From the NCBI GenBank assembly GCA_000827205.1, contig KN832563.1, positions 17,768-81,767 on the forward strand: DNA of 64,000 nt, read 5' to 3'. Below the pieces are notes generated by a model that worked only from the letters and a program-made list of their open reading frames with translations, searched no databases and was not told the DNA's origin. This document shows, piece by piece, positions 1-64,000 of the stretch. The DNA comes from Plicaturopsis crispa FD-325 SS-3. Taxonomy: Eukaryota > Basidiomycota > Agaricomycetes > Amylocorticiales > Amylocorticiaceae. Position 1 is the first letter of the stretch. Each line of letters starts with the position of its first letter. Both the position numbers and the translations under genes were made by a program.

Positions 1-1095
1 GTGACAACAACCACAACGACGCACGAGGCAACGCCCACGACGCCCACGACGTGCACAACGCCCATGAACGCCCACGACGCCCACGACGCGCACAACGGCG
101 ACGCGCACGGCGCAACCCTGCAGCACGGTACGCGAGATGGTAAGCCATCGCGAGACCGTGCACGCAAGACGACGATGACGAGCAGCGTCTCGTTGCTCGT
201 CGTCGTCACTCCGCCCACCGCCGCCGCTTTCACTCGCCACCCTCAGCACCCATCACGGCCCCGCCGTCTCGCGCGCACTGCGAGCCCGTGCACGCGAGAC
301 GGCAACGACGAAACGAGACGCCAGCAGGCGTCTCGTCGTCGCTTTTCCCCTGCCGCCCCCGCCTTCTCCACCCTCAGCACACCGCGACGGGCCCGCCGTC
401 TTGCGCGCGCTGCGCGCCCGTGCACGCGAGACGGCGACGACGAAACGAGACGCCAGCCGGCGTCTCGTCGTCGTCACTCTACCTGCCGCCGCCGCCTCCC
501 TTCGAGTCTCTCGTCGTGGTCCCTCCACCCGCCGTTGCCGCCGCCGCCACCTTCCTCCTCCCTTAACACACCACCGCGAGCCCGGCCTCTCGCGCGCACT
601 GTGAGCCAGTGCACGCGAGACGACAACGACGAAACGAGACGCCAGCCGGCGTCTCGTCGTCGTCGCTTTCCCGCCGCCGCCTTCCTCCACCCTCAACACA
701 CCACCGCGGGCCCGTCGTCTCGCGGGCTCACAGCGCGCGCGAGACGGCGACGACAAAACGAGACGCCAGCCGGCGTCTCGTCCTCGTCACTCCACCTACT
801 GCCGCCGCCTTCCTCGCCACCCTCAGCACACCGACACGGGCCCGCCGTCTTGCGCGCGCACGCGAGAAGACACGCCGCCGCCGCCGCCTTTCCTCCTACT
901 GCGCTCTTGGGCAAATCCATCCGGACCGCCACCCTCGGATGCACCGTCTTGCGCGCACATGCTAGACAGCACGCCGCCGCCGCCTTCCCTCCCACCGCGC
1001 AGGAGCGCCAATCCATCCATGCATACCTGCACATCAGGACCGCCCCACTTCCCCGACGCCCGCTGGCGTCTCAGTAACGCCCACGCTGGCACGGC
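1..1095. repeat. GC-rich hairpin minisatellite
   Basis: This stretch is built from diverged copies of a roughly 125-190 bp unit. Each unit carries a near-perfect hairpin made of ACGAGACGCC, a four-base loop, and GGCGTCTCGT, seen at 313-336, 445-468, 634-657 and 758-781. Between the hairpins sit C-rich runs, a 'CACCCTCAGCACACC' block and 'CCCGCCGTCTCGCGCGCA'. Open frames run through on both strands, but they only reflect the absence of A/T-rich stops and are rich in Arg, Ala and Pro; I do not regard them as genes. The block starts before the window. Confidence 0.7.
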
Positions 1096-1515
1096 ATCTT
1101 CAGCAAATACGCTGCACTTACAGTGTCAGCATCCATGCCCACGCCGCTTCAACAGCTGCATTTCTGTGTTTGTTATTCTTACATGGTTTTTTATTTCTAG
1201 TCTATGTCTGTGCTTTTGAACGTGTATTTGTACTTTCAAACATGAGGTATTGAGTATATTTTTCATACGCAAAACACCATATCTGCCCCCTAAAGCTATT
1301 ATATTCTAAACATAGGATGGTGTTAGGAATGTGGTTTCCAGCTATAAGAGCTATTAGAGCACCTCTACTTATCTAACCGCATTTCCATATATTGACACTC
1401 AAATTCACTAGAAGTCAAGCTAGCTATAGATTGTATTTGGAGCTATACGTGCACCATTCTAACTATATGTGCTATTACAAATTTTGTGTTTCTATATAGC
1501 AAAAGGGGTTTTCCT
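1096..1515. other. AT-rich spacer abutting the broken MYND gene
   Basis: Base composition switches abruptly from GC-rich repeat to AT-rich sequence with several AGCTATA/GAGCTATTA-like words. No gene is visible. Its right edge lies where similarity to the MYND family begins (about 1516), so it probably belongs to an insertion or rearrangement that replaced the gene's 5' half. No terminal repeat could be defined because the left edge is obscured. Confidence 0.4.
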
Positions 1516-2321
1516 GATGTTGCTGTCACGTCTGCGTGCAGCACTCGCCGCCGCCGCCGTAGACGACGTCAACGTGCATCTATCGATCATCGGAAGTCTC
1601 GCTTCCTCTCCACGTCGGCCTCTTCAACTCGCGCTGGCTAATCAAGGCGCCATACCCGAGATAATAAAGGTATTGATGTGGTGCAATACACGCCTTCCAG
1701 ACGCAAATACGATGAAAGCGATCGTTTTATCCTACGGCTGCATTCACCAGGGCTTTTACTCTACTAACGGCTCCGTATGGGCGGTTCAAGCCATGGAGTC
1801 TGGCCTCCTCTCTGCCATGCTAGGTTCTGGTAAATAGATCAAAATTGCGTACCATTCGGCTTTGGTCGAGATCATCACCGTGGAGTTTCTGTCCAAGCTG
1901 CTTTCGAAGTACCTCATCTTCCGCTCCGTTCTCCGCGCCGTGCGCAAGGCTATTCGCCAGGTCAAGAAAAAGGGCCTCGAAAGTAAAGCGTCTGCTGGAG
2001 CTCTGTGGGATGGGTGGAACGAGTTCCAGATGCTCGCCGAGGCGCGGCTAATTCACTATGGAACCCAAACCAGGTGACAGTAGCTCTGTGACAGAGCTAT
2101 GTTCATACTTCACTCATTAATAGAGCTACGACTGAGTGAACACAAATAGAGCTATTTCAGCTCGGTTTGACTGAGTGAATATTTTCACTCTGTCTCTGAG
2201 TGCCTTTAGCTCGATCCAATTCCGCGAGAAAATGCAAAGTCCATCATGGCGTCGCCTCCTTGTGCGCCACAGTGACACAAACAAACATCAACGGCAACCT
2301 GGCTCGACGACGCCCGTCGCC

Positions 2322-2975
2322 AGGACCTATGATAGTCCCAATGGAGGTCACATACGGAGTCCGGACAAATTTTTGATTTTGAGCCCCGAATGTTGGATAT
2401 TTGTCCGGACAAATCGCAAAAATCTGACAACAGGTCGGATATTTAGTCCGGACAAGCCAAATTGGCGCCACAGAGGTCTGATATTTGTCCGGACAACCTC
2501 CTTACACGGAAATTGTCCGCCTCCATATACGACCGGTCGGCGGCTGGGCTCGTGGTCTATCGAGTTTTGTATAGAAAGCTGGCCAGTTTGGGTCCTATCG
2601 GTACTTTGTACCTCCGTATTTACCCCGTTCTTATTATTTCTTAATGTCTTACTCGCCGCTACACATAAATCCGTAGATACTCATTGTGTTTGCTCCCGAG
2701 CTCTCCTTAATTTGGGGTAGACCACTCAAATGCATACTTGACCTGAGTAGGGCACTAATATGTGCTTACACCGCCTACGACAATATTCTGGAATTTTTCG
2801 CGAATTTATTCGATTTTTAGATGTCTGATACGTAGTCCGGACAAGGCCATTTTTCCTTCGAGGTCGGATACATAGTCCGGACAAAATCTTCGGCACGTGC
2901 GGTTCAGAGTCCGGACAAATTATATTCGATTATTTTTTTCAGTATGTGACCTCCATTGGGACTATCATCGGTCCT
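2322..2975. mobile_element. 654 bp MITE with 34 bp TIRs and 8 bp TSD
   Basis: The terminal inverted repeats start AGGACC(T/G)ATGATAG and run 34 bp with one mismatch. They are flanked by the exact 8 bp duplication CCGTCGCC (2314-2321 and 2976-2983). The interior is non-coding and contains seven copies of the palindromic word TTGTCCGGACAA or close variants. An 8 bp duplication fits hAT or KDZ/Zisupton-type transposons. It is nested in the CACTA element, so it is younger than that insertion or travelled with it. Its end structure resembles that of the large element at 54115-63698. Confidence 0.8.
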
Positions 2976-3298
2976 CCGTCGCCGACCATGTTCTCAACGT
3001 TGATGACCATCACACCTATCTAGATATCTACGGCCAGTCAATCTTGTCTCAGATACGGCTTTTCATTCCTTCCTGTGTCTGGTTATAGTCGACCGTATAC
3101 AAGGCCAGTGCGCGAGAGGATCTCAACAGCGACCCCGAATGGAAGTTGCTTGACAACGTCGGACCTGTCTTGGACGCGCGACACGACCACGCAAATGGGG
3201 CGCAGTAGTGCGTCGGTAGAGCCTTCTTTCCATACATGCTGCCATCTATGACGAATCGAACACAAATAATACCTTCGAAAGCCCTCAAAAGGGACCCC

Positions 3299-4535
3299 CT
3301 GCCGATGTCATCTTCCAACGCAAGCGAGTCGCACTCCTCGTCCCCGCGTCATTCATAAACTCTGGCCCCCTCTCAGCGCATCAACGCACTGCTCGCAAAT
3401 GGCCCCGCCTTCCCCCTTGGCTCCCCGAGAGCGACCCGAACACTGGCAGTCTCGAGCGCTATAACGGAGAATACCAGCCAGGCGCGTCGAATTCCGACAG
3501 TGCACCTTTAGCTAGAAAAAATGAGCTGCACGCGCTGTCAATACGCGAAGGCCGGTCAAAACTTCTCGCCTTCGACGAGGACGCAAATTTACCCATCGAC
3601 ATCTACCGCCCAGTCTGACTGGGATGCACCGCAAAAGTGTGTTGGAGCGGGCCCTTTGACGCCCACACGGGTTAAATGTCCGCCAGCGCAGGATAATTGG
3701 AATGAGGCTTTCGAGAACCCGTCGGTACGTGGTCCTCGCCGTCGTTCGACGCCCCGCAAAGCGCTGTCATCCGTACCACCCCGAGTCCTGGGACGACCAT
3801 TTCGAGGACGCGCCGCCGTCGAACCTCGTCATGCCCAAGCGGCCCCGGTCCACGTCCACGCAGACGCTCAACTTGTCCGACGAGGACGAGTTTGGGGCCG
3901 CGCCCGAGGAGGAGGAGCGCACCGTGATCGTGCGCGTCAGGCGTCGTCGCCCCCGCCCGTCCCCCTGCTCTCCGACGGCATCCGCAGTGGCAGCGTTTTC
4001 TCTGCGTCTTCTCCATCCCGCTGCGCCCACCAGGTGCTCAACGACGAGTCGGACGACGGCGATTTCGAGCAGGAGGAGGACGGGGATGCACAGGCGGATC
4101 CGCAGCAGCACGAGCTCGTGGGGACGCCGCCGCTGCCCTCGTCCCCGCCGACGCCGAACACCCTTCTCCAGCGCATCGGCTCCGTGAAGAAATGGCTAAG
4201 ATGGCTGATTTATCCAGCCGACGATCTTCACGGCGCGCGCCGCGCACATTTTGCAGGAGATATCTCAGTCTACCGGCTGTGTGTCATCAAGCACGAGGAT
4301 ACAGAGGACGTCGCTTACCTGGTCAGCGAGCCCGCGTACAGCCTCGGTGCAGCAATCATATATGAGCGGGCACTGCACAGGTATGTCCCCCCTCTACTGT
4401 ATCTGGAATGGGAAATATCTCATCGGGATATATGTAGGCCGACGCATAGACCAGCGGCATCCGAACGATGTCGACCTCGCCCCCCGCAACGACGAAGGCC
4501 TTCAAAGGGTTCGGTCGTCCGCGCATCGTGACGAT
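3299..4535 (+). pseudogene. Captured or decayed coding fragments inside the CACTA element
   Basis: Two coding-like blocks are visible. Block one (about 3299-3618) reads ADVIFQRKRVALLVPASFI and later NELHALSIREGRSKLLAFDE before a stop; I do not recognise it. Block two (about 3745-4200) changes frame at least once and includes ESWDDHFEDAPPSN, an acidic stretch SDEDEFGAAPEEEE and LLQRIGSVKKW. Those words remind me of basidiomycete Byr4/Bfa1-type GAP proteins, which would make this host sequence picked up by the transposon, but that is recollection rather than demonstrated similarity. GC content is higher than in the flanking transposon arms, in line with a foreign origin. Confidence 0.35.
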
Positions 4536-5779
4536 AGTAGTAGGTTTGCGATGTGGGCTTGGGAACAGCGGGAGGCCACTAGTTTGAATGCGGGTGGTCA
4601 CCGAATCTATTACTGCGTTCTCTGTGTATGATGCATCTCATGTAGCGTCAATCCATTCGATTTTAACCGTATAAAGCATTGTGTATGCGCTTGTAGCTCA
4701 GTGGTATGGTACAAGTAACCACAATACCGAGTGACCGCGAATTCACCCATGCACAGAGCTAATATTACCCACACGACCTGGCAGGGCGGAACAGAGTGAA
4801 AGCGGACTTTCGGAGAGCTAATCGTAGCTCTGTCCTCATAGAGCGGTTTCACTCGTTTACATAGTGAAAATATTAGAGATGAGTGATTTGCGCTCTGTAC
4901 AAGAGCTACTGTAGCTCTATTACAGAGTGAATCACAGAGCTACTTTCACCCAGTCTGGGTTCCATAGTGATTCAGCTTGATGCTTGGGACAAGAGGGGCG
5001 GGCGCAGTGTACTCCAGAGGTGCAGTCGCACGCAGGTACCCACGATTTTTTATCATGTGTACAGTAACGATCGCTGACTGAGTCGCATCGTGTCAGTGTA
5101 CAGTGAAATACGACGATGATATGATGAAACGATGCTCGGGATGTCTGGGCTCGCTGTACTGCTCCAAGGAATGCCAGCGGCTAGACTGGGCACTACATAG
5201 ACGCAGCTGCAAGTCACAGCGTAAGCTGCTACAAGGTAGCCATCAATAACTGTCCGTTGTCGTCAATGTTCTGACTGTACGCTTACAGAGGGGCTGCGGA
5301 TGCCGCGAGACATGCTCGACGAAAGCTTCTACGGGTACATCACGGACCACGATATAGCCTGCCGCCTGCCCGGCATCGCGCAACGCGCAGCCGCGTCCGG
5401 CGTCCCCATGAACACCCTCGTCCTGGAATGCAACTACGCAACGGTGCCCCCCTCGTTCGACGTGAAGCACGTATCGGACTACCCCCTTCCGCCGGATCCG
5501 ACTGCCGCTGAACGCGACTGGAACGACAAGCTGCGGCGCGCGGAGGGCAGCAACGGAAGGGTGATGGCGACGAAAACTATAGTCCCGCAGGACGAGGTCG
5601 ATGAGGAGTTGCTCATGTCGTTGATTGACCTCGAGGTCGCTTTAAGCGAGCGTTAGTGCATGATACTTACAGCATTATGCATTTCTTCAACTTCCCGAAC
5701 CCATTCAGCGACAGGACTTGGGGGATGTCGAGATTGACTAGATTGTTTTCATTCCACACCTATAGATACATCGTACCTA

Positions 5780-7344
5780 CTAACTCCTGTAATCGCCGTT
5801 GATCTTAACATAATCCTGTACGCGCACTTTTGTTAACATCCACCGACCGTTGAAAACAGATTCAAGGAAAACGCACGTAGCTGAAATCGCACGTCCAGTA
5901 CACCACGCTCTCCTCGCCGAGCGCGAGGTCGACGCGTACCTCGATATCCTCGTGCTCGAGCAGCGCGCGTGCACGCGCCTCGTCCACGGGCACGGGCTCG
6001 CCGTTTGCCAGTACATTGAGCGGCGCCGCGTCAGGGTCGGTGGGGATGAAGGACACGGAGACGCGTGCGGGGTCGACGGGCGCGGAGAGGCCCTGCACGG
6101 AGCCGGTAGCGGCGAGGATACGGCCCCAGCTACGATTGGAACTAGGTAAGGTGATGAGGGTGAGGGTGGAGGGGGCTTACTTTGCGTCCTCGCCGAAGAG
6201 CGCGGTTTTGACGAGTGCGGAGGTGGATATTTTGGATGCAATGGCGTGTGCGTCGTCATACGTCTGCGCTCCCTGTTTCGCAGAGTCAGTGCGAGAAAGG
6301 ACGAGCGAGCGGAGGGGGACTCACGGTGACTTTGACAGTAACAAACTTGGTGGCACCCTCGCCATCGCGCACGACGAGCTGCGCCAGCTCTGCAGCAAAG
6401 TCCGTGAGCGCGTCGCGGAACTGCGCGTACTCCATGGGGTGCGTCTCCTCTGCGATCTCCTCGTACCTACCTTCCTGCGCACCCGCGCCGTTCGCAAGCA
6501 GGAGCACGGTGTCGTTCGTGCTCATATCGCCGTCGACGGAGATGGCGTTGAAGGAGCGCTGGACGGCGTGTGTGAGCGCGGACTGGAGGGCGGCGGGGGC
6601 GAGGGGCGCGTCGGTGAAGAGCGCGGCGAGGAGCGTGGCGTGCGGGGGCGCGGGGGGCAGCATGCGCGGGTGGATCATGCCCGCGCCCTTGTCGATGCCA
6701 GCGATGCGGTACGTGCGGTCGCCGAGCGCGAAAGTGCGCGCGCGCAGCTTGGGGAAGGTGTCGGTGGTCATGAAAGCGTGGGCGGCGGCGTCGTACGCTG
6801 CGGGCGTGGACGCGAGCGTAGGCACGATAGTGGCGACCCCGTTGATGATTTTGTCGATGGGCAGGTGCTGCCCGATAACGCCTGTGCTCATGACCAGCGT
6901 TTCCTCCGCGCCGTCAAGCCCCAGCTCCTGCAGCACTCCGTCGCCCGCCTTGACCATCTTCCACGCATCCTCCAGCCCCTTCTCGCCGGTGACAGCGTTC
7001 GCGCAGCCGCTGTTCACGACGACAGCGCGTGCGCGCCCATTGGTACGTCCTAGGATCGTCCGAGATACGAGAACGGGAGCTGCAGGAAAGGCGTTTGCTG
7101 TGAAGACCGCAGCCGCCGACGTAGGATGTTGTGATGTCGAGACGAGGACTGCCAAGTCGGGTGCTGCTGTTTTCTTGACACCGCAATGCACGCCAGCTAG
7201 CAGAAAGCCTTGGGGCAACACAGAGGGCGGTAGTGCCGCATGAAAGCGAGACTTTGGCAACGGATTTGATTTGGATGCAACGGAGGAGGAAAAGCGCTGA
7301 GACTGTCGCTGCAACGCGCGGGCGACACGGTTGACGGAGACCAT
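5780..7344 (-). CDS. Arginine biosynthesis bifunctional protein ArgJ (mitochondrial)
   Basis: Ornithine acetyltransferase/N-acetylglutamate synthase: moves acetyl from N-acetylornithine to glutamate in the mitochondrial arginine pathway. Four exons (7344-6325, 6272-6181, 6129-5877, 5815-5780) give 466 aa, normal for fungi. Visible landmarks are NSGCANA (111-117), STGVIG (153-158), FMTTDTFPK (191-199), KGAGMIHP (219-226) and the C-terminus NGDYRS. The first ~30 residues are rich in Arg and Ser without acids, fitting a mitochondrial presequence. The self-cleavage site that yields alpha and beta chains is expected at A236-T237; seven extra residues (LPPAPPH) lie just before it, where relatives usually have PNMATLL or PNMATML. 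The ATG at 7344 is chosen because it begins the presequence; an in-frame upstream ATG lies near 7446. A TATAAA-like box lies about 50 bp upstream. Divergent from eL33. Confidence 0.95.
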
Positions 7345-7800
7345 TGTCGCTCTCAGTCGGGGCTCGTTGGCTCGGAGTCCTTTCTTCACACCTTTATATG
7401 ACTCGGTATGACTGCACGGCGTTTGTTGGGATTGGTCGGTCGACAAGCTGTGTTATACTATGCGACGAATGGAAGAAAGCGCGCAAAAATGTATTTCGAC
7501 GGTGTAAGCGCGCGTCTAGCTACAGGTAAACGATTGCACGATACGGACTTGCCGTACACCGAGGAGACTGCTCTACTCTGCCATCGCTCCGTTACTCGTC
7601 GCGCCATAGGTTCAGCGAACGAGTGCAGCTCTGAAAACTGCATCGACGGTGCAGAAAAAGTTCAGCCACACGAAAAGTTTTATAGGAGTTGAGTCACACG
7701 TCACATGTGACGAGTGACTCGCTTGCTCGACGGCGCGCAAGGACCTAACGAACGACATCAAGACTACTCTCTACCAACCAAGGAAGGCCGACCGACGACG

Positions 7801-8583
7801 ATGGGAAGCTCAAGGTGCGTTGCTACGTTCTGCTTGGTCGTACTGGCAGGAGACATAGAGGAAGAATGTCGCTGGAATGGGTTGGATGGACTCCAGATCG
7901 CTCGGATGACGCTGGCGACGGCATGCCAACTCGGCGTTTCCTCTAGCATTTCCTCTTCACTCTCGCTTTCCGCCTGCTGCAATCGCTGATACGAGCACGT
8001 CAAACGCCTGCAGACTCTACTCCAAAGGCCGCGTCCTCGGGCACAAGCGCGCCAAGCGCAACACCCGCCCCAACACTTCCCTCATCCAGATCGAGGGTGT
8101 CGCCACCAAGGAGGACGCACAGTTCTACCTCGGGAAGCGTGTCGCATACGTCTACCGCGCAAAGACGGAGGTCCGGGGGAGCAAAGTCAGGGTCATCTGG
8201 GGGTGAGTCCTCTAATCTCGTTATCCCGCAGCGGTGCTGCGCTATCCGAATTCCTGGGTGGCGATCGCACGGCTTTACCGTCGACATCTCTATCCAGCCG
8301 TTGCATGACATTCGTTGTTCGCTCTTTTCTTCATGACCGAGAAATCGCCGCCTCTATACCTTATCGTATACCTTCGAGCGTCCGCTGACAATCCTCTTTC
8401 TTCCACAGACGGGTAACACGCCCACACGGCGGTTCCGGTGTCGTAAAATCAAAATTCAGGTCCAACCTCCCCCCTCGCGCATTTGGCGCGAGCGTCCGTG
8501 TGGTACGTACTCGTGCTCTCCTCGTGCGCCTCTGCATATCGTCTAACTGAGGTCTACAGATGCTCTACCCGTCGACGATCTAG
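7801..8583 (+). CDS. RPL33: 60S ribosomal protein eL33 (L35A/L33 family)
   Basis: Structural protein of the large cytosolic ribosomal subunit. Four exons (7801-7814, 8014-8202, 8409-8502, 8560-8583) give 106 aa, against 107 in yeast. The protein starts [20 protein letters not shown] and continues with [20 protein letters not shown] and [12 protein letters not shown], ending in RVMLYPSTI, all diagnostic of L35Ae. The first exon is only 14 nt and ends inside an Arg codon; the ATG at 7801 is preferred because it gives the family-typical short N-terminus. The 199 and 206 bp introns are long for this window, a common trait of ribosomal protein genes. It is divergent from argJ across about 456 bp. 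Confidence 0.93.
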
Positions 8584-9055
8584 ACGCATGACCTGTACCC
8601 GCTATCCTGCATTTTCTCCCTACGTATATTGCCAATATGAATATGGGCTACGCCATGCTTTCTACGGAAACTCGTTGCTTGTGATTGTGAAGAATTCTCG
8701 TGCACCGTCGTAAGTATTCGATGCATGCAGTGTTCGTCCTCTCGTGGAGTCAGGAGGGCACGACCACGTTGATGTTCAGAATCCTGACCGGTGTCCCAAG
8801 CTGCTTGAAGTTCAGTGTTCACGCAGGCCCAGGTCATCCGCTGGGCTTCAACCGAGGTGTCTACCCTGCACATGCGCAAACTGCTTAAGTGCATGTCGTG
8901 TGTCGTAGAGGATTCATGGGCATCCTTCGATAACCTTGGACTGTGGTGCGTAAGATTGAAAACCAAACCAAATATTATATTTCACCCATGCACAGAGAAA
9001 CAAGCAGTATATACGATAGCAGGATCCACCGAAACAATGTCCACCACGCGAGGAA
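8584..9055. other. Intergenic spacer
   Basis: Separates the convergent 3' ends of eL33 and the RhoGAP gene. I see no gene, repeat or RNA in it; short open frames here have no family resemblance. Confidence 0.5.
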
Positions 9056-11526
9056 CTACATCGTGGCATCGAGCAACTTACGGATCTCCTCGACCTGCTG
9101 CATCGCCCTGTCCCGGTCCGACCTGAAGTCCTCGATCTGCGAACGGAGCGCCTGGTCTACGATCTTCGACGCGCCCTTGATATTATCGCAGCTAGCACGC
9201 TGCGCCTCCTCGAGGACGGCGACCTTCGCGCTCAGCGCGCGCACCTCCTCCTGCGAGCGGAACGTCTGCGCCAGCGACTCCGTCACGACGTCGTTGTTCC
9301 GCGCGAGCTCGCTTTCCAGCGCCCGGATCTGCTCCTCGGCACTCACGAGGCGTGACTTCGTGTCCTCGATGCGCCGCGCGGAGACCGTGAGCTCCGAGTC
9401 CTTCGTGCAGATAACCTTGTTGAGCGCGAGCAGTGCGGAGTGCGGCGTCAGCGAGATGGTGCTCGTCGAGTAGATACTCTCGGAGTCCGAGCGCACGCTG
9501 ATCTTGTCCGAAGTGGCGAACAGGGTGTCGGTGGGCACGAGGCCGCGGTCTTTCGGGTCCAGCGAGAAGGCCCTGCCCTCCACGATCTCAGGGAGGCTTG
9601 TCGCCACCGTCGCAGGCGTCTCAGTGGCACGCGAGACGGGGGAGCGCGAGCCGGTGCTGGACTCGCTTGACGGATAGTCGCTATCAGGGACCGCGTTGCG
9701 CACGGTTAGCGGTCTCGTCGCGGTGGGCGGGTGGCTGATCGTCGAGCTACGGTGCGACCGAGTGGTCTTCGGAGAAGCCTTGGTCTCCTCACGCCCCCGG
9801 GCCTTCTCGTTCGAGCCTGGAGACATGCTCGCAGCACGTCGGCGCCCAGAACGAGGGGCTTTCTCCGCCCTCGGTTGCGCGGAGGTCTCACTCTCGCGCA
9901 GATCTTGGACGCGCGAGCGTGCCTTCTCTTTTTCTTCCGCAGGCGCGATGGCCTCGCCTTTTGGCGTGTTGGAAAGCGGCTCGTTGTCAGTTTGGTCCGG
10001 CGTATCAACGAGTCCCTCGAGGATTCTCCACCAGCGAGTCAAGATCCACAGCATCATGCGACGCGCACTAGGCTTGCTTCCCCCGAGCAGCTTGTGTCCG
10101 AACAGGCGGGCAAGGTCGTCCAAAGTGAGGCCATTCCCGGACGATGTTGGAATCTGCGTGAAGAATGCGCAGAGATACACAAGCAGGGAGAAGTTGGGGG
10201 TCGGGAGGAGCTTGAAGAGCAGCTGCGCGATCTGGATCTGGCAGGTCTCAACGTCGTAGAGGTCAACCTCGTCGTCACCCTTGGGCGGGGGCGCCGGGGG
10301 GTAGTAACGATTGGCGGTGAGGTCTTCAGTGCCCTTCTTGACCTTCTTGCCCTTGATCGGCATGCCCCAGCGGTGCTCGCGCGCCTCCTCCTGCTCTTGG
10401 TCCTCGCGCTCCCGGCGCTCGTTCTCGCGCACCATGCTCGGCTTCACGCACCACGACCAGAAGCAGCCGTAGAAGTTCGAGTCGAGCACGGTCGTGGGGA
10501 GAGACGAGAGGTACGTCGTTAGGAGCGCGCAGATGTCGGGCATGGACTCTTTGCGGAGGGAGCACGCCGCGCCGAAATCGCGTGGACTCGGGGTGTTCGG
10601 CGTGATGCGGGTGTTGAACCGCTGGATGAGCTCGAGATGGCGTTCGCGATCGGGCAGCGTGCGGAATAGCCCGTGCTGGTACAGACCTAGGATACAAATT
10701 AGAAGCTGAAGCACAAGTGTATTGATGGTGCACAAACCTGTCCGATAGAGTTCCTCGACGCATGCAACCACGACGATAGGCAAATCATGCTGATAGTTGC
10801 CAAAGGTTGTTGGGGCAGAGGCGTATAGGCAAGCATACTCGAGGGTCTCTCCGAATACATCTAGAGGCAGCCGTCAGTCAGTGCACGTCATGCATCTTGT
10901 TATGAACACCAGTACTGACGCTCGCTCGTGCCGATCCTTACGGCCTGGTCCCGAGTCCTCAAGTATTCCGCCTCCCTCTTCTGAGAGGCCGCGATGTCCT
11001 TGAGATCGAAGTGGTCGATGAGCCGCATCTGGTTCGACCGCAGGACGACGTCGAGTGCGCGTATAAGCCACTGTGCATTCTCACGGGGCATGTACGACGG
11101 GGTCGGTCCCATCCTTGGCGTTTTAGTCTCGACCACGCGGCCGTCTGACTTGCCCACCGCGGGCGACATGCGCGGCGAGTCAGCGCCGATGCGGGGAGAC
11201 GGCTGCTGGCCTGCAGCAACTGCGACACGGTCGCGCTCGTATTCGCGGGTGGAAGCCCGTTCGGCTGACGCGTGAGACGTACCGCGCTCGTATGCGATGG
11301 CGGCGGCGTTTCCTGGCGTCTGCGTGCGGCTGGCAGTCAGAGCCGCGGGAAGCGAGGCAAAGCGGTTGCGCGGCGTGTGCCGCTGCTCTGTGGGGCGCGA
11401 ATACGCGACAGAGCTGCGCTTGCCGAGCGGGGAGGCTGTGGGGGAGGAGGGCGTGTTCGAGGATTCTGCAAAGTCGCTGGGCTGGCGCAGAATACCGCGC
11501 GGGCTGCGAGGGGATGGTCCGGCCAT
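9056..11526 (-). CDS. RhoGAP-domain protein with C-terminal coiled coil
   Basis: Predicted GTPase-activating protein for a Rho-family GTPase, so a role in polarity or the cytoskeleton is likely. Three exons (11526-10920, 10860-10738, 10686-9056) give 786 aa with phases intact. Residues 1-200 are disordered and Ser/Pro-rich. The GAP domain spans roughly 200-430: VFGETLEYACLYAS, DLPIVVVACVEELY, then GLYQHGLFRTLPD, whose Arg is the expected catalytic finger (relatives usually have GIFRxSG). The middle is Ser/Arg/Pro-rich, and the last ~115 residues (CTKDSELTVSARRIEDTK onward) form a coiled coil. The first donor is GTCAGT; the alternative GTAAGG donor upstream breaks the GAP domain frame, which is why it was rejected. 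Distal Ser-rich regions suggest phosphorylation control (inference). Confidence 0.85.
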
Positions 11527-12300
11527 CTGGGGTAGATCACTGTTGAGTGCGGGTATGATGCGAAGAGTTTTTCGCGGAAAGGTGATCCAGATACTTAGAT
11601 GGGAGAAGGTGGAGGAATGTGGCCAGGTTATCGTGCGGGGACGATGTTATACTAGCGTTGGTGTCTCAGACAGCCTCCTCCCGAGCTAATGTATGTTTTG
11701 ATTAGGCCCAACGGTCACCACCTCCCGCACTGACAGACCTTGGACAGACCAGTGTTGTATCGGGCCCAAATGCAACGATCGCCCCCAGCTCTAGGCATGA
11801 TTCTGATAGCTTGTATGCGGACCACTGACAATACGCGTCCATGTAGAACGTGTGCATAAGTGTCCATTTGGCGGGCAGTGTTTAGAGGCCTTACGGAGTG
11901 ACTTGCCTTCACCAATCCCCATGAATCACGTCGGTCTTGAGCTGTCTCAGTGAGAGTCAAACATAAGTCATGACGCCGCCGTAGCCGCATGCGAATGCGA
12001 TCCTAACAGACTCGTATATTTCTCAAGCCTTGTCACATAGAGTCTGTCAGCGTCATGTAGTTGAACAGTATCAATGACGGCTTTACTCACAATTGTCACT
12101 GTATGATACACCATTGGTTACACCACGATGAGGAGGAGCACAGCACACGAGGCTCGCGTGCACGGTGTCTATAGGTATTTTTACCCTGCCGTGGCTGTAT
12201 CGCCATCATCTATGCGGGGGCGACTGACGAGCACAAAACAACTCGCCATACTTTTCTATCCACAACACACGCTCTTTTCTCTCTCAGTCCTGTCTGATTC
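11527..12300. other. Divergent intergenic region
   Basis: About 770 bp between the starts of the RhoGAP gene and the bestrophin-like gene, so it presumably holds both promoters. Pyrimidine-rich tracts (TCTTTTCTCTCTC) occur close to the + strand start. No gene or repeat seen. Confidence 0.4.
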
Positions 12301-15300
12301 ATGTCCTCTCGTTTGATACCCCCCCTCGAATCCAACCATTCCACTCACCACCACCATGGCCGCCCGCACCACACCTCGACACGGCCTCTCCTTCCAGCGT
12401 CGTTCTCTCGCCGCTACCGGCAGACATCTCCTGAATACGATCGGCTCGGAATACGCGCCTATCCTACAGGCTCAGACGTCGACACCGCTAGCAGTTCGCA
12501 ACTAGCACTGCCGCTTGGGATACGCCCACCGCGGGCTTTTCTCGCATGGGCATTCGGGAGAGGCACAGTCGTGAGTTTTTCATTTCGTGGCGAGCTGGCG
12601 AAATTGTTGGTCAGCGCTGCCTGAGGTTCAGACGATGTCGTCGGCTTCGAGTATCGAGTGTTTCGTGGTCACCGTATTGTCCGATGGGGCTGGTCGCGAG
12701 TACAGCGCGATTACTTGAACGCGTTCGATTACCGTCGCAAGGCATGGCGCCCTTCTTTGACGACCAGTGTACCCGTCTTCCAAGAAATACTCCTTGGCAT
12801 CGAGATGTCCTGCCAATTTCAATGTCATTTTTGCTTCCGTGACGATCTAGGCATTCATTTACGGATTGGGGTTTCGGTTTACCGTGTTGACCATGGACCC
12901 GCATCGAGTGTACTTGCACTCGTCAGTACGGCGTCCGTATATCTTTCTCGTAAATTTTTGCCTTATCGTTTTAGTAGTCGTTTTCGACCGCATGATAGCA
13001 TCGTCGTCATTTTCATTGTCAATGCTTACAGCCTCCCTCTTTTTGAAAACAGGTCTGGCGCATATGGCCCGCCGTACTCCTGCACACTACGTTTGCTGCA
13101 GGTGAGTCACTTGACGATTAGATGGGAGACACGTTCACGCTCTCTCCATATCTCATGCTAATGTGCCCTTGTTTAGTGGTCGTAAGCCTGTCTCTCACGA
13201 CGAACTTTGACTTGCGCATCCAGCCAGTACTACTCACTGTACTCGGTGCGTTCTCCGTGCACCTTGAGCGGCTCTTCACGCCGAACTGCTACTTACCTAT
13301 GCCGATTCAGGTGTGGTCATCGGTTTCGTGATTTCCTACCGCGCGTCGTCTGGGTGCGTATCTCCCCGCTTGCATTCCGTTCGAGGACAAGGAAACCCAA
13401 TGCTCATCTACCGGCATGGTACAGATACGACCGTTACTGGATGGGCCGTTCGTCTTGGTCCGATGTCGTGCGCAATGTGCGTACATTCGCGCGACTCGCG
13501 TGGATGCATGTCCCGCCACGTCTCGAGAGCCAGCATCCAGGTGAGTCTTTCCTTTCGAATTTCTGTGCTCAAAAGATGGCCGACCCTTTCTATCATTTTT
13601 GAAAGAAAATATGACGACAGAAGAACGCGAACGAGAAGCAATCAAAGTCATGGCGGAAAAAAGAATTGCCCTGGATTTGCTCGAAGGGTGAGGAGGTCCT
13701 CATCGCTGATGTCCTTTTTACTAATGTTCGTTCCCAGATTTGTTGTAGCCTTAAAACACCATCTCCGTAGTACGCATCATTTGTACTTTCCCAGACGCTT
13801 TGACGCGATACTGAGATTCTCTTGACTAGGCGAGATGGGCATATATTATGAGGATTTATACCATCTCATCAAACCACTACACCACGTACGTCCTTACCTC
13901 GTTGCTCTCGTCGCGCATCGAACACCGACCTTCCATTGCCATAAATAGCACGGAAAATACCACCATCACATGTCAGGAGACGGGGAGGTCGAATGCGACG
14001 GCTCCAGCGATAGCGGCAGCGACCACGAGGGTGAAGACGAGGGTCTAGATTTTGGGTCTCCGGAGACCGTGCACGCGCCGCTACCGAGCATGCACGTCAA
14101 CGAGGAGCAAGTTCAGACAAACAACACCGGCTCATCCTCGAACACCGGAACTAACAACACTGTATCCACGAGCGTCAATCGCGGCTCGTCCGATATCGAC
14201 ACCGATACTGACACTAACACCAGCAACATATTCACCAACAATGCGACTTCTGGATCATACGCGTTCCCGGACCCCATTATACCACCTATCAACGCGTACG
14301 GAACCTTCACCCCACCCACTCGTTCGAGGATTTCTCTTCTCCATCCCTCTTCCTCGTCGTCGTCTCTCCGAGACTCTCCACATGCAGCACCCGCGACTAC
14401 CTCACGCCTCGGCGAGCCTACATCCGGCACGTCCACGCGGGCATCCTCCCACTCGAGCGACGCACGTAGACCCCTGCTTCCCTCCAGCTTCCCCCTCGCC
14501 AACACGCTCCGCAACCGCGTCGCACGCGATCTCATTCCCTTTGCAAGCGCCTTCAGCGCCACCGCCGACGCGTTCCGCCGTCTCTTCGGCATGGCACGGG
14601 TTGAGAGCGATGCTGACGACGTCGAAGCTGCTCCGGCCATTGCGAATGGCGCACTCGGTGAGACGGGCAGGCAGAAAGGGAAAGGCCGAAGCAAAAGCAA
14701 AAGCAAGGAAACGGCGGCTGGGAAATCGAAATGGCTGTCGGCGCTGGCGACGGCGAAGCTCTCGCACGCCAAACACCGGCCGACCATCGCCGGCGGTGGG
14801 GAGAACATGCCACTTGAGATTCTGCGCTCGCTGAGCGAATGGCTGAGCGTGCTCGAGGACCGGGGGACTGCTGGTTCGTAACTTCCTGCCAATTTTTTCG
14901 CTTTCTGTGTTTGTGCTAACGAACGGACGCCCGATCAGGTGCTGCCTTGGGCGGCATGTTCGGTTGTATCCAGAATCTCGAGGATAATCTTTCGACGCTG
15001 GAGCGTATTCTGACCACTCCACTACCTCTGTATGTCCCGTCGTTTCTGCTCATTGATCCTATACCCTGATCGTGCCTGCACAACAGTGTTTATTCTGTGC
15101 ACATTCGGCAGTACGTGAATGACTATTCTAAGGGATAACATCAGATTTTAAACTCACATCCTACAGCACGGTCTGGATATACCTCTTCTTCCTGCCTTTC
15201 CAGCTCATCGAGCAGTTCGACTGGTATGCGATCCCCGGCGTTGGTATTGCCGCGTTCATCTACCTCGGATTCCTCGCCGCGGGTGAGGAGATCGAGCAGC

Positions 15301-15647
15301 CATTCGGTTATGACGAGGTGCGTTTATGGCATTTTCTCTCTGGCGCCGCTAATGGAAATGTCGCGCAGAACGACCTGGACCTCGACATGTTCGTGCGCGA
15401 AATCGTGCACACCGACATCGAGGTGCTCAAGCGGACGCCATGCCGGAACGCATGGCTCCCGATGAAGCATGCCCACGGGCGGGTCTGGGTGCCGGAGACA
15501 GTCGACACCCAGAAGCCTGGTGAAGCGCATGGAGGGGACGGCGAATCCCACGGCCGCTTGTCGATTGCGGACGTCGTGCACCACCAGTCTGCGCACGGGG
15601 GGCGGAGGGCGCCTGGCGCGGAGAGCGCATTTGGCGTGCTGCTCTGA
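12301..15647 (+). CDS. Bestrophin-family (UPF0187) anion channel-like membrane protein
   Basis: Thirteen exons sum to 727 aa with every junction in phase (12301-12570, 13053-13101, 13177-13245, 13311-13353, 13425-13540, 13606-13687, 13738-13766, 13830-13885, 13949-14873, 14939-15029, 15087-15110, 15167-15317, 15369-15647). Family hallmarks are AFGRGTVVWRIWPAVLLHTT, GVVIGFVISYRASSGYDRYW (about 130-150), KRIALDLLEGFVVALKHHLR, and a C-terminal membrane segment IYLFFLPFQLIEQFDWYAIP followed by EEIEQPFGYDENDLDLD, equivalent to the acidic Ca2+-clasp end of bestrophins. Between the two halves lies a ~270 aa Ser/Thr/Asp-rich low-complexity insert ending in Lys-rich GKGRSKSKSKE. Intron 1 is 482 bp, eight times the others. 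The start ATG at 12301 is the first in frame; translation could begin differently if an upstream exon exists. Confidence 0.85.
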
Positions 15648-16555
15648 TGTGGTGACGTATATGTACAGTGGTCGAAGCAGTGTAGTGCCCCCAATCGACT
15701 ACATGAAAACGCGCCCATTATGGCGCTGTAAGTTCTGTGCCTAATTAACGGACGAATTTTATGCGCTCGGTGTCAGGACTTGAGTAACACAGTGACGTTG
15801 CTAGTTCTCCATATCGATCGTTGTCAACCCGTGGTCAAGGTGAGTCATTATCCCTCTCTCTCTCTCATGCGCCTTCTGTTAACTTCACAACGCCAGGTCA
15901 CGACCAGGTATTCCTCCAAATCTGCGCCGTTTGACATCTTTGGCACGTCGCGCGTCCTTCACCACAGCCGATGCCAACGCTGTGCAACTCGACGTGTTGG
16001 TGCTCTGCGAACTAGTGATCGTTGATGGTAGCCGATGTCTCAATTCTTTCTGCGCTAAGCGGCTGTCAGCGCTGTATCTCAGTGCATTCCCTTCTTCGAT
16101 GATGCTCATGCTCGACAACGCAGCCTCAAAGACACGACACCAGTATATCTCTCGCTCGAGCTCTCAGCGTGAGCTCGAAGTCCTCAGTGCGACGTGAGCT
16201 GTGATTGTGAGCGGTGCAGTGAGTTTTCACCGCCAAGTTTTACAGAGCCTTTGGACCGTCACACTTGCTGCAGGAAAGCTATCATGTACGCAAGGCATTT
16301 TCTTTGGGTGCACACGTGTGATTATGGCTAACCGCCCTTCCATCGCACTCGACATTCCGCGTCGAAAGCAGCAGTCCTGTTTCGTGTGGGATTGGACTCC
16401 CACAACGGGGTAGTTCACCCTCAACCAGTAATCATTGCATCATAGCAAGCTTGCTGACTGAGACCGGTCAGTCTTACCAAGCTCTCCTCCACCTCTCACT
16501 TTCATCGCCCTTCAACACCCCTCTCTAAGCAGCGTTTGTCGACTAATAGCAGACC
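15648..16555. other. Intergenic spacer
   Basis: Roughly 900 bp between the bestrophin-like gene and the MDR oxidoreductase. Pyrimidine tracts (TCTCTCTCTCATG near 15855) and an unremarkable promoter-like CT-rich leader before 16556 are present. No gene recognised. Confidence 0.4.
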
Positions 16556-17826
16556 ATGAAGGCCGTCAAAATCCAGCCAGGAAAGACCGTCGCAGTGGAA
16601 GAGGTACCGATACCCGCCCTTCTTGACTCGCAGATCCTTGTCAAAGTCGCCGCCGTTGCGATAAATCCCACTGATTGGTATGTCTTATCAACCCATGCCA
16701 TCGATGCTCATAGATTGATGAGATGCTCATAGGAAACATGTTGAATTCGTAAATATATGCTCTGTTTTTATTTCTTGAACGCTCACCAATTATTGCACAG
16801 GGTCCCGGTGGTGGCCCCGGATCCACAGTCGGCTGCGACCTCGCGGGTGCCGTCGAGAAAGCAGGGCCGGATTCGCGACTCAAACCTGGAGACCGTATCG
16901 CTGCGATGGTACACGGCTCCGCCAAGCTCGACCCGACGTCTGGCGCTTTCGCAGAGTACGCCGCGGTCGAGGAGCAGAGCGCAGTGAAACTCCCCGCCAA
17001 CGTAACATTCGAGGACGCTGCAGGTCTTGGTATCGCACTTGCCACGACGGGCCTCGCCCTGTACCATGAGCTCGGCATCCCGTTGTCATTCGAGCCGACC
17101 AAGAACGGCGAACCCGTGTGTAGCGCGTTACCCCTCTTGTCTCGTTCATTAGGGCTCACATACGGGAGTTGATAGATCCTCGTATATGGCGGCGCAACGT
17201 CCGTCTCGCAGGCGCTCATTCAACTCGCTAAAGCTGCGGGGCTGACCGTGATCACGACCGCGAGCGAGAAGAACCGCGAGTACCTCACAAAACTCGGTGC
17301 GGACTATGTCATCGACTACCACGATGCGGACAAGTGCGTCGCGGACATCAAGGCCGCACTCAACGGCCGTGAGCTCAAGGTATGCATGCATTTCTCGCAT
17401 AGACCTCTGCGACACCGTTTGACGGTGAGATTTGGGTAGCTTGCACACGATGGCATCTCGGAGGGCGGATCGTTCCCCATCGTTTTCGCCAGCGTCACCC
17501 CCAGTCCCGAGACCAAGGTCACGCTGGTTCTCAGTCTTCCCAAGACCGTCACCGTGCCCGCCGGTATAACAGTGACTAGTGTGCTCTCGTACTTCGTCAT
17601 GGGACGCGAGTGCGAGTTCGGCGGGAAGCGTTTCCCTGCGAACAAGGAGCTGGCGAAATTCAACGCGGAGTTCTTCTTGTTCGCGGAAAAGGCGCTCGAG
17701 AAGGGTATAATCAAGACGCAGGAGGTAAAGAGACTGCCGGGCGGGCTTGATGGTGTCAAAGATGCGCTAGCGTTGCTGAAGAGGGAGGGAGGTGGCAGGG
17801 CAAAGCTCGTGCTCACGGTTGCGTAA
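16556..17826 (+). CDS. Quinone-oxidoreductase-like MDR dehydrogenase/enoyl reductase
   Basis: Medium-chain dehydrogenase/reductase of the zinc-free quinone reductase/trans-enoyl reductase type, expected to use NADPH in the cytosol; the substrate cannot be told. Five exons (16556-16677, 16733-16748, 16801-17115, 17176-17379, 17440-17826) give 347 aa. The N-terminal GroES-like fold holds VAAVAINPTDWKHVEF and GSTVGCDLAGAVEKAG; the cofactor motif is YGGATSVSQALIQLAKAAG (about 150-170); the C-terminus has GLDGVKDALALLK. Exon 2 is a 16 nt micro-exon, supported because the reading WKHVEF bridges it exactly as in relatives. The catalytic zinc ligands of alcohol dehydrogenases are absent. No biosynthetic cluster surrounds it, so a general detoxification role is as likely as a metabolite pathway. 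Confidence 0.88.
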
Positions 17827-18141
17827 GTCAGACGCAAGTGTTCGCTCTTGGCTGTTCAAGCCAGGTTCATGCATCTGTAAAGTCGTTGTATATACGAGCA
17901 GTGGCAGCTGTATAGGTACACGAAAGAATGGCATTGGTGGAACGTCTTGCCACTGTGCATTGGAGGTCCGGCCTTTTAATACTAATATACGTATCGAGCT
18001 CGCAGCAATACTGTACCACATTCTGAGCCAAGGAATTTGCAATGTCGATCAAGGCTCTCAGCCACTCCTGCTACACTTGAGATATGGGGACTCAGCTGTA
18101 TCAGCACTCGAAACAATGCATCGATATCATATCACATATGG

Positions 18142-19993
18142 TCAACCTGGTCCCTTGAAACCGCTGAGAAGGCTCTTAACCAAGGCGTCAGCAGTGTCAA
18201 TCAAGGATATAAGTAACTCAACCTCGTTCTCGTCGTGCGGGACCAGAGTCCTAATTGCCATCAAAGTCCCGCAGCTTGCCTCCGCGCGCCTCAGCATATC
18301 CTGCCAGTCATACTCCGCTGCGCTCTCCTCTGTTGGGGGCCGGTAATTGCATACACCCCTCAGGTGGCACGCGCTGGGCACGACTGTGTGGTCTATCTCT
18401 AGGAAGAGCGCGGTGGGGGAGATGCCGGAGTCTATCGCACCCAAGACAATGCCGGGTATGTGGCGGTATGCCATGTCGTCGGTGAGGTACTGGATAAAGC
18501 TCTCGTCGAGCTTGTCGCGTGGCACTCGGGAGCCCTCTGCAGATCCGGCGTAAGATCACTAGCGGGCACGGAGAGGAAGGATACGCACCTGAAAACATCT
18601 TGCGTGCCTCTTTGCATGCACGCTTGTGCAGTGGCCAAGCGAGACGCTGGCATTCCTTCGAGCAGTACAAGGGGCCCAGGCATCCCGAGCATCGTTTCAT
18701 CGTTTCATCGTCGTATTTTGAGCACTGTCATGTATGTCAGAGATTGGGCACGGCAGAGGGAAGTGTGCAGCGCACCTGTGTACGGCTACATGTCTGGAGC
18801 GCAGTGCGCCCGCCCTCCTTATCCCACGCATCGAGCAGACACAGCCGCTCCTCAGCGAGCTCCTCAAAAAACCTCCACGCTTTCCACAGAGGTCCGGTAG
18901 ATGCTTCCGTCGCAAGACCCAATTTTTTAGCTTGGCGAATGGATTTGCGCAGAGCGCGAAGGACCGAGCGGAAGATGAGATATTTGGGCAGCAATTCGGT
19001 CAGAAACCTGTTCATAATCTCGACGAGATTGCCGTGATCCGGACCACCGATCCACGCACCGGAGCGCAGCATCGCAGTGAGGAGGCCAGAGTCCAGGGCC
19101 TGCACGGCCCACGCAGACCCGTTAGTCGAATAGAAGCCATTGATGATGCTTTCGTAGCATAACACAATCGTGTCTGCTGGCAGCCCGTCCATGGCGCGTG
19201 CGTTGCTCCACGACAGTACTTGTATCGTCTCGGGGATAGAACCGCCGTTGATGAACGCGAGATGGAGAGGCCGGCACGATACGCAGGAGAGTGAGTGTAT
19301 AAGCGAGAGGTACACGCCGACGTCCTCTAGCACCCCGGCCGCCATCGCCGCGCGCAGGCGTGTTAATGCAGTAGTTGCAATCAGCGTCGCGTCGCCCCCG
19401 GCGCCATCAAGGACCTCGTGGGTAGGAGGATATGCGACCTCTTCTGCGTCCCGGTCGAGCAGCATTTCCAGCGTGACCGCAAAAACCCTAGTATGGTACG
19501 CGAACTCCGGCGATCTGTCCAGAAGCCATTGCTTTGTGACTAGCACCAAAAGTCCGGGCATGCTTCTGACAACATTGCGCAGCGCCATGCACTCGCTCAA
19601 GGCCCCCAGCGTGAACGTGATAGCAATGACAGCGGCATAACGGCCATCTTCGCCATAGGTTTCTTTAACGATGCATTTGTCATGCTCGAACTGCATCCAC
19701 TTCCAGATGTTCGGCCAGCCATCCGGCGCGAGGATACGCTTGACGAGCGCGGGGGAGCCAGGCCTGATCTGCTCGGACCCACATGCAGCGAGCACACGCA
19801 ATGCAGCATTCGTGAGTTTGACCTGCCGGCGCTCAGCTGGAGACGGCCGTGCAGACGTTGGTATCCTGGCGGGGTCGAAGTAGCGGAAGATGGGAGCGAT
19901 GGTAGCGGGCGTTACCTCGCCAGGAGCCGCTCTCTCGACGCGTCTCGCGAGATTTTCCAGGAGCGCCATTCGGGTGTCGTAGTTGGTAGCCAT
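18142..19993 (-). CDS. MYND-type zinc finger protein (expanded family, intact copy)
   Basis: Three exons (19993-18776, 18724-18589, 18536-18142) give 582 aa. The first ~400 residues are a mostly helical, repeat-like region without a family I can name. The MYND finger is split over the first intron: CSRTQ|CSKYDDETMKRCSGC, then YCSKECQRLAWPLHKRAC; its first knuckle is C-x4-C rather than the usual C-x2-C. The last ~130 residues (GSRVPRDKLDESFIQYLTDD onward) are shared with the other two copies here. MYND fingers generally bind proline-rich partner proteins; no enzymatic domain such as SET is present. Such genes are numerous in agaricomycetes and mostly uncharacterised, so function is unknown. 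It is in the same orientation as the 51.6-53.5 kb copy. Confidence 0.85.
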
Positions 19994-20587
19994 ATTTTAG
20001 ATATTACGGGCAGTCGTGTATCATAAATATCGCCGTCTGAGCTAGATTATAGGCAGCCATGCAAGTAAGAAAAGATCATATGCGAGGAGCGTTGAACATG
20101 GCAGGGGGAACCAGGAAATTTGTTCGGTGCGCCACGCGCATCGCGGATTCTCTCGGCCTGGTCCCGGTGAAGTTGCAGTAAAGTATCAGGGCACGCTCAA
20201 CCTCACGAGCTCGGAGATTGTTGTCTCTACTAGTCTTACCGTATGGATCCAGTGTACGAGAATCACGCGAGAGAAATATACACGGGGAAGTCTGCGTCCC
20301 ATAGCGAGTCTTAGTCTGCGGCGTACAGGACACTCTTGTAGTATACTACATGTCCATTGTCTTGTCGTGTCTACCTACAGCAGGAACAACAAAGGATTTG
20401 AGCCGTAGCGCCGGCCCAAAAACACATGTAGGTTATGGTATGTCAATCAGTACTGGTAACGATAGATGAGTACGCGATATCTGAGAAAGACGCGTTATTG
20501 GTACAAAAATTCAGTGACGGTTTGACGGAGAGAAGACAAGTCTGAATGCGCGGCCGTACGAGGTCATGGTGGTAGCCCCAATCGCAC
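19994..20587. other. Intergenic spacer
   Basis: Holds the MYND gene's promoter side and the 3' side of the small membrane protein gene. No supported feature. Confidence 0.4.
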
Positions 20588-21061
20588 CTAAGCCTGCACC
20601 GGCGTGGTGGCACCCTCCTCACCCCCACGGCGCAGCAGCGGCTCCTTAACATCATCACCACCCGAGCCCCTCGGCGTCGCATACCCACCCTCGCTCCCAT
20701 GCGCATCATCGCCCTGCGTGAGCCTCACCCACCCCGTCCTCCTGTTGCGCCGCAGCTTCAAGGCCACGAGCACCACGAGCACGATTAGCACGCCCGCGCC
20801 CAGCCCGCCGAAAAACGCGCCTGCGATCTGGCCGCCCGTGGCTCGGCGGTTGTTGATGAAGCAGTGTTGGGGCTGGTAGGGGTACGACTCGATGATGCGG
20901 TCACTGCGCGTGTAGCGGTACGGCGTGGGGGTCGTCCACGGAGCCCCGATGGTCATGGTCGGCAGAGGGGGCGCGACGGTGACGGTGACCGTCTTGGGCT
21001 CTGCGGCGGTGGCGACGGGCGGCGCCTGGACAAAGACGGTGGTGGTAACAGGGGCAGCCAT
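20588..21061 (-). CDS. Small single-pass membrane protein, unknown
   Basis: A 157 aa single-exon frame. Residues 1-70 are Pro/Thr/Val-rich with KTVTVTVAPPLPTMTIG; residues about 77-107 contain GGQIAGAFFGGLGAGVLIVL, a membrane helix; then KLRRNRRTG follows as a positive stop-transfer patch, and a hydrophilic Gly/Asp tail. This layout (Thr-rich outside, one helix, basic inside) resembles fungal Mid2-like or receptor-like wall sensors, but no conserved motif proves it. An intron with acceptor near 21080 may lie in the 5' leader. It could also be an orphan gene. Confidence 0.6.
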   Translation of the reverse strand: MAAPVTTTVFVQAPPVATAAEPKTVTVTVAPPLPTMTIGAPWTTPTPYRYTRSDRIIESYPYQPQHCFINNRRATGGQIAGAFFGGLGAGVLIVLVVLVALKLRRNRRTGWVRLTQGDDAHGSEGGYATPRGSGGDDVKEPLLRRGGEEGATTPVQA

Positions 21062-21506
21062 GTCGATTTGGATTACTATTGCGGCTGGGGGAGGAAGATT
21101 ATCAAAACTGCGTGCTTGTTAGATGAGTATGAGACGTGCTGTAGACATTGGGTACTCACCTCGCAAAGTCAAGTTCGAGAGGATGAGGAGAGCGTGGATA
21201 ACGCACACTGCGTCTTATAAAGCAGCTAATGAGAAGAAGCTGTGAGGGCGTGCGTCCCCGCAGTGACTTCGGCGATCAAATGAGACATGAGCAGTCTTTG
21301 AGTTCGGTCTGTAACAGGTACACAGCACACAGCACAGGATCTGGTCCCAGGACGGCAATACGTAGCCGTCTAGCGTTCGCGGATTCTCCACGGCAGGATT
21401 TCTGCGTTTGCGTTTTGAATTTCGCGTGACTACATACTATATATAGAATGAGCCCCTGTCTCCCATGCATTCGGCTGCATCGCTGTTCCCGGTCCCAACT
21501 CCCTTT
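21062..21506. other. Spacer upstream of the small membrane protein
   Basis: Contains a likely 5' leader with splice-like sites near 21115-21160. Nothing else supported. Confidence 0.3.
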
Positions 21507-22812
21507 GTGCTCGTCGTCGACGACGACGAGCTCGACTATTGGATCATAGGTTTTGTTAGCTTACCCTAATACATGTATTGGCACATTTTCCATGTATTGA
21601 TTTCGCTTTCAAAAGCCTTAATTAATGCACTATGTACGTCGTGATGTCTGTCTAGTAAGAAATGCGAAGGGTATAACCTGATACCCGCCTCAGCACCTTC
21701 AGTCCACTCTCGTTCGGGGCCTATTGATCAATGTTTTGAGGGTATGAGAGGTCCTGTGGCTTTCTGACGGCATGAAACGTCGAAAATGCGCCCAAATGCG
21801 GAGATTGAGGGAGGAGACATTTACCATAGCAATGCATGCACTGCACAGTCTGCAAATCATCTAAAATCGTCCCTATAGACCTCCTGGAAGTGTAAAATGC
21901 GAAGCATTAAGTACCTGGCAGGTGCAGAGGGTCAAAACATCGAAATTGCGGAGGGGAGCAAAGGCAGGTACTAGAGCATTGATCTTAAGCCTTCTCCAGG
22001 TCCTGAAACGTTGAAAGAACGTGCTGTCGACGTGTAAAGAGCCTGTATGTTGAATATAACACGTCCTGTAGGTGTATACGACATGTGGAAGGTCAGAAAG
22101 GCGGACATGTCCTGATCAAAATGTGACTTGCCAGTGGGCCTAGCCTGTCCATAATCTTCATAGCGACGCAGATATGGCAGTAGCACCCTATATGTTCTAA
22201 ACGATCGCTTCGGACGAAGCATATGAGCCTGTGGGAGCAAGGGAACTTGAACAGGGATGGAAAACATCGAATGCAAAGATGTAACTGACTGCCATGCTAT
22301 CCTGTGCTCGCAAGATCCTGTAAGTATGTTCTTCATCACCTTAGTGCATGCTCCGACGCACCAAGTGAGTCTGTGATGTAGTAGATAGTGGTGAATTGGA
22401 AGGTGCGTGGACAGACATCGATTGTGTCAAGCAACGAGGACATGTCATCGAAGGAGCGGTCAAAATTGCCATGAAAAGCGAGGCTATATATTTTGAGCAG
22501 AGAGCTAGCTGTGACAAGATATTTGACGGGAATCGGTGGAGTGTAGCCGGAGCCCAGCGAGTCCGAGAGTTGAGGGCCTGAGGCGACGAGGAAAGCTGGA
22601 GGAAAGTGAGCAAGTGAAGTCGATTGGAAGTCGACGCGTCGCAGCGCGTCGCGCATATATTATGTATAGTGCATTTATTAAGCCTTTTGAAAGCAAAATG
22701 AATGCATACAAAGCATACTAATACATGTATCAATGTAGTCTACAAAAGACAACTAGGAAAGGGATGGATAATTAAGTAAATAGTCGAGCTCGTCGTTGTC
22801 GACGACGAGCAC
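21507..22812. mobile_element. 1.3 kb inverted-repeat element with palindromic tips
   Basis: The left end GTGCTCGTCGTCGAC... and right end are inverted copies over 34 bp with one mismatch; further in, AATACATGTAT, GCTTTCAAAAG and TTAATGCACTAT are also inverted between the arms, so the arms are related over roughly 150 bp. The tips themselves contain the palindrome CTCGTCGTCGACGACGAG. The interior has no convincing gene but repeats the degenerate word GAAACGTCGAAAATGCG at about 21774, 21937, 22003 and 22258. I could not find a target duplication (left flank CCCTTT, right flank GATGTC), so class is undecided: a MITE, foldback element or solo derivative. Confidence 0.6.
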
Positions 22813-24560
22813 GATGTCTCAGAACGTTGAGGACGCGCGTGGAACGTGTTTGAGTACACGCGGCATACGCCGGGCAGCCCGGATGCCGGGTCCGAAAGCC
22901 GTTTGCACCGAGGTCAAAAGTCAAATCCTGCCGTGGAGTTCCCGCCAACCTTAGCCGTCAGCACGTCCACTCCCGAGCGGGCTGCAATAGGCTGCAATAT
23001 ATCACCTCCATATCACCGTCCTATACAGACGGCAGAGCTGGCAGAACGCCAAGCACACTGAATAACACGTACGGGCTCGGAAGCCCGCATCTGATTGGGG
23101 TAAGATGGCTCAGGATAAGACTGCGCAGTGCGCACTCAGCTCAAAGAGTCAGAATGCGAATGAGATAGATATGATTGGGACGTACATACAAACATATCGG
23201 AGAGACCGGTGTCTCGTCGATGACACAATGGGCGTCCAGCAGCGATCTGAAGAGGGTAATGCTTGGCGCGCGACCGCATAGCAAGCGCCATTTTGTCCTG
23301 TGATCTTTTCAAAGATCCCCGTTGAGAGTCAGTACCACCGATATCGCGGTCGATAAAGACTGGAGCACCCACCCTACGGAAAAGCAGTAATCTCTGCGGG
23401 TCTGGCACCTGCGTACACCGTGTCAGCGCCCGCAAAACCCGACGCCTGGGAAGTTCGCACAGGTACCACACGACCGCATCATCGCGGACTGCGGTCAGAA
23501 TATATGTATGGATATGGAGATGTCGAGACGAACATAGAACTGAAAGAGAAGTTGTGAAAAGGGATTAGCGCTCCAGCACACACGAACCGCAGTCTCACAT
23601 CCGCCTGACCCACTCTTGCTCGCTTTGCAGAACTTCCGCACGGTGAATGCGGACACTTCGTGTGCAAAATATCTTGTGGGACAGAGTGGGCGGCAGATGT
23701 GATCGCGGAGTGCGTATGCGGGGCCTAGATGTCATGTGAATAATAGAAATTAGAGTACTCGCCAGCAACGCAAATTAGGCGTGTTGAAGGAAATGCACAA
23801 GAAGACAAAGGAGGTACCGCAAGCAGCGCCTCGAAGACGTGTCCACCTCGACGATCGACCCAGCGCACACACCAGATCGCCAGAGCGATTGTTGCCGTCG
23901 AACAGAGCTCTTGCAGAAGCTGCACGAAAGGTCACGAAGAACACAGCCTCGGGCAGGTTTTCCACTCTGCGTACGAGGCTAATAGTAGAGGGTGAGAACG
24001 CACACCGAAAAGCGAGGAGTGTCAGAAGAAATGCGCGAGGTGCGTATCGCATGCAGACATGCAGCTCAGTGTCCGCTCTGATTCCTTGAAAGACGAGCCC
24101 CATGAGCGTTGTGTATACGAGACGAATGCAAGTACACACCGAATCGTGCAGATGCTTGCTGGTCAATAACCAACTAGGCGTTTTGCCGTTTTTCTCCAGA
24201 CGGCGAACAAGCTGCTCGTACAGAGCAAAGTCGCGTATGACTCTGCTGTCCGATGCAAGATATTGCGCAGCAAAACTTGGTTCACATGTGGTTCACATGA
24301 GTCGTATTGACGGCGGAAAGCGTCTCATGGCGAGTTCGCCGCCTTGGAATAATAATTGAGGATAAACATGCCAGCAAACACGACGGAGAATTGGTTCGAC
24401 CCCGGATCGTCAAAGTCGCGTGGCCTCGCGTGGCATATGTGCCTTACCATCGAACCCGCCACGTCCTGCCTTGAAATTGCTTTCCCTCCGCCCATCCATA
24501 CCCTTCACGCTCTTTTCCAGCTACCCTACCCTATTCCACATATACCAGGTCCAAAACACT
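22813..24560 (-). other. Gene-poor stretch with coding-like exons on the minus strand
   Basis: From about 24300 down to 23490 the minus strand reads as a chain of exon-like pieces: SRVIRDFALYEQLVRRLEKN, SWLLTSKHLHDSVCTC, then RRVENLPEAVFFVTFRAASA, with plausible GT..AG borders (for example donor at 23884). No family is recognised and no complete model could be built. It may be an orphan gene or a decayed one. The remainder (22813-23480) shows nothing. The 24360-24560 part is a promoter/leader of the next gene. Confidence 0.3.
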
Positions 24561-25793
24561 ATGGGCGCCACGCAGAGCTACCTGTCCGCGGAAGTCGTCG
24601 TCACCGCCTCCGCGTTCGCAGGCGCCGTCGCGCTCGCTGCGTACACGCAGCACGCCCGCGCCCAGTCCGAGTCGCCCCCGTCGCCAGCGCAAAAGCCGGG
24701 GAAGAAGGGGAAGAAGAAGAAAACTGCAGCAGCAGCAGCGCCGTCTGCAGGCCCTGCTGCCATCCCCGGCGGGTTCGACGCAGACGCGCCCGAGACGCCG
24801 AAACCAGAGCCCGCTGCGTCGTCAAAACCAAAGCCCGCTGCTGCGTCCAAACTAGAGTCTCCTGCAGCGCCCAAATCAGAGACCCCTGTAGCCCCCAAAG
24901 CGAAGAAGCCCAAGAAGAAGAAGGCGAAGGAGCATGAGCCCGCCCCCCAGGCCGTATCGCACGAGAAGGCGTCATCGGACGACACCGACGGGTCGTGGAC
25001 GCGTGTGAAGCCGCGTCGCGCGGCGCACCCTGTCGATGCAGCCGCGGGCCCGTCGAACGCGGACGCGAGCGTATCCACGGGGACGGGGACGGGCACGGAA
25101 GACGACGACGAGGAACAGACGCCTCCTGCGCGCGCGCCGGACAACGTGCGCACGCTCGCGGAGAAGCTCGTGCCGAAGCCGCGCAAGACGAAGGTCGACG
25201 AGTGAGTGCCTTCTTGTGAGATGACGCGTGGTGCTCAACTAACGGGACGCCCTCGACAGCATGCTCCCGCAGACGGGCCCGGCCCTTGCGCGCGTGATGC
25301 GCGTGCAACCGCGGCCGGACGAGAAGCCTGCGGGTGGGCTGTCGTGGGGTGACTACGAGGACGTGGAGGAGCGCGCGGCGGACGGCGGCGACGAGGACGA
25401 CGGGTGGGGCGTCGTCAAGGGCAAGGGCAGCAGTGCGTCCCCCTCCCTCCCTCCCACTCATTTCCATCACTAATTCTCCATACATCGTCTCCTATCGACC
25501 CAGGAAAATTGAACGCGCCAACTACCGGTGCGCAGACCGCGTCGCCCGCAAAAGCCGCTTCGTCGTCCACGGAGACGCTAACGAAGCGGCAGCGGCAGAA
25601 CGCGGCGAAGCGGGACGCGGCGCGGAGCGCGAAGGCCGAGGCGGACGCGGTGCAGGCGGCGCTGCTTGCTCAGCACAAGCGGGAACTCGAGCGCGAGCGC
25701 ATGAAGGCGCAACAGAGCGGGGGCCGGTCGAAGCTCACGAGCGGGGGTAGCACGGCGACGGTGGACGGGAATGGGAAGCTGGTGTGGGATTAA
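24561..25793 (+). CDS. Lys/Ala-rich protein with N-terminal membrane segment, unknown
   Basis: Three exons (24561-25201, 25260-25432, 25504-25793) give 367 aa, all phases agreeing. It begins MGATQSYLSAEVVVTASAFA, with one hydrophobic stretch (residues 8-30) that could anchor it. A low-complexity Pro/Ala/Lys region with repeated KPKPAA/PKSETP units follows, then a more structured segment, DNVRTLAEKLVPKPRKT, RVMRVQPRPDE, GLSWGDYEDVEE, DDGWGVVKGK, and a basic/acidic helical tail with KRQRQNAAKRDAARSAKAEA. I believe the second half is conserved among basidiomycetes, but no function is known to me. The tail resembles ribosome- or RNA-associated coiled tails; this is a guess. GC is high relative to its flanks. 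Confidence 0.75.
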
Positions 25794-26841
25794 TGGGTGG
25801 AAAGAGGAGTAATGCTTGGGAGTGAGTTCTCATAATATACCGTGGCGCAGGCGAGTCTTATACGGTGGATAGTTACCGTACTTACTGGAATCAATATGGG
25901 TTTTTATTTGGATACTCATTTTAGAATACTCGGAGAAAGGGGACGGGACGTCTTTCTTGGTTTGACACGTCTCTGGATACCCATGCCGTCCTGTCGAACA
26001 ACGAGATCACATACTTGGCGGAGACGCATAATTCGGTAAGTTGTTTCTCTTTCATATCACTTGAGACAATGCTTCGACTGTCGCTGAGATGTTCAGCGGG
26101 CAAACGACGGAAAGAGGCTTATCGGTTACTTTGAAAACACAAGGCCTGAAGCATCTTTCGAATGTCGCACCATTTTTGGATCAACAAGACAACGAGCGGC
26201 CCAATGACTCGTCATCAATTGCAAGACAAGCAGCTGCAGAGTACTGTATTTTACGACGGTCTGCCAGGGCAGACGCCGTTGGCAAATATTGCCAAACAAC
26301 CGCTCGCAATTCCTCGGCATTTCGGCTACCTACATTGCCTGCCGGCCCGTGAGTTTATCATTTGACGACCAGCTTTATGCAAGCTTTTTATAAATCAGAA
26401 CAAGTGCTCTTCTCTGCATAGAAAGCCGTTTACAAAGCTCCAGAATCCTATACGCACGTCATCCAGTACTTTCCATGTGGAGCCGTCATTCGTTGTCGAG
26501 CTCAAAGGGCGCCCGATGCGTTTGCTAGTAAGCAATGAGCATGGCATCATGGAGGTGGGTCCTGTCGTCCGCCAATTGCCTTTTCTGGCTGAACTCGTTA
26601 CGCTGTCCTTAGGAACGTCTTTGAAATGCTGCGCAGTATACTGCAGGCGTGACCTAAGCCGCGCTTACCCAGCCCATGACATTCGTCAGCGACATATCAA
26701 TCTCAGGGGGTTAGTGGTCATCGATCATCGAACTTCTCTCCCAGTGAGACAGTGAGTACAGATGCACTTGTACTACATAAGCTGTAGATCTGCGTGGTCA
26801 TATCGCACAAGTTCAAATTACTCCCAACCTAAGCGCCCACC
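25794..26841 (+). other. Spacer with exon-like fragments of an unrecognised gene
   Basis: Between about 25945 and 26760 there are several exon-like reading segments: SWFDTSLDTHAVLSNNEITY, then after a possible intron RANDGKRLIGYFENTRPEAS, then in another frame TVFYDGLPGQTPLANIAKQP, and KPFTKLQNPIRTSSSTFHVE with VELKGRPMRLLVSNEHG. At least one frame change without a splice site lies between them, so this is more likely a decayed gene than a live one. Family unknown. Confidence 0.35.
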
Positions 26842-27886
26842 ATGTCCCCCACTGTTTACCTTGTCTCCGGTGCGAACCGCGGTCTAGGTAAGTTGCACCT
26901 TGCACTTCATGTCTCCGTCAAATTCTGATGTCTCTTCATAACAGGCCTCGCATTTGTGACCGTCCTCGCCCAACGCGAAAACGTCGTCGTCTTTGCGGGC
27001 GCGCGTAACCCCGCCGCCGCCACGGACTTGCAAGCCCTCGTCAAGCAGCACCCCGGCAAAGTGCACGCCGTGAAGCTCACGTCGTCGGACGTAGCTGACA
27101 ACAAGGAGGCGGTAGATTACATCAAGAAGACGGCGGGCAGACTCGATGTCGTGATCGCGAATGCCGGTATGTGCCCTATTGCCCCTTTGAGCTATCGCAT
27201 CGTGTAGACTGACACCGTGTCCTGAAGCCATCGCCAAGTCCGCTGCTCTCGTCCTCGATACACCCCCCGCGGAGCTGCTCGACCACTTCGACGTCCGCCT
27301 ATCTTCGATGTTCTGTTGCTGTGATGCCTACTGAACACAGAATTGTCTAGGTTAACGTCGTCGGAGTCGTCGTCCTCTTTCAGGCGACGTACCCCCTGCT
27401 CAAAGAAAGCACGTCCTCGCCCATCTTCGTCCCGATCTCGAGCGCTGTGGGCAGTATTGCCCTCGCGGGCACCTTCCCCCCTGGCGGGAGCGCGTACGCC
27501 TCGAGCAAAACCACCGTCAACTTTATCGCACGCAAGATCCATTTCGAGCACGAGGGCATCAGTGAGTTTCAAAAATATCAGCGCTTCTAGTTCCGTTCCG
27601 CGACTGAGGGTGCGGCACGAACAGTCTCGTTTGTAGTCAGTCCTGGCGCGGTCGACACGGAAATGAGTAAGTTCTCCCCAATCAGTTCGAAGTTTTTGAG
27701 AGTTTGCTGATGAGCGGCCGTTTAGTTCGACCCGCATTGCCGGCGCTGAGGGCGGCGGGTTTCGACCTCGCGCTGCTATCTCCAGAGGACAGCGCCAGTC
27801 AGGTTCTGAAGCTTGTCGACAATGCCACGCGCGAGTCTGTTGGAGGAAAGTTCTTCAGCTACGATGGCACCGCGTTAGAATGGTGA
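26842..27886 (+). CDS. Short-chain dehydrogenase/reductase (SDR)
   Basis: Six exons (26842-26887, 26945-27166, 27228-27292, 27351-27561, 27625-27666, 27726-27886) give 248 aa, the standard classical-SDR size. The cofactor motif is SGANRGLG (9-16), with Ser replacing the usual Thr. The catalytic set is S141 or S142, Y160 and K164 (YASSK). The strand-4 motif NNAG is altered to NAAI at the exon 2-3 junction. IRPALPALRA and KFFSYDGTALEW close the protein. Overall it looks like the norsolorinic-acid-reductase-like/'C-factor' group of NADPH ketoreductases; the substrate is unknown. The third donor is GTCCGC, non-canonical but the only one that keeps the frame. Confidence 0.85.
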
Positions 27887-28172
27887 GCGAAATGATGAAG
27901 GAATGGTAGATCGCATTGTATGTACCATCGAGGATAATGCTAGGCGGAGATTTCTGGATACTCGTTGCGTGGGTCGATCTCTACTTACACCAGTGGAACA
28001 TCGTTTGACCGTACACTAGTCAACAATTAGATATCCTGGCTTCAACCTGGCTCGACAAGCAATGTTGAACGTCGAACAAATGAGTTAGTGGCCAGTGCCC
28101 AGCACTTGATATTCCAATAATATGGAAGGTACGCCACATATGTTAGTGCTACACGTTCAACCTGAAGCCCTG

Positions 28173-29767
28173 CTACGTATCAGGTACATCCCTCGGATCA
28201 ATCAGCGGCGGCATGTCCGCGAGCGTCGCATTCCGCGCGGGAATGAAAGCAGCAGCAGCAGCGTCTGCGTCCGTCCGTGCCAGCATTTGTATCGACGGTT
28301 TGCCCGAGAAGTCGCCGCTTAGCGTGGAATTCCCAAAATTAAACCTGCATAAATATATGCGTCAGTATTTTCTGCCAAACGATGCGTCGAAATGCGGTTG
28401 GTGCACGTACACCGAGTAGACGTTGCGCATGAACGTGTCGCCGAGGATCATGTCGACCTCGCCAGGGATGCCCGCCGCCTGCGCCTGGAACGCGTTCACG
28501 CACACCGTGTACGTCGAGCCGTTCGCTTGTATGCTCGTCGTCACGATCGTCAAGTCCAGCGGGTCCACCGCAAACGTGTCGCCGCCGAACTGTAGCGTGA
28601 CGTTCGCGGACGCGAGGCACGGCACGAGCCACACGTTGTTCCCGTCGTGCGTGAGGTGCTTCGAGCCGGGAATCGCGCCGTAGATCGCGTCGACAGTCGC
28701 CTCGGGGATGTACGCGAGCGTCGTGCCGCTGTCGATCAGCGCGATGCTCGTCCCTGGCTTCGCGTGGCGCACGGAGGAGGCGAGCGGCGCGGGCTTGCCG
28801 TTGATGGCCAGGCCTTCGAGCGGAATCGTCCAGCGCGACGCGCTCGCGAGCGCGATAGGCGTGGCGTTCGCGATGAGGGGGAATCGCGGGTCGTACTCGC
28901 CAATGGAGAGGATGCCGCCGGACACGTTCTCCTGGTCCTCGGAGCGCTCCAGCGCGAGTCCGATGAAGTTTGTGTTTTCTTCCTGTGTGCCCTGGGTGAA
29001 GAGCGAGGACAGAGGGGGTTGTGCGGGGGTGAAGACGGCGTCTTCGTCGCTTAGCTCCGAGAGCGTGCTGTATATCACGGACAGCGAGTCCAGCCCGAGA
29101 GGGAATATGCCACTCAGGTCCTGGTGTTCCACTCTATTCGCGTTCACAAAGGCTGTGTGTGCCCCGCATTAGCGCGGAGAAACGGAGATTTGCGGAGACA
29201 TGCCCACCTTGCTCGGGGATTGTGTAGTCCCCAATCGCGAGCGATGCATAGTCCACTTTGCCTGCGGCCGAGCCGAGGCCATAAGTGAGAGTGATCAAAG
29301 TGTCGGTGGTATTTGTCGTGTTCACCGGCGTCGGTGAATGAAGCCATAGGTCACTACTGCCGGTGTCTAACTGCAGAGAGAAGTCTAGGAGCAAAATCGA
29401 CCAGTTAGCGGCTGGATAATGGTCATAGCATGGGTAGCCGCGACAGCTCACTTTGGCCACCGACGTTGACATCTGTCATATACTAGGATGCCACGATACG
29501 TTAGCGCAGTAGCTAAAACGCCGGAAGGAGCCTGCTCACGGAGATATCCATCTGGTCAGTGATGTTGAGCACGGACCCGCCCATGAGATCGGCGGTGCGC
29601 AGCGTGCGCACGGCGTCGAAATAGATAGCCCGGAATGGCCTCTTCGCCGAATCAACCGGCTCGATGTCAAACTTCTCAGTAACCCGCGGCACTCGCAGAG
29701 CAGTCGATACCCCGGACAGGTAGGAGAGGGCAAAGCCGAGGGTTACGGAGGGTGTTATGCTCTTCAT
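28173..29767 (-). CDS. Pepsin-like aspartic protease (A1 family)
   Basis: Five exons (29767-29540, 29482-29452, 29384-29208, 29152-28411, 28344-28173) give 449 aa. An N-terminal signal peptide (MKSITPSVTLGFALSYLSGV) and a short propeptide precede the catalytic domain. The two active-site loops are DTGSS (D93) and DSGTT (D286), with a flap Tyr in TYGLGS. The C-terminus carries ILGDTFMRNVYSVFNFG, typical of the family, followed by a ~45 residue Ala-rich tail without a clear GPI signal. It is expected to be secreted or vacuolar and to cut proteins at acid pH. Exon 2 is only 31 nt; the reading YMTDVNVGGQNFSLQLDTGS across it supports the model. N-glycosylation motifs (NTT, NVS, NAT, NVT, NGS) are frequent. 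Confidence 0.9.
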
Positions 29768-31057
29768 AATTACCGGTTAGAGAGTTTGAGAACGGCGTTA
29801 AGAGGGAGATAGGTCAAATGGGTAGGGGATCACCAGGATACGGACGAACATACTCTTTCGCGCAGCACTTATGTATCCCCAGACGTGCGGGGTAATTCGC
29901 AGGCTGACGGACCGTCCCATGAGACATCTGAGGACCCCGAGACACCATTAAAATTGCGACTGGTCGAAACTGTGAACCACGCGAATGATTTTCGTTGAGA
30001 TATTGACTGCAAATATTGACTGCAAGTGCAATAACCCTACTACAAAACCAAACAAAGAGCATGTCAGATATGGCGCGATGCAGTGTCTGAATGCACGTCG
30101 GTGATAGTGAGGTCTTACCGACTTCTGTGGAACTACGATAGCTTGTCGAATATCCATAGATGAGGCGGAGTTTGACTGCTCGACGACGAAGCCATCATGA
30201 TCCTGGGACGTGGCCGCTACTCTGTCGATTAATCCTGTACGGCAAATATTAGATCGGCGGGACATATGCGCAGACCTAACTGAAAGGCGCGTACCATTCA
30301 AGACGCCCTGAGACCACACCATCAACTGGTGAAGAGCGGAGTGGATTCAGGCCAAAATGAAACACGCCACAAATCCGAACGTATGACAGAAACTGAACTC
30401 TCTGAAAGAAGGTGCACCAGTGTAGCGTTCCCAGCCTCGAATCATCACGAATAGGGTGAGCTCTGGGAATCGAATGCGAAAAACAACTGGGTACTCAACG
30501 AGGAGATGGGTTCTTTCAAGTTATTTCAGCCAAATCAAGGACTCGTCCATGCCATAGCTCGTGATGCGTGAAAAGCTGCGGGAAACCCGCGTGTATAGCA
30601 TGGAATACTTGATAGGTAGTTGCGAAAGTATGTGGCACATGTGTAGGTATAGTAGGATTCTGTGTATGACCGATAGTTTATCAGCATGAGCCATCAATAG
30701 AAAAGTCGTAACACTCACAGTACACGCGTAGAGTACAAACAACAATCGATAGATACAGGGGCATAATGTACAATCATAGATAGGCATTAAAACCTACGAG
30801 ACCGCGAACCAGCTAAAGAAATCGAGAAAGGTCGTCACAGATAGAATTAAAAAATATAAACGAGGTTAAGGGCACCGCAAAGTAGACTTAACGAGTGCGA
30901 TAATGCCTTTGTTGAGATTGGCCTTGGGTCTCGCTAGATGTCCGTGTCCTCTCCTCCTCCTCTCGAGGAGTAGAGGACGGTGCCGACATAGGAGCTGGGT
31001 CGCTATACCGCCTAGTATGCGCCATCGGCATGGGAGGCACTTGGAGCGACGACGACG
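29768..31057. other. Intergenic region, little visible
   Basis: One minus-strand exon-like segment (about 30230-30120; LIDRVAATSQDHDGFVVEQS) is bounded by an AG acceptor and GT donor but cannot be joined to anything. In-frame downstream sequence of the Zn2Cys6 gene may extend to about 30888 (see that entry). The rest is AT-rich without a feature. Confidence 0.35.
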
Positions 31058-32488
31058 CTAGACTGTGCTGGGGCATATGTCCCGGCATCGAATACGGATC
31101 TGGAATAGCCATGCTTCCACTATCTGGAGCATGCCACTGCTGCTGCTGCGAGCTGCCTTGGTGCTGCTGCTGCGCGCCGCTGAGCCGTCGACGAGTAGGC
31201 GCAGACGCGTGCCCAGCGACAAGGGCGTCTGCGCCTGTGATTTTTTTGCCTGGTCGTACGGCGACGCGAGCGCTGAGCGGGAGTACGGTCGCTGCGTATA
31301 GGGCGTGGTAGGGGATTGGGGATGCTGGCGCGCGTGGGCAGGCGAGCCGGGAGTCACGGGGTGCATCGACGTGGATATTTGCGACAGGTTCCCGTAACGG
31401 AGAGGCGTCTGGGGCGGCTGCTGCGGCTGCACAGAAGTCCCGAGACGCTGGGAATATTCCGGCGGCTGAGGAAGCATTTGCGGATAGCTTAACGACGAAG
31501 ATGATAGTCCTGCCTCAGCTTGTTGCTGGGGCCCGCTGATAGAATATACAGGCGGGCCTGCTGCAGGTGTGGGAGTCGCGGTAGGGAATCCGCGGGCGAC
31601 TATGGATTCGAGATGATCCAGACGCGCTTTAAGCTCGTTAAATTCAGTCCTGGACACGTATTTGTCGCTGTCAATCATAATGGTTTGCAGTCAGATAATG
31701 GAAAATTTACGGAAAGATACAAGTCGGAAAGTGTGTGGTAGAAAGACGCACACAGGCTCGACGACGTGCCATTGGCATTTGCTTTGTTCGCCGCGACGCG
31801 TACACGGTCCACATGGTTGTGCTCTACGAGAATAAAGAGAAGAAACATTGTGTAAGCGCGTGAAGGCACGAGTCCATTGGCATGTTCACAGACCTATCGC
31901 ACTTGATCTTGCGCCTCTTGCATTCTACAACATTGAAATTGTAGCGCACACACGCGTGACGAGAGATAGGCAATCACAAGACCCAATCGCGAGACCGATT
32001 GTCGGGAAAATTCGGCAGAATCAGAAGAAGACACACGGAGAGTCAGCAAAACTAACTTCGTGGGTGAACTTACAGTTCGATCACTCACCAGTGCAACTTA
32101 GAGCCTGCCGCCGCCGCCTCTTCTTGGGTGGACCCTGGGTATCGGTTTCTCCATCTGCATCCGAGTCTCCTGTGCCAGCGTGCTCCTGTTCACGCTGAGC
32201 GGCAGCGGACGTCGATGGCTGATTGATCGTGGGCACAGCGGCGATGCTGGATGGCGGCGCGTAGAGAGCCGAGGATTGGGGGTAATAGCTGGAACCTTCG
32301 CCTGCGCTCGGATGCTGGGACATGCCTGAGTACGGCAGGTACGGATGAAGTTGACGTATGGACGGCAGAGAGGTCTGAGAAGGGCGACGGTGGGCGGTCG
32401 GTGGAGAACGATGGGGATCGTCGCGACTAGACCGCGAAGACCGTCGGCGCTTGTACGACTGGTTTGGGGACCTGCTGCTGCGATCCAT
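31058..32488 (-). CDS. Zn2Cys6 (Gal4-type) transcription factor
   Basis: Exons 32488-32089, 31924-31894, 31823-31752 and 31667-31058 give 370 aa in phase. The binuclear cluster is split by two introns: ALSCTECKRRKIKCDR, then AQPCGPCTRRGEQSKCQWH (residues about 129-168), which matches C-x2-C-x6-C-x5-C-x2-C-x7-C. A heptad stretch, EFNELKARLDHLESIV, follows as a dimerisation helix. The cluster sits unusually far in, after ~125 disordered Ser/Pro/Arg residues with a KKRRRRR nuclear signal. The tail is Gln/Pro/Ser-rich. No fungal-specific middle homology domain is present. Another minus-strand frame continues from about 31200 to 30888 (QQQQWHAPDSG, then HTRRYSDPAPMSAPSS) with identical composition; a tiny intron or the A7 run near 31247 could connect it, so the true C-terminus is uncertain. 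Confidence 0.8.
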
Positions 32489-35400
32489 GGTGGAAACGGG
32501 GGATTGAGGTGAGAGTCAGAGCTGAAAACGTGAAATCGGACGAAGATGTAAGACACGCACGCAGGAAGCGGGCAACCGCGTTGGCTGGGTAGTACTTATT
32601 GAGACCTGGCAGCCGTCAAAGCTGCATCTCGTGGCCGTTGGACCTAAAAAGGGAGGCAAGAAGGATCTGGTGTTTCAGCGTGGGGCGCTAAAAGTCCGGG
32701 CGATGGGTTGATAAGTAGCTGCGCACACACCTCCTTGAGCTGTAAACACGCTTGGAAATACGCGGAAAGTCGACCAATCGAATCAAATCCACCGTCAAAT
32801 GATCCGTTATGTAACGCCACATCCTTATTTTCATGTTACAGCCTCCTGCCACCGCTCGATTGCAATCATATAAAGCCGAGCAGGGCCCTAGATACCTGAG
32901 CATCCCTCCAGCATTTTCCTCTTTTTTTTTCTTATTTTCCAACTCGCCGTGGTCGCACATATCGCATCGACGGGTTGCCGCTCGGCAAATTAAAGTTTTT
33001 GGATTACTCGGCACCTTCCGCCCGAATCCGTCCCTCTTGGATTCGAACCCTCACAACCGCGACGATTTAAAAACATACGCCGACATACGTTTTATCCGCC
33101 TATTCTCGAGTTTTCGCCATGTACGCTCTTACTTTCGCGTTCTCCTGCTCGTTAATAATCTCAGCCTGCCACTTTATGCGCGTTTTTGCTCCTTGCCACG
33201 CATACGCCGGGCATACCGGTAGCACACCCGATGGTCCGTAGTATCCATGGCCATTCGCATCATGATTCATGAAACTCACTTTAGATCTATTCAAATGCGG
33301 TCATACGCCTGCATCCATCGTGTACTTTCCCCTCGAACCTCGCGTTCTGCGCGCATTATCAGCCAACGCATTCCCTCACTTGAATCCCGATGTTTCCGCC
33401 CTGTCGTTGCAGCAGACAGCGTTTGCGTGCCTTGCCCGATGAGCAAAATGAAGGCAAGCCCTCGAATCGGCACGGAGCAACACGTTTCCCATACCCGACA
33501 AACACGCGGACGCAGGCAGGCATTCACGTATTGATTCTCGCTTTTTCGGGCGTCATTGATGCGCGGGATGAACGTCTGGGCGTCGACTTTCCTTCGGACA
33601 GCATCGATACGACCGGTGAGAACGAAACGTCGCGGTCAAGCTTTCCCCTGAGGCGTCAGCTGTCTGCTCGTCTGCCCGGCCCGCGCGCAGGGGCATGGCC
33701 TGCGGCCTGGCTGAGAGCATTCTCGGGGGGTTGTCGTAAAGTGCATGGTTCTATCAATCAATCAGCCTCCGCGCGCTTCTTCGCCCGTCGGCATATTGCA
33801 GATGTGCATCCTGCGGCACCTGTGACTCGTTTGCCTCGCTGCTAACGCGCTACGCAATACATTATGCGGATGCTCCGATATCAAAATCCATTTGAGAACT
33901 TGGCTCGACCCGGATAGCATACTTAACGATTCGCCAACAGGGCCCGCTTGATGAAGCACCAACAGTTTCTTCGAGCCTGTAATCTCCTCGCTTTCCAGGT
34001 AAGCACAAAAATACCTTTGCGCTTATATCATTTGTGAATTTCGTCGAACTGACACGCATTTGCACAGGACCAAAAACCCTTGGCCGAATTCGCAATAGTG
34101 TTTCTCGGGGTGCTCACTATCAGTTAAGATGTCGTTTCGCCACTAGTCTCGGTCCGTTGACTCGATCATTTCCCTTGGCCCTACCGATGCTGATTTTCCC
34201 GCGTCCCTTTCTTGGTACGGGACATGCGAAAGCCTGTCCAGCAGAAAGGTGCTCAATCCCATTAATCTGGTCCATCCGGCGACTTTCCGCGATTGATGTG
34301 CAGCCTTTTGATGGAGCTACACAAACTCTCCAACACAGTGCCATTTACACGACTTTTGTAACGGAGCTACGTGGACTACATGCGCTGATGGCGTCCGATA
34401 ACATTTCGCGGATCTCTTCCCCGAGGATGACGACGCGCTTGTTTCCGAGTCGTTGACGGGCAGGATCTCCGATCGAGGACTCCTTCATCTTCGTGCGCAA
34501 GAGGATATGGTTTACCCAACTTACTCTTCGGCCGGGTCCAGCTATGCACATCTCCGTGGTACGTGGTCTCGGGAACATCCGAGATGTCTGTGCAGACGCT
34601 GACTTGAAAATAGATATAGCATCTACTTCCTGGTTTGTGCTGGAGGCCGCGAGTTTCCCAGCCATGTAGCCATGCGCTCCTCAGGTCTATCTATCCAGTG
34701 CAATGCGTCTGCGGGCGGAGCTAACTGCTGAACGCGAGCCTTTACTAACTTGCCATGCCCATCAGTGGAATGATCCGCACCTCCGGTATGTGTGCGTGTA
34801 GGCCTCAGTTCTCAAGACGCAATTCTTGGTAATGCCTTGGTGGTGTAGGGACGGAAACCTTTGTGCGGTGAGCGTAAGTCGTAATCAATTTCGGTCTGTC
34901 TGCCTCAAGTGACCATTCGCTGATGGTAGAAACAGCCCCTGTGACCTCTAGTTCGAGCGGGACGGAAGTTAAGGATTGACGGCGAGGTCCTGGAGCAGAG
35001 TGCTCTGTATCGTCCATTACGAGCATACTGATTTGCCTATCGCTGCGGTCATGTTTGAATCGCTGCGGCTGGTTCCTAAATCATCTTACATATTATAGGA
35101 TTATGAATGCGGTAGTGTACCGCCCGCAACGCATCTTTCACGCGAGCTTGTCTTTTTAAAGGGCTTTTCGAGGACGACGAGATGCACTAGCGATTCTTAA
35201 TGGCAAGTACTTCTAATGCCGTCTTAAAATTTTGCAGTCGGTTACTCACATTTTACCAGTACGTTACAGAATTTGGCCAGTCTTCATGGTAGAGTCAACT
35301 TCTCTACGCACGTAATTTAGGTCAACCACTAGCAAAAACCCTCCGCCGCCGCGTATCCCCGTATGCTCAGTGCATGGTACTCCGTTAGATGTGCGTATGG

Positions 35401-37238
35401 ATGTAAGTGGAGTTGGGCGCGCTGTGCTCCTCAAGTACGTCTCCGTGCATAGTTGCCCGGCTATCCGTGTCCAGGCGCCACTTTGGGAGTACTTCTTCGT
35501 CACCGGCAAGTACTGCTTGCAGGGATGTCTATCTCGACGACGGCGAGATTACGTCCCGGGAACGGAGTAGGATTGTAACCACTATCCACGACCCGTGACT
35601 GCTTTACTATTCCATTTGGTTACCTCGTTTCGGACGCACACCCTGCATTCATTGATACATAACTATGGAGTATGAATACCATTTCCGTGCTCTCATCTAC
35701 CCCGTCATATTCGGATCCCAAGAGATATAACAGTTTTTGCTCATTTGACCGACTCGGATGTCGTTCCTTACACGAATCACACGTACTTAGTACGGTAATG
35801 GTTTGGCTTTCATGAAAGGAGTGCTTCTGTTTGGCTTTACGACTCGGAGGGATCAGCTCGGCTCTAGAGCAGGATGTGATGGTATTTATGGGCGCTATTA
35901 AAACATACATTATGTCGCGTTGAGGTTTGAACTACTGGCAAGGGTCTCGGATATGGCACCGGTTTTTGGACTGGTATTTGAAAACACAATCAATTGAGCA
36001 ATCCAACGCGAGGGGTCTACCGTCCGTAAGCACGTCTCGCTCACTTCCCCGTCTGAAGCACGTTCAAATAGACGTACTCACCTTCGTCCAGAGATGAAAG
36101 GGGCCCGTAAGAGCACTCGGCGTACCAGCCGAGCGTAAAATTGATTACATGCCGATCACCGCACTGGGCGTACCAGAATTGCCATCGCCATTGTATTTCA
36201 TTGATGACTCGTGGGGTGCGTGCGTAGCCCATGACCTGACCTGTATATTGGTAGAACGTTCGAAGAGAAAAATTAGCTTGGTTTAGGGTTATGATAATTG
36301 CATTACCCATTGACGATGAGAGATCTCCAGCCGAACTCGCCGGTTTACAGCTCGAAAGTGAGTGCGTCATCCTCTCATATTAAAGAGAGCAAGCTGAGGC
36401 GAGACGTGAGTTTTATCAGCCTCGGAGTGATCCTAATCAGTGTTTGCTATTGATCAAAAAGGTAGGACAGACGCACGGCGTATAGACGTTTCGTCCATGC
36501 GGACACCATGGGTTTGCACCTATGATGTATGATTTTCGTCCGTGCCGAAGTCCGTAAAATTCTACGGTCGGGCGAGTGCGCTCCCCCTTCCCGTTCCACT
36601 TGACCGTCGATGTAGACGGACAGAATTTTACCACAGATTTTACGGCCATTTCAGGAGATCGGTACAACGTCTGGGGCGCTTGGTAAGCTTGATCATGTCT
36701 TTCGTGGGTCTGTCCTAGTCTCATGAGGTCAAAAAATCCTTGATAGAACAGTATTTATGGGGTAAGAACGTACTCGTACGGTGCACAGTCTGCGGCTGAC
36801 TCGCCAATGTGCCATGATACCAATGTCGTTACAGAAAAAAAGTAGACGGAAGATGAGCGAATATGAAAGTGAGTCGAACCATAATTCCTTCGAGGTACTT
36901 TTCGGAGGTTTCGCCAGACACTCCCGTCGCGTCGAGGTGAGCGTTGTGTTTGTCTACGCAGACATCTTGCATCACTTGAGCGAGCACTGACTGAACCTGG
37001 ACTGAACTTTCGTGCCGGATGTAGTGCCGCGGAGTTTCAAAACGACAACGTTCCTTGTCGCCGTCGTTGTGGGCAGTTTCGCAAAATTGCAGCAGTCTCG
37101 ACGGCCTCGTATCCTCACGCTGGGCGACCTGCACACCTATCCGCTATGCTTGTACTCCTCTAACTATTCGTATATTGCTATCCTTGCTGCTATCCTTGCT
37201 TTGCTTTGCTGTATTCTGTTATCTCGACATATCTATCC
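32489..37238. other. 4.7 kb gene-poor, decayed region
   Basis: No gene could be built. Exon-like fragments occur on the minus strand near 35026-34805 (GAVSTISEWSLEADRPKLIT), 34665-34345 and 36370-36041 (WRWQFWYAQCGDRHVINFTL), each without recognised family and without consistent joining, and GC content fluctuates. There is a CT-rich stretch near 37140-37230 that serves as the leader of the next gene. No terminal repeats were found. Confidence 0.4.
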
Positions 37239-39939
37239 ATGGGCTCCAAATCTGACCACTCCCGGAATCGCGACACCGACATCGCAGAAAAAAATAAACA
37301 AGTGCGCCCGAGTTCCCTTCATCTATCACAAGTGATCTCACAAATGCGGATCCCCCACGCAGATAGCCAATCTTGAAACGCAAATCGAAGCACACATCGC
37401 GCGCACTTCACATCTTCACGCACGACTCCTGTCCACGCTCGATGCACTCGACGATGTGCAGGCTCACTACGCGCACGACGTAGCATCTCTCAGACGCACG
37501 AAGGACCGACTCAGCGACAAGCTAGATCGGTACATAACCTTCGTCAACACGATCGAGGACGAAAAGGACGACATGAGAGATGCCGTGTTGAAGCTCGTCG
37601 AGAAAGGTGGGTGCGTTGGCTAGGGGACGGGGCGACATATTGAGCTGTACTCACGTAGACACTGCTGTGTATACGGCTCCTTATGTTGCAGTTGAGCAAT
37701 GCAGTGATTATACCCAATGGCCTCAGAGTCGTATGCGGATCACAAGCCTACTCGGTCGGTCTGATCCACCTTCATAAGTACTGTTGCACCCGTTGATGCA
37801 CGCACATCTGTCCGGTGTTTGACCTTCGTCCACAGATCCTTTGGCTCATGAACACGCGCATCACGAGAAATCCAACGACGACTTGTTCGCGTATGCAGCA
37901 GCTATGATAGGCTCGCTTACCCAGGCGCGTGATGCCGAGCGTGATGCCCATGCACATACGCTCCATCACGTCGCAGCGCTCGAAGCCCAGCTCGCGCGAC
38001 GCGATGCTGAGCTGGCACAGTGCACTTATGATCATCGCCCACGCCATATGCCTTATGAGCCACACCCAAGAGCAAAATCGCCGCGAGCAGACCTAGTCAT
38101 GTCGCAAGACGAAGCGATCACCGTGCTCACAATGACATCTGCTAAGAACAAAGCTCTTGAGATGGAGGTTAAGGTCTTAGCAGAGCGGGTGAGTCTTTCC
38201 TTCATCACGTTTTGTGACTACATGCCATGGTTCATTAACGTTCACCTCGCGTTGTCGTCCATGATTTCTTATTTTGAATATTCTACTTGCATAACGCAAA
38301 ATTCTAACTTTTTTCTCAGCTGGAAAATGCGCGAGCTACCACAGGTTCTGCGGCACGGCGTGTAGACGCAACATCTGCGGGCAAAGACGCGCAGGACGGT
38401 AATGCACATGCAAGTAGTAGCGCTCGAAGAGAAACACAGCCAGCTACTACAGGTCTTCACCCTGTAGCTGCTAGTCCCCCTTCGACAAGAACAACCGTCC
38501 CTGACTCAGGTCCGTCAGCGTCAGATCGGCGGGAGGGCCCTGGGCGTCTCAGGCCCCCTCAGATCGAGGCCTCTGGAGATACTGTAGCGCACAGCCGTTC
38601 TCGAGACACTCCACGCAGGGCGCCTCGTCCCCCTCGCGAAACGCGACGGGATCAGTCTCGAGCCAGGTCTCAAGGACCACGACGGCGTCACCCACAGGCC
38701 CATTCTCGCGAACGCAGACAAAGCTCGCCAGAGAACGCCCTCATGCCCCTCGTACCGACCCGCGATGCATCTCCGCCACTACAAATGGAGTCCTCGTCAG
38801 CTGTGGCTGCACTGGAGCGCCAAGTCAGGGCCCTCGCATCGACCGTGGATGCATTCAAAGAGGAGCGGCGGCTCCTAGGCGAGGTGCTCCAGCGTGAAAG
38901 GCCCAGCACAGTGCGGCAGAAACCTGACCAGGTACGGCCCTTTACCCGATCTCATAGCCGCTGGACCTGACACATGTACAGGTCGCAATATCAGAGTCGT
39001 CAGTCCTAGTGTCGCAGCCGGAGTCGTCACAGCCAAGGAAGCTACATGCTGAGCCCCAAAATGGTTTAGGATTTGGTAGCGTGCGCTCATTGGAGGACCG
39101 CCTCCGGGAAATGGAAGAGCATCTGCGAGCAGCTGAGGAGCGTCTAGGAGAAAACGAAGAGCGCTGCCGGCAGACTGAAGCACGTCTGCAGGTGAGGGAA
39201 GACGAATGCACGCGGTACGCCGTCGCTTCAATGCCGACCCGGAGAACGTAGACTGACAGGCGGCCCTGAAACAGGCTTGCACGGTCTGAACAGGCCTTAA
39301 GAGACCAGCTAGCGTTGTCGGAAATCCGAGAGAGGGAACTGTTGGGTGAAATTAACCACCTGAAGCGCCGGTCTAGCCAATCCCCAGGTCAGCCCGCCGA
39401 AAGGCGCTCGTCGGTGAGCAAAATTTTCTCGTTCCACATAGCTCCCTGTGCTAATGCGTATCGTCTGACAGATGCCTCTAGCGCTTGAGCCTAGTGCAGA
39501 ATCCGATGGCGAGAAGTCGATGGATTTGGCTACGCCCCTGCATTCGATCGTAATTCTGCCCACAGTATCCGATTCACAGGCTGTCGACCCGCCTTCCATC
39601 CCCCTCCCACTCTCTCCCTCATCCTCGGGCTCAGAGTCATCCTGGGCGACGTCACTTGGGTCCCCATCCCCGGCATCCTCGAGACGGCTGTCAACGTCAG
39701 TCCCGATGCTATCCGACCGCTCAACGGCATCGGTAGAGGCCTTGCCGATATCTACGGGATCAAGGGGGCGAAGATACGATATGGAGGAGATAGAGGAGGA
39801 ACTGGCGCTGACACGGCGGGAACTGGAGATGCGTGAGGATGCAATGCGGGAGTTACGAGGCCTTGTCGCGCATCTGCAACGGCAGATTGCAACAGATGAC
39901 GGGAGCGAAACAATAGTGATCGGTTTTGTTCCTCCATGA
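37239..39939 (+). CDS. Long coiled-coil protein, unknown
   Basis: Exons 37239-37301, 37363-37606, 37836-38188, 38320-38931, 38982-39214, 39275-39413 and 39472-39939 give 703 aa; an optional 63 nt exon at 37692-37754 would add 21 residues without changing phase. Heptad-rich helices dominate: HARLLSTLDALDDVQAHYAH, RDAERDAHAHTLHHVAALEA, VRSLEDRLREMEEHLRAAEE, and near the end IEEELALTRRELEMREDAMR. A disordered Arg/Ser/Pro-rich linker (about 235-410) separates the two coiled-coil arms. No motor, kinase or membrane segment is seen. Likely roles are scaffolding or cytoskeletal tethering, but nothing identifies a partner. The GTACGC donor at 39215 is preferred over GTGAGG at 39192 because only it restores frame. 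Confidence 0.75.
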
Positions 39940-40050
39940 TATTATCGCTCGCACGGACAAACCTTGCGTTTCGATCACAACGACTGGTGTATATTGGGTG
40001 TGTATATGGACACGATTGGGACGATCTTTGATTATACCGTGCACACATAA

Positions 40051-40971
40051 TTATGATATATGACTCGATGTCTTCATGATAAAAACGCAAGTTAGCGCTA
40101 GCATCGGAGACAAAGTTAGGGACAGACTCACCGATGCGTCAGGTCCGCGAGAGCCGCCCTCGACTCCTGCACTTTTATCGCCGCCTCGAGTTTGCCTCCG
40201 CCGTTTGTTCGTGCCCTTTTGCTCTTGGGCCGCAACGACAGGCGGAGGGACATAGCGCACATTCTCGTCTCGTAAGCGGAGCCAAGGTCGAGCAGGATCG
40301 GGCTTCCTTGTCGCGTAAAGGACTTCGGACGGTGGAGGCGGTAGCCTATCGGGTTCGTCCTCGATCTCCTCTTCTGCGCGAGAAACTGGACGCGGAGGGG
40401 GCTTGGTAAACGACGACACCGTGACTTTCTTCGTCTTGGAGTTGAGCGACAGGACTTTGTGTGTCTGGTTCGGAGCAGGAGCTCCAGCGGGCGTCGGAGC
40501 GCCGCCAGCGAGCGTCGGGAAGGCGCCTACGGCCCTCCGTGCCTCCTCAGCAGCACGTTCTCGTGCATCTTCTTCCCTGGACAAAGTATCCGCAATTTGT
40601 TCTTCGACGCGCACGATAAGGGAATCGCGGGCTGCCGGCGTGAGGAGCGCGGCCCTGCAGTGCGGGCACGCGTACTGGGGCAGATTCAGTGCGCAGAGAA
40701 TGAGCCCGCAGTCTCGGCATATCGGATTGAACGTGGAGAGGTCGTGTCCTCTCGCTATGGGAAATCGACGTAAGCGAATGCACGAGATTGCGGCTTGCGC
40801 ATGCGACGCACCTTGACAAAAGCAGCCTCCGCTGGGATCCTTGTCCTTTCCCGTCGACCCGCGTAAGCCATCGAGAAGTGCCTCCAGCCGGCGCACTTCT
40901 TTGCTCTTGGGGGGCTCCTTGGGTTTGCCTTTGCCTTTCGATGAGCTTGGCGTAGTTGGAGGGCGAGACAT
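40051..40971 (-). CDS. TRIP4/Rqt4-like C2HC5 zinc finger protein
   Basis: Two exons (40971-40812, 40754-40051) give 287 aa. The C2HC5 finger of activating-signal-cointegrator-1 is clear: C50, C52, H57, C66, C69, C74, C83 and C86 within GGCFCQARGHDLSTFNPICR and DCGLILCALNLPQYACPHC. The finger is interrupted by the intron after GCFCQ, at a conserved phase. In yeast and humans this protein (Rqt4/TRIP4) is part of the RQC-trigger complex that splits collided ribosomes; the same role is expected here. The C-terminal half is basic and Pro-rich with KKVTVSSFTK. A GTGAGT donor near the end (40130) could remove the last ~25 residues, which look non-conserved. An upstream in-frame ATG exists at 41046; the ATG at 40971 is favoured because it precedes the Lys-rich start typical of the family. 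Confidence 0.82.
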   Translation of the reverse strand: MSRPPTTPSSSKGKGKPKEPPKSKEVRRLEALLDGLRGSTGKDKDPSGGCFCQGASHAQAAISCIRLRRFPIARGHDLSTFNPICRDCGLILCALNLPQYACPHCRAALLTPAARDSLIVRVEEQIADTLSREEDARERAAEEARRAVGAFPTLAGGAPTPAGAPAPNQTHKVLSLNSKTKKVTVSSFTKPPPRPVSRAEEEIEDEPDRLPPPPSEVLYATRKPDPARPWLRLRDENVRYVPPPVVAAQEQKGTNKRRRQTRGGDKSAGVEGGSRGPDASVSLSLTLSPMLALTCVFIMKTSSHIS

Positions 40972-43900
40972 TCTCGGTTGTATGCGATCGGACGGCAGCG
41001 ACGAGGCTTTCTTGGTCCACGGAGTATGGTGCATGGCTAACTGCAATTTGCAAAGCTATGGACGTCGAGTAGAGGACAAACTGAGCGGGAGCCAAACGGG
41101 AGCAGAGTATAAGGATGTTGCGAGCAGAGCAGAGAATTGTGACTGCAGTGCAGATGACTGCACGAACCCGCATGCGCTACCGATCGGTTCTCGGATTATG
41201 TCGGCTAACAACAGCTAACCGTGAAAGTACGACGAAATGTCAAAGCACTGGCTTGTACGGAGGAGGGAAATTTCCATGGGACAACCGAGGTTGCCCAGCA
41301 TGATAAGAGTATATTTTCCTTGGGGAGGGACGAGGCGATACAAAAATCGAACGGTCACAACGCGGGATATTGCAGTCTTTACAACTCCGAGTGAAGACCG
41401 CGGGGCATCCGAAGCCTGTGCTCAGTGAAGTTGAGCGGTGACCATCAGTGAGCCACGAATTATCCATGTAGAGAAGCCTGTAAAGCGGATTTCGGTAAGG
41501 ACGCGGGTCGTTCTGATCAAAAGTGCAACGAATCTCACGAAGTTGAGCGTAAAAGGCTCTGCAACACAGGCTCGACTATGAGCTACGACCGCCGCGGCCG
41601 CCGATACTGTTTACTCCGCGTCTAGGTACTCCGATATACTGCAGTACGGCGCGCTGCATCGGTGGTGATAGGCAGTAAAGGGATCCGTGAGATTTCAGCC
41701 GTTCAGTTGCTGGCACTGGCCACCTATGAGATGGTGAAAATCGACCCGGCGAGTACAAGGGCGTCGATTCTACAGCGACGATACCGTGCCGGGGTATTCG
41801 CCTTTAACAACGAGTCCTGCGGCGGCGGTCTTCTGTGGAGTACGCCCCATGGGGAAGACTGCGAAATTCCATGGAGGTGTACAATGTACAGCCCTCAAAT
41901 ATCCGGGCCTACAGCTATGCGTTTTGTGTCAGTCGGTGCCGTACACGGTCAGGACGATAGAGTGCTTGCCTGAAAATTACGATTCCCATTACAGTATAGC
42001 ATATCAGTAGCCAAGCACTTCGGACACAAAACGCTGGAGGGGGCAATGGGCGAAGAAAAGAAACTGAAACTGATGAACGAGACTGGAAATTCGGAGAAGG
42101 ATAGACACCTCCGAATATGAATTTTGGACCGCTCGAGAGAATACTGCCGATCGATAAGACCACGCACTTGGTCGTCGACGACGCGACTCCACGCATGGCC
42201 TTCCGTAGGGCATCCCACACGTGCATTGGGGCTCCGTAGCTCGCGAGTCCAATAGAATGCGGATGTGAAGACCCAAGCCTCGAGGTCATGGTGTTGCGAT
42301 ACGTAGGTCGAGGGACGCTGCAAATTCCTGGCGAGCCAAGGCCTTTTCGCGGGCATGTCAGAGGGAGGCCCGAGGATCGCGCCGCCGTGTCGAACACCAA
42401 GGGCACCGCCGCTTCCTGGCAGTCTTGAGGCGCCCGTCCCCGTGCCCTGGCGAGCCTGCTATAACGGGCCGTATGCTGTAAAGACGCTGTGAGAAACCAG
42501 ACTATCACGGCAGCGTTTCCGCTGACTGCGCACCTTCAGAAAAAAATGGAAGACCTGCCAGACAGCCACCAAGAGTCGCCGCTCGTCCCTCCATTCCCCC
42601 CACCACACTCCACACCCCAGTCGCGCGGGAGACTCTGAACAGTGCTCCGTCGCACCCACGGGCGAATGAAGGTACGACACCTGCTCGCGGTGCCGATGGC
42701 CTAGTAACAGGCACAGCCAGCGATGCGCACGCATCTACGAGTTTAGAACAGAACAGCCCAACAGCACCCTGCAGCGGCGCGGGAACGACCGGTATTCCTG
42801 GAGCATGGGTGCGGTCGAGTGATTGTGGGACCTGTGTACACCGCTCGTTGCGTGATTCGCGGGGACTGCCTGCGTGATTTGCGGGGGGAAGCCGTCCTCG
42901 AGAGCAGTGATTCCACACGGGGGGTTGATTGAACGCAATGGGTGATTGAACCAGTGGGTTGATTGGACACGGGGATGGCTGATTGCGCACGGAGGAGGCT
43001 GATTGGACACGGGGAAGGTTGATTGGCCACAGCTGGGGTGCTGATCGACCCACGGCCTGACCCACCACGCTCGCCGGACGCGCGGTGGCAGAGGACGTTG
43101 CGATGTATGTGATTCAGATCCGGGGGGTGTGATTTGGGTCCTGGTGGATGCCGTAGACCGCGAGAGAACATGCGCCGCGGGTCGCGAAAGCGCAGAAATC
43201 CTGTGAGAAAACATGCGGGTTCGCAGTCCGCCATGCCGCTTCTGCCTTTGTTTTCGGCTGGAAAAAATAGAGTTTCAGTCCTGGAGGAGCTGCAAGGAGC
43301 CAGTCAGCAGAAGAGGTGGCTTGGAAAGAACGCATGACTTACTTGAGTACGGGAAGGTGGGGTGGGGTGTGTCTTCTGCGTATGTGTACCACTCGGAATG
43401 CGACGGGCAACGACGGGCAACGAAATCTGCCGAGGTGTAGACCAGCAACTATCCGAGCTTGACAGCGAGAAGCATGTATTGCTCCACGACAGCGCATCAC
43501 GTAGCTCGGCGTGGATGAACGATGCGGAATGCTTATGAACGTCGACTGCTCAGCGGCAGCACTCGACGACCGACCTCCATAAGCACTCCCACCCCTCTGT
43601 TTTTTCTTCTAATGCGGCTCAAACGGGAAACCATAGCGTCCTTCGCGAAAAGGAAACACGCTGTCTCTCGCAAAAAAAGAAAAGGAAACGCCCTTCGCGA
43701 TGTGCGAAGACAGAAGGCCCCTGACGCATAACGTACTTATATATAGGATGCCAGACGAAGTAATGAGTTCGCCACGGTAGCGTCTCGCACTGCGTAGAAG
43801 CAGCTATGCTTTCGTTGAACTGCCGCAATTGACGATGAACCGGTGGAGATATGGAAAGATGGGAGAGTGAATAGACATCGGACGGATCGATGGGCAAATG

Positions 43901-45357
43901 AATAGACGGATGGATGTTCGAGCGCGTCCACGTCCACGCGCCTAATTCGGTCGCCCGTCTAAGCCAAATGCACGGCCAACTGTAGCGTCCTAGGGTCAAA
44001 CACGACACCGTGCACATACACATGATGCTACTTACCTGGAATTGACCGGAACGGGAGGACCCTGCGAAGGTCCGGCGTCAATGGATAGAAGGTCTGCTCG
44101 CCAGTGCACGTTCTCCGTATCATCGATCAGCGATCAGGCGTCCCATCGTCAGATACTACCGCCGTCTGCAGTGCCCTCGTACAGCACCCAACGAGACAAG
44201 CAGGTAGCCTGATCAGCCAGCGGCTTAGCTCATTGGCCGCGACCGAGCTCACCGGTCGGCGAATTTGGATTTCGGCCAGTTGGCAGTGAGTACTTGCTCG
44301 TCTATGATCCCTGCCGTCCATCAGATTCCCTGAAACGGGCACCCACACTGGGTGCACAGGCCACGGGATCTGGTTTCAACCCTCACCGTGCGAGCGGGGA
44401 GCACCCTGCGCAGAGAACGCGCCCGAAAAATTGACGATACGGGGAGCCTTAGCATGAGGATGTATAAGCACGGGAGCGACGGCTCGGAGAGCTGGGACAT
44501 GTGTACGTACCATATGTGCAGCGAGGCGGGGAGTCGCCGGCTCTCTCGCAGATGAATTGATAACCTTGGAAGAGAGCCCTGGCTGCGAATGCAACTTCGG
44601 CTGTAGCCGGCGGAGGTATTGCGCTATCTGGACAGAATCACGGTCGACCTCGTGCATGCTAGCTGATATGGACGCGTCTAAAACGCAAGGAGGCGCGTAT
44701 GCACTGCCGTGGAAGCGCTGTACGTGATATGATTTCTGGCGAGGAATGGATGCACAGAATGGAGCAGTGTACGCGAGAGTAAGTGACAGCAATGAAGACG
44801 CGCAGGGATGCATGCACTAGAGTGACGTGTGTGGTGAGCAGCGTACATTCGTCGGTTTAATTCTGAACGTACATACTCGGGGAGGTGATGTGGTGATGCA
44901 GGGTCATACTGATAAGGTAGAGATCTCATCTGCGACGCGCTTGGTGATGGGATCATAGCCATGAGACTCGAAGAATTTAGCGTACGAAAGCGGGGTAAGG
45001 ACCGAGCGTCTGTAAAATTGAGAGGCTATGCTATCAAAAATACCTGCTCTTTCTCAGAGAACGATGGCTTGTTTCTATTGTTGTTCGCGAAGAGCAAGTG
45101 TACACCGGCCGTCGAGGCAGAGGAGGAGGAGGAGTTAAAGAACGAGGAGGTGATGGCCGGGCACCCGTCTGATCCGGGAGGCTATCGCGGAGTTTGAAGC
45201 GGTGGTCGAAAACGCCGGATCAGGGAGCCATTTCGGGAAATCAAAAACTTTGAAATGTTTTAGAAAAAAGACAAACGACAACGGGGCAGATGGGCGAAAA
45301 TAAACGGTGAACGGCTGAGAGACTCGGGTCCAATTTGCTTGTTGTCTTTCTACGAGG
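40972..45357. other. 4.4 kb gene-poor region
   Basis: Apart from the tandem repeat at 42905-43060, nothing is supported. Open frames on the minus strand around 42500-43230 arise from the repeat and its GC-rich flank. The final ~350 bp contain a GAGGAGGAGGAG purine tract (45119-45133) and the leader of the GATA gene. Confidence 0.4.
42905..43060. repeat. Degenerate GGTTGATTG tandem repeat
   Basis: About seven irregular copies of a 20-25 bp unit with core GG(T/C)TGATTGG and spacer ACACGGGG. Variants include GGGTTGATTGAACG, GGGTGATTGAACC, GGCTGATTGCGC and GGTTGATTGGCC. Just upstream, TGATTCGCGGGG and TGATTTGCGGGG look like more diverged members. Confidence 0.6.
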
Positions 45358-46917
45358 ATGGCTTCGAGCAGCGCTGAGAATCTGCAGTTCTCCTCCCCGT
45401 CTCATCAGCATCAGCAAACACAGCTCCCACACATTTCCTATTCGCCCCATTTCAGGATGCAACACTAGTAAGCTTTCCCCTTAAATTCCCCGGTTCTCAT
45501 CTTTCCTTCTCATCTTCATACAGCCAGGATCCCCCATCTCTGCCCCTGCCATCCGACAACCAGGACTCCCGCCACGAAAACTCAACTACCTCGTTCGATT
45601 TGCGCGCATACGAGCCTCGCTTCACCTCTGTCGACGGCAGCGGCCCAGCTTTTCGTGATCATCCTGTGAGTCCGTACCCATCCGGTTCAATCGAAAGCGC
45701 TCATCAAACACTACAGTCGTCTTTTCGCGATCCACATACTTCCCTTGACTATCCATCGCACAGACAAATGCCTCTTCGCGTCGAATCCTCCATATCGCTG
45801 TATGTGCATTTTCTCCAGCTACCGTGGCGAGCCACTCACCGCAACCAAACATAGCCATCGCCGTGCCACTGGTCCCTACGACCATTATCAGCGCCGGCCA
45901 TCCTCCCCACCTATCGCTACGCTTTCCCAATCCCCGTCCCTCTCCACATCCTCACTCGATCGCTCAGCCGTCAACTCTCCAGCACCAAAGCACCGTGCTT
46001 CCCCGCCACACCACGCGTCGCACGCTTCTCCGTACCCGCAGAACAGCTACTATTCGCAAAACCAACCTCCGCCTCCGCCTGCCCACTACAACAACAGTCA
46101 ACCGCCCCGAGACAGTCCGGACTCGTCACGCGGATACTACAACGCGCGCCCGCCGTTTGAGCACAGGCGCGAATCGCACGAGCAAATGTCCTACCACAGC
46201 TACCCCGGTCCGCCCCCGTCTGTGCCGAGCATGGCTCCTCCGAATGGCGGCGGTGCGACGTATATGCACCCGGGCCACAGCGTGCACATCACGTACACCG
46301 ACGACGCGTCAACGAAGCTGAACGACCGCACACGCCGCCGCTGCTTCAACTGCATCACGACCGACACGTCCACCTGGCGCCGGTCAAACCTTAACCCGGG
46401 TAAAGTCGTAAGTCGCTCTTCCTTTTGCCCAGCGTCTGCGCCACCCGATCCTGACCCCACCCCGCAGCTATGCAACAAGTGCGGTCTCTTCGAGCGCACG
46501 CACTCGCGGCCGCGCCCAGACCAATTCCCGCACAGGCGCGGGCCGCTCGCCCAGTCGTCCCTGCGATCACGCACGCCCCCGGGCCCGTCGCAGCAACAGC
46601 AGCAGCAACAGGTCTCGGCGCCGCAGCTGCCGCCGATCCAGAGCGCGGTGCAGGCGCTGCCGCCGTACCACTACCACCACCCGTCGATCGCGCCGCTGGC
46701 GTCCGTGCCCGACGAGCGGCGCGCCTACCACGCGGACACGCTCCCGCAGATCCAGTCGTGGCACAGCCCGCCGGTGACGCCTGCGCCCCAGCAGCAGCAG
46801 CAGCAACAACAGCAGCAGCAACAACCACAACAGCATGCACCGTCACAGTCGCCGCGCACGCAGCCGTCGATGCCCCCGCCTGCGCGGCGGGATTCGCGCG
46901 CGGAGGACTCGGCGTAG
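45358..46917 (+). CDS. GATA-type zinc finger transcription factor
   Basis: Four exons (45358-45467, 45524-45799, 45819-46407, 46468-46917) give 474 aa in phase. The single finger (C304, C307, C327, C330) reads CFNCITTDTSTWRRSNLNPG, then KVLCNKCGLFERTHSRPRP and FPHRRG; the intron falls inside the zinc loop just before the second Cys pair. The NPGK-loop and ERTHSRPRP tail are typical of one basidiomycete GATA group whose members regulate nutrient or light responses; which applies here is unknown. Flanks are Pro/Ser/Tyr-rich and disordered. Two CAG/CAA tracts encode poly-Gln (around 46590-46615 and 46789-46833). Intron 2 is only 19 nt by this model (45800-45818), which is very short; a longer alternative cannot be excluded. 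Confidence 0.82.
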
Positions 46918-49900
46918 GCGATGGACGCCGCGCCTCAAAAATCGATCCCGGCGATCCGTTCTCGTCGTCGTGCCGCGTCTCTTTTCGTGATCCGCTGCTG
47001 CTTGTGCCCCGAATGGCGCCGCAACTCGGTCTCGAGAACACCCGCCCGCGCTTCTTTCTGTCTGCTCACCCCGTCGATGCGTCGCCGCCAATGGACATCC
47101 TTGCTCTTCCTTTTCGTTCCGCTATTTTTTTCTCTTTCGTTCTTCTCCCCGAGGTTGTATCCTTACCTTTCTAATCGCTATATCTTCTACAGTCCATATT
47201 TATCCCGAATCGCCCCGTTCGTCTGCTACCGCCGTCGTCTTCGCTTTCTTGCTGCCGGTCCCGTATATAAGTAACTGCGTTATGTATATGATCGCTCCCC
47301 TTTCGTTCTCTTTGTCTGTTTCGAGTTCGTATCGTCTGCGCCTCTTTTGCGCCCCCAGTGTATCCCTTCTTGCCCGCGTATATAAGTATATCGTAAAAAT
47401 ATCTGACCAGTATTAAATCTTTTCTGTTCTCCTGAACGACGGCGAATGGTTGAATCGATATCGTAGGCGCTATCTTACGCCGGCGTATAGACAGCTGTGC
47501 GACACGGATCTGAAGTCGAATCTGCGTCCCAGATGAATCTGATGCCTTCAATTATATGGACAGCGTTGATGATGCATGATGGGGTGATGGCCCTCCGCCT
47601 CGGTGCCCTCATGCCCACCCCCGGCGAGCGTCCCCCCTGGGGTAGAGTTTACAAGTGCTTATGGACATTGATTCGATGCAGGTGTGGCGCTGGACTTACC
47701 CGCATGCGCTATACTGGCACACAGCATCCATCTCATTCTCATGCACTTCTGCAATCAGCCACGCTGTCCTGCTCGCACGATACGTAGCAATTCCTCCAAC
47801 AAGTTCACGGAGGCCCGAGAGCGGGTGGATTATGCACTGTTTGAGCATCGTTGAGGCCCATGCGGCGCGGCTAAGGACTTAAATGCAGCGGGCCTATGTT
47901 GAGGATGGTTAGTATGGTATAATTATTGTGTGGTTCCCTTCCACGGCGAGGCGTGCGATCACTGACCCGATCACCGTTCGATCACACTGGGCAAGAAGGA
48001 GCTATGCGGCAGCGCGTGTAAATTAAATTCTGGATACATATGTTCGCTGGTGTGTTCGTTCGCGTAGAGACTGACTTGCGAAGATCGCTAGCGCCGTTTA
48101 CCGAGGAACGTCCTTATCGAAGATCATCTCGCATTGTTAATGTGGGGCTGGCAGCCGAAACAACCTAGACGAGCTATACGTTATATTCAGCACCGTGCCA
48201 CCGCAGAGGATATGGATACATACGTGCACGCACGAAACCGATGACCAAACATGGCAGGCCTTGACGAGAATAACGCCGCAGCCACCTGGCGACAGCAGGT
48301 GCTCGTGATGCACGGGGTGGGAGCGCCGGAGAGCAGCCGCTGGGAACGGGCCTCGCGCGTGCCACAGCGAGTTGTGAGAGGACATAGCTTATACCATACT
48401 GTACCATCGAAGGCTGCGGCAGCATATGGGCTGCTCACGCCACAAGCCATCAATACAAGCCGCAGCGCGAAGAGAACACCGGAAGGCTGAACGATGTCTA
48501 GAATTCGGAGAACACACGTCAATGAATTGTAGAGGAGACGGGTCACGGATGTTGCGGCGTGCTTACAAACATGTAGCGTAAAGCGCTTCGGGCGGCTGAC
48601 TGAGCACGACGTAGAGACCGATGCTGGGCTTCCGCATTTTAGTGCATACTACTGCACCCGACCGCAGAACGCGTCTGCGGAGAGGCGCTGTCAGCGGCAG
48701 GTGAGCTAGAATACGAGAAGGGCGAGTGCGTCAGACGGCCTCCCGCACTATAATAGCGAACCAGGGTGCTTACATCGACGGAGACGCGACGGAGTTCCTT
48801 CGAATGAGTTGCTACTAGCCTGAAGTCGCTACGGAGCACGTCAGCGCGCTATGCCATGGTCAAACTTGGGATCGGTCCTCCAAGCCTCAGCTTGAGACTA
48901 AGAATTTACGGTCCGCAGATCGATAGTGGCCCTACGGCGCCTCGAGCATCGACGACTCGGAGGCCTTCTTGCCTATCGATGGTATGATCTCAGCAGCCAC
49001 AAACTGGAAATCGACTGCATCAAATGCCCGGATGCTTATTTAGAGGCTGAAATTAAATCGGACCAATCAGTGCATCACGGATCAATAAAGCGAATGAAGG
49101 AACGCAAAGGAGGGGCGATCACCAACGTTGACGTACTCGTAAAATCGTCACAGGGGAGTCGAGCTGCGATCGATTTATCCGTAGGGTATGCATTCCAGGA
49201 AATTTAGTACGCAAGTCCAATGGAGACATCTGACGACAGTGATAGGGAGACCGTGAGCGACGCTAACGGCGACATTGAATAGGAGAGGTTGCCTACGTAT
49301 GCATTTGATAAGCCAACACGTTCTCCGAATAATGAAAATTCTGCGAACGTACGCCGTGGAATGGGGCTGCAGGCCGCTGCAGGAACGATCCACAGTTCTT
49401 TCAGTCCGCAGAGCCTCACAGCATCCCAAAGAATGTTTGTGAACCGCTACCAGAACACTCCAAGTTGTAAGAAAAAAACCTCACGCTACGCCGAGCACCG
49501 AGTGCAAACAGTCAGGTGCTAGCCCAGACGAGACTAGTGCCCGCAGCTGGTGGATTGTCATCGTCGGCCAGGGATAGCGTTGTAGGACGCAGAGCCGCGG
49601 TGCATGAGACGATGCGTGGACGCCCTTGGCCCGAATCTGGATATACGACGAATCAGCGGATGGCACAAGTACGAAATTCACAAATCAACGCACGTAGCTC
49701 GCAGTTTCTGCAGGAGAAACTCCAACGAAAAGATATCGCGGTTGTGAGTAGTCAAGGGCCCAAGCGCGATATAAAATTGAGGGTGGGTCTTCTGCTAACA
49801 ACAAGACGAGAAAAAAGACGAGATTGCCATTAAGACACGCAGCGAAACGAGTGCACGTGCACCTGCGAATGCCATCCCTCAACGCACGTCACCGAGTTAA

Positions 49901-50817
49901 CGCGAACCTACCGACAGTCGATCAACTGCGTCACGCCTCGAGCGAGGTGCGACAGCGCGACTGAATGTCATGGGGGTTCGATACTTCGGTGATCCGCTGC
50001 GTGCAGGAAAGTAGGCACACTACAGTAGACAAAATGAATCGAGAATGAACAGATAGCAGACGCGGGGAGATGTGGGCGATATGCGAGGCGTTTTGGGTAG
50101 GCCCATCAAGAAGTCCGGATTCCAAAGCAGGAAGCGAAGGTATCGTGTGTGAATAAGTATTGAAGCCCACGAGGAAGGTCGAATGGGCGGTGAATGTGCG
50201 ATCTGCGTACAAAGTCTTCACCGCTAGACTTTCCCTCCCATTAGGACACGGACATATCCTTGCTCGTGAAGGGCGGAACAAGGCGTGTTGGGGGTGTCAG
50301 GAGTTGGACAGCGGAAATCGTCTGCGTGCAGGACGAGATATACAGAGTGGGCGTACGTTCGCTAAATTTGCAATATTATTATGGCGCAGGCTGCGTATGT
50401 CCTGAAGACCGTAAGATCGGCACCATCGCAGCAAGGACACTGTCCAATCCTGGGCGCGGGCGTGCGTGGCAGAAAAAAACATGCCCGTGCTGATTCCAGA
50501 GATGAAGTCTGAGCAAACCATTTACACTCAGCGAGAAACTTATTGCACGCACACGAGATCTCCACCGCCGTACCGCCACACTTCAAATGTGACATAAGTG
50601 CATCGACGAGTGCTATCGCTGAGTGCGAAGACGAGGTGATCGAGTGGCCGAGCGTCGTGGGTGGTGGTGGTCAACTCGAAGCTGTTAAAAGATCCCCAGC
50701 CTCGCGTCCTCCCATCTCTTCCCCCAACTCATCCCCGGCGTCGACGAGTTATTTGCCTGCGCTTTTCTTACTACTACCAAACCTCTTCGTGAACTACTCG
50801 TTTTCTTTCTCGCCGCC
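46918..50817. other. 3.9 kb gene-poor region
   Basis: The first ~400 bp are pyrimidine-rich and probably the GATA gene's 3' UTR (TTTTTCTCTTTCGTTC). Beyond that no open frame has family resemblance or a consistent splice pattern. GC content is moderate and no terminal repeats were identified by eye. Confidence 0.4.
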
Positions 50818-51358
50818 ATGGATCGTCAATTTCGCAACAAGAGTGAGTTGCTGCTCCCCGTCGTTCCTCTTCGTTACTATGGCTGAAATGTTTCTCCCTT
50901 GGACTCCCTCCAGAGATCGTCGATCTGACCGAACAAGAGCTCCTTACACTCGGATTTCTGGGCGACAGTGAGCTGCTTTCGTCGTTACACACACATGCCC
51001 ACCTCGCTCACTCATGACTGTCCGTCCACCTCATAGATGCTCTTCCGGGTGTCAGAGATATGGTCCAAGTCACAGTTTTCTCTGTGCTCTCGTGCATCTC
51101 ACTGATACGTATCTTTTCTAGACTATCATCGTCCGAGTTACCCGTTCCACCGCCTTCACGTAGATATCGTGGCCGCGCACGATCCAGGGCTCAGCGAGCT
51201 CGTGGCCTCGACGCCAAGCATGCACTGTACTACCCGTATGAGGGAGCCGAAAGTACACCGCACAGCTTGGCACCGACTGGCCGATCGAGGCAGCACCCGC
51301 GGCCAAGCGCTGGAAGTGGGTAAGCATCGTCTACATGCGCATAGGCTATTGTGATTGA
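50818..51358 (+). CDS. Possible small spliced gene, unknown
   Basis: A CT-rich leader ends in GCCGCCATGG, a strong start context at 50818. Two good introns follow (50843-50913 and 50968-51037) and read MDRQFRNKKIVDLTEQELLT, LGFLGDNALPG. After that two readings are possible. One splices at 51064/51122 and stops soon (about 48 aa). The other uses a GTGTCA donor at 51051 and continues PDYHRPSYPFHRLHVDIVAA for ~90 residues to about 51350. I recognise no domain. The end coordinate is therefore approximate. Confidence 0.35.
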
Positions 51359-51627
51359 CGGTGTGATTTTCCTAGCTTCTGCATGAAGCGTCAGGCCATG
51401 GTCACGCTCGGGTTTGGTCTTTCCTCGTCTGTCACTGTGCTCGTTAATGCCACTGTGCTAGGCATGCTTCAACACTTGTCCTTGGGCACGAGATCGAGTT
51501 CGGCAGGGAGCGTTTCACAGAAAACGCGGTGATCCGTTCGCCCTCACCGTGTACATCGTTTCTAATAGGTACGAAGACTTGTGCTTGTATAAGTAGTGTA
51601 ATTAGAAGGAAGTCTATGTGCGGTATA

Positions 51628-53503
51628 TCATACAATTTTTGTCTCTCGAAACCATTGTGTTTGTAGCAAGTTCGCGGTCCGGGACAAAGAGATACCGACG
51701 TCAAGCGCTGATATTAGGCCCTCCGCACTAACCTCGTCCAGAGGTACCGAAATTTTCATCGCCATGTGCTTCCCGTTACTTGCCTCACAGCGCCGCAGCA
51801 CGCCTTCCCAGTCGCGTTCGCCTCCACTCGCGTCGGGCAGAAAAGAGTGGTCCGATACACGCGTCACGTTGAACGTGTTGGGTATGACGGCGTAGTTCAC
51901 TTCTAGAACGAAGGTGCTTATGGGTACGCCGAACTCAACTGCGTCTTTGACGATGTCGGGCAGGTGGCGATATACTTTCAGGTGCGAAATCCACCCGATG
52001 AAACTCGTGTCGAGCGTGTTCTGCGGCACCCGTGACCCCTCTGTAGGTGCATCATCAGATTATTGACGACCAAAAAAGTGGCAAGGGATACGAAGCGCAC
52101 CTTGTAGCATCCGACGATGCTCTTTGCAGCCGCGTTTGTGTTCCGGCCAGGCCAGTCGCTGGCACTCCCTCGAGCAGTATAGCGGGGACAGGCAGCCCGA
52201 ACAGCGTTTCAGCTTATCATCCTCGTATTTCTTCGAGCACTACTCTATATGTTTTAGAGCAATATCAAACATAGGGATTTGTGCGTACCTGAGTGCGGCT
52301 GCACCTCTGGAGCCAAGTGCGCCCGCCCTCCTTATCCCACACATCCATCAAAGAAAGCCGCTCCTCTGCAAGCGAGAGAAACTTATTCCACGCGCCCCAC
52401 AAAACTCCGGTTGACACTTTAGTCCCGAGGCCTTTCTTCTTGACTTGGCGGATGGACTTGCGTACAGCACACAAGACTGAGCGAAAGAGGAGATACTTGG
52501 ACAGCACCCTATCTAGGAGGTCCGTGAGGAGCTCTACCAATTCGGAATGGTCGACGATGGTGATCCATGCAGCGGACTGAAGTATTGCGATGAGGAGGCC
52601 GGAGTCCAATGCTTGTACAGCCCAAACAGCACCGTTGCCAGCATAGAAACCCTTGTGAATAATGCTGAAGCATAGAGAGGCTTTCTGTGTTGAAATTGCG
52701 CCCGCAGGACGCGCATTCAACATGATTTTCAAGATCTCGGGGATGGCGCCTTGGTTGAGGAATGCGAGATGGAGAGGTCGGCATGAGACACAAGAGAGAT
52801 TTCGTATCAGATTCAGATGCAGCTCGATCTGCCCGAGCACTGAGGCTGTTTCTACTGCCGCACGGAGACCTGCCAGCACGGTAGTGGCAACCAAGGTCGC
52901 ATTGCCCCCGGCACCATCGAGGACCTGGGGAACGCCGGGATCTGCGAGGTCATCTGGGTCCAAGAGGGCGTTCAGCGCGAGCGTGGCTCCTGTAGTCAGA
53001 TAATCGAGCTCGGGGGGCCTCGTTTGAAGGAATAACACTGTGACGAGCTGGAATGTCCCGGGCGTGTTTATGACAGCTTTGCGCGATAGTGTGATCTGGC
53101 TCAAAGGCCATAGCGTCATTATAATGGCAATGCTGGCCCGTTCATTCTGCTCCTTATCAAACCTAGACTCCTCTGAGATACACTCGCTGTGAAGGAATTG
53201 GATCCACTTCCAGATATGCGGCCAGCCATCAGGTGCGAGAATGCGCGCGACCAGCGCGGGCGAGATGGCTAGGTGTACAGGCCCACACGCGACGAGGACA
53301 AGTAGTGCAGAAATAGCAAGTTCCACCAGCTGATGGTCAGCCTGGGATGGTCGAGAGGATAGAGTCGGTATTTTAGCGGAGTCGAGGAAGGGAAAGATGG
53401 GTTCGATAGTCGTGGGGGTCATATGTATAGCAGGCGTTTTTTCGACGCGTTTCGAGAGATCGTCCAGGAATTTTTTTCGGGAAGCATGGTTTGGTGCGGC
53501 CAT
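51628..53503 (-). CDS. MYND-type zinc finger protein (expanded family, second intact copy)
   Basis: Three exons (53503-52289, 52239-52101, 52040-51628) give 588 aa, the same intron positions and phases as the copy at 18142-19993. Finger: CSRTQ|CSKKYEDDKLKRCSGC, YCSRECQRLAWPEHKRGC, again with a C-x4-C first knuckle. The helical N-terminal region and the ~135 residue C-terminal part (GSRVPQNTLDTSFIGWIS onward) match the other copies at clearly diverged identity, so the family has been duplicating for some time. No sign of disruption. Function unknown; protein-protein interaction through the MYND finger is expected. Its 5' end lies about 600 bp from the large element at 54115. Confidence 0.85.
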
Positions 53504-54106
53504 GGGTGCGTCTGTTCGAATTGCTACAAAACTTGAGCAAGCTTCAGACCTTCAGCTCAAGCGCGGACATGTCACATAAGTATGTACCGTGGAATTCGGT
53601 GGACAGTTTTGGACTCACCTCCGATGCTAGTACAGAGTACGCGTTCAACGTCTAACGGCTGCACTCTCGTCCGAGTCTGTACCCATGGAAGTACAGTAGG
53701 TAGTTTCGTCAGATTTCGTTTCGAATCGACGATCACGAACAATCGTGCTTACTTGGACTCTGGCTTTGCCTCTCAATCGGTGACGCCCAACTCGTCTCCA
53801 AGTTCTCTTCGTCGATTCACCGTTGTAGTCTTTGCTATCGAGGAATCCGCAATATGGTCCGCCTTCAAGTTCAAGGTGGCATGCGTGGTCGAGTCTGTGG
53901 CTTCGGTACGACTGTGCTTCTGAAATACTCTGATTGAACCGTTTGACAAACGCCTCTCGTGACGGACGTCGTCGAGATCTACGATAACGAAGACGGTGTC
54001 TGCACCTGGTCTGCATGCTCGGTGACTCTATCGCACGCGCGACGGACATGATTCCTGTCGTGTCGGTTCTTCTGCTCGGAGCTGCTGAGTCGCAGGCATG
54101 ATAGCA
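53504..54106. other. Spacer between the MYND gene and the 9.6 kb element
   Basis: Open frames exist on both strands but none is recognisable. The element is inserted at its right edge. Confidence 0.3.
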
Positions 54107-54114
54107 ATCGCAGT

Positions 54115-54147
54115 AGGCCCCGGGAAGCTCACCCATTTTCGTGTCCG
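54115..54147 (+). repeat. Left TIR of the 9.6 kb element
   Basis: Thirty-three bases beginning AGGCCCCGGGAAGCTCACCC, identical to the reverse complement of 63666-63698. The target duplication ATCGCAGT precedes it at 54107-54114. Confidence 0.95.
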
Positions 54148-54368
54148 CCGAAATGGCCAAATTTGGCCCTCAAATGTGCTATAATTTTGGCCTCAAATAT
54201 GCTACTAGGGGTCGTCGCACGCGCCGACTTGAACCTTGCTTGGTGTCCGACGACCCCGCTCACAGTCCTTAAATCCCTTGACAGTTAACCGTCGCGCAAC
54301 CCAGAATATGTATTATCCCCCTTTTTCGAGCGTCATGTTGCTCCCGTACCCTACTCTGTCGCCTATGT

Positions 54369-57048
54369 CTAGCACCAGCACCTGTCCATGTTATTTATCA
54401 TCGCGGCAACCACTGGAGACGCCCCCGCAAGCAGCCGCTCTGACACTTCACCCAACTCCTCCCCAACACCCACAGCGTCACGCATCACCCGCCACGGCGC
54501 AAATAGCACCACACGTGCCAGATTGTACAGTTCCGTGTCCTCTTCCCGACTCGGAAACGCTGGCCCTATGAACACCGGCACCCGCTCTACCTGCCTTGCG
54601 TGAAGCAAACGCACGTGCCCACGCCAATCACCGGCTTCGTCAACGTAAGGGATGCGGGGACCCATGAAAGGATGTCCATACACTGGGCCGCGGGAGATGC
54701 TGTCGTAGGTGTCCAGTGTAAATTCCATAAAGCTGAGCCTGTCCAATGTCGAGCCCCTTGCCATGTACGCAGACACCTGTAGCGCCTTCCGTCAGCAACA
54801 CAGCATCACACGCGTTTGCGACGCACTCACTTGCTGTTTTCCCAGCGCCACCCCCTCCGCGGCCGCCCTCGGCCACCTTGAATCGCAAGTCAGTGCCATT
54901 GCTCAAGTCGAAGCACCTCCCGACTCACCCCACTCGCTCAGGAAATGCGCCCTCCATTTCTCGCAGGAGCTCGTCCCATCGCACGTCGACCGTGTCATGC
55001 GACACCAGCCTGCCGCTCCCACCTAGCATATGCGCGCAATCCTGCACCAAGTTCGTGCCGCCCCCATGTGGTCGCTGGAGCCTGTCCGCTTCGCCATCCT
55101 TGGTCATGTAGTTAAGCACCTTGTCGATATACCAAGCCCCGTCAGTCACGCCGTTCTCTTTGGCGGTCAGGCCGAGGACGTCGAAGTGGTCGAAGGCCGT
55201 CTCTGCGAAAGCTTTGTAACGCGTGTGTGCGGAATCTGGCTGTGTCATCACCCCCTGCTGCGGCTTGTGGATGGCCACCAAGTCGTGGGCCCGAGCTCGG
55301 AAGTCGGCGTTGTTGAGGAGCGTCCCCATCCGTGCAATCGACGCAGAGCCAGCATTCCACAGCAGCAGGTGGAGCTTGACCTTCAGCAGTCCATCCGGCT
55401 CCACCACCGCCGCATACGCCTTTACCTTCCCAAATACCCTCTCGCCTGTCACTGTCCGCCCCACGAGCTCGCTTAGCACTGCACGCACGACCCGCTGGCT
55501 TCGCACTGTGTGGGCGTACACAGACTCTTCCGTGCCCCCACTCCAGAACGTGTTCGGCCCCCACCTTCTCTGACTCACCGCCCAAAGCCAAGCGTCCTGC
55601 ACGTCAATCTCCATGGATATCGTCGGCTCTCCAAGTCGCAGTAGCATGCCACGCATCGTCGCCCTGTCTCTGCTCCGGCGGTCGACGGGTCTGAGCTCCC
55701 CCTACGTCGCGGTCAGCCTGCATCTGGAGGTGTTGGCGGCCGGCACTCACCATATCCACGGGCCCGGATGCTAAGAGAAGGTGGTGTGCGAGGATCAGAA
55801 AGCCGTTGCTCATGCGCCACCGTGCGTCCCCGTGGTCCAGAAGCCACCGTACGTGTGCTTGCACACTCACCCCGTCTGCGGTGCCCAGCACTCCGACACC
55901 AAATGGCCAGAGGTCCGGATAGGCCGCGCTCGTGCGCTCTGGCGAGCCTGCCAGTTCGACATCAAGGTCTTCCCCATCGTTAGCGTCACATCTGGAAACA
56001 GTGCGTCCTGCCCACCTCGGTTTGGTGGCACGGGCGCCGGCCTTTCCGTCTCCAGCTTGGCATGCTGCATGAATTCTGACGGTATCCCGTCTTCCGGGAG
56101 AGACCACAAGGCGTCGACGTCCAGGCGGATGCGTGCGTAGAGCGGGTGAATCTGCGCCAGCTTCTGCACGGCTTCTCCCACGTACCACCGTCTCACCACC
56201 AGCTCTGGGAACTGCTGGTTGTCGCTAAGCACTCCACGCTCTCCCTCGCTCCCGAGCCATATCTCAACCCGTCCAGCGAGCGTCTCTGCGGCCAGTGGTA
56301 GGGAATGCGGTCGTTCCCCAAACGATGGCTGCTCCCCGCATACTCTGTAGTCGATCTGCCACTCGCCCTCCAGCCGTTCGCACTTCTCTCTTTTTGTAGT
56401 GATCACAGGGACCACCAGCTGGTCGAGGCCAATGCACAGGCGCTCGGCCATCGTCAATCCCTGGAGCTCTCGTGGGACGTCACCTGCCCAGAGCCCTCTC
56501 GAAAGTGCAAAGGGGGGTCGCTCACCGCTGACCAAGAACGAGGAGCAGGTGGCGCACACCCACGTGTCTGCGCGCAGGGTGCCTACGAGCATGCCCCCCA
56601 CCAGGACGTGAGCCGGATGCGTTTCCGATGGCTTCAACATCTCAGCCCCTGCCACCATGCGCAAGTCAAGCTCTCCGCCATGCCCCACATCTCCCCGTTG
56701 CATGCACACGTTGCAGACGACTGGCCTCGGTTTGTTGCTCAGGGTGTGGGCAAACTTGTCGAGCCCGCACCGGAGGGCGGTGCCCGTGGGTGGATGGAAA
56801 CACTCTCCCTCCGCGGCGGAGGGAGGGTCTGGCGCGCGGCGTAGCTCCTTGTACCGGGCGGGCAAGTCCGTCAACCTTTGTTGATCGAGCGCAGCGTCCA
56901 AAATCTTTTTCTTCACGTCTTCTGGTGCGTCGGCCACGCTGTTCATGGTCTGAATTCTTCCTATGTGCCCAGGCAAGGAATATGGAAGGGCGGCTGCCAC
57001 AATCTCATGTGTCGTCAGGAAAGCCAGCGCCTCGTATAGGTCGTCCAT
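54369..57048 (-). CDS. Helitron-type Rep protein (DUF6570 plus Helitron_like_N) without helicase domain
   Basis: Five exons (57048-56016, 55947-55751, 55701-54929, 54876-54831, 54776-54369) give 818 aa; all four introns are in phase and the first has a CTAAC branch site. Order: N-terminal region with Cys pairs C112/C115 and C165/C168 (DUF6570-like, RPPFALSRGLWAGDVPREL), YPEDG-type block LWSLPEDGIPSEF, then AAYPDLWPFGVGVLG and the Rep region. Where Helitron Rep proteins have H-x-H in GTLHxHxLxW, this one has KVKLHLLLW: the first His is K519, H521 is kept. Tyr candidates Y601/Y608 lie in AWYIDKVLNYMTKDGE. The end, LARVVLFAPWRVMRD, matches the place where Helitron proteins continue into the Pif1 helicase; here translation stops shortly after. 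The start is the first in-frame ATG; the frame stays open to 57153. Confidence 0.8.
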
Positions 57049-57194
57049 ATCGAAAAGCAGGAGGTGCAAAGCCCCGACGGCCGCACTGCCCTCTAGCTCC
57101 TTTGACTGGCGAGGCACCTTTGCATCCGCCGCATCCCCCCACTTTTTTTTCACCCCCTCTTTTTTTTGGGCAACCTTGTTCTTTACGCCTCGTC
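57049..57194. promoter_or_regulatory. Probable bidirectional promoter between Rep-like gene and paralogue 1
   Basis: Only 146 bp separate the two divergent start codons. The stretch contains runs of T (CACTTTTTTTTCACC and CTCTTTTTTTTGGG) and no other gene. Shared promoter use is inferred from the layout alone. Confidence 0.4.
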
Positions 57195-58212
57195 ATGCTG
57201 AACCTTCCTCTGCTCAGGGACACTATTTTTCACCCCCGAGACACGTATCTGGCCGCTCCTGCATTCACCCGGGACTATGCTTGGAAGGATGACGGTGGAG
57301 GCGCACGCACCCTTTGCGACCTCCGTGGAGATCCCCTGCCCCTGTCGGTTGTTGGGTCGGTGCAGGCCCTCACCTTGAAATGCACTCCTATTGGAGACTT
57401 TGTCGCGGGCTATGATGAAGCACTTTCGGCGGCGAACTACCGCTTTGTCCTGGAGGAGCCTCTTGAGGATGCCTTTCTGGACGACTTCCGTCTGGCGTCT
57501 ACCCGCCTCTCCGATATGCAGTCTCCGTTCCAGGCAACCAGCCGTGGCATGATCTCAATGGGCACGATCGTGTTTCAAGCCCCCGTCTTTACACCTCGGG
57601 TCAGTTTTTTTTCACCCTGTCTCTGGAAATCCACGCTTACGCTTTCTGGTGAGCCAGCGGGAGCCTCCGCCCCAGACAGTGGCCGTCTATCTTGAGGATC
57701 CCGCCGTTAGTGTTGAGGTATACGGATCTGTCACCACCACCCCACCCGCTGATATCGATGCAGAACCAGGTGAGTCTGCTACTTCCCGCAGCACCAGTAG
57801 ACGGTATGCTCACCAGCCTGTAGACGGCACCGACACTCTCACCCTGCAGTGGCCCGTGCATCCTATGTTCAGATCTCAACTGCAATCGGTCCAGACCACC
57901 CACCGGGTGAGCCCATTGCCGGTGCTGTACAACGGTGAACTTGTGGACCCAGTTGAAATCCAAACAACCCTGGCATCTGCACTCGTTGATGTCCACTTCA
58001 CCCTTTCTCACCGGCCGACAGGCAGGGGCGGCCACACATTCACCGCGACCGCTACAACTCTTCATGTCCTGCGCAAGTGCACCCAACCCCCGCCCCGGCG
58101 ATCGACGTCTCAGCGGCAGTCCGCACAGGAGGCTGCAATACGATTGTTCCGCAATCACTCAGTCGCAACCACCGATGGACCCCAAAAGCGCATCCGCCCG
58201 AGCAGGCGATAA
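57195..58212 (+). CDS. Element-borne protein of unknown function, paralogue 1
   Basis: Exons 57195-57599, 57658-57769 and 57824-58212 give 301 aa. It aligns with the next gene: LKCTPIGDF against LNCSPTGNY, ANYRFVLEEPLEDAFLDDF against AKYTFTIGVPDEPAFLPDF, and THRVSPLPVLYNGELVDP with ALVDVHFTLSH against THKVNPLPVYQDESFVDP with ALVEVHFSLKH. The last two introns sit at equivalent places and phases in both. The alternation of short beta-like stretches suggests a single-strand-binding or OB-like fold, but I cannot show it. Families with the (A/G)ALVxVHFxLxH motif occur widely in agaricomycete genomes as unnamed proteins (from memory). The C-terminus is basic (RIRPSRR). Confidence 0.75.
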
Positions 58213-58861
58213 AAGTCTTGCCTTTGCAAAGTGTCTGTCAAAAGCGATGCCCCTCTCTGCCCTGTCAGGTTTGTCGCGCTGTTCTTTTGCCGCCCAGCAC
58301 TGACCGCCTCCTATAGTTGTCCGATATGTCTCCCCCGAGGAATGGCGGGCCCATTTTTTCCGCACCACCGAAGCTCAGGGGCGTGGCTGTCTTCACATCC
58401 ACCTCCCGTTGTTCTGTACGCCTCTACTACTTATTTGCCGTTTATTGTTTTGACCGCAGTGCGCAGTGCCTCCGATGTATGCCCTTCCGGGCCCGCCCAC
58501 CGTTTGGGTCACGGTGAACCCCTCTGCGAACGATCCCCAGCTTGCGGCATAGGGTGCCTCACATTTTCATCTTATACTACACGCCCCCGATCGTTGTGAG
58601 TGGTGCCCTCAATAAATGCCCTTAGACGCCCCTCCTCCGTACGGCTCCCAACGAACTTGTCCGTAAATGAGCCCCAGATCGAGACAAGAGGTGCCCTGTT
58701 TTCTTGTCTTATCTTATACGCTCTTCGGTGCACCTCTCGGCTGTGGTATTCATCCGTTTCAATGCACTCGCCGATCCCATTTAAGTCCGCCTGTCTTTCC
58801 GCTGTACGCAAGCCTACCAAAAAAAACTCCCACTTTTCTGTGCTCCTCTTACCGCCCAACC
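58213..58861. other. Spacer between the paired paralogues
   Basis: A possible tiny reading frame MSPPRNGGPIFSAPPKLRGV at 58326 has no relative in the window. The words GGTGCCCTCA(A)TAAATGCCC and AGGTGCCCTG near 58600-58695 are repeated. Otherwise this is the promoter region of paralogue 2. Confidence 0.35.
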
Positions 58862-60054
58862 ATGTCCTCCGTGCGTGTTCTGTCGGTGCACCGCTTTCTT
58901 TCCCCTCACATTTGCATTCAACAGACGTTCAGCTCCGTCGACCACCGCGCTCAAATGGTCAAGCTCCAGTCCTACGTTGCCGCCGCCACTTACTTGTCCA
59001 GTGTTGGGTGGAAGCAAGCGGGCTCCGGAAACCGCCTCATCGACGCACACACCGGGGACGAGGCCGTGTCCGTCGTAGTCGGTAAAGTCATCGACACTCG
59101 CCTGAACTGCTCCCCCACGGGAAATTACAACGGCAAGTTCGGAAAGCTCCAAGGTGCAAAGTACACCTTTACCATTGGAGTTCCCGACGAGCCCGCTTTC
59201 CTGCCGGACTTCAAGAAGGCAGTCGACAACCTCCGTCTCGTTGAGAACACTGTGGCACAGACGAATGACCATCGCAATTTCGTTTCCGTTGACAAGCACG
59301 AGACGCGAAACATTCGCTTTTCTGCAAACGTCTTTCAACAGAGGGTCAGTGTCGCTCCGTTCTTCACGCGCACTCTCATTTTAACTCTTCTTGCTCTTCA
59401 GGCGGACCCGCTGCCTGTACCGGGCAGCGTCAACGTGGCTGATGCCGACAGTGCCGGTGAGAGAACACACCCCGCTGGCTGCCTCTGTGCATTCTAAATT
59501 TTCACCGCACAGTCGACTTGGAGACTCAGAGCTGGGTCGTCCCTGCCGAGTTTCAGGCAGAGCTCGAGGCCCTCAAGTACACGCACAAAGTCAACCCGCT
59601 GCCCGTCTACCAGGACGAAAGTTTCGTCGACCCGAGCTTCGTGCAGTCAAAGCTCAACGGTGCCCTGGTCGAAGTTCACTTCAGTCTCAAGCACTACCGC
59701 ATCGGTACCAACGATGCCTTCGACAGCTTCAGCGGCGTCATTGAACAGGTCCTCATCTTGAAGCTGGCGCCCCCTCCCCGACTCAATGGTTACAAGCGCA
59801 AAAATGTGCGGGAAGGCCCTTTCCGACCCCGCCCGTCTTTTTCAATCACGCCCACGGCACCCGTCACCACCTACAAACCCACGGGTGTGACTCTTTCAGG
59901 AGCCGTCGCCGAGGCTGTGCCGCAGCAGCTCCCGGATAACGCAGAGGGAGGGACGAGCACTCCGAAGGGAAAGGACGTTGAGGGAAGACAGAAGCCGGTG
60001 ACTGTGGGGCGCCCAACCAGAGGCAAGTCGACCGTGCCTAGTGCCGCCGCCTAG
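58862..60054 (+). CDS. Element-borne protein of unknown function, paralogue 2
   Basis: Exons 58862-58870, 58925-59344, 59402-59456 and 59513-60054 give 341 aa, starting MSSTFSSVDHRAQMVKLQSY; reading through the first 54 nt intron would also stay open and give 359 aa. The domain shared with paralogue 1 covers about residues 50-250 and includes LNCSPTGNY, YTFTIGVPDEPAFLPDF, VNPLPVYQDESFVDPSF and NGALVEVHFSLKHYRIG, then a strand-like end VLILKLAPPP. A ~90 residue disordered basic tail (GYKRKNVREGPFRPRPSF, ...KGKDVEGRQKPVTVGRP) follows and could bind nucleic acid. Function unknown; conservation of both copies inside one element suggests each has a distinct job or that they form a heteromer (inference). 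Confidence 0.78.
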
Positions 60055-60117
60055 CTACAGTATTGTTCTATATGCTATTGTTGAATACATTGGTTCTCGA
60101 GCCGAGCTATTGCACAT

Positions 60118-61409
60118 CTAACCCCGAGCTCTCTTCTTTGGCGGTGAGTTCCCAGGCTCACTCGCCCTTGTCTTCTTGGCCCTTTCTGCCTTCAACAGGG
60201 CACGCTCCTCTCTCAACCTCTTTCGCTCCTCCTCCAACTTCTTGCGTTCCGCCGTTAGCCGGTCCAGCACGTTCTGCAGCCGGTCCTCGGCGCCCGTAGT
60301 TTGGGCAAATGCTTTCTCTTTCCACAAGCGGGGGGCGATGTTCGACACGGCAGTAGTCATTTGGACCGACGTCCCCCACCGAGTGGCGTTGGGCCGGCTC
60401 TCGCTGTGGAGAGTGGAGTGGAAGTTGTGCTTACCCCGCCAGAATAGATCGATCAGGCCCGAAGCACTAGGGCGTCATGGGTAAGTTGTAGGCCTAAACA
60501 ACCCACACAAAACACTGACCGTTCGAAATCAACTCCAACACCGTATTCTCCAAAGAGGAACCCACCGCCTTGCACGTCCTTGTGATCGACGTCCGGAGTG
60601 AATTCGTAGGATGTGCCACGACCCTCCTTTCTCTTGTGGGATGTCCACCACAAGCCAAAGGCCACCGCGATCTTGTCTTTGTCCTTGTGTTGGTAATTAG
60701 CAAAGTCATCATTGGTGATGGTCAGGGAGTTTGCGAACGGCTCCTCTGAGCTCTGGCCGTCGAACGCGATGTCGGCGAAGGCGGGAATGTGGTTCCTTGA
60801 AAGAGTGTCCGGTCAGCCTGAGCGCACGTCTGGGCCACCGCCACTCACTCCTCTGCCAGGGCAATCATTTCTTTGGCACCTCCAGGCATCAATCTTAAGA
60901 ATCGATCCCGGAAGAGGCTTTGCACCCTGGGCAGTTCCCCTGTGAGCTTTGCAAACCTGCGCCACATATCAGCATATGTGCCACCACTGCAAATTCAACT
61001 CACTCTTCGGCCTTGTCAGGCTTCGTGGCGTAAGTCACTATGGACTTGCCCGCCTCCATGCTGCCGTGCCACCCCGCAGCGTACATCCGGCCTTCCTTCT
61101 TGCGGTTCTCCGACCGGTCCCCGTGCGCGCCCATCTTAGGCCCCGAGTGTGCCTGTGTCAGGTCATTCGTTGTGAGTGCTGGTTCAAAGTAAGCCGGCCC
61201 CAACGCACACTATTGTTATTGATAGGGGCAACACACCCCGCCCACTGCATCAAGACTGTCAGATTCCGCTGGATGCTCAACCTCTCTTGCTCTGCCATGT
61301 CCGTCCAGGGCCTGCTCGAGACTGAGGGTTTCGCCGAGGTGACTGACGATGAGAAGGCCAAGGTAGAAGTGTCCCGGTGCTCTGCAGGTTTCTCTGTCTG
61401 ATCAAACAT
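60118..61409 (-). CDS. TET/JBP-like 2-oxoglutarate/Fe(II) dioxygenase
   Basis: Exons 61409-61233, 61209-61004, 60956-60849, 60795-60520 and 60466-60118 give 371 aa. The first junction (donor GTTGCC) is uncertain; the other three share phase 2 and are secure. The metal site is HxD at H200/D202 in NYQHKDKDKIAVAFGLWW, and the distal His with its following basic patch is in LFWRGKHNFHSTLHSESR (H272 most likely). Between them GGGFLFGEYGVGVDFER is the double-stranded beta-helix core, with the layout seen in fungal TET/JBP-like proteins. TET/JBP enzymes oxidise 5-methylpyrimidines in DNA; in mushrooms their genes are known to have spread with DNA transposons. A strongly charged coiled-coil (about 310-355) and basic tail KKRARG end the protein. 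It converges on paralogue 2 with 63 bp between stops. Confidence 0.72.
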
Positions 61410-61520
61410 GGGTAGGCCTTGGACAGGCAGCGTGCGGCGCTAAGAAACCGGGTGTGTGTATGTTCTCTGCGTTGAGTTGGGGGTAGCTTACCGTGACGCT
61501 GATAGAACCATAGGGCCAGG
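61410..61520. promoter_or_regulatory. Probable bidirectional promoter between TET/JBP-like and Pif1-like genes
   Basis: Only 111 bp separate the divergent start codons, repeating the arrangement at 57049-57194. Inferred from layout; no motif shared by the two intervals was identified. Confidence 0.35.
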
Positions 61521-63222
61521 ATGCGCAATCGAAACAACAAGAAGAAGAAAAAGGACGAGCACGACGCCCTGCGGCGGGAAGTGTACGACGAGGTGCGCAT
61601 GTCAGCTGGTGATCCTGCAATAGAGCTAACGGGACCAGGCGGTGGGCCTGCTCCTCGGAGAGCATAACGTGAAGACCCACCTGCTCGTCAGGAACGCTCA
61701 CTACCAGGCGAAGCTGGAGGAGATCGAGCGGAACTCCCCTACGCCAATCAATATGAATGACGACACTTTCAAAGGTCTGAACACGGTGTGGCTGTGGGAA
61801 CTGTACACAAGGATGAACAGCCGGGATCTGCTCGCGCTAACGGCAACATCAGGAGTCGCAGCAACTTTGATAGGGGGCACTACATTGCATAGCTGGGGTG
61901 GCATACAGGCACGAAGGAAAGAACACTCGCCAACAGCATCGCCAGCACAACCACGTGCAGAACTAGTTGCACGGAGGATACGAAATGTCGCAGGGAAACT
62001 GACGCTCATCATTGACGAGATATCGATGGCTACAACAGACATTCTCTCAGAGGCATCAGCAATGGCAGGAAAAATTCGAAACGAAACAGCAGACTCGACA
62101 GCACCGTTCGGAGGGTTGAATGTCATTCTAGTCGGCGACTTTCATCAATTTCCACCTGTCTCCAATGCCAGCGCAAGCCTGTACAACCTCCGTCCGGTGC
62201 GCTCTGCCTCAGTATTGGGCAGGGCACTATATCTGCAGTTTGACACCGTCATAATTCTTCGTCAGCAGATGCGGATCAAAGACAAAGGCTGGATGGACAT
62301 ACTGGGTCGGGTCCGTGTAGGGGAGTGCACCGAGGACGATCTCCATGAGATCAGGAAACTTGTTCTCACCAACGAAGAGTGCGAAAAGCCCGACTTCACG
62401 TGCGAGCCATGGTCGAAGGCATATCTCGTAACCCCACGACACGCGGTGGCCGACCCATGGAACCTCGAAGCTCTCCGGCGGGAGTGCAGCGGCAGTGGTC
62501 ACATACGATATGTGTGCCCCGCTGAAGACTGCATCTCAAAGACGCGAGAACCGTTGACGATAGGCCAGCGGTTGTTGGTAGCTCAACGAAAAACGGCGGA
62601 CGCGGGACGGTTAGCGGATGAGTTGACGATAGGCATTGGAATGTCTGTCATGGTCACATGGAACGTGGCCACAGAGGCAGATCTGGCGAACGGGACAAAG
62701 GGAACAATAGTGGATTTGACTCTAGACTCGCGTGAGGAAGGACCAATCGTAGACGAAGAAGGAAGGGCGTACCTCAGGTATCCACCCGCAATGGTCATGT
62801 TCAAGCCAGACCGTCCAACACAACACACGCTGCCGAACTTGGCTGACGGTCTCATTCCACTTTTCCCAATGGAAGGGCTGTTCACGATAACAGAAAGTAG
62901 GGGCAAGCGGATCACAATTCGGCGTCGACAGCTTGCTATCATGGCCGGCTATGCATTCACAGACTTCAAGTCACAAGGACAGACACTGGAGAGACTACTC
63001 GCCGACATTGGAAAGGTATCCTCCGGTTCTCTTAACCCTTTCAACGCGTATGTTGCACTTTCACGCAGCAGAGGTCGCGACACGATCCGTCTGCTACGCG
63101 ACTTCGACGACAAATTATTCACACAGCACCCATCGGAAGATTTACGGGTTGAAGACGCAAGGCTGGAGGCGCTGGCAAGTGAGACGCTCGAGAGGTGGAA
63201 GGCAGGCATGTTTGAGTTGTGA
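61521..63222 (+). CDS. Pif1-family helicase lacking the Walker A segment
   Basis: Two exons (61521-61592, 61639-63222) give 551 aa; the intron has a CTAAC branch site. Helicase motifs: Ia-like LTATSGVAATLIGGTTLHSW (92-110), Walker B LIIDEIS (D150, E151), motif III GDFHQFPPV (190-198), LRQQMR, and C-terminal AGYAFTDFKSQGQTLERLL plus NAYVALSRSRGRDTIRLLRD (motifs V and VI). The expected Q-motif and GxGGTGKS/T Walker A loop that normally lie 30-40 residues before motif Ia are absent; instead there is FKGLNTVWLWELYTRMN. The sequence before it (KKKKKDEHDALRREVYDE, HNVKTHLLVRNAHYQAKLEE) also differs from Helitron helicases. No exon that could supply the loop is seen upstream. ATP hydrolysis is therefore doubtful. 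In Helitrons this domain is fused behind Rep; here it is a separate gene on the opposite strand. Confidence 0.8.
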
Positions 63223-63531
63223 ACAAGGAGACGTTGACAGCAGCGGGAAGGACACAGGGCACGTAGGTGGCACTTTGTATATACATGTTTGTTTTTGGCA
63301 GGTCACGAGGGCACGCCACAGATACGACATTTTGAGTCGGTATATCAGTTGCGCATGCTTGGTACATGTTGACACTGTTTGGCACGGGCGACCGAGGGAG
63401 GGTTAACAGCGCCACAATTGTGACATGGGAAAGACCTTGTCAAGCAAGGTGATTCGGACAAGGGTTTACTATATACAGGTGACACGCGGGGCGGCGCCTC
63501 CGGCGGGGTACATACATGTCAAAATTTTTCG
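63223..63531. other. 3' end region of the Pif1-like gene
   Basis: Presumed untranslated region of the Pif1-like gene and start of the right subterminal zone. GC-rich word GGGGCGGCGCCTCCGGCGGGG at 63488-63508 is noteworthy; nothing coding. Confidence 0.35.
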
Positions 63532-63662
63532 GCGCGCTTTCGCGCGCATGCCCTCAAATATGCTATAACGGACATGTATATGCCAAAATTTTCCTCGAAT
63601 CGCCCTCAAATATGCTATTCCGGACAAGAAAATGGCCGATTTTGGGCCCTCAAATATGCTAT
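63532..63662. repeat. Right subterminal repeats and GC hairpin
   Basis: A perfect small hairpin (GCGCGC, loop TTTC, GCGCGC) at 63532-63547 is followed by three copies of GCCCTCAAATATGCTAT at 63550, 63602 and 63646, separated by GGACATGTATATGCC- and CCGGACAAGAAAATGG-type spacers. Two weaker copies lie in the left arm. Such arrays are usual transposase binding sites. No CTRR tail follows the hairpin, so this is not a Helitron 3' end. Confidence 0.7.
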
Positions 63663-63665
63663 TTC

Positions 63666-63698
63666 CGGACACGAAAATGGGTGAGCTTCCCGGGGCCT
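63666..63698 (-). repeat. Right TIR of the 9.6 kb element
   Basis: Reverse complement identical over 33 bp to 54115-54147. The second copy of the target duplication ATCGCAGT follows at 63699-63706. Confidence 0.95.
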
Positions 63699-63706
63699 AT
63701 CGCAGT

Positions 63707-64000
63707 GGCCTCGTTCCAGGTGAGTGGAGTATCGCAATCTACGAAATCCCTTACTCACTTCGACGGCTGTTCCGCGAAGTCTGCTTTCGACGGTGCTAGT
63801 GCTGGCATTGGCGATACATACCACCTTTTGAAGGACTTAGATCGCACTCATTGGTACCCCCAAAGAGCTGTTTGTAGCGGCACGCGTCCCCCGACTCTTG
63901 ATTGCCGCCTCAATACTTACCAACGCTCGAGCTTTGCAGTCGTCACGTCACGGAGGGTGTCCGTTCTTATTCTCGTGCACGACCACACGACTATCCCACT
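63707..64000. other. Right flank of the element
   Basis: Resumes the host sequence interrupted at 54114. A GTGAGT word at 63721 could be a splice donor of a gene hit by the insertion, but no coding region could be established on either side. Confidence 0.3.

Follow-up and report, generated by a model that had tools for sequence, protein, structure and literature searches.

A 9.6-kb element with terminal inverted repeats

The window, meaning the whole 64-kb stretch of DNA that we analysed, apparently from a fungal genome, contains an element of 9.6 kb in which five spliced genes, G1 to G5, lie between perfect terminal inverted repeats (TIRs), with an exact 8 bp target-site duplication (TSD), ATCGCAGT, on either side (Table 1). 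These ends had been noted in a preliminary description and are confirmed here, the locus holding a real TIR element bounded by an 8 bp TSD. The TIRs are complementary at 33 of 33 positions, against a longest perfect inverted repeat of 22 (mean 13.9) in 200 order-2 Markov resamples of positions 53501-64000, and open with the letters AGGCC; the 34 bp arm returned by the inverted-repeat scan comprises the 33 bp TIR and one chance pair from the TSD letters. A search for the first 32 bp of the TIR, allowing up to 3 mismatches, gave two matches in the 64 kb, one at each element end, and none in 100 shuffles. Subterminal repeats resembling CCCTCAAATATGCTAT numbered five against 0.02 expected (up to 2 mismatches), two at the left end and three at the right, all on the plus strand.

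Table 1. Coordinates of the element and its features within the window
Feature	Position	Strand	Description	Exons
Whole element including TSDs	54107-63706		9,600 bases; 8 bp duplication and 33 bp inverted repeats
TSD ATCGCAGT, left copy	54107..54114	.	identical to right copy
Left TIR	54115..54147	+	33 bp; 33/33 complementary to right TIR
Left subterminal repeats	54162..54205	+	two, CCCTCAAATATGCTAT-like
G1	54369..57048	-	825 aa; DUF6570 and Rep-like region, altered HUH motif	5: 57048-56016, 55968-55751, 55701-54929, 54876-54831, 54776-54369
G2	57195..58212	+	301 aa; no family match, paralogue of G3	3: 57195-57599, 57658-57769, 57824-58212
Short ORF	58304..58450	+	49 aa; HUH-like motif EAQGRGCLHIHL, possible Rep gene relic
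G3	58862..60054	+	341 aa; no family match, paralogue of G2	4: 58862-58870, 58925-59344, 59402-59456, 59513-60054
G4	60118..61134	-	287 aa; Tet-like 2OG-Fe(II) dioxygenase	4: 61134-61004, 60956-60849, 60795-60520, 60466-60118
G5	61521..63222	+	551 aa; Pif1-like helicase without Walker A	2: 61521-61592, 61639-63222
Right subterminal repeats	63546..63662	+	three, CCCTCAAATATGCTAT
Right TIR	63666..63698	-	33 bp; 33/33 complementary to left TIR
TSD ATCGCAGT, right copy	63699..63706	.	identical to left copy

Together, the perfect TIRs and the TSD point to a recent insertion of the cut-and-paste type. Joining the flanks to reconstruct the empty site gives a junction crossed by a minus-strand frame of 199 aa as well as by shorter ones. 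No further copy of the element was found in the window, either by DNA or by protein with G2, G3 and G4 as queries; two stretches of ~20 bases elsewhere in the window (E 0.04 and 0.4 in the DNA search) were taken as chance. Searches of viral contigs returned no relatives for a 20-base TIR pattern, the Rep exon, G3, the G2/G3 alignment, G4 or the Pif1-like protein.

Five spliced genes

The gene models have GT..AG introns of 46-58 nt, are separated by gaps of at most 649 bp and close with one terminal stop apiece, which bears out the five in-frame genes of the preliminary description. The introns in all five models were picked by hand so that the frame stays open, and frame openness is therefore partly by construction; for intron 2 of G2 the first acceptor tried gave a broken frame, which the following one restored, and for G3 a three-exon alternative in which exon 1 is longer likewise closes. 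In an unspliced control, the longest frames were 530 aa on the plus strand and 441 aa on the minus strand; in 200 order-1 resamples, the longest unspliced frame averaged 232 with a maximum of 447.

G1 matches DUF6570 (Pfam, E 2.5e-11), a type of protein linked to Helitrons. Its Rep half, searched in two pieces, had no Pfam match at E up to 10, a scan in which HMMER filters discard most matches above 0.1, and whole G1 did not match Helitron_like_N at E up to 1. The HUH stretch reads KVKLHLLLW, with one catalytic histidine gone when compared by eye with the HUH motif. A search of solved structures by sequence with G1 matched none, and NCBIfam gave one unrelated match to the Rep exon (E 0.046). 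The 'Rep' label of this gene rests on DUF6570 rather than on a detectable HUH Rep domain.

At the opposite end of the element, G5 matches PF05970 (E 2.8e-19), the alignment covering only profile positions 37-191 of 223; its PDB matches start downstream of motif I, and a pattern scan found no Walker A. In NCBIfam, G5 had six weak matches below the cut-off, the best being TraA relaxase (E 0.0025). G1 and G5 occupy opposite strands with starts more than 4 kb apart, facing outwards to opposite ends with three genes between them. The preliminary description had read them as Helitron-derived Rep and Pif1 parts in separate genes. Separate, divergent DUF6570 and Pif1-like genes are indeed present; a reading of them as recognisable, working Helitron parts is not supported, given the unmatched Rep half and altered HUH motif of the one and the missing Walker A of the other.

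G4, which sits between both TIRs and thus within the element ends, matches PF20515 (Pfam, E 7.4e-43) over residues 9-193 and has a charged C-terminal tail; among solved structures, sequence searches gave five weak unrelated matches (best E 0.15). The preliminary description counted this gene among the five and overlooked that it encodes a Tet-like dioxygenase, a feature that ties the element to known TET+ fungal transposons.

G2 and G3 are 31% identical over 270 alignment positions and share the alignment position of intron 1, with intron 2 nearby. Neither has a family in Pfam or NCBIfam, and searches of solved structures by sequence with G3 and with the G2/G3 profile were both without a match. 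Of the 121 pattern matches that the G2/G3 alignment gave in prokaryote genome contigs, one was confirmed, a 29-residue match in Amycolatopsis taken as chance. Exon-piece structure models of the pair (mean pLDDT 38.5 and 47.8) suggest the order beta-beta-alpha-beta-beta, then alpha-beta-beta-alpha-beta-beta, and a fold search with the second model, bearing on an OB-fold for the pair, gave nothing usable (best E 1.4). A by-eye likeness to the T7 gp2.5 single-stranded DNA-binding protein was negative in profile tests: with 56 T7-type sequences (T7 and 55 loci), hhalign gave a probability of 0.04% and E 0.9, and hmmsearch gave E 0.29 for G3 in a two-sequence search (best domain 1.3). The likeness is only a guess. 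That G2 and G3 both remain open despite their divergence speaks for the importance of the gene set to the element.

Helitron-like features of the interior

Helitrons carry an HUH Rep and a Pif1 helicase with Walker A fused in one protein, are without a TSD or perfect terminal TIRs and, in Helitron1, have a 3' hairpin and CTRR. The element resembles Helitron1 and Helitron2, including TET+ Helitrons, in its DUF6570-type protein, Pif1-like protein and TET gene; unlike them, it has two separate divergent genes in which a Rep domain is undetected and Walker A absent, together with terminal TIRs and an 8 bp TSD. Its DUF6570 and Pif1 content could also belong to a rolling-circle element of the Helitron2 type in which the inverted repeats and the 8 bp repeat outside them merely mimic a TIR transposon, and Helitron2 does carry inverted repeats near its ends. 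In Helitron2, however, the repeats are placed asymmetrically, with the 3' copy set about 20-50 bp in from the end (PMC5148889), whereas here both repeats are terminal, perfect over 33 bp and flanked by an exact duplication, and the Rep and helicase motifs are incomplete. We regard such mimicry as very improbable and rejected it on the terminal symmetry of the repeats and the TSD.

A plain nested insertion, in which all or part of a TET+ Helitron landed by chance in an ordinary TIR element and is decaying there, with the five genes as a one-off, is unlikely in our estimate. TET+ Helitrons have been recorded in Agaricus bisporus, Puccinia graminis and Pezizales (PMC12730594), and the absent Walker A and altered HUH motif are compatible with decay. 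So is the short ORF between G2 and G3, a possible relic of a Rep gene judging by its HUH-like motif: it scored below curated cut-offs against RepSA (E 0.008), ORF2/G2P (E 0.027) and Helitron_like_N (E 0.046), and three versions of the motif, with patterns picked after it was seen, arose in 0.1, 0.3 and 1.1% of 1000 order-2 resamples. On the other side stand the single terminal stops of all five models, albeit with hand-picked splice sites, and the outward reading of the Rep-like and Pif1-like genes with three genes between. Moreover, a simple scan without control found no Helitron1-type 3' end (hairpin-CTRR) in six intergenic stretches, and the inverted-repeat scan found no other long inverted pair close to perfect within the element.

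Mobilisation and relation to known transposons

In Pfam searches, transposase families matched none of the five element proteins (E up to 1) and none of ten further ORFs from the gaps and antisense strands, so the preliminary statement that no DDE enzyme is recognised still holds. The same five proteins and ten ORFs gave no match to KDZ (E up to 1) or hAT transposases, nor did G2 or G3, where the earlier description had considered that a DDE domain might lie, contain one at E up to 1; the sole match among the ten ORFs, NCD3G (E 0.009), is unrelated and below the cut-off. We rejected a further transposase gene within the gaps, which we judge too short to hold a full one and which gave no match to such a family. 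Being without a recognisable transposase, the element probably depends on an enzyme made elsewhere.

We consider it somewhat probable that this is a recent, transposase-less TIR transposon with an 8-bp TSD and TET+ Helitron-like cargo, for which a transposase of KDZ or hAT type acts in trans; of the two alternatives in the preliminary description, a self-mobilising lineage and cargo moved in trans, the latter fits better. The interior would have descended from a Helitron-like, TET+ element in which the Rep-helicase polyprotein became two genes and lost the motifs needed for rolling-circle transposition, and would now ride as cargo between the TIRs. A DDE transposase from elsewhere in the genome, most likely KDZ or hAT, would recognise the TIRs and subterminal repeats. 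We speculate that the Tet-like enzyme counters methylation silencing by oxidising the element's 5-methylcytosine, or a related base, which would explain the retention of its gene. Against the trans-moved reading, five open genes are unusual in a transposase-less element, and two of them are diverged paralogues that have both stayed open. The much longer TIRs of the Cryptococcus KDZ elements and the lack of a Helitron1-type 3' end in the six intergenic stretches also count against it.

Those five open frames within a freshly inserted element would suit a self-mobilising lineage. Its transposase, too far diverged for recognition, would be G2, G3 or the Rep half of G1, with accessory roles for the TET and Pif1-like proteins. 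The status of G2 and G3 as diverged duplicates with a matching intron 1 site, both open and without a family match, would suit such a lineage too. A DDE or RNase H family match is absent, however, and the modelled strand and helix order of the G2/G3 pieces is unlike the usual RNase H, a weak point at these pLDDT values; a catalytic triad cannot be shown from two sequences. We hold this lineage to be unlikely. Still less credence is given to a distinct family of TIR elements with 8 bp TSDs, protected by a Tet-like demethylase of its own, whose new transposition machinery, non-DDE or unrecognised-DDE, would consist of the duplicated G2/G3 proteins and the Helitron proteins in their split and remodelled form.

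If the trans-moved reading is true, a Tet-like enzyme and Helitron-derived proteins have been packaged within a cut-and-paste type element, giving a direct view of anti-silencing genes passing between transposon superfamilies. TET+ DNA transposons of fungi, some of them Helitrons, were surveyed in 2025, and TET/JBP genes are documented there in, among others, KDZ elements (Dileera with an 8 bp TSD and Kyakuja with one of 7 bp), hAT7 (7 bp TSD), Helitron1 and Helitron2; from trees and TET gene sequence comparisons, the survey inferred that these genes had moved between superfamilies (Kojima 2025, PMC12730594). Like these, the element has a Tet-like gene inside, and several of the surveyed classes have TIRs and TSDs; they are classed by transposase or as Helitrons, whereas none is recognised here and DUF6570/Pif1-like genes lie within perfect TIRs and an 8 bp TSD.

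Its 8 bp TSD and the presence of TIRs agree with KDZ elements and, with TIRs as short as these, also with hAT elements. With KDZ elements (Dileera, Zisupton, Cryptococcus KDZ1-3), it shares the 8 bp TSD, TIRs, a size of about 9-11 kb and, in some, TET; active Cryptococcus elements of about 9-11 kb have TSDs of 8 bp (KDZ1) or 4-8 bp (KDZ2, KDZ3) (PMC12810828). It differs in having no KDZ transposase and in its 33 bp TIRs, compared with 139-241 bp in Cryptococcus (PMC12810828). Fungal hAT elements that lack a transposase have been described, and shared TIRs are believed to let them move in trans (PMC9674265). The non-autonomous MarorhAT-4, -11 and -12 of Marasmius oreades are alike in TIRs and supposed movement in trans, and hAT elements usually have an 8 bp TSD; these are about 0.6 kb and without the transposase-bearing internal section, whereas the present element has 9.6 kb and five genes.

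Ends of the element and search for a transposase

An exact 8 bp repeat, ATCGCAGT, bounds the 9.6 kb element on both flanks (54107-63706), with perfect 33 bp terminal inverted repeats (TIRs), starting AGGCCCCGGG, just inside it. The TIR pair was by far the top-ranked inverted repeat of the region in a repeat search. No further TIR match with up to three mismatches occurred elsewhere in the window or in 100 shuffles. Copies of a short direct repeat similar to CCCTCAAATATGCTAT lie subterminally, two at the left end and three at the right, all on the plus strand. The structure is that of a recently inserted TIR element. The perfect TIRs and exact target site duplication (TSD) of the preliminary description were seen again, and the TIRs are longer than any perfect inverted repeat (maximum 22) among 200 resamples of the region by an order-2 Markov model. 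When the flanks are joined without the element (54107-54114 / 63699-63706), a 199 aa minus-strand frame runs across the insertion site.

The earlier failure to recognise a DDE enzyme was borne out by profile searches, which found no transposase family in the five gene models of the element, G1-G5 (Pfam, E up to 1), or in ten further ORFs from its gaps and antisense strands (E up to 1). The whole window holds 195 stop-to-stop frames of at least 110 aa, and 20 of these, outside the element (one crosses its left edge), had no transposase matches at E up to 0.01. Scans of viral and prokaryote sequence gave no usable match.

Gene content

The five genes described earlier each give an open spliced frame with one stop, at its end, and with introns of 46-58 nt, in models made by hand without transcript support and with splice sites picked so that the frame stays open. 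Introns of this length hint at a fungal source, and the base composition at an Agaricomycete. Unspliced, the longest plus-strand frame (530 aa, in G5) exceeds the 447 maximum of 200 order-1 resamples, and the longest minus-strand frame (441 aa, in G1) falls slightly below it (resample mean 232).

Coordinates of genes and ORFs in the window
Feature	Position	Strand	Length (aa)	Remark
G1, DUF6570/Rep-like	57048-54369	-	825	hand-spliced model
G2, paired protein	57195-58212	+	301	hand-spliced model
Short ORF	58304-58450	+		between G2 and G3; contains HFFRTTEAQGRGCLHIHL, like an intact HUH motif
G3, paired protein	58862-60054	+	341	hand-spliced model
G4, Tet-like	61134-60118	-	287	hand-spliced model
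G5, Pif1-like	61521-63222	+	551	hand-spliced model
ArgJ host gene	6289-7452	-		ordinary
RhoGAP host gene	9059-10873	-		ordinary
C2HC5 zinc finger host gene	40054-41055	-		ordinary
GATA zinc finger host gene	45670-46914	+		ordinary

G1 contains DUF6570 (PF20209, E 2.5e-11), a domain of Helitron-type proteins. By eye only, its second half has a Helitron Rep layout; two pieces of it gave zero Pfam matches at E up to 10, in a search whose HMMER filters remove most matches above 0.1. Helitrons carry H-x-H at a motif where G1 reads KVKLHLLLW. The PIF1 match of G5 (E 2.8e-19) starts only at profile position 37, and its displayed alignments to PIF1 helicases among PDB chains (from E 4e-22) start at chain residues 44-50, downstream of motif I. 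Against the Helraiser Helitron transposase (PDB entry of mutant K1068Q), the match runs from residue 1085 (E 1.3e-6), after the mutated lysine, which we take to be that of the Walker A. G5 contains no Walker A pattern; a looser one, across six frames of 61000-62100, matched once (GSMEAGKS, minus strand, within G4). Because of the unmatched Rep half, the KVKLHLLLW stretch and the absent Walker A, neither Helitron Rep activity of G1 nor helicase activity of G5 can be assumed from sequence. Of the separate Helitron-derived Rep and Pif1 genes proposed earlier, the DUF6570 and PIF1 matches stand, but a Rep domain and a Walker A were not detected. Helitron-derived genes decaying inside a TIR element would accommodate these motifs; set beside five models that stay open, we consider such nested decay unlikely.

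The short ORF between G2 and G3 could be the remnant of a second Rep, of canonical type, with sub-cut-off matches to RepSA (E 0.008), ORF2/G2P (0.027) and Helitron_like_N (0.046). Three versions of its HUH-like motif, the patterns picked after seeing it, occurred in 0.1, 0.3 and 1.1% of 1000 resamples.

G4 scores 147 bits with the Pfam profile PF20515 (E 7.4e-43; the cut-off is 27), which makes it a Tet-like 2OG-Fe(II) oxygenase, a family membership that predicts oxygenase activity. By eye, G4 carries HxD (QHKD) followed further on by a His, so it lacks the HxE that PMC12730594 names as the hallmark of its PE type. Five weak phmmer matches (E up to 10) included no solved TET structure. Beyond the Pfam domain lies a charged C-terminal tail (60118-60370, minus strand), probably a coiled-coil, with weak coiled-coil matches; phrog_13113 (function not assigned) also matches it (E 0.0007).

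G2 and G3 are paralogues by sequence (31% identity over 270 alignment positions, E 8e-35), with zero family matches in Pfam, PHROG and NCBIfam, and zero solved chains for G3 or a G2/G3 profile. G2/G3 or G1 may be a transposase that has escaped recognition, an alternative that we regard as improbable. The predicted strand order of G2/G3 exon pieces hints weakly at a fold unlike RNase H, AlphaFold mean pLDDT (38.5 and 47.8) being too low to decide the fold. Identity as T7 gp2.5-like ssDNA-binding proteins found no sequence support against a profile of 56 T7-type sequences (hhalign probability 0.04%, best hmmsearch domain E 1.3).

Proposed origin and mobilisation

A Helitron-like ancestor carrying a Tet-like gene would explain the joint presence of DUF6570/Rep, Pif1 and TET. 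Its descendants may now travel as TIR-element cargo, as suggested by the TIRs and the TSD and by the absence of any recognised transposase. According to PMC12730594, many DNA transposons of fungi carry TET/JBP genes, among them Dileera (8 bp TSD), Kyakuja (7 bp), hAT7 (7 bp) and Helitron1, and Zisupton, EnSpm, Plavaka and Helitron2 of Agaricus bisporus; transfer of these genes between superfamilies is inferred there. Cryptococcus KDZ elements resemble ours in size (about 9-11 kb) and in TSD (8 bp or 4-8 bp; PMC12810828), and Marasmius oreades hAT elements without transposase are thought to borrow a relative's through matching TIRs (PMC9674265). On these precedents we lean towards mobilisation in trans by a KDZ or hAT transposase. 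However, the element keeps five genes open, including a pair of diverged duplicates, which makes the gene set look important to it. Among the open-access matches listed, none was seen to describe an element in which TIRs and an 8 bp TSD go together with TET and with DUF6570 and Pif1 as separate genes.

Elsewhere in the window, intronless-looking genes of ~420 aa, whole or partial, lie at 52120-53469, 18608-19962, 4979-5598 and 1719-2049, in copies of about 65-69% DNA identity; two members had no Pfam match. Internal repeats of 66-86% identity occupy 150-1018, within an open frame at 1-1074.
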